Assembly: GCF_008831285.2 (NCBI RefSeq)
Contig: NC_045150.1
Coordinates: 14,875,362 to 14,939,361 of the forward strand
DNA: 64,000 nt
Direction: 5' to 3'
From: Nymphaea colorata
Taxonomy: Eukaryota; Streptophyta; Magnoliopsida; Nymphaeales; Nymphaeaceae
Each line of letters starts with the position of its first letter. Position 1 is the stretch's first letter. Under the pieces are notes generated by a model. That model did not search any database and was not told the origin of the DNA. It saw only the letters and a list, made by a program, of their open reading frames with translations. Shown piece after piece: positions 1 through 64,000 of the stretch. A program made the translations under genes and the position numbers.

Positions 1-71
1 GGAAATGGGATTATAAATAGAGGCCGTGCAAACCATTTTGGCCACGGCTTCTTCTCCTCAGTTTCTTCTTG

Positions 72-110
<39 letters not shown>

Positions 111-160
111 TGCGTGAGTGCTGTTTTCTGGTTACAGATATTGGTGCTAGATTTCTATCA
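1..160 (+). repeat. Element A 5' LTR, right part only
   Basis: The block ends in TCA directly before a primer binding site and matches, in reverse complement, the inner part of the A2 LTR at 61404-61563. It holds a TATAAATA box at 12-19 and a CT microsatellite at about 75-108, so it contains the promoter and transcribed leader of the element. A2 shows the full LTR is about 444 bp, so about 280 bp lie left of the window. Confidence 0.9.
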
Positions 161-175
161 TGGTATCAGAGAGCC
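161..175 (+). other. Element A primer binding site
   Basis: TGGTATCAGAG follows the LTR end immediately. This is the usual plant copia site complementary to the 3' end of initiator tRNA-Met. The copy continues AGCC where other elements here have CC after TGGTATCAGAG, so it is slightly altered. Confidence 0.85.
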
Positions 176-381
176 AGGTTACGTTATCTCTACCAAACGA
201 AATGCCCAAACAGGTCTGATCTGGTTAGAACTATTTTCTCATCTTGTCTCTATCCTGAATTTACTTTTCTCTTGCGCAATTCTTGTTCGTTTTTTTTCTT
301 GCTTACCCAAGGACACATCTTGTTATATAGTGTCTTCTTTCCCTCTCATCTTCTACCTATATACCATTCCTTTCTGCTGTC

Positions 382-787
382 ATGGAAAACCTTTCGCATT
401 CTGGCATGTCCTCAAGTTTTCTTCCTCACCTTATTACCGAAAAACTCAACTATGAGAATTATCTGATCTGGAAAAGGCAAATCATGCCTTTCATAAGAAG
501 TCAAGGCCTCTTTGGACATCTCGATGGTTCAACAAAGGCTCCACCAATAAAATGAGGCAGGAGAAGTTATTGCTGTTCATGAAGACAACAATCCTGAACA
601 TGCTATGTGGATGAGACGTGATCAAAGTTTGGTTGCGTATATTTTGTCCACTTTATCTCAACAAGTGTTACTTTCAGTTGCAGAAGAATTATGGGAAACC
701 CTTGGTGATACATTTTTCCAAATATCAGAAGCTCGAATTATGTACTTAAAAGAAAGAATTTCTGAGCAAAGGTTCAACGTCTATCAT
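382..787 (+). pseudogene. Element A gag, N-terminal part
   Basis: The ATG at 382 starts a copia gag N-terminus with the motif NYENYLIWKRQ, which belongs to the capsid-like domain that opens most plant copia polyproteins. The frame stops at a TGA at 553-555 after 57 codons. Gag similarity continues in shifted frames to 787, where the hAT is inserted. The left and right halves of gag are in different frames near 740-787, so at least one small indel came before or after the insertion. The piece cannot make a working capsid protein. Confidence 0.85.
780..787. repeat. hAT target-site duplication, left copy
   Basis: TCTATCAT is repeated exactly at 13728-13735. An 8-bp duplication is the hallmark of hAT insertion, and element A's gag reading resumes after the second copy. 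Confidence 0.95.
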
Positions 788-799
788 TAGGGGTGCACA
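788..799 (+). repeat. hAT left terminal inverted repeat
   Basis: TAGGGGTGCACA matches the inverted right end with one mismatch over the first 11 bases. It starts directly after the 8-bp target duplication. Confidence 0.9.
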
Positions 800-965
800 A
801 CGAGTCGAGTTACTCGAACTCGACTCGTTTAACTCGACTCGTTAGTGTAAACGAGCTGCTTCATTAGTTAAACGAGTCGAGCTCGAGTTCACGAGTCAAC
901 TCGTTTAACTAATCGAGTCGAGCTCGAGTTCACTTTGCGAACTCGTTAAAGCTCGACTCGGCTCG
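800..965 (+). repeat. hAT left subterminal repeat array
   Basis: Irregularly spaced copies of AACGAGTCGAGCTCGAG and its complement fill this stretch, many of them self-complementary around GAGCTC. In hAT elements such repeats are transposase binding sites. The same words recur at the right end (13448-13715). Confidence 0.85.
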
Positions 966-2174
966 ATTAACATACCGGTTTTAAAAAAACCGGTTCACTA
1001 GTCACGACTCACTTTGCGAACGGGAAAGGGTTTTTTTTCGTTCTAGGGTTTGTTAACTTTGTTTTCGTTCTCCCTCTCTCTCTCCGACTCCGACTCTCCC
1101 TCTCTGGCCTCTCGGCTCTCGCCTCCTTCTCCGCCTGTGCTCCCGCCCTGCTTCACTGTGCTTCTTCTCCGCCCGCCTGTGCTCTGCGCTCCTGCTGCCC
1201 TGCGAGGCTGCGTCAGTGTGCTCTCCGCCTCTCCGCTTCTCCAGTCAGTGATATCCAACTCTCAAGGAAGAGGTTCTGCCAGCAGTGTAGCAAGTTCGGT
1301 GGCTCTTTTTTCCTTCTTTGTTTGCCTTAATCTCTGCTTTTTGTTGGTTTCGTTGACGCATCAAAAGTCTCTTTTCAGATGTCTATGGTGAATTCTGACA
1401 GTAGCCTATTATTTTCATGGTTTGTGCTTGATTTAAAGAGTCTTACTTAAGATTCCAAGGGTATCATGCATAATTTAAATTGAGTATATGTGCGATATGA
1501 TGCTTGGCTTGCTCGTATTTCTGCCGCTTATTTCATGAACTATGGTCGGTCGTTTGTTAAACTGGGAATTATGGATTTATGCTGAGGTTATCGTCTGGTT
1601 TTTCTGGGTACTTCCCTCGATTCTGTAACTTTTACCGAACTGTGTTAAAGAGTTTTCTTTGTTTTTATTGCTTTATCTTGTTTGTGTTAGGTGGAAGTAC
1701 TGATGAACATCTGAAGTCTCCTTTTCCCCTATAGTTGTCGTTGTCATCATTAGCAGCAGGACCATTATGTCTATTATGGATAATGTCGTTCTCCTGTTGA
1801 CAGATTCCTTTATGGCTTCTTTTACAAATGGCACTCTAGTTTCTTATGATGAAGTTGGTTAATTTGCTGCTAGCTTGATAACTGATGCATTTTTATTGTT
1901 TAACGTGTTGTGACGGAAAGTTCTCATAATGGATCTAGGCAGCAGAAGAGAAATAGGGAAGAAAAGGAAAAACTGTGGAGAAGATAATGTCTTTCTCTGC
2001 CTTCACCTAATCCCAAAATATGCTCTGTTTTACTCTTTCTTTGGTCTTGGTTATTTGTCTGTCATGCTACTTATATGTGCTAGCAAAGGTATATCAACCA
2101 AATAGGGTACAAGGAAAATTAAGTGGACCATTTTCTAGTTGATAAGTTACATGACCAGGTTCTCTGATGCTTAG
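966..2174 (+). other. hAT interior, probable 5' leader and intron sequence
   Basis: No gene is recognised here. About 1035-1250 is very pyrimidine-rich after a CTAGGGTTTG box, which resembles a plant 5' leader, so transcription of the transposase gene may begin here. The rest is AT-rich and stop-dense, like an intron. Confidence 0.4.
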
Positions 2175-2951
2175 TCATCTGATGCTTTTGGAGAGCTCTC
2201 GGGTGTTTCTAGACTTGCTGTTTTCTTCTGTGTGATCCATCACAGCAGTTCGAAATGTATCCACGGTAGCACTTTCCTTGAACTTCAAAGCAAATGTAGA
2301 GAGGGTGTTCCTTCCTTTAACAGAACTGTTAAGGATCAGCCTATAGTTCCCTTTAGTCCTCATTATCAGTCTCGGCTTCCCAATCCCATCTGTGGCAATG
2401 TTTAATTTCAACTCGCCTTTGCCTCTTTCCTTCCAACCACCATCCAAGAATTCATACAATGAGGCATCAGCCACAAAGAATGCCTTCTCATTTTCTTCAC
2501 TAGTTTCAACTGGGACCTCCTGCATCACAAGCAGAGCATTTCCACTGGATTTGTTAACCTCTGTAGATGAAGAACCAAGACCCAGAGGAGATGAGCTTCC
2601 ATTGTTTGAGCTTCCAGTACCAAACAACGGCAAGGATGTGCTGCTGCCCTTTAAGCTAAAGGTAGAACCTGAACAAGAACCAAATCCTGATGTGCTGAAG
2701 CTGAAAGAACAATCTGTTTTAGGAAGTGTCCCAAACGAGAAAGATGGGTTAGAAAACCCACTACCTGCAAGACCAGTAAAAGCATTCCGGCTGCCAGATA
2801 GCTGCTGAAATGAATTCAGAGGAGCTGATTCAGTTCGGGTTCCCCCACCATTGGCTTCTCCTTCACTACTCATAGCTTTTTCATTTAAATATGCTGCCTC
2901 AGTTTTATTGGTCGCACCAGGCTCAGTCAAATCTTGAGCAGAATCATCCAT
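2175..2951 (-). pseudogene. NUP50-like Ran-binding-domain gene fragment captured inside the hAT
   Basis: The minus frame from the ATG at 2951 is open for about 258 codons. It has a Ser/Gly/Phe-rich linker with FG-type spacing, then a C-terminal domain with EVPVETSEENEKAFF, EFLDGGWKERGKGELK and KGNYRLILN. These are signatures of the Ran-binding domain of plant nuclear pore protein NUP50. The stretch that should join RLILN to LSTFALKF is about 20 residues too short, so a core strand of the domain is missing, and the N-terminal importin-binding region is absent. It lies on the strand opposite the transposase and inside the hAT termini, so capture by the transposon is the simplest reading. Whether it is transcribed is unknown. 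Confidence 0.8.
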
Positions 2952-3064
2952 AAATATACTTAGATTCTTGTTTACAGTCAAATCTTTATACTAGGTTCTT
3001 TCAGTTTCTGTCATGGATGCATCTAAATATATGTCTGTCACACTATTTCAGTTTATGTCTTATG

Positions 3065-3069
3065 CTTTC
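3065..3069. repeat. Copia B target-site duplication, left copy
   Basis: CTTTC is repeated exactly at 8030-8034, directly outside the two LTRs of copia B. Confidence 0.93.
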
Positions 3070-3324
3070 TGTTGAAGTATGTTAGATGGGTCTCGGGACC
3101 GGGTCCGGATCCGTATCCGATCCAACTTGTAGCCCTTGTTGGGCATTATTTAAGTCGTGTAACCCTAATCCTTATGGTGTGAATGAAAGACTAAGGAGAG
3201 AGAGAGTCTGACGGCTAGTGGGCACCGGCTCCTCCTCATTCGTGGTTTTTTCCCTCTTGTTGAGGGTTTTCCACGTTACATCGTGATCGTTGTTTCTCTT
3301 TCTCTTCTTGTTCGTGTTTCTACA
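3070..3324 (+). repeat. Copia B 5' LTR
   Basis: It starts TGTTGAAG, ends TCTACA, and matches 7775-8029 over its full 255 bp by eye. A GGACCGGGTCCGGATCC palindromic stretch lies in the upstream part. Confidence 0.95.
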
Positions 3325-3337
3325 TGGTATCAGAGCC
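3325..3337 (+). other. Copia B primer binding site
   Basis: TGGTATCAGAGCC, complementary to the initiator tRNA-Met 3' end, directly follows the 5' LTR. Confidence 0.9.
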
Positions 3338-3384
3338 GACGAGTTTGGGAAATTTTTAGGGTTTGTGAAGTTCCAACCCTAATA

Positions 3385-3545
3385 TCTCTCACCGCTACCG
3401 CCGCCGCCGCTGCCGCTGCCGCTGCCACTGCCGCCGCTGCCGCCGCCGCCGCTGCCGCCGCCGCTGCTGCCGCCGCCGCCGCCGCTGCCGCCGCTGCCGC
3501 CGCCGCCGCCGCTGCCGCCGCCGTTGCTGCAGCAGCCACCGCCGC
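3385..3545 (+). repeat. GCC/GCT trinucleotide tract in copia B leader
   Basis: The tract is almost pure GCC/GCT/GCA repeats and reads as polyalanine or polyproline depending on frame and as polyglycine on the other strand. It lies where gag would be expected. It is best read as a simple repeat rather than as coding sequence. Confidence 0.85.
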
Positions 3546-4441
3546 CGCTGTACCCAATACCACCGTCGCTGTTTCCGCCGCCGCCGGTGTCACCCTTTGC
3601 GCCATCGCCATCGCAGCCACTCTTGCGGCGTCGCTCTTGCGCCGTCGCTCTTGTGTTGTTGACCGTCGCCGTCACCGTTGTCCCTTGCGCCACTGCCTTT
3701 TGCGCCGTAGTCTTGCTTCCCGGAGAAGAAAGAAGATATGCGTGCTTAGGCGCTTCCTAAGCTTGCCTCCCCCTATTCACGTCACTTCCTAGGGGTCTTT
3801 TGCAAATCCGGTGAAGTGCATCCGCCTCTTACCTGCAATATATTGCTTGGTTGATCTTTGATTCCATCTTCTTGTTTTTGTTTGGCGCCCACCGTGCAAG
3901 AAGAGGTGGCTGGTCCGTGACTTGGTAGAGGGCGTAAAGGAGGAGAGGAGCATAACTTGAGGATTGCCTCAACGTCCGCCGGCGCTCCGGCGATCGCATC
4001 CCCCTTTCCTTACAAAAGACCGGGGTTAAATTGGTCTTACTGGTGAAGGCTTTCCTTGTCTCCAAGTTGATTTCCTATTCACTTCTATACCTTGATACTT
4101 GTTGGGTTTTGCCTCTTGGATCTTGATTCCAGCAAGGAGAACGTGTGGCGCAACCTCTACCCATGGGAGATTGCAGCCCGAGAGAGAGAAGGCACCGCTT
4201 CCGTCGAGCGACATCGACGATCGTTTCCCCCAATCGACATTCTGTTCACTCTTGGGGCTGATTGGGAATCCGGTGAAGATATTACCTCTCTCTTTATCGT
4301 TCCTTTCTAGATAGAACTTGATTTTTCTCTCGTTCTTGTGATTCTATCCAAGGATATTACTGCCCGTTGGTGCTCTCTGTTGTCATCGGTGCCTCTCTTG
4401 TTGTATCGCTGCTCGTGCCTCCTGTTGGACTATCTGTGATT
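3546..4441 (+). other. Copia B leader of unknown origin in place of gag
   Basis: Between the GCC tract and protease there is no capsid domain and no zinc knuckle. Only short frames are present on either strand. It could be a replaced gag, a captured host segment or a long leader. Confidence 0.6.
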
Positions 4442-7400
4442 ATGGCAGCTTCTTCATCTATAGACGTTATGGCGGATTGCCGTATGGGAGAGTGGATCAT
4501 TGATAGTGGCGCTACTCACCACATGACCGGCGATCCTAAGGTCTTTCATGGGTATAAGCTTTCATCAGGAAAGGATCGTGTTTCCCTTGCCGATGGTTCA
4601 TCTATCTCTGTGGCTGGAAAAGGGAGTCTCCCACTTTTGAACAAGTTCTTAGTCCACAATGCTCTACATGTTCCTCATATTCCCTTGAATCTCTTGTCGG
4701 TTAGCAAGATCACGAAGGAGTTAAATTACGAACTTATATTTTCCGCTGATCGCTGTGTTATGCAGGACTTGGTGACAGGGAAGAGGATTGGGATTGGCCT
4801 AGCTTCTGACGGGCTCTATCGTTTACCTATGCGTGCTGCTCAGGCTCTCATGACGGCAGTCAGCCAAGCCACGAAGAATAGAGAGGACTCCCTTCAGTTG
4901 CTTCTACGGTGGCATGAGCGCCTTGGACACTTGCCTTTTGGCTTTCTTAGACAGTTGTTTCCTGATATATGTTCCAGGTTAGATATGACTATGGTGTCTT
5001 GTGATGTCTGTCACCTGGCCAAACATGTTAGGGCTTCATACCCATTGTCTAGCCATCGGTCTAATGAGGTATTTGCCATGATTCATTCTGATGTGTGGGG
5101 GCCTGCAGGGATTCCTTCTTGTCATGGTTTTCAATATTTTATCACCTTTATAGATGATTATTCTCGTAACACTATTGTCTACTTGCTGAAAGACCGTAGT
5201 GAAGTTCCTACTGTCATAGAGACTTTCATTGCCTATGTGGAAACTCAATATGGAGCATCTGTTAAGACATTTCGATCTGACAATGCTCGAGAGTATATGT
5301 GCCAGTCTGTTGATAGCTTCTTTCGAAAAAAGGGAATTGTTCATGTGACTTCCTGTAGTTATACCCCTCCTCAAAATGGAGTTGCTGAACGAAAAAATCG
5401 TCAGTTATTGAATATGACTCGGGCTCTTCTTTTTCAACGTCATGTTCCAAAAAAGTATTGGGGGGATGCTGTGCTGACCAGTGCGTATCTTATAAACCGG
5501 TTGCCTAGTCGTGTGTTGAATGGGAAGACGCCTCACTCTCTGTTACCGGGGACTCGTGAACCTTTCTCTCTTCCACTCAGAGTTTTTGGTTGTGTTTGCT
5601 TTATTCACAACCATAGTCCTCACATTAAAAAGCTTGATCCAAGATCTATTAAGGGCATTTTTTTAGGGTATTCTCCCACTCAAAAAGGGTACAAGTGTCG
5701 AGACCCTTCCACTGGTCGGGCCTATGTTACCAAAGATGTCACTTTCCTTGAACATGTTTCCTATTTTGGTGAGAATCCTCTTCAGGGGGAGTACTCTATG
5801 TCACGGGAAGAGTATTCTCCGAGTCAGGAAATTCAGTTTACAGATTTTTTGGACTACAGGCGTGACTCCGTTGGTCCATCTAGTGAGGTGCATGAACAAG
5901 AGAAAAATGGAGAGTGTTCCACTGAGGCAGAAGAGAAGTGCAATCGTTTATTTGGGCAAGTTTACTCTAGGCGAAGAGTTTGTACAGATGAGATGACAGG
6001 TGGTGAGAATTCTACTCCCAATCCAATTAGTCCTTCCCTGGATGACCCAAGTCGTGCGCAGAAGCAACCTGTTGAAGAAGAGATTCAGACTGTTGCTGCT
6101 AGTGAAGAGCTTCCCATCGCCCTGCGAAAGGGTGTCAGGTCATGTACTCAACATCCTATTGGTAACTTTGTTTCATATTCTAGACTGAGCAAGGACTACA
6201 AATGCTTTGTATCTTCTCTTTCTTTGACTATGATTCCCAGGAATGTTGCTGAGGCTCAGAGTGATCCTAAGTGGACCTATGCAATGCAAGAAGAGATGGA
6301 AGCCTTGCGAAGAAACATGACATGAGAAGTTGTAAAGATTCCTGAGGCGGCTCACTTGGTTGGATCTAAGTGGGTCTACACCATCAAGTACAAACCAGAT
6401 GGGAGTGTTGAAAGATACAAAGCTCGTCTTGTGGCAAAGGGGTTTAGTCAGAAATATGAGATTGATTATTTGGAGACCTTTGCTCCTGTTGCGAAGATGA
6501 AGACGGTCAGAGTCATTATCTCTTTAGCTGTGATGAAGGAGTGGAAGATGTACCAACTTGATGTCAAGAACGCATTTCTCAATGGAGACCTTGAAGAGGA
6601 AGTATATATGTGTATGCCTCCAGGATATGAGGAACCTGGAAAATGTTGCAAGCTAAGGAAAGCTTTATATGGGCTCAAGCAATCTCCTCGAGCGTGGTTT
6701 GAACGACTCAGACTTGTCATGAGACAATGTGGATACCATCAAGGGAATGGAGATCATACACTTTTTGTGAAGAGAAATAAGCAAAAGGTTACTATTCTGT
6801 TGGTATATGTTGATGATATGATTGTCACAGGTGATGATGAAGATGAAATAATGAAGTTAAAGAAACTGTTGGCGATCGAGTTTGATCTTAAGGACCTTGG
6901 TAAGTTGAAATACTTCCTTGGCATAGAAATTGCTAGGTCTGGGACTAGCCTTGTGCTAAATCAACGGAAGTACACTCTAGATTTGTTAAAGGAAACTGGG
7001 AAACTAGGGTGTAGACCAGCTTCTACTCCTCTAGATGCTGGCCATAAGCTAAGTCTTAGAAACGGGGAGCCACTCTGTGAAGAGGCAAAAAGAAGATATC
7101 AATGTCTTGTAGGGAAGTTAATTTATCTTACTCTCACTAGACCTGATATTACCTTTGCTGTGAATGTGATGAGCCAGTTCATGCATGCTCCCACGGATGC
7201 CCACTTGAAGGCTATTGACAGGATCTTGTGCTACTTGAAGAGGAATCCTGGCAAAGGTCTCTTATATGTCAAGCAAGACACTCTTGGGATTGAAGGTTAT
7301 TCATATGCAGACTGGGCAGGCTGTATTGACACTAGGAGGTCCACCTCCGGCTATTGTATTTATTTGGGAGGGAATCTCATAGTGTGGAGAAGGAAAAGGC

Positions 7401-7780
7401 AAGATGTTTGTTCGCGTTCCAGTGCTGAAGCAGAATACAGAGCTGTTGCTATGGGAGTTTCCGAGCTTTTGTGGCTGAAAGTATTGTTGACTGATATTGG
7501 TATAAAGGTTGAAGAACCAATGAAGATGTATTGCGATAACAAGTCTGCAATTAACTTGGCCAACAACCCTGTGCTTCATGACAGAACAAAGCATGTTGAG
7601 ATTGACCGGCATTTCATTCGAGAGAGAATTGATGCTAAAGAACTTGTACTTCCTTACATGAGATCTGAAGACCAAACGGCTGATGTTCTGACGAAGGCTT
7701 TATCTTCGACCTCATTTGAGAGAAATGTATCCAAGTTGGGCATGTTTGATATGTATGCGCAACTTGAGGGGGAGTGTTGA
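4442..7780 (+). pseudogene. Copia B pol: protease, integrase, reverse transcriptase, RNase H
   Basis: The first in-frame ATG upstream of protease is at 4442. The protease motif WIIDSGATHHMTG follows at about 4492. Next come an HHCC integrase finger, an integrase core with the DVWGP, SDNAREY and ERKNRQ blocks, the reverse-transcriptase YVDDM box near 6806 and RNase H (SSAEAEYRAV). A TGA at 6323-6325 interrupts just before the reverse-transcriptase domain, where relatives have tryptophan. From 6356 the frame is open again to a stop that overlaps the first bases of the 3' LTR. Gag is absent. The protein family matches element C closely (shared KYKPDG, LETFA and FDMYA blocks). Confidence 0.92.
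7766..7774 (+). other. Copia B polypurine tract
   Basis: GAGGGGGAG directly precedes the 3' LTR and would prime plus-strand synthesis. Confidence 0.85.
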
Positions 7781-8029
7781 AGTATGTTAGATGGGTCTCG
7801 GGACCGGGTCCGGATCCGTATCCGATCCAACTTGTAGCCCTTGTTGGGCATTATTTAAGTCGTGTAACCCTAATCCTTATGGTGTGAATGAAAGACTAAG
7901 GAGAGAGAGAGTCTGACGGCTAGTGGGCACCGGCTCCTCCTCATTCGTGGTTTTTTCCCTCTTGTTGAGGGTTTTCCACGTTACATCGTGATCGTTGTTT
8001 CTCTTTCTCTTCTTGTTCGTGTTTCTACA
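7775..8029 (+). repeat. Copia B 3' LTR
   Basis: It matches the 5' LTR at 3070-3324 over 255 bp with no difference seen by eye. The CTTTC duplication follows at 8030-8034. Confidence 0.95.
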
Positions 8030-8034
8030 CTTTC
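8030..8034. repeat. Copia B target-site duplication, right copy
   Basis: CTTTC, identical to 3065-3069. The hAT sequence resumes after it. Confidence 0.93.
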
Positions 8035-8273
8035 AAATAACATACCATTTGCTTCCATGTTGCATGATTGTGATCATGTGAGCAGAATAGAATGAGATTC
8101 TAGTCTGCCCACCTCAAGTATCTCATTATGATGATTGAACAATCTTCTTGTTTGATTAGACGTAACTGGTAATATGCTTGTTGATGAGTAGTTTCTTTTC
8201 ATGTTCAAATAGGAGAATAGCTTGAGCAGGAGGGAAAATTACTAGTTTGAAGAATGACAAATTTAGGAAGTAG

Positions 8274-10452
8274 AGCATTAATAAGGGCAAACAAGTATGT
8301 GATTCAAGACCGAGTTCAGATGATGTCCCAATCGGAGTACATTCCTCTAATGAAACTCCTATAGATTCGCAAGACCCTGACTATGAAGGGGTTTCAATAG
8401 ATGCTCATGAAGTACGTATAAGTGGTGCAAAAAGGTCAAGGTCAAAGACTTCTACAATATGGAATGATTTTGACGAGGTTGTTATAAATGGTATCAAAAA
8501 AGGAAAATGTAAATACTGCAGTGCACTATTTTCGATAAGTGGAGGAGGCTCTACATCATCAATGAGAAGACACAAATGTTTGACACGTTTTGCTAACAAA
8601 AAGCAAACGACTTTAAGTTTTAAATCTGAGACTACTTCAGATGTCACGAAGAAGCTTATGGAAATTGGTTCCAACATTGATGCTCAAGCAATAAGAGAGT
8701 TAATTGCAAAACTAGTGGCAACCGGAAAACATGCTTTTTCCATAGTGGATAATTGTTGGTTTAGGTTCATTCTTAGGCTTGGTTTTCCTAATTGGGTGCC
8801 AGTTTCAAGAACGACAGTTAAGAGAGATGTCATGAAATTATATGAAGATGAAAAGAAGAAATTGCTTCTTGTCTTCAAGGGTGTTGAGAAGATTGCTTTG
8901 ACTACAGATATGTGGACATCAAACCAACAACTTGGATATTTGGCATTAACAGCACATTTCATTGATAAAGATTGGAAGATGCAACAACGTATCATCAACT
9001 TTACCGAAGTTGAGCCACCTCATACTGGGTTAGTTTTAGCAAATGTAATTGCTAAGCATCTTGCAGAGTGGGAGATTAAAAAGAAAATAATATCTATTAC
9101 AGTTGACAACGCTTCATCAAATGATGTTCTTGTCAGAAAATTAAAAGAAAACATGGAAAAGAGCGGCATCAACTTGTATCATGGAGGTAAATTTTTTCAT
9201 GTGCGATGTTGTGCACATATTTTGAATATAATGGTACAAGATGGGTTGAGTGCCATTAAGGATGAAATCATTAGCATTAGAGAGGCAGTTAAATATATCA
9301 AAGTTTCACCTTCAAGACTCCATGGTTTTGCAGCTGCAGCTAGAGAGTTGGATCTTTCAACGTCAAAGAAGTTAGTGTTAGATGTACCAACTCGATGGAA
9401 TTCAACATATTTTATGTTGGAAAGAGCTCTTTTATATAAAGATGCTTTTGCAAGATATAGCATGGAAGACCCAGGTTTGGTATGGTTGCTTGGACCCGAG
9501 GATTGGGAAAAAATTGCAGTGATATGTGATTTTCTTCAAGTTTTTTATTCAGTGTCGACCCTATTTTCTGGGTCATCTTATGCAACAACAAACTTATATT
9601 TTCTTGAAATTTGGAGAGTTCAAGCAATATTGCAGGAAAAAGTTGAAAGTGAAGGTGGGTTTATGAAGGCAATGGCAGTGAAAATGAAGGAGAAATTTGA
9701 TAAATATTGGAAATCCTGTAACTTGATAATGATTATTGCATCCATATTAGATCCACGCGTGAAACTCACATTATCAGAATTTGTCTTTTCAAGAATTTAC
9801 CAATCAAGAGAAGAAAGGGAAGAACAAATGCAAATGGTAAAACAATCTTTACAAGATGTATATCAAAGTTACATTCAAAGAAATGAAGTGGATGTCAATA
9901 TTTCTACTGCTTCAACTAATTCCTCTAGTATTCAAAGTCGAGAGAGTCGAGACACCCCACAATGTGGAATAAATCTATTTTTTAACTTGTTAGGTAAAGC
10001 TGAGAATGTTGCTTTTCAGGTCACCAAATCTGAGATAGACACATATTTGGAGGACGGATTGATTAAGCATGATAATAATGGTGATGCTTTTTCTTTCAAT
10101 ATTTTGCAATGGTGGAAGGATAAGGAATCTAAGTATCGAATTCTTTCACAAATGGCACGTGATTTGTTGTCAATTCCAATAACTTCTGTTGCTTCAGAAA
10201 GAGCTTTCAGTACAAGAGGTCGAATTGTTAATGATAGTCGTAGTTCATTGGTGCAAAAAACAGTTGAAGCTTTGGTTTGTTTGGGTAATTGGGTAAAGAA
10301 TGATGGTGATCCAATGCATGAAGTTGTAACACAAGTAAGTATATTTTGAATAAATTGTATTCATTAAATATTTTGTGAATCATTTGTTAATTGACTATAT
10401 GTATTTCTTTCAGGTTGAGGATGAATCAAGTGAATATATATCATTAGAATGA
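8274..10452 (+). CDS. hAT transposase with BED zinc finger, two visible exons
   Basis: The frame is open from 8274, after a TAG, but has no early ATG, so an upstream exon probably supplies the start. A BED zinc finger follows at about 8460-8575 (tryptophan at 8460, CKYC, then the RRHKC pair). The RNase-H-like core has TTDMWTS (Asp at 8907) and TVDNASSND (Asp at 9104), then the RWNSTY block at about 9390. A DUF4413-like part (ASILDPR) precedes the C-terminal dimerisation domain with SERAFSTRGRIV at about 10195. An intron at 10335-10413 (GTAAGT...CAG, phase 0) leads to a 12-codon last exon ending at 10452. No stop or frameshift was found, so the enzyme may be functional. It would cut and paste this element and deletion derivatives of it. 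Confidence 0.9.
10335..10413 (+). other. Last intron of the hAT transposase gene
   Basis: It begins GTAAGT and ends TTTCTTTCAG. Both flanking exons are in phase 0. Reading through it would add five codons and a stop instead. Confidence 0.7.
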
Positions 10453-12599
10453 TTCAAGTTGCCTCTTGGTAATGCCTTTTTTTTTGTTATTTTGTTTTCT
10501 TCTTTTTCTTGATCTAATTAATGTGATTCTAGTGTCTGTTTCAGTTGCCTCTTGTAGTTTTTCTTGATCTTTTTCTGTGTACTGGTTTTATTCATTTGCT
10601 TATTGTTCTAGTGTCTGTTTCAGATGGAAAACTTCTTGCTTCAAAAGGGTATGTTAATCGAGCCTTAAACGAGCTCCAAAAGGATGGGCCACCTGAATTC
10701 CAGATAATTTTCTGAACACAGATTGTGTACTGAATTGCCTTCATGGCTGTGGATCTTGTATTCCACTTTCAAAGATCTGATAGTTTTTTCTTGCTAGAAT
10801 ATTATCTTGAGAACAATCACATTTAGCTTAACATTTTTTTGTCTATGAAATTTGCTTTGTTTTCTTTGAACCCTTCACAATTTGCATTCAGTTTTGCTCC
10901 TTTTTTTTCTTATTGCTTAGTGAATGGTGGAAGTACATAGCATTTGAACCCATCTTGTTTTATGCAAGTAGTCACATATGTAAATGTGGTAACACGGTAA
11001 CAGGTTGCCAAAATTCTTTACCCGTCCAACTGGTTTGAATTTAACCTTCCCTATTACTGTTTTCTGAACTTCATTCTTTTGGTCAGGCTGCAATGATCAG
11101 CCATGCAAAATACAAATGAGGTATGAAAGCAAGGTCGATAAATGTTGGATTGTCTGCATGTCTTCGATAAACCCCATATTGGTTTATATTTCTGATAAGA
11201 ATGTGATTCATGTAGGTGAGCAACTGACACCATATTGATTAAGCCTTGCCTCCATATTTCATTTTACTGGTCAAGTTATGATATAAGAAAGGAACTTAAT
11301 TACTTAGTTTTGCAACTTTATAGTTTATTTTCATGTGCATAATCTGTTGCCCATTGGTAATGACCGAGAATACAACAAAAATTCTATGTGTTAATAATAT
11401 CCTAAATTCTAGTATTATCTTGATAATGTTTTGATATTCTTGCAAGTTGTTTGAAAAAGGATTCATCTTTTCGGTAATTGTTAAACTTTCTATTGATTTT
11501 CTATTCTCTTTGAGAAAGCCTTGTTGAGAATTTGTTGAGATTATTTTGCCTTTTTTTTCCTTTCTTCTCCAATGGATTTTTAGTGTCTTGTTTAATTCTT
11601 TCATAGTTCTTAGTTTATTGTCTCTCCTTCTTACAATGTTATTCTCACTCCTTGTGGTCTTCCTGGCTCTCAATTCTTTCGTCTTAGAACATACCATCTT
11701 GTACTATAATGCATTGTAATTGTTTCTTTACCAATTCTACTTCTCTTTCTACTCGTTTTCATGTGTTTTTTAATCTCTTTCAGCTTGCAAAATGATTGTT
11801 CTTCATCGTCGCTTAGCTTTGGGTTTCAATTATTGCATCTAAAGTTATTTGACTTCTTAGGCGGCAGGAAATTTTATGAGCCTCGGTTAGTTTTTTAATT
11901 ACTTAAATGCCTTGTATTAATGATGCTTTGAAAAGGTAGAAATATCTATTTTGGCCTGCATGCATGGTTTAGGTGCAGTCAACAGGGTAATCCATGGTCA
12001 AATTTGTTCCTTTTTCCATGATCTCTCTCTCTCTCTCTCTCGCATCTGGACGAGTATGTTAAATGTGTGTCAGTTGCTCCCCTTTTCTTAGTCCTTGAAT
12101 GACTTTTGTTTGCCATTCTTTATAATTGCACTTATCCTTTTTATTCATACTATCCAATTCTGCGCGCTTATTGATTCCTATTTGCTATTTAGGTGATCCG
12201 AGGTACAGGAGTACATCACCATATTTTTTTATTTTTATCTTTTATTTTATCCCGTAAACGAGAAATGAATTGCTCTTGTGATGTGATCCTAGCATGACAG
12301 ACTTAGTGGCCTCCTACCATTACTTTTGAATTTTGTTTTATTTTGTTCACTTTTTGCATGACTTTCGCTTTCTTGCCTTTTTTTTCGCGTGATTTCTGGG
12401 TAAGGGTTACAGTCTTTGGTCCCACGATGCTTTGTTGATAGAAGGCTTGCTACGTCCCAAGTTGATGGCTTGGTATACAGTTTGAATTGGAATTTTTATA
12501 ACTTGCCATACAGACTTATAGTTTTACAATTATCCTTGTACTTTTATGTTTGTGGTTTTACAGTTTTACAATTATTGTACTTACAGTTTTACAGTTTAT
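10453..12599 (+). other. hAT interior downstream of transposase, no gene seen
   Basis: The stretch is AT-rich and stop-dense on both strands, with a CT microsatellite near 12024-12042. It probably holds the 3' UTR and spacer. An open minus frame at 11296-11697 has no recognisable motif and was not called. Confidence 0.4.
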
Positions 12600-12755
12600 G
12601 CAACCTGTGAAAACACAGAAAAACCAAACCTATGTACAATTATCCTTGTACTTACAGTTTTACAGTTTTACAATTATCCTTGTACTTTTATGTTTTACAA
12701 TTTGTAAGCATTTTGACTGACATAGGTTTGGTTTTTCTGTGTTTTCACAGGTTGC
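12600..12755. repeat. 36-bp perfect inverted repeat with 84-bp loop
   Basis: The arm at 12600-12635 (GCAACCTGTG...CCTATGT) is the exact reverse complement of 12720-12755. The loop carries direct repeats of ACAATTATCCTTGTACTT. The right arm contains TTTTCACAG, which looks like a splice acceptor, so the arm may have been copied from an exon edge. Confidence 0.9.
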
Positions 12756-12987
12756 ATTTTAGAAGTCTCCGCTGGTTGTGTTATTCTGAATCTCTGATGG
12801 AGACATATAGATGTGGATGCTAATTTGGTGTGCAGTTCTTGTGGAGATGGGCTGTTTGGAAACTTGGTTTAACCATTGAAATGGACTTGGTTCCAGGAGA
12901 TCAGTGGCCAAAGACGGACTGGGTTGGCTTTGTCAAGCGTTTGTGACTTCTGTTTAGGCACTGATTGTTTATGCTATTACTCTTAAA

Positions 12988-13308
12988 ATGAACACAACAA
13001 TGGCTACTATGGGCACCATTCATTCTGTTTTGGCGAAGATAGGGCTTGTAAGCGCGTCTGATCATGCCTCTGTTGTTTCAATCATACCTCCTGGATTATG
13101 TGAGATTATCAAACTAAAGAGCCTCAGATTTTTTGATGTGTCTGACTGTGCAACCATCAGTAGCTTCCCTGATGAATTTGGTGACCTGACAGGTTTGAGA
13201 AAGATCAACATGAGGTGGTGTTTGCAGTCATTGCTTGTATGTATAATGTATCACGAACTTGAAATTTTCCACTATGCGTCTATGCCCCTCAGATTGTTCT
13301 TGCTGTGA
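12988..13308 (+). pseudogene. ADR1-like NLR leucine-rich-repeat fragment captured inside the hAT
   Basis: The frame carries LKSLRFFDVSDCATISSFP, DEFGDLTGLRKINMRWC and related spacing. This matches the last leucine-rich repeats of the helper-type NLR immune receptors (ADR1/RPW8 class), where the same block precedes a conserved C-terminal tail. The NB-ARC and coiled-coil domains are absent and similarity ends at about 13225, where unrelated repeat sequence begins. The ATG at 12988 is probably accidental. The fragment lies between the transposase and the right end of the hAT, on the transposase strand. It is a gene fragment, not a working receptor. A generic LRR origin is the main alternative. 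Confidence 0.6.
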
Positions 13309-13349
13309 TCTCGAACTTGATACAGTCATTGCTTGTATGTATAATGTAT
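13225..13349 (+). repeat. 27-bp direct repeat flanking the end of the NLR fragment
   Basis: The 27 bases at 13225-13251 (beginning CAGTCATTGCTTG) recur at 13323-13349. The first copy begins where NLR similarity stops, which suggests a small duplication at the capture junction. Confidence 0.8.
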
Positions 13350-13447
13350 TCCAAAAATTGTTGACAATCTGAACATAATTAATGCCAGGTGGTTTTATAT
13401 ATCTTTTTGATGAAACTGTTAGCAGTAATACAATTGGTTTGATTCAG

Positions 13448-13715
13448 TAAACGAGTTAAACGAGTCGAGCTCGACTATTGGTTTAATTCTTAAACGTTAA
13501 ACGAGTCAAGCTCAACTAAACGAGTTAAACGAGTCGAGCTCGACTATTGGTTTAATAATTAAACGTTAAACGAGTTAAACGAGCTGAGCTCGACTATGTA
13601 TAGTTGAGTCGAGCTCGAGCTCGTGTTAGGAACTCGACTCGAGTTCGAGTTCGAGTTCGAGCATTTCGAGCCGAGTCGAGTTCGAGCTGGGCGAGCTCGA
13701 GCTCGACTCGGCTCG
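13448..13715 (-). repeat. hAT right subterminal repeat array
   Basis: The stretch holds dense copies of AAACGAGTCGAGCTCGAC and variants. Within it, a unit of roughly 60 bp containing CTATTGGTTTAAT is repeated. It mirrors the left array at 800-965. Confidence 0.85.
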
Positions 13716-13727
13716 TGTGCAGCCCTA
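13716..13727 (-). repeat. hAT right terminal inverted repeat
   Basis: Read inward it is TAGGGCTGCACA, matching the left end with one mismatch. TCTATCAT follows at 13728-13735. Confidence 0.9.
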
Positions 13728-13735
13728 TCTATCAT
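13728..13735. repeat. hAT target-site duplication, right copy
   Basis: TCTATCAT, identical to 780-787. Element A's gag continues from here. Confidence 0.95.
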
Positions 13736-15834
13736 GGATTATTTGGGGCGTATTAAGGCCGTCGCAGACCAACTTGCTGCCTCAGGGAATAACATTTCTG
13801 ATAAGGAAAAGGTGCAGCAAACCTTGAATGGACTTGGGCATGATTATCATGCTTTTATTACAGCTCTTGAGGTCCTTCCTGTTCTGCCTTCCTTCAACAA
13901 ACTACAAGGTAAATTTCTCCAACATGAAATGAATATGAAAAGAGTCATTGAAAGGACTGATCAAGGGGACTCCCAAAATGTGTTGGCTATGAATGTAAAG
14001 TTTGGTAAGAGCCATGGGAACTCCAACCATGGTGGTCGTGGCATTCTACCAACACCACATAACCAAGGTATGTCTCCTTTGGATACTTCAAGAAAAATAC
14101 CAATTTGTTTTCAGTGCAACAAGAAAGGACACATGAAGGCACAGTGTTGGTTTAATCCTCAAAATAAAAACAAAGGGGTAAGACATGATTATAAACAAGG
14201 AGGACAAAGTTCTAAATCCACCGCTGAAGATATGCAACAGCTATTGATGACCGCATTCTCAAAGACGACTATAAAGCAAAATGAGCAGGGAGAATGGTTC
14301 TTGGATTCAGGTGCAGCTACCCATGTGACAGGAAATGCAGGTAAATTGACTAACTTATCCCCTCATTACGGTAGAAGTTGCATTATAACAGGTGATGGAA
14401 AATCTCATCCTATTACACATATTGGAAATGCACATATTCCATTGTCATCCTCGTCTCTATCACTGTCTAATGTTGTTCTTGCTCCCAATATCAAAAAGAA
14501 CATCATATCCATTTCTAAACTCATTGATGATACAAGCTCTTCTGTTGAATTCACACCTTCTTCTGTCTATGTCAAGGACCTCCAAACGAAGAAAATGTTC
14601 GCTAGAGGGGAGCGTCAAGGGAATATGTACGTCCTCAAGGAATGTCTACCCAAGGATTCATCCACTTTTGATATAGGATTGAAGACATTTTCTCTTTCTC
14701 ATAATGCGTCATCAGTGCCAAGTTCTTGCCATTTTCAATCAAAAGTAAGGGGCCCTAACCAATTTTTGGAGTCTGATTTGTGGCATAGTCGGCTAGGACA
14801 CTGTGGTCGATATTTCATTGAAAAACTTGTCACAGATAGTCTCATTCCAAGATCAAGTTTACCTCTTACTTCAAGTGTCAAAAAATGTTCAAGTTGTGGA
14901 CTTTGTAAGAGTCATGTTTTACCTTTCCATAATATAAATCAAAGGGCTTCCAAACCTTTTGAAACTATTTTTTCTGATGTATGGGGGCCAGCCCCTATTG
15001 ATTCCATGTCTGGGTCAAGATATTATGTCTTATTCATTGACTCTTACTCACGATTCACCTGGATTTACTTCATGAAACACAAATCAGAAGTACCTCACAT
15101 ATTTCGAAACTTCTATGTCATGATTCAAACTAAATTTTCATCCAATATGATGCATTTTCAATGTGATGGAGGGGCAGAATATTCCTCGCTTGATTTTATT
15201 GAATTTCTACGTGAAAAAGGGATAACTAGACAAATTTCCTGCCCTTACACACCACAACAAAATGGTGTAGTTGAGCGGAAACATCGACATATAGTTGAAA
15301 GCGCCATGAGCGTGATGCATGATACTAATGTGCCCATTTCCTTGTGGACTGAAGCCTTCCATACTGCTGTATACATAATAAATTGTTTGCCTATGACACT
15401 CTTGATGTCTAAATCGCCATATTTTACACTCTTAGGCAAACAACCTGATTACAAGAACTTGAAGGTTTTTGGTTGTGTATGCTATGTTCACGTTGATGCT
15501 GCCTTGAGGAACAAGTTTCAAGACAAAGCTATTCAATGTAGATTCGTTGGATATGCTGATGAATATAAAGGTTTTCGATGCTATGATCCAACAACTAAAC
15601 GTATCAAAACTTCAAGAAATGTCATTTTTGATGAACATAGTTTTGATAATACAAATGAAATGCCTATGACCATTGAATCTTATGATCCCTGGACCAGTAC
15701 ACAGTTATTCAATGCAGATCCTGTTATAGAAAATGATGTGCCTCAAAATGAAGATCCAGAGAGAGCAATACAACCGTCGGATATGGCTCAAAGTGAAAAT
15801 CAAAAAGATCCAACACAGTCATCAAGTCATCATG

Positions 15835-15839
15835 AAAAC
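15835..15839. repeat. Copia C target-site duplication, left copy
   Basis: AAAAC is repeated at 18965-18969, directly outside both ends of copia C. Confidence 0.9.
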
Positions 15840-16114
15840 TGTAGAAACACGAACCACAAGGAGAGAGCAGAGAAAGCACACACAATATACGTGGAAAACC
15901 TCAGAAAGAGGTGAAAAACCACGGGAAAGCTCTGACCTAGGGGCAAACCGCAACCCTGGGAGAGAGAAAATTATATTCACTTAACTCAACAATTACATGT
16001 AAGTGAAGAATATATAGGAGGGAGAGAAAGAGTGCCGCCTAGGGTACCGAGTCTGCTTCGGTATCCGTGCATGACCGGATTAAGACCTAGTACCCATTAC
16101 AATATATTCTAACA
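15840..16114 (-). repeat. Copia C 3' LTR, complete (275 bp)
   Basis: On the element strand it starts TGTTAGAATA and ends TTTCTACA. It aligns with 18710-18964 except for a block near its upstream end (about 16067-16098) that differs completely. Confidence 0.9.
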
Positions 16115-18709
16115 CTCTCCCTCAAGCTTGGCATACATGTCAAACATGCCAAGCTTGCTAACATTTTTCTCAAATTGAGATGTACATAAAGACTTAGTTA
16201 AGACATCCGCAACTTGATCTTCAGACTTCATATAGGACAGAATCAACTCCTTTGAATCTATGCGTTCCCGTATGAAGTGGCGATCGATCTCTACATGTTT
16301 GGTCCTGTCGTGCATGACCGGATTATTTGCCAAGTTAATAGCAGACTTGTTGTCACAATACATCCTCATCTTCTCTTCCATTTTAACCCCAATATCTGCT
16401 AAAAGAATTTTGAGCCATAACATCTCTGTAACCCCCATAGCAACCGCCCTGTATTCAGCCTCAGCACTGGACCTGGAACAAACTTCTTGTCGTTTACTTC
16501 TCCAGACCACAAGGTTACCTCCAAGAAAGATGCAGTATCCTGTGGTAGACCTCCTAGTATCTGTGCATCCTGCCCAGTCGGCGTCAGAGTATCCTTCAAT
16601 GCTTAGTCGATCTTGTTGAGTGTAGAGCAGTCTTTTCCCTGGGTCATTTTTTAAGTATCCCAATACTCTTTCAGCACTTTTCCAATGACAATCAGTAGGG
16701 GCATGCATAAACTGACTTAACACACCCACAACATACGTAATATCTGGGCGAGTAAGAGTGAGATAAATAAGTTTACCAACCAGCCGCTGATACCTCCCTT
16801 TTCCTTTCTCATCCAAGATAGTCCCAGATTTGATACTTATCCTTGTGCCAGACTCCATTGGGGTAAGAAAGGGCCTGCATCCCAGTTTACCTGTCTCTTT
16901 CAGAAGATCCAAAGTGTATTTTCTTTGGCTCATAACAAGCCCAGTCTCAGATCGCGCGATCTCAATTCCCAAGAAATACCTTAGTTTACCCAGATCTTTG
17001 AGATCGAATTCTGCAGCTAACGTTTCTTTCATCTTCCTTTTTTCCCTTCCGTCGTCACCTGTGACAATCATATCATCAACATATACAAGTAGAAGGCTCA
17101 CCAGACCATTTCTCTGCTTGATGAAGAGGGTGTGATCACCATTTCCCTGTTTATACCCATTAGTCTTCATAACAACCCTTAGTCTTTCAAACCAAGCTCT
17201 AGGAGACTGCTTGAGACCATACAAAGCTTTCTTGAGATAGCAACACTTCCCGTTCCAAGCATATCCAGGCGGCATGCTCATATAGACTTCTTCCTCAAGG
17301 TGACCATTCAAGAAGGCGTTCTTGACATCCAGTTGGTCCATGCTCCACTTCTTTTACATTGCAAGAGCTAAGATGACCCTTACGGTCTTCAGTTTCGCCA
17401 CGGAAGCAAACGTCTCAAGATAGTCAATCCCATATTTCTGGCTAAACCCTTTAGCAACAAGACGAGCTTTATAGCGTTCTACAGTGCCATCAGGTTTGTA
17501 CTTCACATTAAACACCCACTTGGAACCAACTAAGTGAGTTCCCTTGGGGATATCAACAACCTCCCACGTATTGTTCTTTTTCAGGGCGTCCATCTCCTCT
17601 GTCATAGTCTGTAGCCATTTAGGATCCTTCCTGGCATCTTCCACTGACCTGGGAATAATAGCCATAGATAAAGAGGTAACAAAGCACTTGTAGTCTTTAC
17701 TGAGTTTTGCATATGAAACAAATCTCTGAATAGGATGAGAAGTACATGACCTGGTGCCCTTGCGCAGGGCTATGGGAAGTTCTTCATTCATTGGACTTGG
17801 ATCATCCGGGGAGGTCACAAGATTGGGAAGATTGGGATTGGTAACATCAACGTCTTCCATCACATCCTTCTTCTTTCTGCTGTAAACCTGACCAAATAGG
17901 TGACCTCGAGACTGTTCTTCAATAGGGCCCCCCTCCATCTGACTGTCTCTGTCCTTACTGACAACGTCTTCCACACTTGGAGAACTAACCGTATAATCCA
18001 AGAAATCCATGAACTGAATCAACTGATGCGAAGAATACTCTTCCCTTCTGTCACCTAAACACTCCCCCTGAAGAGGATTCGCAGGAAAGTATGCCTCATG
18101 TTCATGAAAGGTAACATCCCTGAAGACATATACTCTGGAAGTGCTAGGGTCAACACACTTGTATCCCTTCTGAGTGGAGGAATACCCCAAAAAGACCGCT
18201 TTGATTAAGTTTCTTGAGAGTGGGTCTATGGTCATGGACAAAGCAAACACACCCAAACACCCGAGGGGTCAAAGGCCAGGGATTCTGAGTAGGCCACAAA
18301 ACAGAATAAGGGGAATGACCATTCAACACACGAGTAGGCATACGGTTAATGAGATGAGCACTAGTGAGAAGTGCATCACCCCAGTACCGCTTAGGGACAT
18401 GACGTTGAAACATAATGGCCCGGGTGACATTTAACAAATGACGGTTCTTCCTTTCAGCCACGCCATTTTGAGGAGGTGTGTAGCTACAGGATGTTTCATG
18501 TATAATACCCTTGCTTCGCAGGAAGTCATCAAGGGATTGGGAGACATACTCTCGAGCATTGTCAGTACGAAGGGTCTGAACAGGGGTCTGGAATTGAGTT
18601 TCAACAAATGCCACAAAGTTTTTGACAATGTCGAGAACTTCACTACGTTCTTTCAACAGATACACGAACGTACACCGGGAGTAGTCATCAATAAGAGTCA
18701 TGAAATAGT
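16115..18709 (-). pseudogene. Copia C pol remnant: integrase core to RNase H
   Basis: On the minus strand the order is integrase from the middle of its core (YFMTLIDDYSRC, TDNAREY, ERKNRH), then reverse transcriptase with YVDDMIVTG near 17075 and RNase H ending FDMYAKLEGEC. A TAA at about 17351 sits just before the conserved QLDVKNAFLNG block. The frame shifts between about 18150 and 18256 in the integrase connector. The sequence is close to element B's pol, so the two belong to one family. It cannot make a full polyprotein. Confidence 0.92.
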
Positions 18710-18964
18710 GAAAGCACACACAATATACGTGGAAAACCTCAGAAAGAGGTGAAAAACCACGGGAAAGCTCTGACCTAGGGGCAAACCGCAACCCTGGGAG
18801 AGAGAAAATTATATTCACTTAACTCAACAATTACATGTAAGTGAAGAATATATAGGAGGGAGAGAAAGAGTGCCGCCTAGGGTACCGAGTCTGCCTCGGT
18901 ATCCGTGCCCCATAGGACCGGGTCCAGATATGGACCCGGTTCCCCATTACAATATATTCTAACA
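18710..18964 (-). repeat. Copia C 5' LTR, inner end deleted
   Basis: It matches 15870-16114 but lacks the 30 bp nearest the primer site and is fused to integrase at about 18709/18710. The block at about 18907-18950 differs from the other LTR and has a GGACCGGGTCC...GGACCCGGTTCC palindrome. Confidence 0.9.
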
Positions 18965-18969
18965 AAAAC
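18965..18969. repeat. Copia C target-site duplication, right copy
   Basis: AAAAC, identical to 15835-15839. Element A coding resumes after it. Confidence 0.9.
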
Positions 18970-20663
18970 AATAATGAAGAACAGAGCAACGATGCACATC
19001 GGTATTCGGGTCTTATCTACAGTCGACGACTAAGGGACAGAGATGCTCACAGTGAGGAAGACAACATGCCCCACCTTAGAAGATCCCAACGCATTCGTCA
19101 TCCCATTCACAGGTGGGTTAGCTATGATTCTTTATCACTTGATTTTCAGTTATTCATGGCAAAAGTTGGCAAGGAGGAAGAACCTACTTCATTTGATCAA
19201 GCATCAAAATCACATCATTGGAGAAAGGCTATGAAAGAAGAAATGGATGCCTTGCATGAATGTGGAACATGGGAGATCGTTCCGAGGCCACACGAAAAGA
19301 ACGTAGTGGGCTCCAAATGGGTATACAAAATTAAATACAAACCTGACGGCAGCATAGAAAGACACAAAGCAAGGTTAGTAGCAAAAGGGTTTACACAACA
19401 ATATGGAGAAGATTATGATGAGACATTCAGCCCTGTGATCAAAATGGGAACAATTCGCGTGATTATATCATTGGCAGTTGAATATGGATGGAGACTACAT
19501 CAAATGGACGTGAAGAATGCTTTTCTTCATGGTGATTTAAGGGAGGAAGTATATATGGAACAACCTCCAGGATACACGAAAGGAGACTCTCATGCATGGG
19601 TTTGCAAACTAAGAAAATCTATTTATGGACTTAAACAGGCCTCACATTCGTGGTTTGACAGTTTCTCTTGCAAGATTCAAGAATGTGGTTTTCGGAGATG
19701 TCCTCTAGATCACTCTCTTTTCATTTATCGAAAGGAAAGCATATTTACTTTACTTCTTATATATGTTGATGATATTGTTATCACAAGCAATTCAGAAAAA
19801 CACATAGAAGAAGCTAAAGTTTTGATGATGCAAAACTTCAAAATGAAAGAGCTTGGTGATTTATGATTCTTTCTTGGAGTGGAGATTGATAGGCACAATA
19901 ATCATCTCACATTGACACAACAGAAATACACGTTGGATCTGCTGAAAAAGTCAGGTATGTCTGATTGTAAGCCTGTTGGAACTCCTAGTGTTCTAAATCA
20001 AAGACTAAGTGCTCAAGATGGGGAGTTATATGAAGATCCTACGCAATATCGAAGTATTGTTGGGGCACTTCAATATCTTACATTTACTAGACCAGATATT
20101 ATATATGTTGTGAATCAAGTATCTCAATTTATGCATGCACCTAGAGATACTCACATGGATGCTGTCAAAAGAATATTAAGATATCTTAAAGGGACAGTAG
20201 GAGATGGCTTAGTTTATGGTAAGAGTGAAAATATAACTACTGGACATCAACTTATGACATTCACAGATGCAGATTGGACTGGAGATCCCGATCAAAGAAA
20301 GTCCATTTCTGGTTTTTGTATTTTCATTGGACGTAATCTTGTGTCTTGGAGTTGTCGAAAGCAAAAGGCAGTAGCAAGATCCAGCACTGAAGCTGAATAC
20401 AGATGCATGGCTGCAGGTACTGCTGAAGTTACATGGGTTAGACATTTGCTAGAAGACATTGGAAAAAAGATTAAAACATCAATGTTAATGTGCGATAATC
20501 AAAGCGCTAATAACATTGCCTTTAATCCCGTACAACATGGTCGAACAAAGCACATTGAAATTGATCAACACTTTGTTAGACAAAAGGTGGAAGACAAGGA
20601 GATTCAGCCTATTTATGTTCGTACAGATGAACAAGTTGCAGACTTATTTACAAAAGGATTAAC
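18970..20663 (+). pseudogene. Element A reverse transcriptase and RNase H
   Basis: The frame continues the element A polyprotein after copia C. Reverse transcriptase shows KYKPDGSIERHKARL, QMDVKNAFLHGDL and the YVDDIVIT box near 19762. A TGA at 19864-19866 replaces the CGA arginine codon that A2 still has at the same place, consistent with C-to-T change at a CpG. RNase H follows (DADWTGDPDQRKSISG, RSSTEAEYRCMA) until copia D interrupts it at 20663. Confidence 0.92.
20659..20663. repeat. Copia D target-site duplication, left copy
   Basis: TTAAC is repeated at 31275-31279, directly outside both D LTRs. Confidence 0.92.
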
Positions 20664-20829
20664 TGTTAAGATGTGTTTATATTCAGTTTTAGGTTTAAGA
20701 GGGTACTTTTGTAATAACTTTTTCCTTTAGATGTTTCTCTTGTAACTTCTCTCTCTCCTCTAGTCTATATAAAGAGGAGTTAGGGCAGATTTCGAGGTTA
20801 ATCAAAGATTATTCTTTCTAATCTTATCA
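20664..20829 (+). repeat. Copia D 5' LTR (166 bp)
   Basis: It starts TGTTAAGATG, ends TTATCA and equals 31109-31274 by eye. A TATATAAA box lies at 20766-20773. The run of five Ts near 20720 distinguishes D from D2, which has four in both of its LTRs. Confidence 0.95.
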
Positions 20830-20841
20830 TGGTATCAGAGC
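20830..20841 (+). other. Copia D primer binding site
   Basis: TGGTATCAGAGC, complementary to initiator tRNA-Met, follows the LTR with no gap. Confidence 0.92.
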
Positions 20842-21563
20842 AGCAGCCGTCTCCTCCTCCTTGGCGCGCCGATTGAGCGGCGCCGCCCGCCGCCTGACCG
20901 CGCCCATCGCTGCGCTTCCTCCACCCGCTCGTGTCCACCCATCTCCGCCCGTCGCTGACCTCTCCACCCGACGCCTCCGCCAGTCGCTGTCCTGACCTCT
21001 CCGCCCGACGCCTCCGCCCGTCGCTGACCTCTCCACCCGACGCCTCCGCCCGTCGCTGACCTCTCCGCCCGACGCCTCCGCCCGTTGCTGTCTTCTCCGC
21101 CCGACGCCTCCGTCAGCTGTTGCAGTCATCTTCGCCGCTGCCCGCCGTGGCTGTCACCTCCGCCCGCCGCCACCGTCCGTCGCTGTTGCTTCTCCGCTGC
21201 CGCTGAATCGCCGCTGCACGCTGCATCGCCTCTGCTGTCTCCACCACTCTCCTCTGCTCCGCCGCTGCCCTGCACGCTGATTTTCTTCTCAGCGTCTTCG
21301 CTGCATCGCCTCTGCTGTCTCCACCACTCTCCTCTGCTCCGCCGTTGCTCTTCACGCTGATTTTCCTCTCAGCGTCTTCGCTGTCGCCTCTGGTAATCTG
21401 TCTTCGTTCAGTTCTGTTGTTGCCTCTTCCAGCCGATCAGACTTATGGATTGCTGCCTGTGTTAACTGCTTCATGATCAGCATGTTGTCTTTCGATATGT
21501 GATTGTCTTCTTTTTGCCTGCACTTCCTATTCCGTGGCTCGGTTTCCTCCATTGTGTTGAGCG
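20842..21563 (+). repeat. Copia D leader with GC-rich tandem repeats
   Basis: About 20935-21110 is built from units of roughly 26 bp containing GACGCCTCCGCCCGTCGCTG. A longer unit of about 80 bp is doubled at about 21221-21380. D2's leader has a different number and spacing of units. No protein is encoded on the plus strand before the ATG at 21564. Confidence 0.85.
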
Positions 21564-24500
21564 ATGTCTGAAATTAGCAGCGGCGCTAATACCTCTTCCT
21601 TTGTGTCGTCGGGAGAGATGAAGAGTTCCCCATTTTCCAGCTTTATCACCAAAATGGATGGGGGTAATTACGAGATGTGGGCCATGCAAGTAAAAAGAAC
21701 CTTGATCGCTCATGAGAAGGAACATCTTATATTGGAGCTCGAGCCCGTACAGAAGGTAGGAAAATATACTACTTGGTTTAAAGATAATTCGTTGGTTATG
21801 GTATGGATTGTTGGTACTCTTACTCAAGACATTGCCAATGAAGTCCTGCATAAGGAAAGTGCAAAGGATATGTGGGATTCCCTTGCAGCCACCTATTCAC
21901 AAGCAAGGAATGAAACAAGAATTATGCAGCTTCATCATGATATTCATCAGATGCGCCAAGATGGTCGCCCTCTACATACTTATTATTCTAGTCTCAAGTC
22001 CATGTTTGAGAGACTAAACAGCTACTTTCCTGCATGTAAGTGTGAACAACAGAAGGCATACAGAGATATGCTTATGGTCGGAGTATTTCTGTCTGGATTA
22101 GACTCTGTTTATGAATCAGCAAAGAATCAGATGCTCACTAGTCCATCGATTCCTCCTATTGATGAAGCTTATAGTAGGCTAAGCAGAATTCCAATCCCTT
22201 CATCGACTGTTCTTGATACCACTTCTGCTATGCTTGCTACTCGTGGCAGAGGTGGGTCCCTCTTTGCCAGAGGACGAGGATACCGTGGCCGTGGCAATAC
22301 CCCTTCGCGCCCAGTATGTCAGTTTTGTCATCGCATTGGTCACACTGTGGATAAGTGTTGGCAGAAACATGGTCGTCCAGCTGTTGCCAATCAGACTGTT
22401 TTTACTGATTCTCCAGAGCAGCCTAAGACTCAGCATCCTGTTTCCTCCAGTGAGTTACGTGCAGATGATATTATCTCTCAGTTGAGACACTTGATTGGAG
22501 ATAGACCTCAACAAGCTCCTGATCCGACCACCTCTACTATCACTACTGCTGCCAGTGCATCTTCATCTGGTATGTATTCTGACACTACAGATTGGCTCAT
22601 TGATTCGGGTGCATCGACACATCTCTGTGGAGACAAGGCACAGTTTACTTCTTATGTCCCTACTCCACCTGGTCGCTCGGTTATTCTAGCAGATGGCAAA
22701 TATTCTCCCGTTGTTGGACTTGGAGAGGTCCAACTTACTTCATCATTACCATTGCAACATGTTCTTCATGCACCAGAATTCACACATAGCCTACTATCTA
22801 TCAGTCAGATTACCAGAGATTTAAACTGTCGTGCGATATTTGACTCCTCTTCTCTTGTGTTTCAGGATATACTGACGGGCAGGGTGATTGGCAGTGGCCG
22901 TGAACAGGGAGGTCTTTACAGGCTAGTGCATCCCTTTCCCTTTGCTGGGTCTACCTCTGCAGGGTCGTCCTCATCCTCGGCTTATACTTGGCATTTACGT
23001 TTTGGACATCTACCGTTTCAGAAACTGCTGCATGTTCTTCCTCAGCTGTCTCCTAAGTCTTCTTTTCAATGCGAGTCTTGTCAGTTGGGCAAACACCATC
23101 GGTCATCCTTTCCTCCGCGGCCCAGTCGAAGTAGCCATTCTGTGTTTGAGTTACTTCATTTTGATGTTTGGGGTCCGAGTCGTACACCTGCTCTTCATGG
23201 TCATCGATATTATCTTGTTGCTGTCGATGACTATAGTCGTGTTAGTTGGGTTTTTCTTATGAAGCATAAATCTGAAGTGGGTCATGTAATCAAAAATTTT
23301 ATCAATGAAATTCTGACTCAGTTTGATACTTGTGTCAAAATTGTGCGCTCTGACAATGCTCTTGAGTTCTGTGCTTCCTCTTTGGAACAATTTTTCAGGG
23401 ATAAGGGTATCATCCACCAAACTTCTTGTGCCTATACCTCCCAACAAAATGGGGTTGCTGAACGGAAACACCGTCATATTCTTGATGTTGCCAGAACCAT
23501 TATCATACATAGCCATGTTCCCCATTCTTACTGGGGCGATGCTGTTCTCACAACCTGCTATCTTATTAATCGTATGCCGTCATCTGTGTTGGGAGACCTT
23601 ATTCCTATCTCTGTCCTCTTTCCTGACAGAGACTTGTTTTCTGTTCCACCTCGTGTTTTTGGATGTGTTGCCTTTGTTCAGTTGCTTGGTCCTGGGCGAG
23701 ATAAGTTGTCTCCTCGGGCCATCAAAACGATCTTTGTTGGTTATTCCCGCACTCAAAAGGGATATCGATGTTATGATCCTTCTACTCGTCGGTATTATGT
23801 GAGTGCTGATGTTACATTTTTTGAATCAACCTCTTTCTTCTCCCCAAATGGAACTCAATTAAGGGCGCCTGAATTAAATGATGAAGTCCAATTTCCTCTA
23901 CCTCTCATGAGTTGTCCAAACCCAGTTGATCCACGTTTTGGGGCTGTCTACCAACGTCGTACTAAGCCTGCTGCGCCTGTTCAATGTGCACCTGTGCCTT
24001 CACCCAGCACGCCCAAGGTAATTCCTGACACAAACTCAACTGACAATGTTTTATGTAATGATGACATAGGAGTATGTCACGAGCATGTTCCTGCTCCTAA
24101 TGAACTTGATATGCCCATTGCTCAAAGGAAAGGCAAACGCAGTTGCACTTTGCATCCTATCTCTGGTCATTTATCCATGGATAGACTCACCCCTATGTAC
24201 CGACAGTTTGTCAAGGGGCTGTCGGCTATTGCTCTTCCACAGAATCCCATGGATGCTCTCTCTGATCCCAAATGGGCAGCAGCTATGCAAGAGGAGATGG
24301 ATGCTCTTCAGTCTAGAGGCACCTGGACACTTGTTACTCCTTCAGCTGATGCAGCCATTGTTGGTTGCAGATGGGTCTTTACTATCAAATACAGAGCAGA
24401 TGGCAGTCTTGACAGATATAAGGCTCGTCTGGTTGCAAAAGGCTATACCCAAACTTATGGGGTTGATTATTATGATACCTTCTCTCCTGTGGCACGACAT

Positions 24501-25625
24501 GCTTCTTTACGGATTCTCCTTGCTGTGGCTGTCAGCAAGAATTGGTCCCTCTCACAGCTTGATGTCAAAAATGCCTTTCTCTATGGTGACTTACATGAAG
24601 AAGTGTATATGCAGCAACCACCAGGGTTTGTTGCTGAGGGGGAGTGTCAGAAAGTGTGCAGATTGAGAAAGGCGATTTATGGTCTGAAACAGAGTCCTCG
24701 AGCTTGGTTTCAGAAATTGTCAGAGAATATTGAGAATGAGGGCTTCAGACGTTCTTCGGCCGACCATTCCCTCTTTGTCAAGAAGACTTCTACAGGTACG
24801 GTGATAGTTCTTGTCTATGTTGATGATATCATTGTTACAGGGGATGATGATAAGGGGATTTCCAACATCAAGGATGTCCTTGGACAACACTTTGTCACCA
24901 AGGACCTTGGTGAACTACGTTATTTCCTTGGTATTGAGTTTGCCAGAAATCAAAAGGGCCTTATCATGTGCCAGAGGAAATACGTTACTGATGTTTTGCA
25001 AGAGACAGGGATGCTGGGGTGTCGGCCTGCATCCATGCCTATGGATATCAATACCCGCTTGTATGATGATGATACTGAAGATGTTGATGCGAGACAGTAT
25101 AGAGGGATTGTTGGGAAGCTCCTATACATCACTGTTACTCGACCTGACATTGCCTATGCTGTTAGCAGAGTGAGTCAATTTATGGATAAGCCCAAGAAAG
25201 TTCATTGGGATGCTGCTATGATGATTCTTAGGTATCTAAAGAATTCACCAGGAACGGGACTCTTCTTTCAGAATGGTACCTCACTCACTATATCTGTGTA
25301 TGTTGATGCCGACTATGCAGGATGCCCCTCGGACAGAAAATCCACTACTGGATTTTGTGTGTTTATTGGATCCAACTTGGTTACATGGAAGAGTAAGAAG
25401 CAAACTGTGGTTGCCAGATCAAGTGCAGAATCTGAGTATAGAGCTATGGCTCAGGGTACTACTGAAGTTATGTGGGTTAGATCCCTTATGTTGGATCTTA
25501 CTGTCGAAGTGCCTCTTCCTATGCAACTGTTATGTGATAACAAAGCTGCACTGTTTATTGCTAATAATCCGGCTTTTCATGAAAGAACCAAGCATGTTGA
25601 AGTAGATTGTCACTATACTAGAGAC
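21564..25625 (+). pseudogene. Copia D gag-pol, main part (1354 codons)
   Basis: The ATG at 21564 matches the start of D2's frame. Domains in order are a gag capsid-like region (NYEMWAMQVKR), a CCHC knuckle at residues 251-265, protease WLIDSGASTHLCG near 342 and an HHCC finger near 476. The integrase core follows at about 533-640 (DVWGPS, SDNALEF, ERKHRH), then reverse transcriptase with YVDDIIVTG near 1084 and RNase H from about 1245. The insertion of E after codon 1354 replaces the last 47 codons with three codons and a stop. The tail lies at 30958-31101. It is broken only by E. Confidence 0.95.
25621..25625. repeat. Copia E target-site duplication, left copy
   Basis: GAGAC is repeated at 30953-30957, directly outside both E LTRs. 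Confidence 0.93.
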
Positions 25626-26032
25626 TGTGAAAAGTGACTATAACAGTCACAAAGAATACATATAATACCAAAAAGGCACTAAGGCCAAGTGAAGAAGAGT
25701 AATACTCATTCAATAAACAATATAAAGGCTGTAAAACACAGCTTATGCTTTACAAAGACTGTTACAAGGATATTTATAAGAGAGAATAAGAAGAGATGAG
25801 CTAAACTAGCCGTTGGGCTAGTTCCAACAGCTCTTAATAGAGCTGTTGGAACTGCCAACGGCTAGTTTGGCAGAAATAATAAAAAAATAAAAAAATAAAA
25901 AATAAAAAATAAAGAGAAAAGAAAGAAATAAACTAAATCCTAAACTAATTCCTAACTAATCCTAAACTAGCTCTTAACTAAGATAATACCTAATTAAGAG
26001 ATAACAACAATAAGAAATCATATTTCTTAACA
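25626..26032 (-). repeat. Copia E 3' LTR (407 bp)
   Basis: On the plus strand it starts TGTGAAAAGT and ends TTCTTAACA. It contains a hairpin-forming pair (ACTAGCCGTTGG ... CCAACGGCTAGT, about 25806-25867) around GTTCCAACAGCTC, and an A-rich tract. Confidence 0.95.
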
Positions 26033-26041
26033 CCCCCCCTT
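26033..26041 (-). other. Copia E polypurine tract
   Basis: On the element strand this is AAGGGGGGG, directly before the 3' LTR. Confidence 0.88.
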
Positions 26042-26045
26042 AAAC

Positions 26046-29000
26046 TTACGGTGCTATCACCGAAAGTTTATCTAAAAGAAAGTTGAATCTGGGAGAACAT
26101 AGAGGCTTTGTGAAGAAATCAGCCAGCTGGAACTCGGAGGAGACATATGGAAGTTTGATAGTCTTCTTCAAAAATTCTTCACGAACATAGTGACAGTCCA
26201 TTTCTATATGCTTTGTTCGTTCATGGAATGTTTGATTCTTGGCAATGTAGATAGAACTCTTGTTGTCGCAGCATAAATCAGTGGGTTCTTCTATCTTTAT
26301 TCCCATATCAAGGAGCATTTGGCGAAGCCAGACAATTTCCATAGTTGTAGAAGCCATGACTCGATATTCAGCTTCAGTAGAGGATAGTGAGACTTTCTGT
26401 TGCTTTTTGCATTTCCATGAGATGAGTGATTCTCCTAGAAAAACACAAAATCCAGTAGTTGAGTGTCTATCATTAGGATCTCCTCCCCAATCAGCATCAG
26501 TATAAGCAATCAAGTTCAAGGAGGAAGAGGAAGACATAAATACTCCCTTGTTTATTGTTCCCTTAATATATCTGATGATACGAAGAACAGCTCCCATATG
26601 AACGGTTGATGGAGCATGTTGAAATTGACTCACAGTATGAACTGCATGAGCAATGTCAGGCCGAGTGATGCTAAGGTACATCAAGGATCCCACAAGTTGT
26701 CGGTAAGGAGTGGGATTGGCAAGTGGAACTCCATCATCAATCTTCATCTTGCTTCCTACTGCTTCAGGAGTTTCTGTGACCTTATCATCTGTTATGCCTG
26801 ATTTAGCAATGATCTCTGCAGCAAACTTAGTTTGTGACAAAAAATATCCTCTAGTAGAGTATGCAACCTCAATACCCAAGAAGTACGTTAGAAAACCTAA
26901 ATCTTTCATTTCAAAAGTTTCTTGTAGTAATTTCTTACATTCTTTAATACCTTCCTTATCACTACCTGTAATGATCATATCATCAACATACAGTAGAAGA
27001 ATTATGATACCTGCAGTAGTATACTTAACAAACAAGGCAGTGTCAGTTAAGCAAGAATGAAACCCATAATCAGAAATAACAGAATTAAAACGGTCAAACC
27101 AAGCTTTAGGAGCTTGTTTGAGGCCATAAAGAGCCTTCTTAAGTCTAAGAACTTTCCTTTGAGGAACAGACAACCCTGGTGGTACTTCCATATAAACCTC
27201 TTCCATAAGATCCCCATTTAAAAAGGCATTTTTAACATCCATTTGATAGATATTCCAGTTTTTAACAGATGCTAAAGCAATAAGGGTCCTAACAGTAGTC
27301 ATTCTAGCTACAGGGGCAAATGTTTCCTCATAGTCAATACCATATTCTTGAGTGTAACCTTTGGCAACAAGCCTTGCTTTATACCTTTCTAGGGATCCAT
27401 CACTTTTAGTTTTCACCTTGTATACCCACTTGCATCCAATAGTCTTTTTCCCTATAGGTAAATCTTGTATTTCCCAAGTTTGGGCTTTTCTCAAGGCATC
27501 CAATTCTTCTAACATGGCATTCTTCCACTCAATATATTTGGATGCTTCATTAAAAGTAGAAGGTTCAAAGTGAGAGTGAATGGCATTAATTCTAGCTCTA
27601 TGAGATGGAGTAAAAGTTTCATAAGACACAAACCTATTGGGTTGTCTTACATTTCTAGTGGATCTCTTAAGGTTTTCTCCACTTTGAGTTGGTTGGAGAT
27701 CAATGGTCTCATGATGTTCTTCTTCACCAACTTCTTGTTGCCGGTTTCTTCTATGATAAGTGATTATATCCTTGGCCATTCTACTATCATTACCACCAGT
27801 GTTGCTATCATCACCATCATGCATTTCATCATCACATTGAGAAAGGAACTTAAATAAAAAGGAATAATCATTATTGTGTTGTGACTCCCCACAATTTTTA
27901 AAACCACTTTCATCTTCACAAAACCTTACATTCCTTGAGACAATGATCTTGTCTTTAATTGAGTCATAACATTTGTAGCCTTTTTGGGTTTCAGAATAAC
28001 CAATAAAAGCACATTCAATAACTTTTGAACTTAGCTTATCAGCCTTGTCATTAAGAACAAAACATTTGCATCCAAAAATACGAAGTCTATTGAAATCGGG
28101 TTCATACTTGAATAATTTTTCAAACGGAGTGGTATTATGTAAAACTTTTGAAGGCATTCTGTTTATAAGATAAACAGAGGCAAGTGCGGTTTCAGCCCAA
28201 AAGTTTTTAGGCACATTTTTGGAAATAAGAAGGGTTCTTGTTGTTTCAATTATGTGCCTATGTTTTCTTTCTGAAAGTCCATTTTGTTGAGGTGTTCTTG
28301 GACAAGATTTTTGGTGGACTATCCCATAGTTTTTCAAATATCTTTCGAACTCATTTGAAATGTATTCACCTCCGGAATCAGTCCTTAAAATTTTTAATTT
28401 AGCATTGAATTGTGTTTGTACTAACATGTGAAAATTTTTGAATATCTCAAAAACTTCGGATTTATGTTTTAGGAAATATATCCAACAATACCTAGTGAAG
28501 TCATCAACAAAGATCACATAATATGATAGCCCTCCTTTTGACATGATAGGAGAGGGTCCCCATACATCGGAATGAACAAGCTCAAAAGGCAAAGAAGAGA
28601 AGAAGTTCCTTTCTCCAAAAGATAAAGATTTCATTTTTCCATGTATACAATCATTACATTTAAAATTTTCAATACAAATATTCTTGGTAGGGTTCATCAT
28701 AGACAATTTTCTAACATTTGGATGACCTAATCTTTGGTGCCAAACATTGATGTCCACATTTTCAACATAGTGACAAAACTTTTCTTTGGGGATGCATAAA
28801 TTGTCCATGTAGTAAAGGTCCCCTTTTCTAAAACCTTCCCCAATCAATCTCCCGGTTTGGTGATCCTGCACCAAACATTTATTTGATGAGAAAACAACAT
28901 CAAATCCAAGATCTGAGATTTGTGACACAGAAAGTAAGTTAAGATTAAGTTTAGGAACATAACTAACTTTTGGAACAAAAAATTTTTGTTTTCCAAATTC

Positions 29001-30335
29001 TTTTTCAAAATTCCCAATCCCTTTAACACTTAAAGAAGTTCCATCGGCGGTAACAACATTTGATTCTTTTCTTGTTCTTTCAAATTTGGTCAAAGATGAT
29101 ATATTTGGTGTCATATGAAAAGATGCACCAGAATCTAAAAGCCAAGAAAACATACCAGGAGTGTTGGAGATGGATGCCGTTGTTGCTAGTGCTCCGGAAT
29201 TTGACTCCTTGATCATGGGTTGAAGGGCTGTCATGATTTGATTCAACGTTGTGGATATAGATGATAGATCACATCCTTCATTTGTGACATTTGCGGCCTT
29301 TCTTTGATCAAATTGTCTAATGTTGTAATGTCCACCTTGAGGAAATGAAATTCCCCGGTTGTGTTGCCCTCCTTGTGGATATGAAGTTCCTCCTTTGAGA
29401 AAATTTCCTCCAAGATTCCGCGATTGTCCTTCATTGTTGTTCAACTTTGGGCAACTAGGTCTTATGTGACCCGGTTCATGACAAAAGTGGCAAATAACTT
29501 TATATTCTCCTCTAATTTGATTCTTAAAGTGAGGAGGTCTAAAAGACTTGATGTTGTTTCCAGGTCTAGAGGCGGCTAAGGCTCTTTCTTCTTCTTGTTT
29601 TGAGACAAGAACACTATCTTTATCCATTTCTTTGGATAATTTCATTCTAGTTTCCTCTCCACTTAGCTTTGTAAGAAGTTCATGAATGAGTGGAGGAGAG
29701 GATGAAGAAAGAAGGGCTGACCTTATTTGTTCAAATTCGGGCCGTAGCCCTTGAAGGAATTGAAAAAACCGAAATTCATCTATTTCATTTCTTCTAATCT
29801 CATGGCATTTGCAGTCCAACCCTAGTTCGGGACTTAGTTGATCTAACTCATTCCATACACTAGAGATTTCCATGAAAAATTCTCTAACATTTTTCTCTCC
29901 TTGCTTGATACTTTGGGCCTTTTGAATCAAAAGATACTTTCGGGCCATATCTTTTTGGGTGAACATTCCCTTAAGATATTCCCAAACTTCACTAGCCTTT
30001 TCATAATACATAAGATTTTGGGCAATTCTAGGTTCAATACTTCCATAAATCCATTCTTTAATCCTAGAATTTTTAGCTTCCCAATCGTCTAATTTTTTGT
30101 AATATTCATTCATAGCATTTTGTCTTTCCACTCCATCTAGTTGTTTTTCAATCCCATTTTCTATTTTGGTCAACTTGAGAGTGGGAGGGATAGACGTACC
30201 TCTTATGAAGCCCCATAAATATTTTCCTTTGATATGCATTTCCAAACATTTTGCCCATAGTGTATAATTGGTTCCGTCAAGCTTGTATGGAGCATAATAG
30301 CTTCCTCCTTCAATTGAAACTTTGGAGTCTTCCAT
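26046..30335 (-). CDS. Copia E gag-pol polyprotein
   Basis: The first ATG in frame is at 30335 and gives about 1429 residues, a usual copia length. The gag opens with a DGTNYTLWAKCLEMH block. A CCHC knuckle (CHFCHEPGHIRPSC) lies near residue 282 and protease WLLDSGASFHMTPN near 397. The HHCC finger (HQRLGHPN, CNDCIHGK) is followed by the integrase core from about 588 (HSDVWGPS, RTDSGGEY, ERKHRH). Reverse transcriptase has YVDDMIITG near 1115, and RNase H has DADWGGDPNDRHSTTG near 1280. No stop or frameshift is present. It encodes all functions needed for particle formation, cDNA synthesis and integration. Confidence 0.95.
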   Translation of the reverse strand: MEDSKVSIEGGSYYAPYKLDGTNYTLWAKCLEMHIKGKYLWGFIRGTSIPPTLKLTKIENGIEKQLDGVERQNAMNEYYKKLDDWEAKNSRIKEWIYGSIEPRIAQNLMYYEKASEVWEYLKGMFTQKDMARKYLLIQKAQSIKQGEKNVREFFMEISSVWNELDQLSPELGLDCKCHEIRRNEIDEFRFFQFLQGLRPEFEQIRSALLSSSSPPLIHELLTKLSGEETRMKLSKEMDKDSVLVSKQEEERALAASRPGNNIKSFRPPHFKNQIRGEYKVICHFCHEPGHIRPSCPKLNNNEGQSRNLGGNFLKGGTSYPQGGQHNRGISFPQGGHYNIRQFDQRKAANVTNEGCDLSSISTTLNQIMTALQPMIKESNSGALATTASISNTPGMFSWLLDSGASFHMTPNISSLTKFERTRKESNVVTADGTSLSVKGIGNFEKEFGKQKFFVPKVSYVPKLNLNLLSVSQISDLGFDVVFSSNKCLVQDHQTGRLIGEGFRKGDLYYMDNLCIPKEKFCHYVENVDINVWHQRLGHPNVRKLSMMNPTKNICIENFKCNDCIHGKMKSLSFGERNFFSSLPFELVHSDVWGPSPIMSKGGLSYYVIFVDDFTRYCWIYFLKHKSEVFEIFKNFHMLVQTQFNAKLKILRTDSGGEYISNEFERYLKNYGIVHQKSCPRTPQQNGLSERKHRHIIETTRTLLISKNVPKNFWAETALASVYLINRMPSKVLHNTTPFEKLFKYEPDFNRLRIFGCKCFVLNDKADKLSSKVIECAFIGYSETQKGYKCYDSIKDKIIVSRNVRFCEDESGFKNCGESQHNNDYSFLFKFLSQCDDEMHDGDDSNTGGNDSRMAKDIITYHRRNRQQEVGEEEHHETIDLQPTQSGENLKRSTRNVRQPNRFVSYETFTPSHRARINAIHSHFEPSTFNEASKYIEWKNAMLEELDALRKAQTWEIQDLPIGKKTIGCKWVYKVKTKSDGSLERYKARLVAKGYTQEYGIDYEETFAPVARMTTVRTLIALASVKNWNIYQMDVKNAFLNGDLMEEVYMEVPPGLSVPQRKVLRLKKALYGLKQAPKAWFDRFNSVISDYGFHSCLTDTALFVKYTTAGIIILLLYVDDMIITGSDKEGIKECKKLLQETFEMKDLGFLTYFLGIEVAYSTRGYFLSQTKFAAEIIAKSGITDDKVTETPEAVGSKMKIDDGVPLANPTPYRQLVGSLMYLSITRPDIAHAVHTVSQFQHAPSTVHMGAVLRIIRYIKGTINKGVFMSSSSSLNLIAYTDADWGGDPNDRHSTTGFCVFLGESLISWKCKKQQKVSLSSTEAEYRVMASTTMEIVWLRQMLLDMGIKIEEPTDLCCDNKSSIYIAKNQTFHERTKHIEMDCHYVREEFLKKTIKLPYVSSEFQLADFFTKPLCSPRFNFLLDKLSVIAP

Positions 30336-30533
30336 GAGAGCAATACTTGAAACAATAATCTCCAAGGAAGTCAAGAAAAAACTCTTCTAGAAATTTCACC
30401 AAACAGTTGGTGAGCAACCGCAGCAAAAAGGCCTTCAAGAAATTATATCCTCCAGCAAAGAATCTCTTCAATCAAACCAGCAACATAAAATCTCAGCAGC
30501 AGCCTTTAACAAGCTTTGAGAATCAGCCCAATG

Positions 30534-30545
30534 GCTCTGATACCA
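30534..30545 (-). other. Copia E primer binding site
   Basis: GCTCTGATACCA on the plus strand is TGGTATCAGAGC on the element strand, next to the 5' LTR. Confidence 0.92.
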
Positions 30546-30952
30546 TGTGAAAAGTGACTATAACAGTCACAAAGAATACATATAATACCAAAAAGGCACT
30601 AAGGCCAAGTGAAGAAGAGTAATACTCATTCAATAAACAATATAAAGGCTGTAAAACACAGCTTATGCTTTACAAAGACTGTTACAAGGATATTTATAAG
30701 AGAGAATAAGAAGAGATGAGCTAAACTAGCCGTTGGGCTAGTTCCAACAGCTCTTAATAGAGCTGTTGGAACTGCCAACGGCTAGTTTGGCAGAAATAAT
30801 AAAAAAATAAAAAAATAAAAAATAAAAAATAAAGAGAAAAGAAAGAAATAAACTAAATCCTAAACTAATTCCTAACTAATCCTAAACTAGCTCTTAACTA
30901 AGATAATACCTAATTAAGAGATAACAACAATAAGAAATCATATTTCTTAACA
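30546..30952 (-). repeat. Copia E 5' LTR (407 bp)
   Basis: Line-by-line comparison with 25626-26032 shows no difference. GAGAC follows at 30953-30957. Confidence 0.95.
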
Positions 30953-30957
30953 GAGAC
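30953..30957. repeat. Copia E target-site duplication, right copy
   Basis: GAGAC, identical to 25621-25625. The D frame continues from here. Confidence 0.93.
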
Positions 30958-31101
30958 ATGATTCAAAAGGGGTTTGTAAGTACCTCACACATTTCAACTA
31001 CAGGGCAAACGGCTGATATCTTTACTAAGGCTCTTGCAAGGGGACCATTCCAAAGCTGTTGTTCCAAGTTGAGCCTATTTGACATATACGCTCCAACTTG
31101 A
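30958..31101 (+). pseudogene. Copia D gag-pol, last 47 codons
   Basis: This piece encodes the end of RNase H (TADIFTKAL and LSLFDIYAPT) in the frame left by the main part and ends at TGA 31099-31101. D2 has the same tail on one frame, so the break in D is due only to element E. Confidence 0.93.
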
Positions 31102-31108
31102 GGGGGAG
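31100..31108 (+). other. Copia D polypurine tract
   Basis: GAGGGGGAG directly before the 3' LTR. Confidence 0.85.
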
Positions 31109-31274
31109 TGTTAAGATGTGTTTATATTCAGTTTTAGGTTTAAGAGGGTACTTTTGTAATAACTTTTTCCTTTAGATGTTTCTCTTGTAACTTCTCTCTC
31201 TCCTCTAGTCTATATAAAGAGGAGTTAGGGCAGATTTCGAGGTTAATCAAAGATTATTCTTTCTAATCTTATCA
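31109..31274 (+). repeat. Copia D 3' LTR (166 bp)
   Basis: Identical by eye to 20664-20829, including the five-T run. Confidence 0.95.
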
Positions 31275-31355
31275 TTAACAAAAGAACGATTCTGATTTCT
31301 AAAAGGCAAGTTGTACATGGTGCAAAACCATGCACAACTTGAGGGAGGATGTTAA
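31275..31355 (+). pseudogene. Element A, last codons and abrupt end
   Basis: After the second TTAAC copy the end of element A's RNase H resumes (FLKGKLYMVQNHAQLEGGC) to a TAA at 31353-31355. A TGA at 31293-31295 replaces the tryptophan codon seen in A2. A purine tract (GAGGGAGGA) and the first bases TGTTAA of an LTR are present, but the rest of the A2-type LTR is not, so the 3' LTR and flank are missing. Confidence 0.88.
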
Positions 31356-34300
31356 TTTTATGCTTCAACAACACTTTTTTTGTATTTCATTCACAATGGA
31401 GTACGTTAAGTCTGTCATTAGCTTTCATAAGTGTATTCTCAGTTAATTTAATTCTTTAACTTCCATTTTTTCATGTTATTCTTTGAGATGTCCGAGGAGA
31501 AGCAGAATTATTTAAATCAATATTGATTTTGTTCTTGTAGTTGTTAAAAGTGAGTGAACATATATGTATATAATCATCATGTGATCATCGATTGTTTTCC
31601 AATCCAGTTATGATATTTGTATTTCTGTATGCATTCATTCATATGAGTTCTTCTGCAATGGAATGTCAAGGGATTGGTTAAACGAGTCTTGATCTGTGGC
31701 TTAAGTAAATGAAAATGCTTGCTGTGGTATACATGATTTTCAAATATTTCAATGAAACATTGAATATCTTTTACTATAGATGGCATCTACCATGTTAGGA
31801 AGTCAGCAGTATGTTTTTTTTTGGTAATCTCTGATTTTTTATTTTCTTATCTTTGTAATCTTTTATTATTATTTTTTATTTTCTGCTTTCGCAGTTGAAT
31901 ATCTTAGCTGTAGAGAGCCGAGGACTCTGCAAAGGCTATGTTTCAAGCCGTTGGAGATCCCAACAGCTCATGTTCTTTTCTGTTTGTTGGCTGATCAAGC
32001 TCTTAAAGAACTATTTTGTGAGATTCTTAATAAATTAATTTGGGATTCAGAAATGTGATAGATTTGCCTGTTCGTGAGATATTCAGTTTGTTCACATGGT
32101 ATCATAGCTTGGCTATGTGTGATTTGTTTTGTTCGTCAAGTTGGGCTTCTTTCTCAAAGAAAAAATGAGACGGTTTTTTTGATTGATTCTAAATTAGTTG
32201 TTGACTGATTTGAAGATCTGCGTCAGTACCAATTGCTGTGGCAATTAGAAGACTGGTTGCATATGTTACAGTGACAAGTAGATTGAATCTTGCTGCTGCT
32301 GATTAGGTTGAGAAGATTGAACTGTCATGTTTTTCCATTTCTAGTGTGTTATATCTCTTCAATAATCTGAGTTAATTATTCTATGTGAAATGGAACTATG
32401 GAAGGCAAAGAGTACCTTTTCCTCCGACCATTCCTCAAAGTTGCACCTACAAATGGTGTGTCGTGGGCTATGGAATCCATCCTTTCATCTTATCAACCTT
32501 CAACTTTCGCCTCAACTTTGGAAGTGGTGTTTTAGTTGGGTATTAACTTTTTCGCCTAGTCATTTTTCCCCTTTTTCTCAAGGAACCCTTATAATAGGAG
32601 AAGTATGAAGATTTCATCTTGCTATGAACCCTTCCACCACAAAGCCCTATATTTACACGGGCAGTTCAAGGGGAATGATTTCTTGTGATGTCTAGTTTGC
32701 AAAAACCATCCTAGTCGGTTTTCCACTGCCAACCATAGGTCACTTGGTGTTATCAACGTACTCATTTTGAAGGAAAAGGGAAAACAATCTAGGTAATATA
32801 TCACTTGACGTCAAGAATTTTTAATAAACTTTACCAACTATTTTGAAAAGGAATTTTGCTACACTACGATGTACCTTCGCTTTGTCTTAGATATTCCTTT
32901 GAGGGTGAAGGAGGAAGTTTCAAGCCCTTGCTATCAGTCAATTGAAGGAGAAGACTAGAAAGATTCTTTGTGTGAGCTATGAAGATGAGTTCACTGATGT
33001 CGAGGAACTCAAGGATTAGGAAATGCTATTCGCCTTTGCAATCAAACATCCACAAGAATCAAATACGAAGGTGTGATGAGGTGGAAGCCCGAGTGTTCTT
33101 TGAAACCTTGGCAGGTACCAGTTGTTCCTCTGGGTTAGTAATAGAGAGTATTGGGTATGCATAAAGGTGATTTATGTGTATTCCATGAAGATAGCAACCT
33201 ATGAACATTTTGTCTCGTTGAAACTCACAAGTTGAAGTGGGTATGACACGTGACAAAGCTACACAAAACCATCAAAGAGATGGCGTTCTGTAGTAGCCTT
33301 TGGAGTGGTGTGGTATTTCCCTCAAACGTGAAGGTCGACCTAAAAAAAAAATCAAAACAACAAAGAAGGCAAGCAAAAAAAAAAAGAAGCAGGAAAAAAC
33401 AAAAGAAAATCAATGACAAAAGAAAGCAAGAAAAAAAAAGTGTCTGCCAGGGGATGAAGGACATGAAAGCTGAAGTCTCTAGCATTGATTGTAGATCCTT
33501 TGCGGGCGAATGATTCATGGTTAATATCCGCTCCTTTTCTTTGGTTTCCTATGAAGCTGAGAACAATTTCTTTATTCTCATACCTTGAAAATGGAAAGAA
33601 ATGTCTTCATGAGATTTGATAGCATCGGTGCGATTCCAAATCCTAATGCTTCATCGAATACTTTAGGTAAAAGAAGGTTATGTCTTTTGCACACAACATG
33701 CACTTTAGGTGGGGGTTTCAGTCTTGCTAGTTTTGGTTTTGATTAGTATTTGGGGAGAGACGCTGTTGAGTATGGCGAGGTAGAGGGGTTTCCAAGGGAT
33801 GGGTCAGGTCCATTCGAATTAAGGTGTGTTTTGTGCATTGGGTTAGGACTGGTTTAAGGAGTGTTAATCTTTCTGTCTCCTTCTCCCTTTCCCTGTCTAG
33901 TGTCTCATTTATTTGTCAGTCGTGTCCTTGTTAATGTTCCTCTTCTTCTTTGTCGGTTGTCTTCTTCCTAAGTTACTAATGGGTGATGAAAATGTGCTGA
34001 TTTGGGACTCAGCGGGCCCTAAATTTTCGTAGTCATACATTTGCAAGGTAAATATATGCTATTCCGGACCCTTAAATCCAATCTTCATTATCTGCCCAAC
34101 ATGTTGGGAAAGACCATATAAAGTTTGACCATATAATGCTACGGTTTTGATAATTGTGCAGCTCTCTTCTTGTCTATTTCTGTATGCATCAATTTGTATT
34201 ACAATTGCTCAATTTTTGGCATGTTTGTGTGGTTGCCATCCTCCTTTTGACTTTTTCTCCATGGCTGCACTTCTTTACCCATTCACCGAGCCAATATTAC

Positions 34301-35926
34301 TTTACCTATTCACCGAGCCAATATTACCAGACGTGGGCTGTTTTTGTTTGTCCTTTTCATTCCCCATTGTTGCCGTGCTCAGTGCCGTTGAAAAGATATG
34401 GTGGTTCTAGTTCATGTTCATGTCCTAGTTTCAACAGGAGATAGTAAATTGGATGTGAACTTGCTTATTATTGCATTAGCTTTCTCATGGATAACAAACT
34501 TCAAAATGTCTTTCGTGACTTTAAAACTAAAAGTTGTAATTTCTGGGCTGTACAATGGCTGAGCTCCATCTCCTTGTCTTACTCTTCTTTCCCAACATAT
34601 TCCAGGCTGCTCGGGTCACCATCCGCCATCCTCCTTTCTTTCATCCGAAGATTCCTCCATGTATTTTTGTAAGGGCCTTTTTTGTAATTTTATTATTTGC
34701 AGGTGTGCCCAACCCCCTTGTTTATATGGGGGAGTCTGAGAAGATGCTGACAATTTCGGGGTTGACTTCGTGGTCGTTTGAGAACAAATGAGAACGGAAA
34801 TAAGATGCATATTCAAACAAGAGTGCCCAGAGGTGCCACACGGGAATTGCTCAAGAAGCACAACTCCTTGGATTGTTGGATTAATTTGGAGAAATCAAAG
34901 AGATGGCATGTCAACATCAAGATAAGTTTTGAAATACAGGAGTAGATGTCTTCGTCACATGATCTCCCTCCCCAGTTCGTGGATGAAAAATGTTTCCCAT
35001 CAAAGAAATGACCCGAATTCTCCATTTTTAGTCCCACACCATCCTAGAAAGAGGACAAGAAGATGGGTTGGGTTGTGGGCCACTTGGGTACAGAGTCAAT
35101 GCAGCAAAACTAGCCCATCCATATCAAGGTGTAGTGGACAAGGCTTGAGCTGTCCAACCCCACCAAAACAGATTGAATCCTCCGTGGTTACTCCAGGTTC
35201 TAACTCAATGCTAGAGCCAAAAAGACGAAAATGCTTCTGAACTGTAAAAGGTAAAAAATGAACTGAGCCCCCATTGAGTCGCTTAAACGTCGTATCTCGT
35301 AGTGTAAGCTGCCTTCCGCCTGATTATAGTCATACATTTATATACTTGTTTATAGCGCTCTGTATAGTGTGATGATGATTTTGTATGAAACACGCACAGG
35401 CCTACATGTGTACATATCAGTACTATAGATCTCTTCTTAGATGAGAAATGTTCATGGTTAGTGGACCATGGTTTTTTCTCCAATCATTTATGTCTCATTG
35501 AACTCCCTTTTTATTTCACCAGTAAAAGAAGCAGTTCTCTTCAAAGAATGTATGTAAAAGGAAGCACTGTTCAGCAGCTGTCATATAAAACCTTATACCT
35601 GAATTGTCATGTTCGTGACAGCAGTATTTTTTTGGGTATACTTGATTTCTTGTTGTACAGCTCCTGGGAAAAAATACATTTGTAGTTTCTGACCTAATGA
35701 GCTGTTGGTTTAGCATCTACTTCCATTTATTCAATTCCCGTGCTTCTATTTTATTGCATCTGGCAGCTGCTAGGTGTTTCTGTACTTTAGTCTTCATTAG
35801 TATCAAATGTCTTTGTATTGTAGATGTAGCTGACCAGAGACATGAATGAACTTTGCTCTTTTCTTTCACATAAAACTTTTGACCAGTTAAACTTTTAATT
35901 GCAAGTTTACTGGTTTCTTGCCACAG
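31356..35926. other. Host DNA without a recognised gene
   Basis: The stretch is AT-rich with only short frames. A 26-bp unit containing TTCACCGAGCCAATATTA is doubled at about 34275-34327, and an A-rich tract lies at 33341-33440. An exon-like piece after TTTCGCAG at about 31893 shows no known motif. The missing upstream exons of the PSD1 remnant were not found here. Confidence 0.5.
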
Positions 35927-38090
35927 GAAATACCAATACCTTTACGATCGTTGGTATACAAATGCCGGGCTCGAGCATTTCACAGAGTAAGGCATCTTTC
36001 TGCTATTTGCATTGCCTTATTGCGTATATACAAAGCAATCTACAGACTACAAAGTATGGCCTTACAAACTTAATGTGCCAATTCATATTACATTGATAAC
36101 ATGCCAAAGGGGTTCTGGCGTTTGATTCGTCTACTTCTGTCTTTGAATAATCTTGAGGTTATGTGTGTTCTTGTTGTCTAATATGTGAGTAAACCTTAAG
36201 GACTGTCCTTTTTATGACCAGAGAACTGTGGTACATGCTATTTAGTTACTTGGAATGGTAAGAATCGTGCCCTTTAAAAATGTCATCATGCTATGAATTT
36301 TGGGATTGTTTACTGTGAACTTTGTATTGTCATCTTCTGAAATGATATGATTTGCAAAAGTGTACCTGACTAATAAAATATGTAATCTTGGATAATAAAA
36401 TATGTAATCTTGGACACCCTGTATTGTCGTTGCTATGCTACATTATGTCTATTTCAGGTATTCTAAGGTTGAAAGAGTATCGATAGCCGTCTCTTTTTTG
36501 TAGATCTTGAAGAAGTTGGTTTCCTGTTGGAGGAATATGCTTCATTACAAGAGTTTTTTATGCACTCTCTTAAAGTAGGCTCACGTCCTATTAACCCTGA
36601 TCCAAATTGTCTGATAACTGGTAACCTGCCATTGTATCCTGTCTCCTGTAATATTTCTTTTCTGTTTGCTTTTTTTGGGGTGTGTACTAAGTGCTCAGTT
36701 ACTGTTTTTCACTTTATTGTTCTTGGGTAATAGGTTAGTCATGTTGATGGAGAGAGTTGCAAGATCCTGGAGATATGATTGACCAAGTGAAGGGATTTTC
36801 CTATTCTGCTTCTTCTCTTCTCGGCACAAATCTTTCCTTTCCTCTTCTGGCTGCTGATGACGAACATGGAAAACATAATACTGCGGAAAACCGACAGACC
36901 GCTAGTCCAGAAAAAAATTCATGGTGGCGGATCTCACTGGCATCACCTAGAGTTCGTGGTCCTGATGTACTGAGGTGGTCTTATATTTATATGTTTCTTG
37001 TAGTTGCTAGCTACATTTTGCTAGTAAGAGAATTTATTGGAACTATAGGCACCATAGCAACGATTCATATTGTCAACTTTTGTAGATTACGCAACACTAT
37101 CGGTGTTTCTGTAAGTTGTATCTGCGTGTTTGCAAGGTTGTAATACGCTTGGGTGGTTTTTGGATGCCACCCAAAACCTGGTCCTGGTAAAAAACCAGGT
37201 TGTAGGTGTCAAACCCGATTTCGCCATAAAAACGGGTTATATGGCATGTTTGGGCGCCACCCAGCCTTTCCAAAAGTCAGTTCGTCGAGGGAGTGGGTTG
37301 ATGACCCCCTTCTTCCTTTCTCAGTCCCGCCACCATTAAAAGAGGTGGTGGGATGGGAAAAATATAATATTCCAGCCGTCCATGGCTGGACAATGTTTTT
37401 CTGTATGAAAACAGCCAGAAAATCAAATGAAACTTTGTCTTTTTCTTTCATTGTGCCGAGCGAGAAAACAAGTTGCTGGAAAATAGGTAGTCTTCTTTTT
37501 CTTTTTTAAGTATTGTGTCCAACCTGCCACCAACCTGAAAATTGCTGTTGAGATCATAGAAGATGGGTAACCATAGCTGAGTTATTTTCCAGCTATAGGT
37601 TGGAAATGACCACCATTTTCTTTTTTTTTTTTTGTTCTTTTTTTTTTCCAGAAAAGTGGATGAAAGACCTGTTTTCAAGGAATCCCAGTTTTGCTTCCTT
37701 ATCCAAACACTACCTGAGATTATTTTTTTTTTTATAAGAGTAAACAACACTGTCCTGTGGTTGATGTCCATTTTAAACTTTAAGCTGGGTTTCCCATCAT
37801 TTGTGTTGCTTCATTAATTTTTTTGTGCTGGATACATTGGTAATTCTTATTGGTCTTCTGGTTGATTGATTCAGGTGTTACGAGACTGAGTTTTCTTTGG
37901 TTCTCTGTATGATTTGACCCCTGTTGCATTGAAGTGGACATTATTGATGCAATATTCTTTCTGTGTCTTTGACAGTCCAGTGAAGGGGGTATTTACTGTG
38001 TCATATATTTAAAGCCTGGATACTACCATCGTGTTCACTCACCTGTTGATTGGAATGTGCTTCTTCGTCGCCATTTCTCTGATAATTTAA
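35927..38090 (+). pseudogene. PSD1-type phosphatidylserine decarboxylase remnant, four decayed exons
   Basis: Four exon-like blocks keep the order of plant mitochondrial phosphatidylserine decarboxylase, which makes phosphatidylethanolamine. They are 35927-35986 (VYKCRARAFH), 36504-36620 (LEEYASLQEFFMHSLK and SRPINPDPNCL), 36734-36974 (SHVDG, MIDQVKGFSYSASSLLG, SWWRISLASPRV) and 37976-38090 (YCVIYLKPGYYHRVHSPVDWN). The introns between them show the gene was not a retrocopy. The donor after block 2 reads ATAACT instead of GT. Frames shift within blocks 3 and 4, and block 3 meets a TGA. The N-terminal targeting part and the C-terminal part with the self-cleaving LGST-type site were not found. 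It is a pseudogene. Confidence 0.82.
36372..36414 (+). repeat. 22-bp tandem duplication in a PSD1-remnant intron
   Basis: TAATAAAATATGTAATCTTGGA occurs twice in a row, apart from one base at the junction. Confidence 0.8.
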
Positions 38091-40340
38091 GTGAGATCTG
38101 TTTGGAAATGGAACCTTGTTACCTTTTCTCGTTCAGATGTTTCTGTTCACATTTTAGAGCATCTACAATTAAATTTTGATATTCTAATTGATTGATATTT
38201 GTATAAGCTTGGAACTGTTGGATCTATGCTTCAAAATTATGTTTCTTAATGGGATAATGATAATGGCTTCTTAAAAAGAAAATGAATTTATGGCAACCTT
38301 TTTTTTGGTGTAGGAAACCATGAAGTACTGCTTTGTTCGTCATCGGGCAGAGACTGCGGTTTCAGGCGGGAGTTCTTCTGCACGATTCTTCTGGAGAGCT
38401 AATCTGGAGTTGAGCTTTGGGGCGTCTAATCCTCGTCACTTCGGCAAGCTACTGCCCAAATTTCAGAAGCGACGGTGCAGGGATTGAATTTATAAAATTC
38501 GAGCGTCTACGTTTCCTGTGCATCGCCTGAACACCCTGCGAGGGGATCCTCGCTTGCACTCCATTCTGTAATCAGTTTGGTAATCTTTGAAATCTGGTGA
38601 CGACCCTAGCAATTGATTTCTATTACATTGTTTGGATTTGATGCTGTTATGTTTTGGATGCTGAACCTATCCTAGAGGAGCTGCTGATGGAGAGGACGAG
38701 TGCTGCACCGAACCTGAAGATGGAGAATATGCGCTCGCCTGGGGGAGTGGTCCAGTAACGACGCAGCTGTATGGGACCTGGACGTGTGGTGGGATGGAGA
38801 GGCGAAAGAGAAAGGAGAAGGCGTGTGTTTGTGAGAGATTGGAGGACGTCTGACAGGGATGGACCTCTACATGATTGGTGGGAAGAGATAGGCATCTTGC
38901 CGCCGTCGGTCTGGCTGCTGCTACTTTTTGAGAAAGAAGAAGGGAAAGGGAGGGAATTCTAAATTAGAGTGGAGGTCTTTTGCCCGCTGCCGGCAGATGG
39001 GCCTTTGGATATAATTAATTAGAGTTCAGATTCTACCCCATAACAGATCGGTGCAGGCTATCTAAATGAAGTCAGATTAAGGCAATTTCAGATTCCAATC
39101 TTGGCCAAAAACTCGAACATCATTATTGAGATATATTTTTTAGATAAGAGCAACAAATGAGTTGGATCTCATGTATATATGTGTGTACCGTGTACCATCA
39201 TACTTGTACTCGCACCCGTACCCATACCTATGTGACATAGATCACATCTATATGACACATAGGTCACATGGTGATGATCTCCACTATTGAGGTTCATCCT
39301 TTGTCATTCTGCCAAACATGTCATTATGTCAAACAGTGACTTGCTGTGTTCTTAAGGGGACAGCCATTACAGCAAGTGAAGGGAAAGTTGCAGGTGATAG
39401 CAATCACCTGTGAACCAGTTGTAGCAGAGAGAAGGAAGGGCGTCCGCGTGTGGCGATCGCTTCGATCAATTTGGGGCAAACTGGACCGCGGTGAAGTGCA
39501 TACCCTTGTTAAACAGTAACTATTTGCTCCTCTTGTGCTAAGCAAGGACCTGCGGCAACACTGCCCGATTGTAGCCGAGAGCAATCAGTGCCAAGGAGAG
39601 GATTTTGCTGGATACCAAGGAACAGCTCTTGTTGTGGACTTTCTTCCATTGTGGTGTCGCTGGACTAGCTCCAGCAGGTGAGCTCCAAGACACCCTATAG
39701 CTGCCGAGCTACTTTGACCTTTCTAGAGCACTTCGTGATGGCTTACACGCACTAGGGATTGTATAGCAGGATTTATGTGTGTGGATGGAATGCATGGGAG
39801 TGAACTGAGTGATATTTAGTAAACGCTCATGCTTGTAAAGCCTTGCAAACACCAGCTCTTGTGGTAGGTTGAGACCCGGTTTTGGGAAAACCCTTCTTGT
39901 ATTGCTCACCTACGGGCTTCATTTGGATGGGGTTGCTGTCCAGCTGGGTAGAAAATAGCTGTCTCACTCCAAGAGATCTTGGGCAGGAGTGCAATCTTTG
40001 GCAGCTACAAGGCGACACCCTAACCGTATTTTACCATGAAGATGAACTCCTCCTGGATGGTACTGTCGCACCATTTTCATCTTTTCCATAGCTACAACTA
40101 CAATGCTTCTTCCGATTCTGTCGCCCCCTCCAAATCTCTTTCAAAAACGAGTTCTCATGTGGTGCATATGATGATCAAGTGGATCTATGTCCTAGTCAAA
40201 CTAGTAAGCCCATTGTTTGGGGCCAATATTGTAAACCCTTTAAGATGGAAAAAAAAAAAAACTAACGGAGCCCGCCATCGGAGCCTATCCAAAAAGAAAT
40301 TACCAAAATGTTCCTCCCGTAAATCTAAGACCAGCAAATG

Positions 40341-40342
<2 letters not shown>
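38091..40342. other. Intergenic, no gene recognised
   Basis: A small open frame after a GTGTAG acceptor-like site (ATG at about 38319, about 55 codons) has no known motif. About 39175-39270 is rich in GTACC and ATGTGACATAG words and looks like a decayed simple repeat. Confidence 0.45.

Positions 40343-40381
<39 letters not shown>
40343..40381. repeat. AT dinucleotide microsatellite
   Basis: Nineteen AT units in a row. This type is often length-variable. Confidence 0.97.
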
Positions 40382-40385
<4 letters not shown>

Positions 40386-40603
40386 GTTGGAATATGATTC
40401 TGACTTTAAATATCCTTAGAGGTCGTTTGATGGCCACAGGACACGCAGAACAGGACACGCGTGTCCTGTTTAGTAGATTTTTTCATCAAACGTTGGACAC
40501 CGGACAGACTGGACAGGACGGACGACTGAAGGAGGGTATAAATAATTTTTTTGTTCCTATCCGTTCCGACTAACCCTCGGAACAGACAGGACAGAAATTC
40601 GTC

Positions 40604-41240
40604 TCCTGCCCCCAATGACCCCGATCCCTCGGCCTCTGCCCCCATCTCCTTCTCCCTGAGCCCTCGACCTCTGCCCCCATCTCCTTCTCCCCGAGCCATC
40701 GACCTCTGCCCCCATCTCCTTCTCCTCCACCTCCGCCTCCATCTCCCTTGCCTTTCTCCTCTTCTCCGCCCCCATCCTTACTTTCTCCTCTATCTCCGCC
40801 CTCATCTACGCCCCCGAGCTGCCCTATTCCTATTTCTCTCCTTCTCCTCTGTCGCCCGAGCTGCCTTAGCCGTCACCCTGTAGCCCCTTCTTGTCTTCCT
40901 TGCCCCTCACGCTTCTTCACCCTCCTTCAACCTCTCGCCTCCTTCAGCTGCCCCTCGCCCTGCCTATCAAGCAATCTGCAACCTCTCCGCCTAGCAGCTC
41001 CTCAGCTTCCTCTTCTCCTCTCCTTAGCAGGAACGACAGCTCTCTGCAGCAGCAACTCTTCCACATCTCTGTCGAGGTTAGGCGCAGGCTGCTTCTCTCT
41101 TTCTTTCTCTCTGTTGTTTTCCTTTTCCCTGACCGCAGGCTTACTCCTTTTTTTTGCCCTTTTTCCATTGCCAGTTATCGTTTACAGGCTACCAGCAGAC
41201 CAGTCGTAGCTTCCATTGCAGCCCAACAACAGCTTCTCGT
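40604..41240 (+). other. Pyrimidine-rich block
   Basis: CTC/CCC-rich sequence with several overlapping proline/serine frames and direct repeats of a CCTCTGCCCCCATCTCCTTC-like unit at about 40634-40725. It looks like a leader or low-complexity sequence, not a protein gene. Confidence 0.6.
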
Positions 41241-41374
41241 CGAGGTAAGGGCGTCCTCTTTCTCTCTGCTTGGTTAGTGTTCATTGATCCTTTGTAATTA
41301 TGATATGCATCTCCTGAATCTGTATATAAGTCAGGCCGGTAACTACGAATGACACTCAAGCTTTGCCTTTTGAA

Positions 41375-41565
41375 CTGCATATTTGCCCTTGTTTTTTTTT
41401 TCTTTTTTCCTGAATTACTCTGTTGGTACTCGTTAAGTTCAAAGAAGATGAAGTGCCTGAACACCAACTCGTTAAGTTCCTTCTTTCCTCCTCTTTTTTT
41501 TTTTGAATGATGATCGACCAAACTTCCAAGCACTATATATCAGGCCTGATGTCTACAATAATAAA
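41375..41565 (+). repeat. 191-bp direct repeat, copy 1
   Basis: It matches 42911-43100 with only a few mismatches, beginning CTGCATATTTGCCC and ending CTACAATAATAAA. The copies are about 1.54 kb apart in the same orientation. Confidence 0.93.
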
Positions 41566-42323
41566 TAGTATTAATTGGCGTCCTCTGATTACCAGCTCCT
41601 AAAGATTGGTGCAGTTAGGGCGAACTCTAAGAAAAGAGATTGATATACGAAAGCTAAAAGTCCAATAGCAGTCAATTGAATTTTCAGTGAGTTCAATGGC
41701 AGACATTTAAGTTTTAAGCGTAAAACAACTCTAAGAGATATGCTTGAATGCTTGTTTATATGGTGTGATCTCTTGACTGTTGATATCATGTGTTTTCTTT
41801 TGATTCATATTATCTCACTGTATTATGCTCACTGAGTCAGTAAGACCCACCACTTGTGTATTTCTCTTTTTCAGCTGATTAAGATAGCCTTCTGAGAAGG
41901 CAACTAAGCCTCAGTTTATATTTAAGCCCCTGAGTTCCCAGCATAATAGGTGCTACACTATTAGCTATAAATTAGACTCATCTTTATTGAAATTGCATTG
42001 CATATCATGTACAAAGTAGCCATTACATTTCAATTTCCTGCTCATATTTTCAGTTTTAAATTGAAATTGTATCCTAGTGACCATTAGATTTTGAGGTGAC
42101 ATTATTTGCCTTTCTGTTGATGGGAGAATACCAATGTCTGTTATATGTCAGTGCAGTTATTCCTGCAGAGACAGTTGCATCTCATGTAATGAAAAATCTA
42201 ATAACTTCTTCCTTAATTTTCTTTTATTTTCCTCCAATCAGGGGAATTGGCGGCATAAATTTTTTATGGTACCTTCTTTTCATGTTTGTCTGTCGTTTTA
42301 TATTTGATAAATGATAAATCCTT

Positions 42324-42327
<4 letters not shown>

Positions 42328-42356
<29 letters not shown>
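42328..42356. repeat. CT dinucleotide microsatellite
   Basis: About 14 uninterrupted CT units. Confidence 0.95.
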
Positions 42357-42910
42357 AGACAGCCTCCTCCCTCGCCGACCAAAGGAGTTTGACAAATGAA
42401 ATTTGTGCATTATGAAATTCTATGCCATCTAAGATGAATGAGTAAAAGAACCAGGAGATAATTGAGGGACAGATCAATGTGTAGTTTTAATCCTATCTGT
42501 TTCCTCTTTTCTCAATCTATGAGTTTAAAACTGGAGTTTGATTGCAAATAAGTGTTCAGCTTTAAGATAAAGGATTGTAGTTTTTTCTTTGTCTAAGGTC
42601 TTGCCAACGTGACCAAATAGTTTGTCATTTGCATTTCATTAGGTTGGTGTTTCTCCATTTGTTGCTGCATATCGAGAATTATCTCTGTTCTCAACGTGTG
42701 GGTCATGGAAATCAGTCGCTCTGTTTTAGTAAATTACATATCAGAAGAAACAAGTGGAATAGAAACGAGTTTATCTATCTGTGCTTCTTTATAGCAGAAC
42801 ATTTTGGATGTACTTTATGTCAATACTCTGAATTTGCCAGGTCCTTTTCCATTTTCTTTTTTGTCCTTTCTTTGAGGTTGGGAAGGGCAGAGCAAAGAAG
42901 ATGAAGTGTT

Positions 42911-43100
42911 CTGCATATTTGCCCTTGTTTTTTTTTTCTTTTTTCCTGAATTACTCTGTTGTTACTCGTTAAGTTCAAAGAAGATGAAGTGCCTGAACAC
43001 CAACTCGTTAAGTTCCTTCTTTCCTACTCTTTTTTTTTTGAATGACGATTGACCAAACTTCCAAGCACTATATATCAGGCCTGATGTCTACAATAATAAA
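42911..43100 (+). repeat. 191-bp direct repeat, copy 2
   Basis: Second copy of 41375-41565, with isolated substitutions such as GTTGTTACTC for GTTGGTACTC. Confidence 0.93.
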
Positions 43101-43450
43101 CTCGTTAACCTGTGCATTTTTTGTGTGACTGTGATATGAACCGATTTGTTTAAGTGCATGGGGTGAACTTTTTGATTTGAGATTAGGACTTTTGACGTTT
43201 CATAGAGTGAATTGTTATCGATCATAACTGCACGTATGTTAAATAACACTTTTTTAAAAAGTTGTCAGTTACAATCTTAGCAGTAGCAAATTAAAAGATG
43301 CGAGAGACTAGATGGTGTAGCCCAAAGTTTCCTGTGCTGAAAAGTGCCTATGTGCGTATCTGAGACGTTTCCAGCTGTGTGTAATTTAACATATGTAGTT
43401 CACACATGCACGTACCATAGAGTAGATGAGATTTGCCTATGAAAAGACAT

Positions 43451-43621
43451 TGACAGTAAAAGAAAAAGAGAGAGAAGTAACATGTATTCTTGGTTACAAC
43501 TGATATAACATATGTTGAGAGACAGTAGATCAGAAGAGATTGACAGTAAAAAAAAAGGAAGTTAAAATGTGTCTTCTTAGTTACAACTGATGTGACACAT
43601 ATTGAGAGACAGTAGATCAGA
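43451..43621 (+). repeat. Tandem repeat, two units of about 85-90 bp
   Basis: Units at 43451-43540 and 43541-43621 both start TGACAGTAAA and share GTTACAACTGAT and GAGAGACAGTAGATCAGA. Confidence 0.88.
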
Positions 43622-44052
43622 GGTTTACTTGAAAATTCAATTCTTTCTGTGGGCTGCTGTCACCTGTGAAAGTTGATTAGAAGTTCTGTCAACAAATTCT
43701 CCTTTGGCTGCTTTGAAGCCCAGACATGCTCTTGATGATGAACAGTCAGCATCTGTTCTGAGTAGTTTGAATATTGTATATGTCTTACTGAAATATTTTC
43801 TGTTTTTCTGATCTAACCTCATTCATAGTTCATAAAACAAAAATTTCTAATCTCTGTTCTTTCACAAATGTTTAAATTCCCCTATCTATGACGCATTTGA
43901 TATCTTTTCTTCTTCATAAAATAATCTCTTCTTACATGCAGCGGTTGGGATTCTGAATCCCTCGTAGAAAAATATTAAATATTTCATTTATTATAAGATG
44001 AAATGCTGGATACCCAATTATTGTCGGATTATTAACTTCATATAAAAGATGT

Positions 44053-44197
44053 CGGTACCATCTATCAGAGTTTAATGTGTTTGGATCTAGGCAAATTGAG
44101 ACAAAAGAAGAAAATGCTGAACAAACGCAAATACGTGGTAGCAACAATGAACTTCGTGAGCAGATTACTTCAACAATATGGAATGATTATGTTTCAA
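44053..44197 (+). pseudogene. Possible C-terminal exon of an ALP1/Harbinger-like transposase
   Basis: The frame reads RYHLSEFN, then an acidic linker and ELREQITSTIWNDYVSS. This resembles the C-terminal end of plant PIF/Harbinger and ALP1-like nuclease proteins, whose last helix often has a REQIA..IW.DY pattern. A GTAAGA donor follows at 44198. Copia D2 sits ten bases further on, inside the intron, and an acceptor TGCAG at about 49553 leads to a short acidic exon (LDGDASSQVLHDFDG) in one of three possible phases. No upstream catalytic domain was found. Support rests on a short motif only. Confidence 0.35.
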
Positions 44198-44202
44198 GTA
44201 AG

Positions 44203-44207
44203 ATATT
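44203..44207. repeat. Copia D2 target-site duplication, left copy
   Basis: ATATT is repeated at 49434-49438. Confidence 0.92.
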
Positions 44208-44372
44208 TGATAAGATTAGAAAGAATAATCTTTGATTAACCTCGAAATCTGCCCTAACTCCTCTTTATATAGACTAGAGGAGAGAGAGAAGTTACAAGAG
44301 AAACATCTAAAGGAAAAGTTATTACAAAAGTACCCTCTTAAACCTAAAACTGAATATAAACACATCTTAACA
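44208..44372 (-). repeat. Copia D2 3' LTR (165 bp)
   Basis: Identical by eye to 49269-49433. On the plus strand it starts TGATAAGATT and ends ATCTTAACA. Confidence 0.95.
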
Positions 44373-44379
44373 CTCCCCC

Positions 44380-47300
44380 TCAAGTTAGAGCGTATATGTC
44401 AAATAGGCTCAACTTGGAACAGCAGCTTTGGAATGGTCCCTTTGCAAGAGCCTTAGTAAAGATATCAGCCGTTTGCCCTGTAGTTGAAATGTGTGAGGTA
44501 CTTACAAACCCCTTTTGAATCATGTCTCTAGTATAGTGACAATCTACTTCAACATGCTTGGTTCTTTCATGAAAAGCCGGATTATTAGCAATAAACAGTG
44601 CAGCTTTGTTATCACATAACAGTTGCATAGGAAGAGGCACTTCGACAGTAAGATCCAACATCAGGGATCTAACCCACATAACTTCAGCAGTACCCTGAGC
44701 CATAGCTCTATACTCAGATTCTGCACTTGATCTGGCAACCACAGTTTGCTTCTTACTCTTCCATGTAACCAAGTTGGATCCAATAAACACACAAAATCCA
44801 GTAGTGGATTTTCTGTCTGAGGGGCATCCTGCATAGTCGGCATCAACATACACAGATATAGTGAGTGAGGTACCATTCTGAAAGAAGAGTCCCGTTCCTG
44901 GTGAATTCTTTAGATACCTAAGAATCATCATAGCAGCATCCCAATGAACTTTCTTGGGCTTATCCATAAATTGACTCACTCTGCTAACAGCATAGGCAAT
45001 GTCAGGTCGAGTAACAGTGATGTATAGGAGCTTCCCAACAATCCCTCTATACTGTCTCGCATCAACATCTTCAGTATCATCATCATACAAGCGGGTATTG
45101 ATATCCATAGGCGTGGATGCAGGCCGACACCCCAGCATCCCTGTCTCTTGCAAAACATCAGTAACGTATTTCCTCTGGCACATGATAAGGCCCTTTTGAT
45201 TTCTGGCAAACTCAATACCAAGGAAATAACGTAGTTCACCAAGGTCCTTGGTGACAAAGTGTTGTCCAAGGACATCCTTGATGTTGGAAATCCCCTGATC
45301 ATCATCCCCTGTAACAATGATATCATCAACATAAACAAGAACTATCACCGTACCTGTAGAAGTCTTCTTGACAAAGAGGGAATGGTCGGCCGAAGAACGT
45401 CTGAAGCCCTCATTCTCAATATTCTCTGACAATTTCTGAAACCAAGCTCGAGGACTCTGTTTCAGACCATAAATCGCCTTTCGCAATCTGCACACTTTCT
45501 GACACTCCCCCTCAGCAACAAACCCTGGTGGTTGCTGCATATACACTTCTTCATGTAAGTCACCATAGAGAAAGACATTTTTGACATCAAGCTGTGAGAG
45601 GGACCAAGTCTTGCTGACAGCCACAGCAAGGAGAATCCGTAAGGAAGCATGTCGTGCCACAGGAGAGAAGGTATCATAATAATCAACCCCATAAGTTTGG
45701 GTATAGCCTTTTGCAACCAGACGAGCCTTATATCTGTCAATACTGCCATCTGCTCGGTATTTGATAGTAAAGACCCATCTGCAACCAACAATGGCTGCAT
45801 CAGCTGAAGGAGTAACAAGTGTCCAGGTGCCTCTAGACTGAAGAGCATCCATCTCTTCTTGCATAGCTGCTGCCCATTTGGGATCAGAGAGAGCATCCAT
45901 GGAATTCTGTGGAAGAGCAATAGCCGACAGCCCCTTGACAAACTGTCGGTACATAGGGGTGAGTCTATCCATGGATAAATGACCAGAGATAGGATGCAAA
46001 GTGCAACTGCGTTTGCCTTTCCTTTGAGCAATGGGCACATCAAGTTCATTAGGAGCAGGAACATGCTCGTGACATACTCCTATGTCATCATTACATAAAA
46101 CATTGTCAGTTGAGTTTGTGTCAGGAATTACCTTGGGCGTGCTGGGTGAAGGCACAGGTGCACATTGAACAGGCGCAGCAGGCTTAGTACGACGTTGGTA
46201 GACAGCCCCAAAACGTGGATCAACTGGGTTTGGACAACTCATGAGAGGTAGAGGAAATTGGACTTCATCATTTAATTCAGGCGCCCTTAATTGAGTTCCA
46301 TTTGGGGAGAAGAAAGAGGTTGATTCAAAAAATGTAACATCAGCACTCACATAATACCGACGAGTAGAAGGATCATAACATCGATATCCCTTTTGAGTGC
46401 GGGAATAACCAACAAAGATCGTTTTGATGGCCCGAGGAGACAACTTATCTCGCCCAGGACCAAGCAACTGAACAAAGGCAACACATCCAAAAACACGAGG
46501 TGGAACAGAAAACAAGTCTCTGTCAGGAAAGAGGACAGAGATAGGAATAAGGTCTCCCAACACAGATGACGGCATACGATTAATAAGATAGCATGCTGTG
46601 AGAACAGCATCGCCCCAGTAAGAATGGGGAACATGGCTATGTATGATAATGGTTCTGGCAACATCAAGAATATGACGGTGTTTCCGTTCAGCAACCCCAT
46701 TTTGTTGGGAGGTATAGGCACAAGAAGTTTGGTGGATGATACCCTTATCCCTGAAAAATTGTTCCAAAGAGGAAGCACAGAACTCAAGAGCATTGTCAGA
46801 GCGCACAATTTTGACACAAGTATCAAACTGAGTCAGAATTTCATTGATAAAATTTTTGATTACATGACCCACTTCAGATTTATGCTTCATAAGAAAAACC
46901 CAACTAACACGACTATAGTCATCGACAGCAACAAGATAATATCGATGACCTTGAAGAGCAGGTGTACGACTCGGACCCCAAACATCAAAATGAAGTAACT
47001 CAAACACAGAATGGCTACTTCGACTGGGCCGCGGAGGAAAGGATGACCGATGGTGTTTGCCCAACTGACAAGACTCGCATTGAAAAGAAGACTTAGGAGA
47101 CAGCTGAGGAAGAACATGCAGCAGTTTCTGAAACGGTAGATGTCCAAAACGTAAATGCCAAGTATAGGCCGAGGATGAGGACGACCCTGCAGAGGTAGAC
47201 CCAGCAAAGGGAAAGGGATGCACTAGCCTGTAAAGACCTCCCTGTTCACGGCCACTGCCAATCACCCTGCCCGTCAGTATATCCTGAAACACAAGAGAAG

Positions 47301-48585
47301 AGGAGTCAAATATCGCACGACAGTTTAAATCTCTGGTAATCTGACTGATAGATAGTAGGGTATGTGGGAATTCTGGTGCATGAAGAACATGTTGCAATGG
47401 TAATGATGAAGTAAGTTGGACCTCTCCAAGTCCAACAACGGGAGAATATTTGCCATCTGCTAGAATAACCGAGCGACCAGGTGGAGTAGGGACATAAGAA
47501 GTAAACTGTGCCTTGTCTCCACAGAGATGTGTCGATGCACCCGAATCAATGAGCCAATCTGTAGTGTCAGAATACATACCAGATGAAGATGCACTGGCAG
47601 CAGTAGTGATAATAGAGGTGGTCGGATCAGGAGCTTGTTGAGGTCTATCTCCAATCAAGTGTCTCAACTGAGAGATAATATCATCTGCACGTAACTCACT
47701 GGAGGAAACAGGATGCTGAGTCTTAGGCTGCTCTGGAGAATCAGTAAAAACAGTCTGATTGGCAACAGCTGGACGACCATGTTTCTGCCAACACTTATCT
47801 ACAGTGTGACCAATGCGATGACAAAACTGACATACTGGGCGCGAAGGGGTATTGCCACGGCCACGGTATCCTCGTCCTCTGGCAAAGAGGGACCCACCTC
47901 TGCCACGAGTAGCAAGCATAGCAGAAGTGGTATCAAGAACAGTCGATGAAGGGATTGGAATTCTGCTTAGCCTACTATAAGCTTCATCAATAGGAGGAAT
48001 CGAGGGACTAGTGAGCATCTGATTCTTTGCTGATTCATAAACAGAGTCTAATCCAGACAGAAATACTCCAACCATAAGCATATCTCTGTATGCCTTCTGT
48101 TGTTCACACTTACATGCAGGAAAGTAGCTGTTTAGTCTCTCAAACATGGACTTGAGACTAGAATAATAAGTATGTAGAGGGCGACCATCTTGGCGCATCT
48201 GATGAATATCATGATGAAGCTGCATAATTCTTGTTTCATTCCTTGCTTGTGAATAGGTGGCTGCAAGGGAATCCCACATATCCTTTGCACTTTCCTTATG
48301 CAGGACTTCATTGGCAATGTCTTGAGTAAGAGTACCAACAATCCATACCATAACCAACGAATTATCTTTAAACCAAGTAGTATATTTTCCTACCTTCTGT
48401 ACGGGCTCGGGCTCCAATATAAGATGTTCCTTCTCATGAGCGATCAAGGTTCTTTTTACTTGCATGGCCCACATCTCGTAATTACCCCCATCCATTTTGG
48501 TGATAAAGCTGGAAAATGGGGAACTCTTCATCTCTCCCGACGACACAAAGGAAGAGGTATTAGCGCCGCTGCTAATTTCAGACAT
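44380..48585 (-). CDS. Copia D2 gag-pol polyprotein, 1401 residues
   Basis: The ATG at 48585 equals that of element D. Domains are gag capsid-like, a CCHC knuckle (CQFCHRIGHTVDKC, about 251-265), protease WLIDSGASTHLCG (about 342), an HHCC finger (about 476), integrase core (DVWGPS, SDNALEF, ERKHRH), reverse transcriptase (YVDDIIVTG, about 1084) and RNase H (DADYAGCPSDRKSTTG, about 1245). No stop or frameshift exists. One oddity is QLDVKNVFLYGD in reverse transcriptase: D, B, C, E and A all have alanine where D2 has valine, next to a block that is nearly invariant in copia elements. That could reduce activity. Confidence 0.96.
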   Translation of the reverse strand: MSEISSGANTSSFVSSGEMKSSPFSSFITKMDGGNYEMWAMQVKRTLIAHEKEHLILEPEPVQKVGKYTTWFKDNSLVMVWIVGTLTQDIANEVLHKESAKDMWDSLAATYSQARNETRIMQLHHDIHQMRQDGRPLHTYYSSLKSMFERLNSYFPACKCEQQKAYRDMLMVGVFLSGLDSVYESAKNQMLTSPSIPPIDEAYSRLSRIPIPSSTVLDTTSAMLATRGRGGSLFARGRGYRGRGNTPSRPVCQFCHRIGHTVDKCWQKHGRPAVANQTVFTDSPEQPKTQHPVSSSELRADDIISQLRHLIGDRPQQAPDPTTSIITTAASASSSGMYSDTTDWLIDSGASTHLCGDKAQFTSYVPTPPGRSVILADGKYSPVVGLGEVQLTSSLPLQHVLHAPEFPHTLLSISQITRDLNCRAIFDSSSLVFQDILTGRVIGSGREQGGLYRLVHPFPFAGSTSAGSSSSSAYTWHLRFGHLPFQKLLHVLPQLSPKSSFQCESCQLGKHHRSSFPPRPSRSSHSVFELLHFDVWGPSRTPALQGHRYYLVAVDDYSRVSWVFLMKHKSEVGHVIKNFINEILTQFDTCVKIVRSDNALEFCASSLEQFFRDKGIIHQTSCAYTSQQNGVAERKHRHILDVARTIIIHSHVPHSYWGDAVLTACYLINRMPSSVLGDLIPISVLFPDRDLFSVPPRVFGCVAFVQLLGPGRDKLSPRAIKTIFVGYSRTQKGYRCYDPSTRRYYVSADVTFFESTSFFSPNGTQLRAPELNDEVQFPLPLMSCPNPVDPRFGAVYQRRTKPAAPVQCAPVPSPSTPKVIPDTNSTDNVLCNDDIGVCHEHVPAPNELDVPIAQRKGKRSCTLHPISGHLSMDRLTPMYRQFVKGLSAIALPQNSMDALSDPKWAAAMQEEMDALQSRGTWTLVTPSADAAIVGCRWVFTIKYRADGSIDRYKARLVAKGYTQTYGVDYYDTFSPVARHASLRILLAVAVSKTWSLSQLDVKNVFLYGDLHEEVYMQQPPGFVAEGECQKVCRLRKAIYGLKQSPRAWFQKLSENIENEGFRRSSADHSLFVKKTSTGTVIVLVYVDDIIVTGDDDQGISNIKDVLGQHFVTKDLGELRYFLGIEFARNQKGLIMCQRKYVTDVLQETGMLGCRPASTPMDINTRLYDDDTEDVDARQYRGIVGKLLYITVTRPDIAYAVSRVSQFMDKPKKVHWDAAMMILRYLKNSPGTGLFFQNGTSLTISVYVDADYAGCPSDRKSTTGFCVFIGSNLVTWKSKKQTVVARSSAESEYRAMAQGTAEVMWVRSLMLDLTVEVPLPMQLLCDNKAALFIANNPAFHERTKHVEVDCHYTRDMIQKGFVSTSHISTTGQTADIFTKALAKGPFQSCCSKLSLFDIYALT

Positions 48586-49256
48586 CGCTCAACACAATGG
48601 AGGAAATCGAGCCACGGAATAGGAAGTGTAGGCAAAAAGAAGACAATCACATATCGAAAGACAACATGCTGATCATGAAGCAGTTAACACGGGCAGCAAT
48701 CCATAAGTCTGATCGGCTGGAAGAGGCAACAACAGAACTGAACGAAGACAGATTACCAGAGGCGACAGCGAAGACGCTGAGAGGAAAATCAGCGTGCAGA
48801 GCAGCGGCGGAGTAGAGGAGGCGATGCAGCGAAGACGCTGAGAAGAAAATCAGCGTGCAGGGCAGCGGCGGAGCAGAGGAGAGTGGTGGAGACAGCAGAG
48901 GCGATGCAGCGTGCAGCGGCGATTCAGCGGCAGCGGAGAAGCAACAGTGACAGACGGCGGCGGCGGGCGGAGGTGACAGCCACGGCGGGCAGCGGCGAAG
49001 ATGACTGCAACAGCTGACGGAGGCGTCGGGCGGAGAAGACAGCAACGGGCGGAGGCGTCGGGCGGAGAGGTCAGCGACGGGCGGAGGCGTCGGGTGGAGA
49101 GGTCAGGACAGCGACTGGCAGAGGCGTCGGGTGGAGAGGTCAGCGACGGGCGGAGATGGGTGGACACGAGCGGGTGGAGGAAGCGCAGCGATGGGCGCGG
49201 TCAGGCGGCGGGCGGCGCCGCTCAATCGGCGCACCAAGGAGGAGGAGACGGCTGCT
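48586..49256 (-). repeat. Copia D2 leader with GC-rich tandem repeats
   Basis: The leader carries the same unit families as element D (GACGCCTCCGCCC and a longer CAGCGTCTTC unit) in different number. It encodes nothing recognised on the element strand. Confidence 0.85.
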
Positions 49257-49268
49257 GCTCTGATACCA
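49257..49268 (-). other. Copia D2 primer binding site
   Basis: GCTCTGATACCA on the plus strand, i.e. TGGTATCAGAGC on the element strand, next to the 5' LTR. Confidence 0.92.
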
Positions 49269-49433
49269 TGATAAGATTAGAAAGAATAATCTTTGATTAA
49301 CCTCGAAATCTGCCCTAACTCCTCTTTATATAGACTAGAGGAGAGAGAGAAGTTACAAGAGAAACATCTAAAGGAAAAGTTATTACAAAAGTACCCTCTT
49401 AAACCTAAAACTGAATATAAACACATCTTAACA
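49269..49433 (-). repeat. Copia D2 5' LTR (165 bp)
   Basis: Matches 44208-44372. ATATT follows at 49434-49438. Confidence 0.95.
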
Positions 49434-49438
49434 ATATT
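49434..49438. repeat. Copia D2 target-site duplication, right copy
   Basis: ATATT, identical to 44203-44207. Confidence 0.92.
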
Positions 49439-50786
49439 GATTGTGTAACATTCTCATTATATTATATGTTATTGTTTTAATTATACTTGATTATTTTAAT
49501 ACTTTATGATGATAACCTAATTATTTGTTTGTCTTTTTAATTTCTGAAATGCAGGAACTAGACGGTGATGCATCTTCTCAAGTATTGCATGACTTCGATG
49601 GGAAGAGTAGTGTGCATGACAGAGGACTAGTTATTTAGCAAGATGTCATAGTTGTATTTTGCTTTTACAGTCGATGTAATAATCTCTGCTTCATTTTATG
49701 TTTAATTGAAAGCTTTTCTTGCTTGAACTGTAAAGATATTTGAAGAGATGTCATGTTGTGGCTAAGAGACCCGCCAGATCTCTTTCTTTCCATCACATTC
49801 TTCTTGTGAAAGTGTCAACTGTTCTTCCAGTTTTTCATAAAAGCTTTGTCACAACTATGGTTGTGACATTCTGGTTCATGTATATTTGATTAAATGTATG
49901 CTTTTACTCTTTACAAGAAGAGTTCATTTGAAATGAAGGGTGCACGCTCTTACATTATTTGAACATGTTCCTTCCAATGTGATGTGAATGTTTCTCCTTT
50001 TGTTCACTGGCGTTTTGTATTGCTTCCTGATAAAAGTGTTCTACGTTTTTTGTTTTTTCTTATTTATTGTTGATGAAGTTGAAACTGAAATTGAAGGTTT
50101 CTTTCAGTACAAACGTCAGACAGGACGGACAGAACGGATAGATCAGACAAGACAAAAACAAACGTCAGACAGGACGGACAAAACAGACAGAACAGACACA
50201 CACAAAACAAACGCCGGACAAGAAGGATATAGTGTTCTATTCCTAAAATCATTAAACAGTGGACAAGGAACACCATTATCCATGAGGACAGGACATTGGT
50301 GTAATGGACAGGACGTCCTGTCTGTCCTGTCCCAATGGACACCAATCAGCAAGTCATGTAGCATTGAAAATAAAATTTAATTTTTAACAAAAAATTTCTT
50401 GCCCATCAATGAAAAAACTAACTGTTGGGTTGGTTTTCATAAATTTCTTTCTAGAAATTTTTGTTCTACCCTTTCGGGTGGAAAAAAAATTACAATCTCA
50501 AAGCATTTTTTTTAATCTAAGATTCTCTTTTTCCATCTTGGGGTTTTAGAAATCTGAATTTTGCATTTTCTTGAATCCCTGAGATAAATTTTTTGAAAAC
50601 TTCTTTTCAACTCCATATTTCCAATACATCAAACTGCCCATAAGGTTTGCTTAGGAATGTGAATGAGTCAGTAGCATAATATTTCACAAACTTACACAAG
50701 GTTTAGATCCATGCAGTCAAAACTGGTGAACAAAACTGCGTCACCTAGAATTCGGGCACTATCTTGGTGGCGGAACTCCAAACTGA

Positions 50787-50882
50787 GTCTGAGATTTGGA
50801 TAAGGATCCGACGTGATTATATGTAAGCTTTACACCTTATACCTGTTAGATCCGGAATTGCTTGTGGAGATCCAGATCTGGG
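50787..50882 (+). repeat. 95-bp direct repeat, copy 1
   Basis: Starts GTCTGAGATTTGG and ends CCAGATCTGGG. It matches 51803-51897 with one substitution and one indel by eye. Confidence 0.93.
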
Positions 50883-51802
50883 TCTAGATCTAATTTGGTC
50901 CATCTCCGATTGGCTTGATGGTGATCAGTTTCTTTCTTCATTGCTCAAATTCTACTTTTCCCAACCGCTTGCTTTTTCTCATCACTTTTTTGTTTTTTTG
51001 TTTGTGTTTGTGTTTGTGTGTGTATGTGCATCCGAGCAGCAAGTGTATATGTACTTCAGAGGCAGCGGGAAAGCCGCTGAGATGAAGCGTGAAGCTGCAC
51101 GTGGTGCAGCAAGGGTTGCACTGTAGAGATTGATGGACAGGAACAGCTTCTTTCATATGATGACGTATTCTAGAGAGCTGTTTGAGGTTCTCTGCTTCCC
51201 ATGATAGGGTTGTGTATCATTTTCTTTCGTTTCTTTTCTTTTTCTTCTGTGCAGAGAAATAGGTCTAAACAAACAGAACACTGTAGTTACCAAATTCTAT
51301 AATTTGTTTGAAGTGATTTTTCTCTCTTTTCTTAGGTTCATTGTCTCCAGGTTTCCCGTTCCTGAAAGTTGTTTCTGGATGAATTCTTTGACGCTGTTTT
51401 GTACTATCTTGGTTTACAATTTATGTAATGAATGTGTAAAGCTCTCGCACCGGAGATTTCATCATAAACAGAGTTGGACCAGCAGCAAGTTTCCTTAGTC
51501 TTTTTCTACTCATGATAGTTTTGCTAAAGGACGAGTGCTAACGATTACCGGGGTCGTTCGACAAGGGGAACAGTCACATACTGTCGATGAATCTTAGGGT
51601 AGATTTATCATTTAAGAAACAATTTGTTCCAATTGCCAAACAGCTCCGTTAAAAGACCATTCATGTTCCAGGATAAGTTGGGCATGGTCTCCAGTAGACT
51701 AGGGAAAACGTTTCAGTAACGCAAGTTATTGGAGATCAACGTCCCATTGGGTTCTTTTAAAACAGGAGACTTAAAGATAATTTCACGTGGATTGTGACTT
51801 TG

Positions 51803-51897
51803 GTCTGAGATTTGGATAAGGATCCGACGCGATTATATGTAAGCTTTACACCTTATACCTGTTAGATCCGGATTGCTTGTGGAGATCCAGATCTGGG
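51803..51897 (+). repeat. 95-bp direct repeat, copy 2
   Basis: Second copy of 50787-50882, about 1.02 kb downstream in the same orientation. Confidence 0.93.
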
Positions 51898-52621
51898 CGT
51901 TGAATGTGTTTGTTCCAAATCGTAGAGGAAAATAGCCCATTTCCTTCAGAGTATGCAATACTTCAATTGCACAGTTGAACTTAACATGTCTCGCATCTAT
52001 GGGTCTTCCTCGGGTTGTTCATGTTGGACCTTAAAGAGCGAGTTTGATGGCGAGGAAGCTTTCTTCTCCTGTTGAGAAATGTTAACATGGTGTACAGTAT
52101 GATGGGAATAATCTTCAGATGATTGTCTTTCTTGGATTTTGAGTCATAAATGTCCAAGAACGGATTTTTTACATGTTTGTCGCTGCCCAAATTTGGTCGT
52201 CTATCATTCGACATCTTTTATGTATAACATGTCTTTTTCTCCTTTAAAGGTTGAATATATTTTTATAAAATTTTCAATAGGAAAATTGTCAGACAACCCA
52301 CATATTAGAGGCATAAATGGCTGGCGTTGGAAGAAGTTAATAAGATGGGAGATGTGACCAGAATGCAGTCGGGATGCCGATCCGACCTGCTGTAGACGAG
52401 TCAGAGGAGGCATGTTTGGCTTTTATTTTAAGGAGTCGTGGACGCAGGTTTCGCGCTTGCAGCTGCACGGCGGGGCCGCGGGAAGGGGAGCGGCACGGCC
52501 AAGCTTATAATCACCACGACGCCCTAGAGGTCGCCCGGAAGTCTATATGACGGTTCAGCATTTCTCCTTCCTGCAACATGGGCATCGATGCCTGCAGGCT
52601 TGTGCTCAAGGTCCCAAACTT

Positions 52622-52712
52622 TCTCCTTGTAAGTTCGACTACCACTTATCTCCTTTCCTAGCTCTCTCCCTGTAAGTTCGACTACCACTCATCTCCTTCC
52701 TCTCTCTTCCAG
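52622..52712 (+). repeat. 43-bp tandem duplication with two splice-donor-like sites before the PPR frame
   Basis: GTAAGTTCGACTACCACT occurs at 52629 and 52672, each time as a good GTAAGT donor. An acceptor-like CTCTTCCAG ends at 52712. An ATG at 52578 could start a short first exon, but neither donor gives an open in-phase join, so the true start of the PPR gene is not resolved. Confidence 0.7.
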
Positions 52713-55534
52713 TATCCAGGAAACCCGCTCATGTTTTTCCTAGAAAATCTTGCGCCTTGCAAGGGTTTAGGCTATGCTGCCACACGAGGACCCAGTTCTC
52801 GGAGAGGGGAGTGAGCAAAGCAAGAAAGAAGAGATATGGTGGTTGCATACCGTCAGTGTTGCGCTCTTTGGATGTTGACAGTGACGTGAGCAACGCCTTG
52901 AGGCCTTGGGTTGGAAAGCTCAGCCCAAAGGAACAGACCGTCAATCTTAAAGAGCAGCATGATTGGAATACAGCACTTCTGGTATTCCGGTGGTTCAAGT
53001 CTCAGGAAGACTACGTTGCCAATGTTATACACTACAATATTGTCCTTAGAATTCTGGGAAGAGCTCAGAAATGGGATCAATTACGACTTTGTTGGATTGA
53101 GATGGCCGCAGACGAGGTCTTGCCCACAAACAATACTTATGCAACGCTGATTGATGTGTATGCCAAGGGTGGTTTACCGAAGGAGGGACTTGAATGGCTC
53201 AGACACATGAAGTTCAGGGAAATTTTCCCTGACGAGGTTACCATGAACACTGCGGTGCATGTTTTGAAGGAAGCAGGTGAATTTGATCAGGCCGAGCGGT
53301 TTTTCAAGAACTGGTGTGTTGGAAAGATGGATTTGGACCAGTTGAACATCTGTACGGCTGATGCGGAGATGGGTCCCAAGTATTTCTTGTCGACGGAGCT
53401 CTTCAAGGCTGGTCGACCACGTTTATCTAATCATTTTAACGGCAGGAACTCAAACAAGGTAAGCAATCTTGCTGATTCTAGCACGGACCACATGGTTGCA
53501 ATTCGCAAACCGAAACTTGCTGCTACATACAATACATTGATCGACCTATATGGGAAGGCCGGGCGTCTCAAGGACGCATCAAATGCCTTTGCGGAGATGT
53601 TGAGGTGTGGTGTGGTTCCTGATAAGGTAACATTCAACACAATGATTTATACTTGTGGATCCCATGGGAACATGAACGAAGCAGAGGCTTTACTGTGTAA
53701 AATGGAAGAAAGAGGTGTTTCTCCAGATGCAACCACGCTCAACACATTTATAGGCTTATATGCAACTGCTGGAGACATGGATAACATGCTAAAGTTTTAT
53801 AGGAAAATTAACGGAATGGGTCTCTTACCTAACGTTGTGACATATAGGACTATATTGCAGGCATTTGGTCAGAGGAAGATGGATGCAGAATTATAGTTAA
53901 TGTTGGAGGAAATGGAGCAATCTGGTATTAGTATTGATGAGCAGTCGGTAATCATTCAGATGTACATAGACTTGGGGCAGCTTGATCGTGCCCAGGAGTT
54001 TCTTGAAGGCTGTCAACGAGTACGAGGGCTGTCCTCCGTAAACCATGCTGCTGTTTTGGATGCTTATGCTGAGAAGGGGTTATGGAAGGAAGCAGAGGCT
54101 GTGTTCTTGGACAGGAGGGAGTCGGAAAAGAAGATGGAGACAATGGAATGCAATGTTATGATCAAAGCCTATGGAATTGCTAATATGCATGACCAAGCAC
54201 TTTCAATGTTCGAGAGCATGAGATCTCATGGTGCTTGGCCAGATGAATGTACTTACAATTCACTAATCCAAATGCTATCAGATGGAGAATCAGCTGATGC
54301 TGCAGGAGATTTCTTAACAAGAATGCAAGAATCAGTGTTTAGACCTTCTCGTGAAACTTTCTGTGCTGTCATTGCTAGGTATGCCCGTGATAGTCGAGCT
54401 GCTGAAGCAGTAGATGTATATCGGCAGATGATAAGAGCAGGAGTTGACCCAAATGAAATTATCTATGGGTCTTTGATTAATGCATTTGCTGAAGCTGGAA
54501 ATGTTGAAGAAGCTCTTCATTACTTCCATGTGATGGAAGAATCAGGTTTAAACACTAATCAGGTTGTGTATACCTCTCTCATCAAAGCATACAGTAAGAT
54601 AGGTTCTTGGAGAGAAGCACAGGAACTATACGAAAAGATGCTCGATTTGGATGATGGCCCAGACATTATTGCTTCAAATAGCATGATTCGACTTTATTCT
54701 GAGCTTGGGATGGTACATGAAGCCAAGTCAATTTTTGACAAACTAAGAGCTGAAGGGTCTGTTGATGGGGTTTCATTCACCACTATGATGCATCTGTACA
54801 AGAACATGGGCATGGTTGATGATGCAGTTGAAGTTGCTCAAGAACTGCGACAGTCAGACTTGCTTGCAGATTCTGCTTCTTATAATGCAGTCATGTCTAC
54901 ATTTTCCACCAGTGGACAATTGAAAGACTGTGCAGAGGTCTTACATCAGATGTTGGTGATAAAGATCTCTCCAAACAATACCACTTTCAAGGCAATTTTC
55001 ACTGCGTTGAAAAAGAGTTGCCTTCCAATTGAAGCTACAAGTCAGCTTGGCATGTTGAACAAGGACAGGAAACCATATTCTAAACAGGCAATAATAACCT
55101 TGCTCTTCTCTGCGGTCGGAATGCATTCACATGCACAAAAATATTGCGAAGGCATCATGATTGCTGAAGCTAAACTTGATGTTCGTGCATACAATGTTCT
55201 GATTTATGCATTTGTAGCCTCTGGAGAAGTAGATAAAGCGTTAAATTTCTTTATGAAGATGCAAGATGAGGGGCTTGAAGCAGATACAATGACTTATATT
55301 AATCTGGTGACATGCTATGGAAGAGCTGGACTAATAGAAGTTGTTAAGCGGATACATAGGCAGATGAAATCTGGAGAAATAGGACAAAGTGCGTCACTCT
55401 TAAATGCCCTTGTGGATGCATATAGAAATCTGGGTAAACGGGATCTTGCAGATTTGGTCAATCAGGAAAGGTGGTTTGATTCTTATGCTCAACCAGAGGA
55501 TGAAACTAACGTGGAAAATGGTTCACCATCATAA
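52676..55534 (+). pseudogene. Large P-class PPR protein gene with an in-frame stop
   Basis: The coding frame is open from 52676 to a TAG at 53894-53896 and continues in the same frame to TAA at 55532-55534. The protein has a basic N-terminal part, the block LSPKEQTVNLKEQ, the block NVIHYNIVLRILGRAQKWD, then many 35-residue PPR motifs (for example TYNTLIDLYGKAGRLKDA and VVYTSLIKAYSKIGSWREA). Order and blocks match the Arabidopsis At1g73710 type, a P-class organelle RNA-binding protein of about 1000 residues. The stop falls between two PPR motifs, near residue 405. Upstream there is no in-frame ATG, so the start needs a spliced exon. It is a recent pseudogene, a gene with an assembly error, or a gene making two shorter products. 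No other frameshift was seen. Confidence 0.85.
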
Positions 55535-57493
55535 CCTTCAGATGAATACTACAAGATACTTGTGTTTGCAAAATGGAGAAGTGAACGCAGAATACGTATA
55601 ATATTTTAAAATGTCGCTGATACTGAAGCCGCGTCAGCATTGTTCTATGGTCGAAGCATATTAATCTTTACCACCAAATGTTGCATGTTCTGGCGGGAGA
55701 TAATTTATGGTCCATCATAAAGTGAAGTACAAGAAAGACTATTGCAAAAGATCCTTGGCTGTATAAAATGAATTATTGTTCTTGATAGCTTGTACGACTT
55801 GCCAAGGACTCTTTTTAATTCATATTATCATTTGCTTTGAAAGCAGTGGTTCCAGGATGGTCTTTAGTTGCATGGAGTGCTTTCAAAAAGTTATCAGTAG
55901 TGAAGAATCTTGTTAAATATTACATTCCTTGTATGTCCACTCGATGTTGTCTATTATGGAATTGCGTACATCACCACAAAGGAAGTGTATCTTATAGGAC
56001 CCCATACGGCAGGAGCTTCTTGTTTTTGCTTCAGTCGACAGGGAAAAATAAGGGGCACGCGTGGGACTATCAATCTTTCATAGGCAAGATGGAATCTGTT
56101 CCGGAAAGCAAATGCGCCATATATTTCTGGAATGTAGGACATCAAATAAAAGTGTGGAGATGAACAAGAAGATTATACAGATACTATAGTTTTCTCATGG
56201 AGTTATATCATATCCAAATCTTCATATCACGCACAGATTTTTTTTTTCCCTCTGGAGTTGCTGAGGGTTCATGTTCATATAAAATTGACGCTATGGAGAC
56301 AAAATCAAGGTTGAGTCTTTTCATCAGAATTCGTATTAGCTATCTTACGATGAGTACATTATCCTTGCTTGGATTCGGATGGGAATCGTTGCATGTGTTC
56401 CAGTCTGAGTTGCTGAGAATCTGGCCTCATAATTTCAGTTGATTTGCGTCATTTCTTATAGTAAAACTGTTCGACGAGATTTGTCTGTCATCGGTCCATG
56501 TCATGTCTTTGTTTCCTCTAGGAGATTGAACGAGACTCGTCCGACTTCATGTCAGAATAGGGGGCTAACGAATCTCAGGTGATATGGGACTTTGTGCAAA
56601 TTGGTCCACCGGAGAGCTCGCTAAGACAGATTTGGGGCCCGACGAATCTCAGGTGTTTGTTGCAGCCACGGTCGTCATTAATCACGTAGTCATCGTCGAG
56701 GGATGGGAAGATGGTGGCCTACAGGCGATCTAAATTGAGTCTTTGTGGGTTGTGACACGATTAACTGCAAGCAACAGACTGCTGTTTGTTTTATCATTCA
56801 AAGGTAAATTAATTAGCAAGTCCTAGTGTGAAATATATCTTGAAGTTGTATTGCATAAAAAAGTGTATCACAACGATCACGATATGGTTGTTAGAATTTA
56901 GATGACTTGCAATTAGTTTTTTCATCTGCAACTGGACGATTTGCTCTCTATCGTATGTTCTCATCGATCTGCAACCATTGACCATCTACCCACAAAATAG
57001 ACTGTAAATCCAAATGAAATGTAGAATTTGATATAGACAAATAGATTCTGCTAAATGCATCTACTTCAGATACAAAAGAGTGATGTTGCCAATAGGAGGA
57101 ACAGATTGGCACTACCAAGTGCCACAAAGGTCATGTATACATCAAATATTTAGTTGGCAAATACGATGCTTACTGGGGCCATTCGTTATTCAATTTTGCG
57201 CTTTCGGATAAGGTAGTGCGACGTGCATTTACATGCTGAACAGCCTGAACTCATGTTTATTGATGTGAAGACTAAATTGCAACCCATTCATGTTATAAGT
57301 TAATGCCCTGCAATTCGTTCTATGTCGATCTTCTCCTATCCATCAGTATACCACAAGATTGACACTACAATCCAATTTCTCATTTCATCCCTCCGAAACA
57401 AATAATCAAACACTTTCACGGCAGTTCATCATCAATTTCTCAAACTCCTACATATCAGAAAAAAGCATCACCTACCCAAAATACATCAAGTGT
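55535..57493. other. Downstream of the PPR gene, no gene recognised
   Basis: AT-rich sequence with short frames only. The first few hundred bases are likely PPR 3' UTR. The last part is likely the 3' UTR of the minus-strand mS33 gene, so the two genes converge. Confidence 0.5.
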
Positions 57494-57793
57494 TTATTTG
57501 CTGCGCTTAACGGCACGCTTGCCCTGTCCCTTCTTGGGCGGGCCCTTCCCTCGGCGCTTCAGCATCTCGAGCTTCGCCAGGCGCTCGTGCTCGAGCCTCC
57601 CCATCACCAGGGGGTCGTCCTTCTTGATGTCGTACGAGTACCACTCCGCCACCTTATCGCCGATCAGCTTCTTCCGAAGGATTTTGTGAGGAGATCTCTG
57701 CCCCGTCGGGTTGAGAACGTGCCCGAAGATCCCAGCCCTCGCCTCCGTCACTCCCTTGAGCGCCGCCGACGTCAAAATCTGCTTCAGACTCAT
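57494..57793 (-). CDS. MRPS33: Mitochondrial small ribosomal subunit protein mS33
   Basis: The frame encodes 99 residues from an ATG at 57793. The motifs ARAGIFGHVLNPTGQRS, HKILRKKLIGDKVA and LKRRGKGPPKKGQGKR are those of plant mitochondrial ribosomal protein S33, and the length fits the family (about 90-110). It is a basic structural protein of the mitoribosome small subunit, made in the cytosol and imported. The coding part has no intron, the reading is clean and no residue of the conserved core is missing. GC content is clearly higher than the surroundings. It converges with the PPR gene. It looks like a working gene. Confidence 0.93.
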   Translation of the reverse strand: MSLKQILTSAALKGVTEARAGIFGHVLNPTGQRSPHKILRKKLIGDKVAEWYSYDIKKDDPLVMGRLEHERLAKLEMLKRRGKGPPKKGQGKRAVKRSK

Positions 57794-60700
57794 CTCCGCT
57801 TACCGTTTCTCAGATCGAACAAGATCGCCTCCGATCGATCTCCCCTTCTTCACCAAAACGAATCGCCGAGTTGACAGTAGTCGATCAACCTCGAGGGATT
57901 CCTGCCTCCATCTCGCCCAACGATTTGTAAAACTGCAAAATGCGGCCGATTGAGGACTCGAAGTTTCAGCCTGTGAGTGAGCCGGGTTCGGGTACTTGAA
58001 CCAAGGTATGTCGGGTCAAGAAATCGAATCTTAACCCGAGCAGTAAATCTTCGAGGAGCACTCTTCGAGGAGCCTGAAAATATATTTCTGAAAATATAGG
58101 AAATGGAAAAATGGAATGGGAAAAGTTTTTCCGATTCCAATTTTGGTGTGTGTGTGATGACTCAGAAATATATTTCCAATTCTATATTTCTGAGTTTGAT
58201 GGTACAGAAATATATTTCCAGATTTTCAAAAAATTAATTCTTAGTTTGATGATAAGGAAACATTTGTCCAGATTTACAAAAATGAGATAAATAACCACAC
58301 CAAGTACATAAATAACCGTAACAAACCTCATTCACTTGTGCACAGTTTGTCACACGTAATGCCCTGGTTGCAAATTGAAGACTGCTCCTTGTCTCATCAG
58401 TATGGACCTTCCATTACATAAAAAAATGTAAAGAAAGTCAAATAGACAACAAAAGGATTAAGGTTTGTTCCCTAAATATATCAAACCAACAACAGTAAGC
58501 TGGAGAAGTATCACTTTACTGTATAACAAGTAACAACTGATCTATCAGTTACAAAAAAGTTGTTTCCTATTATATTAAACTGAACAAGAACAGATGGACC
58601 ATATACGAAATAAACAACAGCAAAAAATGGTAAACACACAAGACAAACAACAGGAAACCCCAAGATAGGAACAAAAAACAACTGCAGTAAAGTTCGACAC
58701 AATCTACTCTCTCTTTCTCATTCTCAAGGAGATAGTCCTGATCAGTCCTTCAAGTTCTATTCAATTTGAAATAAGAATTGAAATGTCAGCATAAAAATAA
58801 AGCTGTTGAATCATGTAGTACTCTGCTTACTGTCATGTAAATAAGGAGGTCTTCTGATTTATCAGGGTTTTGAATGTCTTGTTCTGTTCTATTCTGTTTA
58901 CTTCATATGGGCACTTCATCTTGTTACATCTCTAAAAAATATATGTAAACATTTTTGTTCTTCTTGGGGGAAAAAATGAAACCACCCAAAGATTGTAACT
59001 TCTGTATCATATAGAAAATTTGCAGAAATCAGAATTGTAAGTTGAGTTGCTGATAAGATCAAATTGAACCCATATTAAAAATCGAAATAAAAATCTCTTA
59101 AGATCATTCATTTGATCAACTATAGATCTTATCGTGGATCACTAGAAAACATATGATAAATCAGATCCATGGAAATAAAATTTGAGGTTAATACACATCT
59201 ATATAATTAATTTTAAAAAATTGTAAACAAAATGTGACAAGATGGACCACTTAACAGCTCTCTCTCTCTCTCTCCATACATAAATTTGAGCATCATTTTG
59301 TTGACGTCTTACAACCTTGAGTTCATTAAGTCTAGCATTGTCATATTCATTATCAATATCCTCAATATCTATAGTTAACTCCTAAAATGGTGGGGAATGA
59401 CTGTGACTTTCTAAGATTTGTCACAACAGGCGCTGGCATTGTATGGACAGGAGCTGGAGGTGCAGACGGTGACAGAGGTGATCCTAACTGTTCTGCCCTA
59501 GTAAGTAAAACAGTTCTTTTGCTGAAGCACCCTTCATTTACAAGCATAAAGAAGATAAATGGTTGCATTATGCAAAAGAACACACAAGTCAAATCAAAAG
59601 CTTCCAGATCAAAAAATGAATAAAAGCATTCCCCAAACTATAAAGAACAAGAAAATACGTAAAAAAAACTACGCAAAATTTAGTTATTGACAGACTGTGG
59701 GAGAAAGAAGCTTCATACCCTGGAAGGAAGTTTTATATCCATCAAAATGTAATAAACACCACAAAAAAGGTTTGGTTTGAAGAAAATATTGTCGAAGAAA
59801 AGAAAATAAAGACCGTCGCAGAACTAGTTATGTTTATTAACAGGATCACTTCAAGACCAATGTAACACAGTCAGTGCCATCTCAATTTGAATCTAAACTC
59901 CTCCTCATTGCTTTACTGTTCTGCAATGGCTTCTCATGACAAATAGGAACTGCGATAGTGAGTTGGGGAGTTGAAGAGCAGGGAATAAATTAAGGGGAGT
60001 AATTGCAAGGGGCACACTGATGCTATTGATTGTCTCGGTGCATCATCTGGACAGGTTCATTAAGTTTTGCAGAGGGGAGGAAGGGAAAAGGCACAGGAAC
60101 CAAATTGCAGAAGAAGCACACAGGAACATTACAAAAGGGCATTTATTATACAAGAATGAGTAGTCCATACCATCAAAAAAAGCAAATGAAAAACAAAACA
60201 ACTAATTGACGCCAAATAATAAGACATCCTAAATCCGTACCAAAATCTTAAGACACTCAAGGTTCATCCAGTGAACATCATACCGATCTAAGAACCAAAT
60301 GGAAACATCACTGGTCATATGAAAAACAGAAATGAAGCAGCAGCTAATTTGGTCATTCATTAGAAATCTGGGCTGGCCAGAGAGTGAGAGCGCAGCCGGC
60401 ATTCGCCGGAGAGGGAGAAAGGGGCACCCGAGACAGAGTTCCCCACCCGTTTGCTGCTGCCTCTGACTGCCACGCTATGTGGCCAAGTCATTCACACGCC
60501 TTAGAAAAGGGCGACAAAAGTGAGAGTGAGAGGGACAGAGGCCTACTTGGAGAGGGGAGCAAGAGAGAGAATGAGAGAGAGAGAGAGACACACTACCTTG
60601 CGAGAAAGAGAGGAACGGGAGGCTCGCGGCTGCACTGCTCGGGTGGAGTGGAGGCGTGGAACTCTGATGCAGAGAGGGAGAGGAGAATGGAGACGCGCCT

Positions 60701-61398
60701 GTTCTGTGTGTGAGACGACGAGAAAGAAGAGGGAGCCTCCATTCCACCCGATCCGTCTCTCTAGGTGGAAATTTTTTTCCGGAAAAAAATTTCCGGAATC
60801 GACCTCAACGGTCGAAAAAAAATTTCTACGTTTGTTAGGATGGAAAAATTTTTAATTTTTGAATTCTCGGTGAACAGTGGATTTCCGGAGCAACAAACGC
60901 CCCCTAATGTAAAAAATATGTCTTGTGCTAAGAAAATATTTTGACCAAGTTGAATTTTTGTTCTTCTTCCTTCTCAGCCAAGACACTAGTATCAGGTTAA
61001 GGAAGGACAAATGAAATAGTATCCCAAGCTTAACCCATGTTATTCAACTTTAACCCATGTTATTCAACTTAGGTTTAACTTAACCTGAATTGTATTTTGG
61101 TAAACTCTTTGGCCGTCAACAAGATCTCCAAGTATTAGGCTCAAGAAGATTCAATTAAAAGTTGTTGACAGAACCCAACACCTTTATAGGAGCGTCTGGT
61201 AGCATTGAAAAAAGTTTTTAGGTGAGCTTTATTTGATTCTTTCTTGCAAAAAAGTTGGACTTAACTTTAGGAACTGAAATACAGTTTTCAAGTGGTAAAA
61301 AATGTCAAGATGGTTTTCTTACCGTTTAGATAATAAGCTCTATACATTCCAAACCCAGTCATCCTATTGTCTGTACTTTCTGTTGGTCTTGTCATTGT
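57794..61398. other. Upstream of mS33, no further gene recognised
   Basis: 57794-57960 probably holds the mS33 5' UTR and promoter. 58075-58260 has repeated AGAAATATATTTCC words. 60385-60760 is GA-rich on the plus strand with many GAGAGA runs. Around 60775-60900 lie TTTCCGGAAA inverted words and an ACAAACGCCCCCTA terminus-like word, suggesting the end of a small DNA transposon whose other end was not found. A 21-bp unit TTAACCCATGTTATTCAACTT is doubled at about 61030-61070. Confidence 0.45.
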
Positions 61399-61403
61399 AA
61401 AAC
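61399..61403. repeat. Element A2 flank, presumed target-site copy
   Basis: AAAAC lies directly outside the A2 LTR. The partner copy would lie beyond the window, so this is unproven. Confidence 0.4.
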
Positions 61404-61847
61404 TGATAAAAATCTAGCACCAATATCTGTAACCAGAAAACAGCACTCACGCAGGAAGATAGAGAGAGAGAGAGAGAGAGAAAATGAAAACAAGAAGAAA
61501 CTGAGGAGAAGAAGTCGTAGCCAAAATGGTTTGCACGGCCTCTATTTATAATCCCATTTCCAGAATTCTAAAAGTCTCCAATCGTAGAATCCTAGGAGAT
61601 TTCACAAGCTCCAAGGACATTAATTACATCATAGAAACCTAAGAGACTTCACATATTACAAGGATATTAACTACAACATAAAATCCTAAGAGACTTCCCA
61701 TATAACAAGGATATTAACTACAACATAGAATCCTAGGAGACTCTTCATATGTTACAAGGACATTAAATATCTTAACACATTCTACAAGGAGGTGGAATCC
61801 TAAGAGACTCCTTTTCAACGTGCTGGTGAAGGATTTATATTTTAACA
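61404..61847 (-). repeat. Element A2 3' LTR (444 bp)
   Basis: On the element strand it starts TGTTAAAATATAAATCC and ends TTTTTATCA. A TATTTATA (TATAAATA) box is at 61543-61550 and an AG tract at about 61459-61481. The upstream part, 61565-61800, consists of imperfect tandem units of about 50 bp around AAGGATATTAACTACAACAT and CCTAAGAGACT. Confidence 0.92.
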
Positions 61848-61849
61848 CC

Positions 61850-64000
61850 GTCCCACAAGTTGTGCATGGTTTTGCACCATGTACAACTTGCCTTTTAGAA
61901 ACCAGAATCGTTCCTTTGTTAATCCTTTTGTAAATAAGTCTGCAACTTGTTCATCTGTACGAACATAAATAGGCTGAATCTCATTGTCTTCCACATTTTG
62001 TCTAACAAAGTGTTGATCAATCTCAATGTGCTTTGCTCGACCATGTTGTACGAGATTAAAGGCAATGTTAATAGCGCTTTGATTATTGCACATTAACATT
62101 GATGTTTTAATTTTCTCCAATGCCTTCTAGCAAATGTCTAACCCATGTAACTTCAGCAGTACCTGCAGCCATGCATCTGTATTCAGCTTCAGTGCTGGAT
62201 CTTGCTACTGCTTTTTGCTTTCGACAACTCCAAGACACAAGATTACGTCCAATGAAAATACAAAAACCAGAAATGGACTTTCTTTGATCGGGATCTCCAG
62301 CCCAATCTGCATCTGTGAATGTCATAAGTTGATGTCCAGTAGTTATATTTTCACTCTTACCATAAACTAAGCCATCTCCTGATGTCCCTTTAAGATATCT
62401 TAATATTCTTTTGACAACATCCATGTGAGTATCTCTAGGTGCATGCATAAATTGAGATACTTGGTTCACAGCATATATAATATCTGGTCTAGTAAATGTA
62501 AGATATTGAAGTGCCCCAACAATACTTCGATATTGCGTAGGATTTTCATATAACTCCCCATCTTGAGCACTTAGTCTTTGATTTAGAACACTAGGAGTTC
62601 CAACAGGCTTACAATCAGACATACCTGACTTTTTCAGCAGATCCAACGTGTATTTCTGTTGTGTCAATGTGAGGTGATTATTGTGCCTATCAATCTCCAC
62701 TCCAAGAAAGAATCGTAAATCACCAAGCTCTTTCATTTTGAAGTTTTGCATCATCAAAACTTTAGCTTCTTCTATGTGTTTTTCTGAATTGCCTGTGATA
62801 ACAAAATCATCAACATATATAAGAAGTAAAGTAAATATGTTTTCCTTTCGATAAATGAAAAGAGAGTGATCTAGAGGACATCTCCGAAAACCACATTCTT
62901 GAATCTTGCAAGAGAAAATGTCAAACCACGAACGTGAGGCCTGTTTAAGTCCATAAATAGATTTTCTTAGTTTGCAAACCCATGCATGAGAGTCTCCTTT
63001 CGTGTATCCTGGAGGTTGTTCCATATATACTTCCTCCCTTAAATCACCATGAAGAAAAGCATTCTTCACGTCCATTTGATGTAGTCTCCATCCATATTCA
63101 ACTGCCAATGATATAATCACGCGAATTGTTCCCATTTTGATCACAGGGCTGAATGTCTCATCATAATCTTCTCCATATTGTTGTGTAAACCCTTTTGCTA
63201 CTAACATTGCTTTGTGTCTTTCTATGCTGCCGTCAAGTTTGTATTTAATTTTGTATACCCATTTGGAGCCTACTACGTTCTTTTCGTGTGGTCTCGGAAT
63301 GATCTCCCATGTTCCACATTCATGCAAGGCATCCATTTCTTCTTCCATAGCCTTTCTCCAATGATGTGATTTTGATGCTTGATCAAATGAAGTAGGTTCT
63401 TCCTCCTTGCCAACTTTTGCCATGAATAACTGAAAATCAAGTGATAAAGAATCATAGCTAACCCACCTGTGAATGGGATGACGAATGCGTTGGAATCTTC
63501 TAAGGTGGGGCATGTTGTCTTCTTCACTGTGAGCATCTCTGTCCCTTAGTCGTCGACTGTAGATAAGACCCGAATACCGATGTGCATCGTTGCTCTGTTC
63601 TTCATTATTGTTTTCGTGATGACTTGATGACTGTGTTGGATCTTCTTGATTTTCACTTTGAGCCATATCCGACGGTTGTATTGCTCTCTCTGAATCTTCA
63701 CTTTGAGGCACATCATTTTCTATAACAGGATCTGCATTGAATAACTGTGTACTGGTCCAGGGATCATAAGATTCAATGGTCATAGGCATTTCATTTGTAT
63801 TATCAAAACTATGTTCATCAAAAATGACATTTCTTGAAGTTTTGATACATTTAGTTGTTGGATCATAGCATCGAAAACCTTTATATTCATCAGCATATCC
63901 AACGAATCTACATTGAATAGCTTTGTCTTGAAACTTGTTCCTCAAGGCAGCATCAACGTGAACATAGCATACACAACCAAAAACCTTCAAGTTCTTGTAA
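61850..64000 (-). pseudogene. Element A2 pol: integrase end, reverse transcriptase, RNase H
   Basis: From the right edge the minus frame reads the integrase connector (FGCVCYVHVDAALRNK), a linker, then reverse transcriptase (QMDVKNAFLHGDL, IYVDDFVIT near 62815) and RNase H (DADWAGDPDQRKSISG). The frame breaks at about 62107-62130 by a small deletion before SMLMCNNQSA and resumes to the end at 61850. Unlike element A it has arginine, not a stop, in ELGDLRFFLG. It has methionine in KAMLVAKG where relatives have arginine. The start lies outside the window. Confidence 0.92.

Follow-up and report, generated by a model that had tools for sequence, protein, structure and literature searches.

In the window analysed here, a stretch of 64,000 nucleotides of Nymphaea colorata DNA, a broken piece of a nuclear-pore-protein-like gene, and probably a scrap of a second gene, were found nested between the ends of a hAT transposon (Table 1). 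The reading that I prefer, and consider reasonably probable, is that a complete plant hAT element gained these pieces by transduplication. The element begins with TAGGGGTGCAC... at position 788 and ends with ...GTGTGCAGCCCTA at position 13727. Its terminal inverted repeats (TIRs) are short, and the left one (TAGGGGTGCACAACGAG) and the right one (TAGGGCTGCACACGAG, on the other strand) are alike, not identical. The target-site duplication (TSD), TCTATCAT, is exact at both ends and has the 8-bp length of the hAT superfamily. Since the identical 8 bp lie outside each end, the hAT moved in as a unit. The landing site is the gag region of a copia element, in a window rich in Ty1-copia elements. The frame on the right side gave a Retrotran_gag_2 match (E 1.5e-06) followed by copia domains, and when the flanks are joined, the stretch KKEFLSKGSTSIMDYLGRIKAVADQLAASG reads across the empty site. 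The left 160 bp at the target site has a 94.4% match elsewhere in the window. The gag of the target copia is not one open frame: its gag-like part further to the left is interrupted by stops and read in a different phase.

Table 1. Features of the hAT element and its inserts (positions within the window)
Feature	Position	Strand	Remarks
Left TSD copy of the hAT, 8 bp	780..787		TCTATCAT; from sequence
Whole hAT element	788..13727	+	12940 bp; 7975 bp once the inserted copia and one of its TSD copies are subtracted
Left terminal and subterminal region	788..1010	+	AACGAG / CTCGAC / GAGCTCGA motifs; inner border approximate
RanBD/FG (NUP50-like) gene fragment	2178..2951 (to 2175 with stop)	-	258 codons; Ran_BP1 incomplete
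Ty1-copia inserted in the hAT	3070..8029	+	255-bp LTRs 100% identical; TSD CTTTC at 3065-3069 and 8030-8034
hAT transposase, main coding exon	8280..10334	+	Frame open to 10346
Probable last intron of the transposase gene	10335..10413	+	GTAAGT...TTTCAG; the exon after it reads VEDESSEYISLE, then a stop
17-nt exact inverted copy of left subterminal sequence	10648..10664	-	Inner remnant of the right subterminal region
Foreign DNA within the right subterminal repeats	10674..13447		2,774 bp; TAAACGAG on both sides
Open frame whose LRR stretch is most similar to RPW8-type NLR chains	12958..13305	+	116 codons
Right subterminal repeats and TIR	13448..13727	+	TAAACGAG at 13448-13455
Right TSD copy of the hAT, 8 bp	13728..13735		TCTATCAT; from sequence

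In Pfam, the transposase frame matched hAT-like_RNase-H (PF14372, E 1.5e-29) and, at its C-terminus, Dimer_Tnp_hAT (PF05699, E 5.4e-28). The presence of both the RNase-H fold and the C-terminal dimerisation region places the element in the hAT superfamily. The BED zinc finger (PF02892) scored 15.8 bits, below the cut-off of 20.6. For the first exon there are 25 open model combinations, too many to single one out, so the element is only putatively autonomous. No second transposase copy was found in the window (blastn at E up to 1e-5; tblastn at E up to 1), and the NCBIfam search gave no match at E up to 1. Among viral contigs, a collection which holds no plants, 11 pattern stretches were found and none was confirmed as a relative. 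Downstream of the main exon, positions 10533-10715 show a frame with TTTCAG and then an exon-like stretch, DGKLLASKGYVNRALNELQKDGPPEFQ, which is partly hAT subterminal sequence. For the 60-residue frame at 10533-10712, Pfam gave nothing at E up to 5 and the PDB a single poor match (E 0.8).

A sequence-only reading of this DNA had described a 258-codon frame with a Ran-binding domain within the hAT ends and antisense to the transposase. Both statements were borne out. The minus-strand ORF at 2175-2951 is enclosed by the TIRs and the TSD and matched Ran_BP1 in Pfam with an E value of 4.4e-12 and a score of 46.8 bits (cut-off 23.2). It is antisense because the transposase frame (8280-10346) lies on the plus strand. 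The ORF has 258 codons and a stop when counted from the ATG, or 268 codons if a TTG further upstream (2981) is taken as the start, and its coding stretch has no intron. A chance open frame was rejected as its source: none of 300 first-order Markov simulations of the region 1391-3069 reached at least 258 codons, and the longest simulated frame was 193 codons, against a stop-to-stop length of 271 codons for the ORF.

From which host gene was this fragment derived? The two best solved matches to the ORF are Ran-specific GTPase-activating protein 2 (E 2.3e-10), which I take to be Yrb2, and RanBP3 (E 7.6e-08). ABR034Wp, presumably a yeast Nup2 and thus a counterpart of NUP50, is also among the solved matches (E 6.4e-06), while the list of solved matches at E up to 1, 24 in all, contains no chain named NUP50. 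The C-terminal RanBD of NUP50 is represented through the Ran_BP1 match, as an incomplete domain. As for the FG repeats that stand ahead of the RanBD in NUP50, direct reading of the translation showed one FSFG and scattered FG dipeptides. The proposed NUP50 origin therefore stands as far as a Ran-binding, host-type gene fragment is concerned, but not for NUP50 specifically, given that Yrb2 and RanBP3 match best. The NUP50 label is tentative, as these matches do not separate NUP50 from other RanBD/FG proteins.

The fragment seems to be damaged. Of the 122 positions of the Ran_BP1 profile, the ORF up to residue 208 (RLILN) covers 2-63; with the frame taken whole, the match ends at position 75. 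The last 38 residues gave a weak PH-like match below the cut-off (VID27_PH, E 0.045) and, in the PDB, nothing at E up to 10. Since the Ran_BP1 coverage is broken and the tail is only weakly PH-like, the domain core probably lacks about 20 residues. The earlier figure of about 20 agrees with the profile coverage, although the exact number stays an estimate. At the 3′ end of the ORF, the adjacent frame continues as ...LETPESSPKASDD up to a stop. Plant NUP50 tails have endings of this type, and thus the C-terminus appears to be frameshifted near the end. No N-terminal NUP50 or importin-alpha-binding domain was found, as the whole ORF gave only Ran_BP1 at E up to 10. The N-terminal loss suggested before would look the same as a region that was never captured. 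Because the domain core is incomplete and the tail seemingly frameshifted, the NUP50-like piece looks like a decaying passenger and not a working gene. An AlphaFold2 model of the ORF alone had a mean pLDDT of 33.5 and was set aside. No second match to the ORF was found in the window (blastn at E up to 1e-5; tblastn at E up to 1), nor any NCBIfam match at E up to 1. Pattern searches for relatives gave 24 stretches in viral contigs and 97 in genome contigs, none confirmed; these collections hold viruses and prokaryotes, so that the absence of relatives there means little.

The copia element between the RanBD fragment and the transposase is young and entered the hAT later. It was rejected as the carrier of the fragment, which lies outside its LTRs, and the copia has its own TSD. 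Behind its 5′ LTR, at 3392-3550, there is a GC-rich stretch of the CCG/GCT type with long alanine- or glycine-rich frames. Could the NUP50-like piece nevertheless have joined an already complete hAT on its own, as a retrocopy or aboard a different mobile element? The region is a proven landing site, as a distance of 118 bp separates the copia from the ATG end of the RanBD ORF, and the intronless coding stretch is what a retrocopy would show. However, the missing intron is no proof of a retrocopy and says little either way, because apple MdNup50a/b have only two exons (PMC7566457). The sequence at 2952-3069, upstream of the ORF, is AT-rich (GC 0.297) and intron-like in composition. The surroundings of the piece (1040-3069 joined to 8035-8330) were searched for marks of such an arrival. 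No TIR pair with at least 7 of 10 matching positions and an exact TSD of 8-11 bp was found there, a search that covers neither elements with shorter TSDs nor TSD-less ones such as Helitrons. There was also no flanking direct repeat of at least 10 nt (50 shuffles gave a mean of 0.64), nor were runs of 8 or more A or T reported for 1041-3069. I consider a separate arrival unlikely.

Beyond the transposase, a second piece of cargo splits the right subterminal repeats. The 17-nt inverted match at 10648-10664 exceeds the longest match (13 nt) in 300 single-base shuffles of 10453-13440. After it, TAAACGAG stands at 10666-10673 and again at 13448-13455, where the remaining right end follows. TAAACGAG is also an ordinary subterminal repeat unit; it occurs 11 times on the plus strand in the first 14.5 kb, once (12255) within the insert. 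The LRR frame at 12958-13305 had 49 distinct solved sequences in its PDB list at E up to 10. An RPW8-domain protein leads this list, with E 2.8e-10 over the whole sequence and 3.8e-06 for the best single stretch. At5g66900, At5g04720 and ADR1 are among the top six, a NADase chain is fifth, and receptor-kinase LRRs are close behind (E 6.8e-06). Since Pfam gave no LRR match here at E up to 5, RNL serves as a provisional label. Judged by the PDB matches, the insert probably holds a scrap of a disease-resistance-type gene. The insert also holds a 38-bp perfect inverted repeat (12598-12635 / 12720-12757).

The arrangement of the right end raises another possibility, namely that two neighbouring hAT ends moved the intervening host DNA as a macro-element. 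This would account for the LRR-bearing insert: the inner right-end remnant (10648-10673) stands 2.8 kb inside the remaining right-end repeats, the left and right TIRs differ slightly, and Pack-TYPE elements have been proposed to gain DNA by such a route (PMC8903248). On the other hand, no second TIR was found by the inner remnant (when up to 3 mismatches are allowed, the window contains no other match to the 23-nt left end), and the whole hAT has a single TSD pair. A macro-element would also leave the NUP50-like piece, beyond the transposase, unexplained. I regard this origin as improbable. That the antisense piece has a function, either as a source of small RNAs against the parental nucleoporin gene or as a new protein, is scarcely credible: the frame is open for 258 codons and antisense to the transposase gene, but its Ran-binding core is incomplete, its tail frame is changed, and there was no Rfam match at gathering score within the hAT.

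If transduplication is the correct reading, host genomic DNA was probably copied into the hAT during gap repair after excision, with joining at short repeats such as TAAACGAG, and carried along from then on. The NUP50-like piece lies antisense in the segment that leads from the 5′ end to the coding exon of the transposase, probably the first intron, and the RNL-like LRR piece lies in the right subterminal repeats. The NUP50-like piece may be transcribed as antisense baggage. A bolder version is that of a still-mobile, transposase-encoding hAT which has gathered at least two unrelated host gene fragments (the nucleoporin-like piece, antisense in the hAT's intron, and an RNL-type immune-receptor piece in the right end), spreads them and possibly makes antisense RNA against the nucleoporin gene; I consider it very unlikely.

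Gene capture by hAT elements, which the sequence-only reading took to be less known, is documented better than it implied (PMC2528002, PMC3260210, PMC8903248). Grapevine Hatvine-6 elements, which are hATs with transduplicated host sequences, have a common transposase and TIRs; the remainder differs between them and in many cases corresponds to exons and introns of the host (PMC2528002). The present element resembles them in keeping the hAT transposase and TIRs beside host-type sequence; their length is given as variable (PMC2528002). Hatvine-6 has a 13-bp TIR and a 9-bp TSD, in contrast to the 8-bp TSD found here, a comparison made with the published description (PMC2528002). For a CACTA family, the same paper points out that antisense transcripts could arise from sequence captured in the opposite orientation (PMC2528002). 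Maize Ds2 and Ds-l4 elements carry gene fragments, which is called rare for hAT (PMC3260210). They share with the present element the hAT superfamily, the 8-bp TSD and the host gene fragments, some with nested LTR retrotransposons, but are non-autonomous, whereas the transposase frame is open here (PMC3260210). Pack-TYPE hAT elements are more abundant in maize than in rice (PMC8903248). They too have host coding fragments between TIRs and an 8-bp TSD (PMC8903248), and sequence matches place host-type coding DNA (the RanBD fragment and the LRR stretch) within the TIRs of the present element. However, Pack-TYPE elements are defined there as non-autonomous (PMC8903248), whereas this hAT has an intact-looking transposase frame, open and with both domains.

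The element is thus a further example of a hAT that holds host gene pieces, one on each side of the transposase, and yet keeps its transposase frame. The literature search found no paper linking hAT capture with Ran-binding or nucleoporin cargo; such cargo may therefore be unreported in the literature searched, although gene pick-up by plant hATs as such is already documented. Beyond the sequence-only reading, the analysis added the copia with identical LTRs, the change of frame at the C-terminus and the RNL-like LRR insert; this second cargo is the main addition. If sibling elements exist, their subterminal junctions could help to separate gap-repair copying from macro-element formation.

Elsewhere in the window, one copia element is present in two copies of opposite orientation (20664-25625 and 44524-49433) which are 98.2% identical. 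The 20664-25625 copy appears to host a further copia, whose 407-bp repeats (25626-26032 / 30546-30952) are identical. At 52757-55534, there are two adjoining open frames of 379 and 544 codons in the same phase, with a stop at 53894-53896 between them. They look like one pentatricopeptide-repeat gene, a label given by reading the translations.
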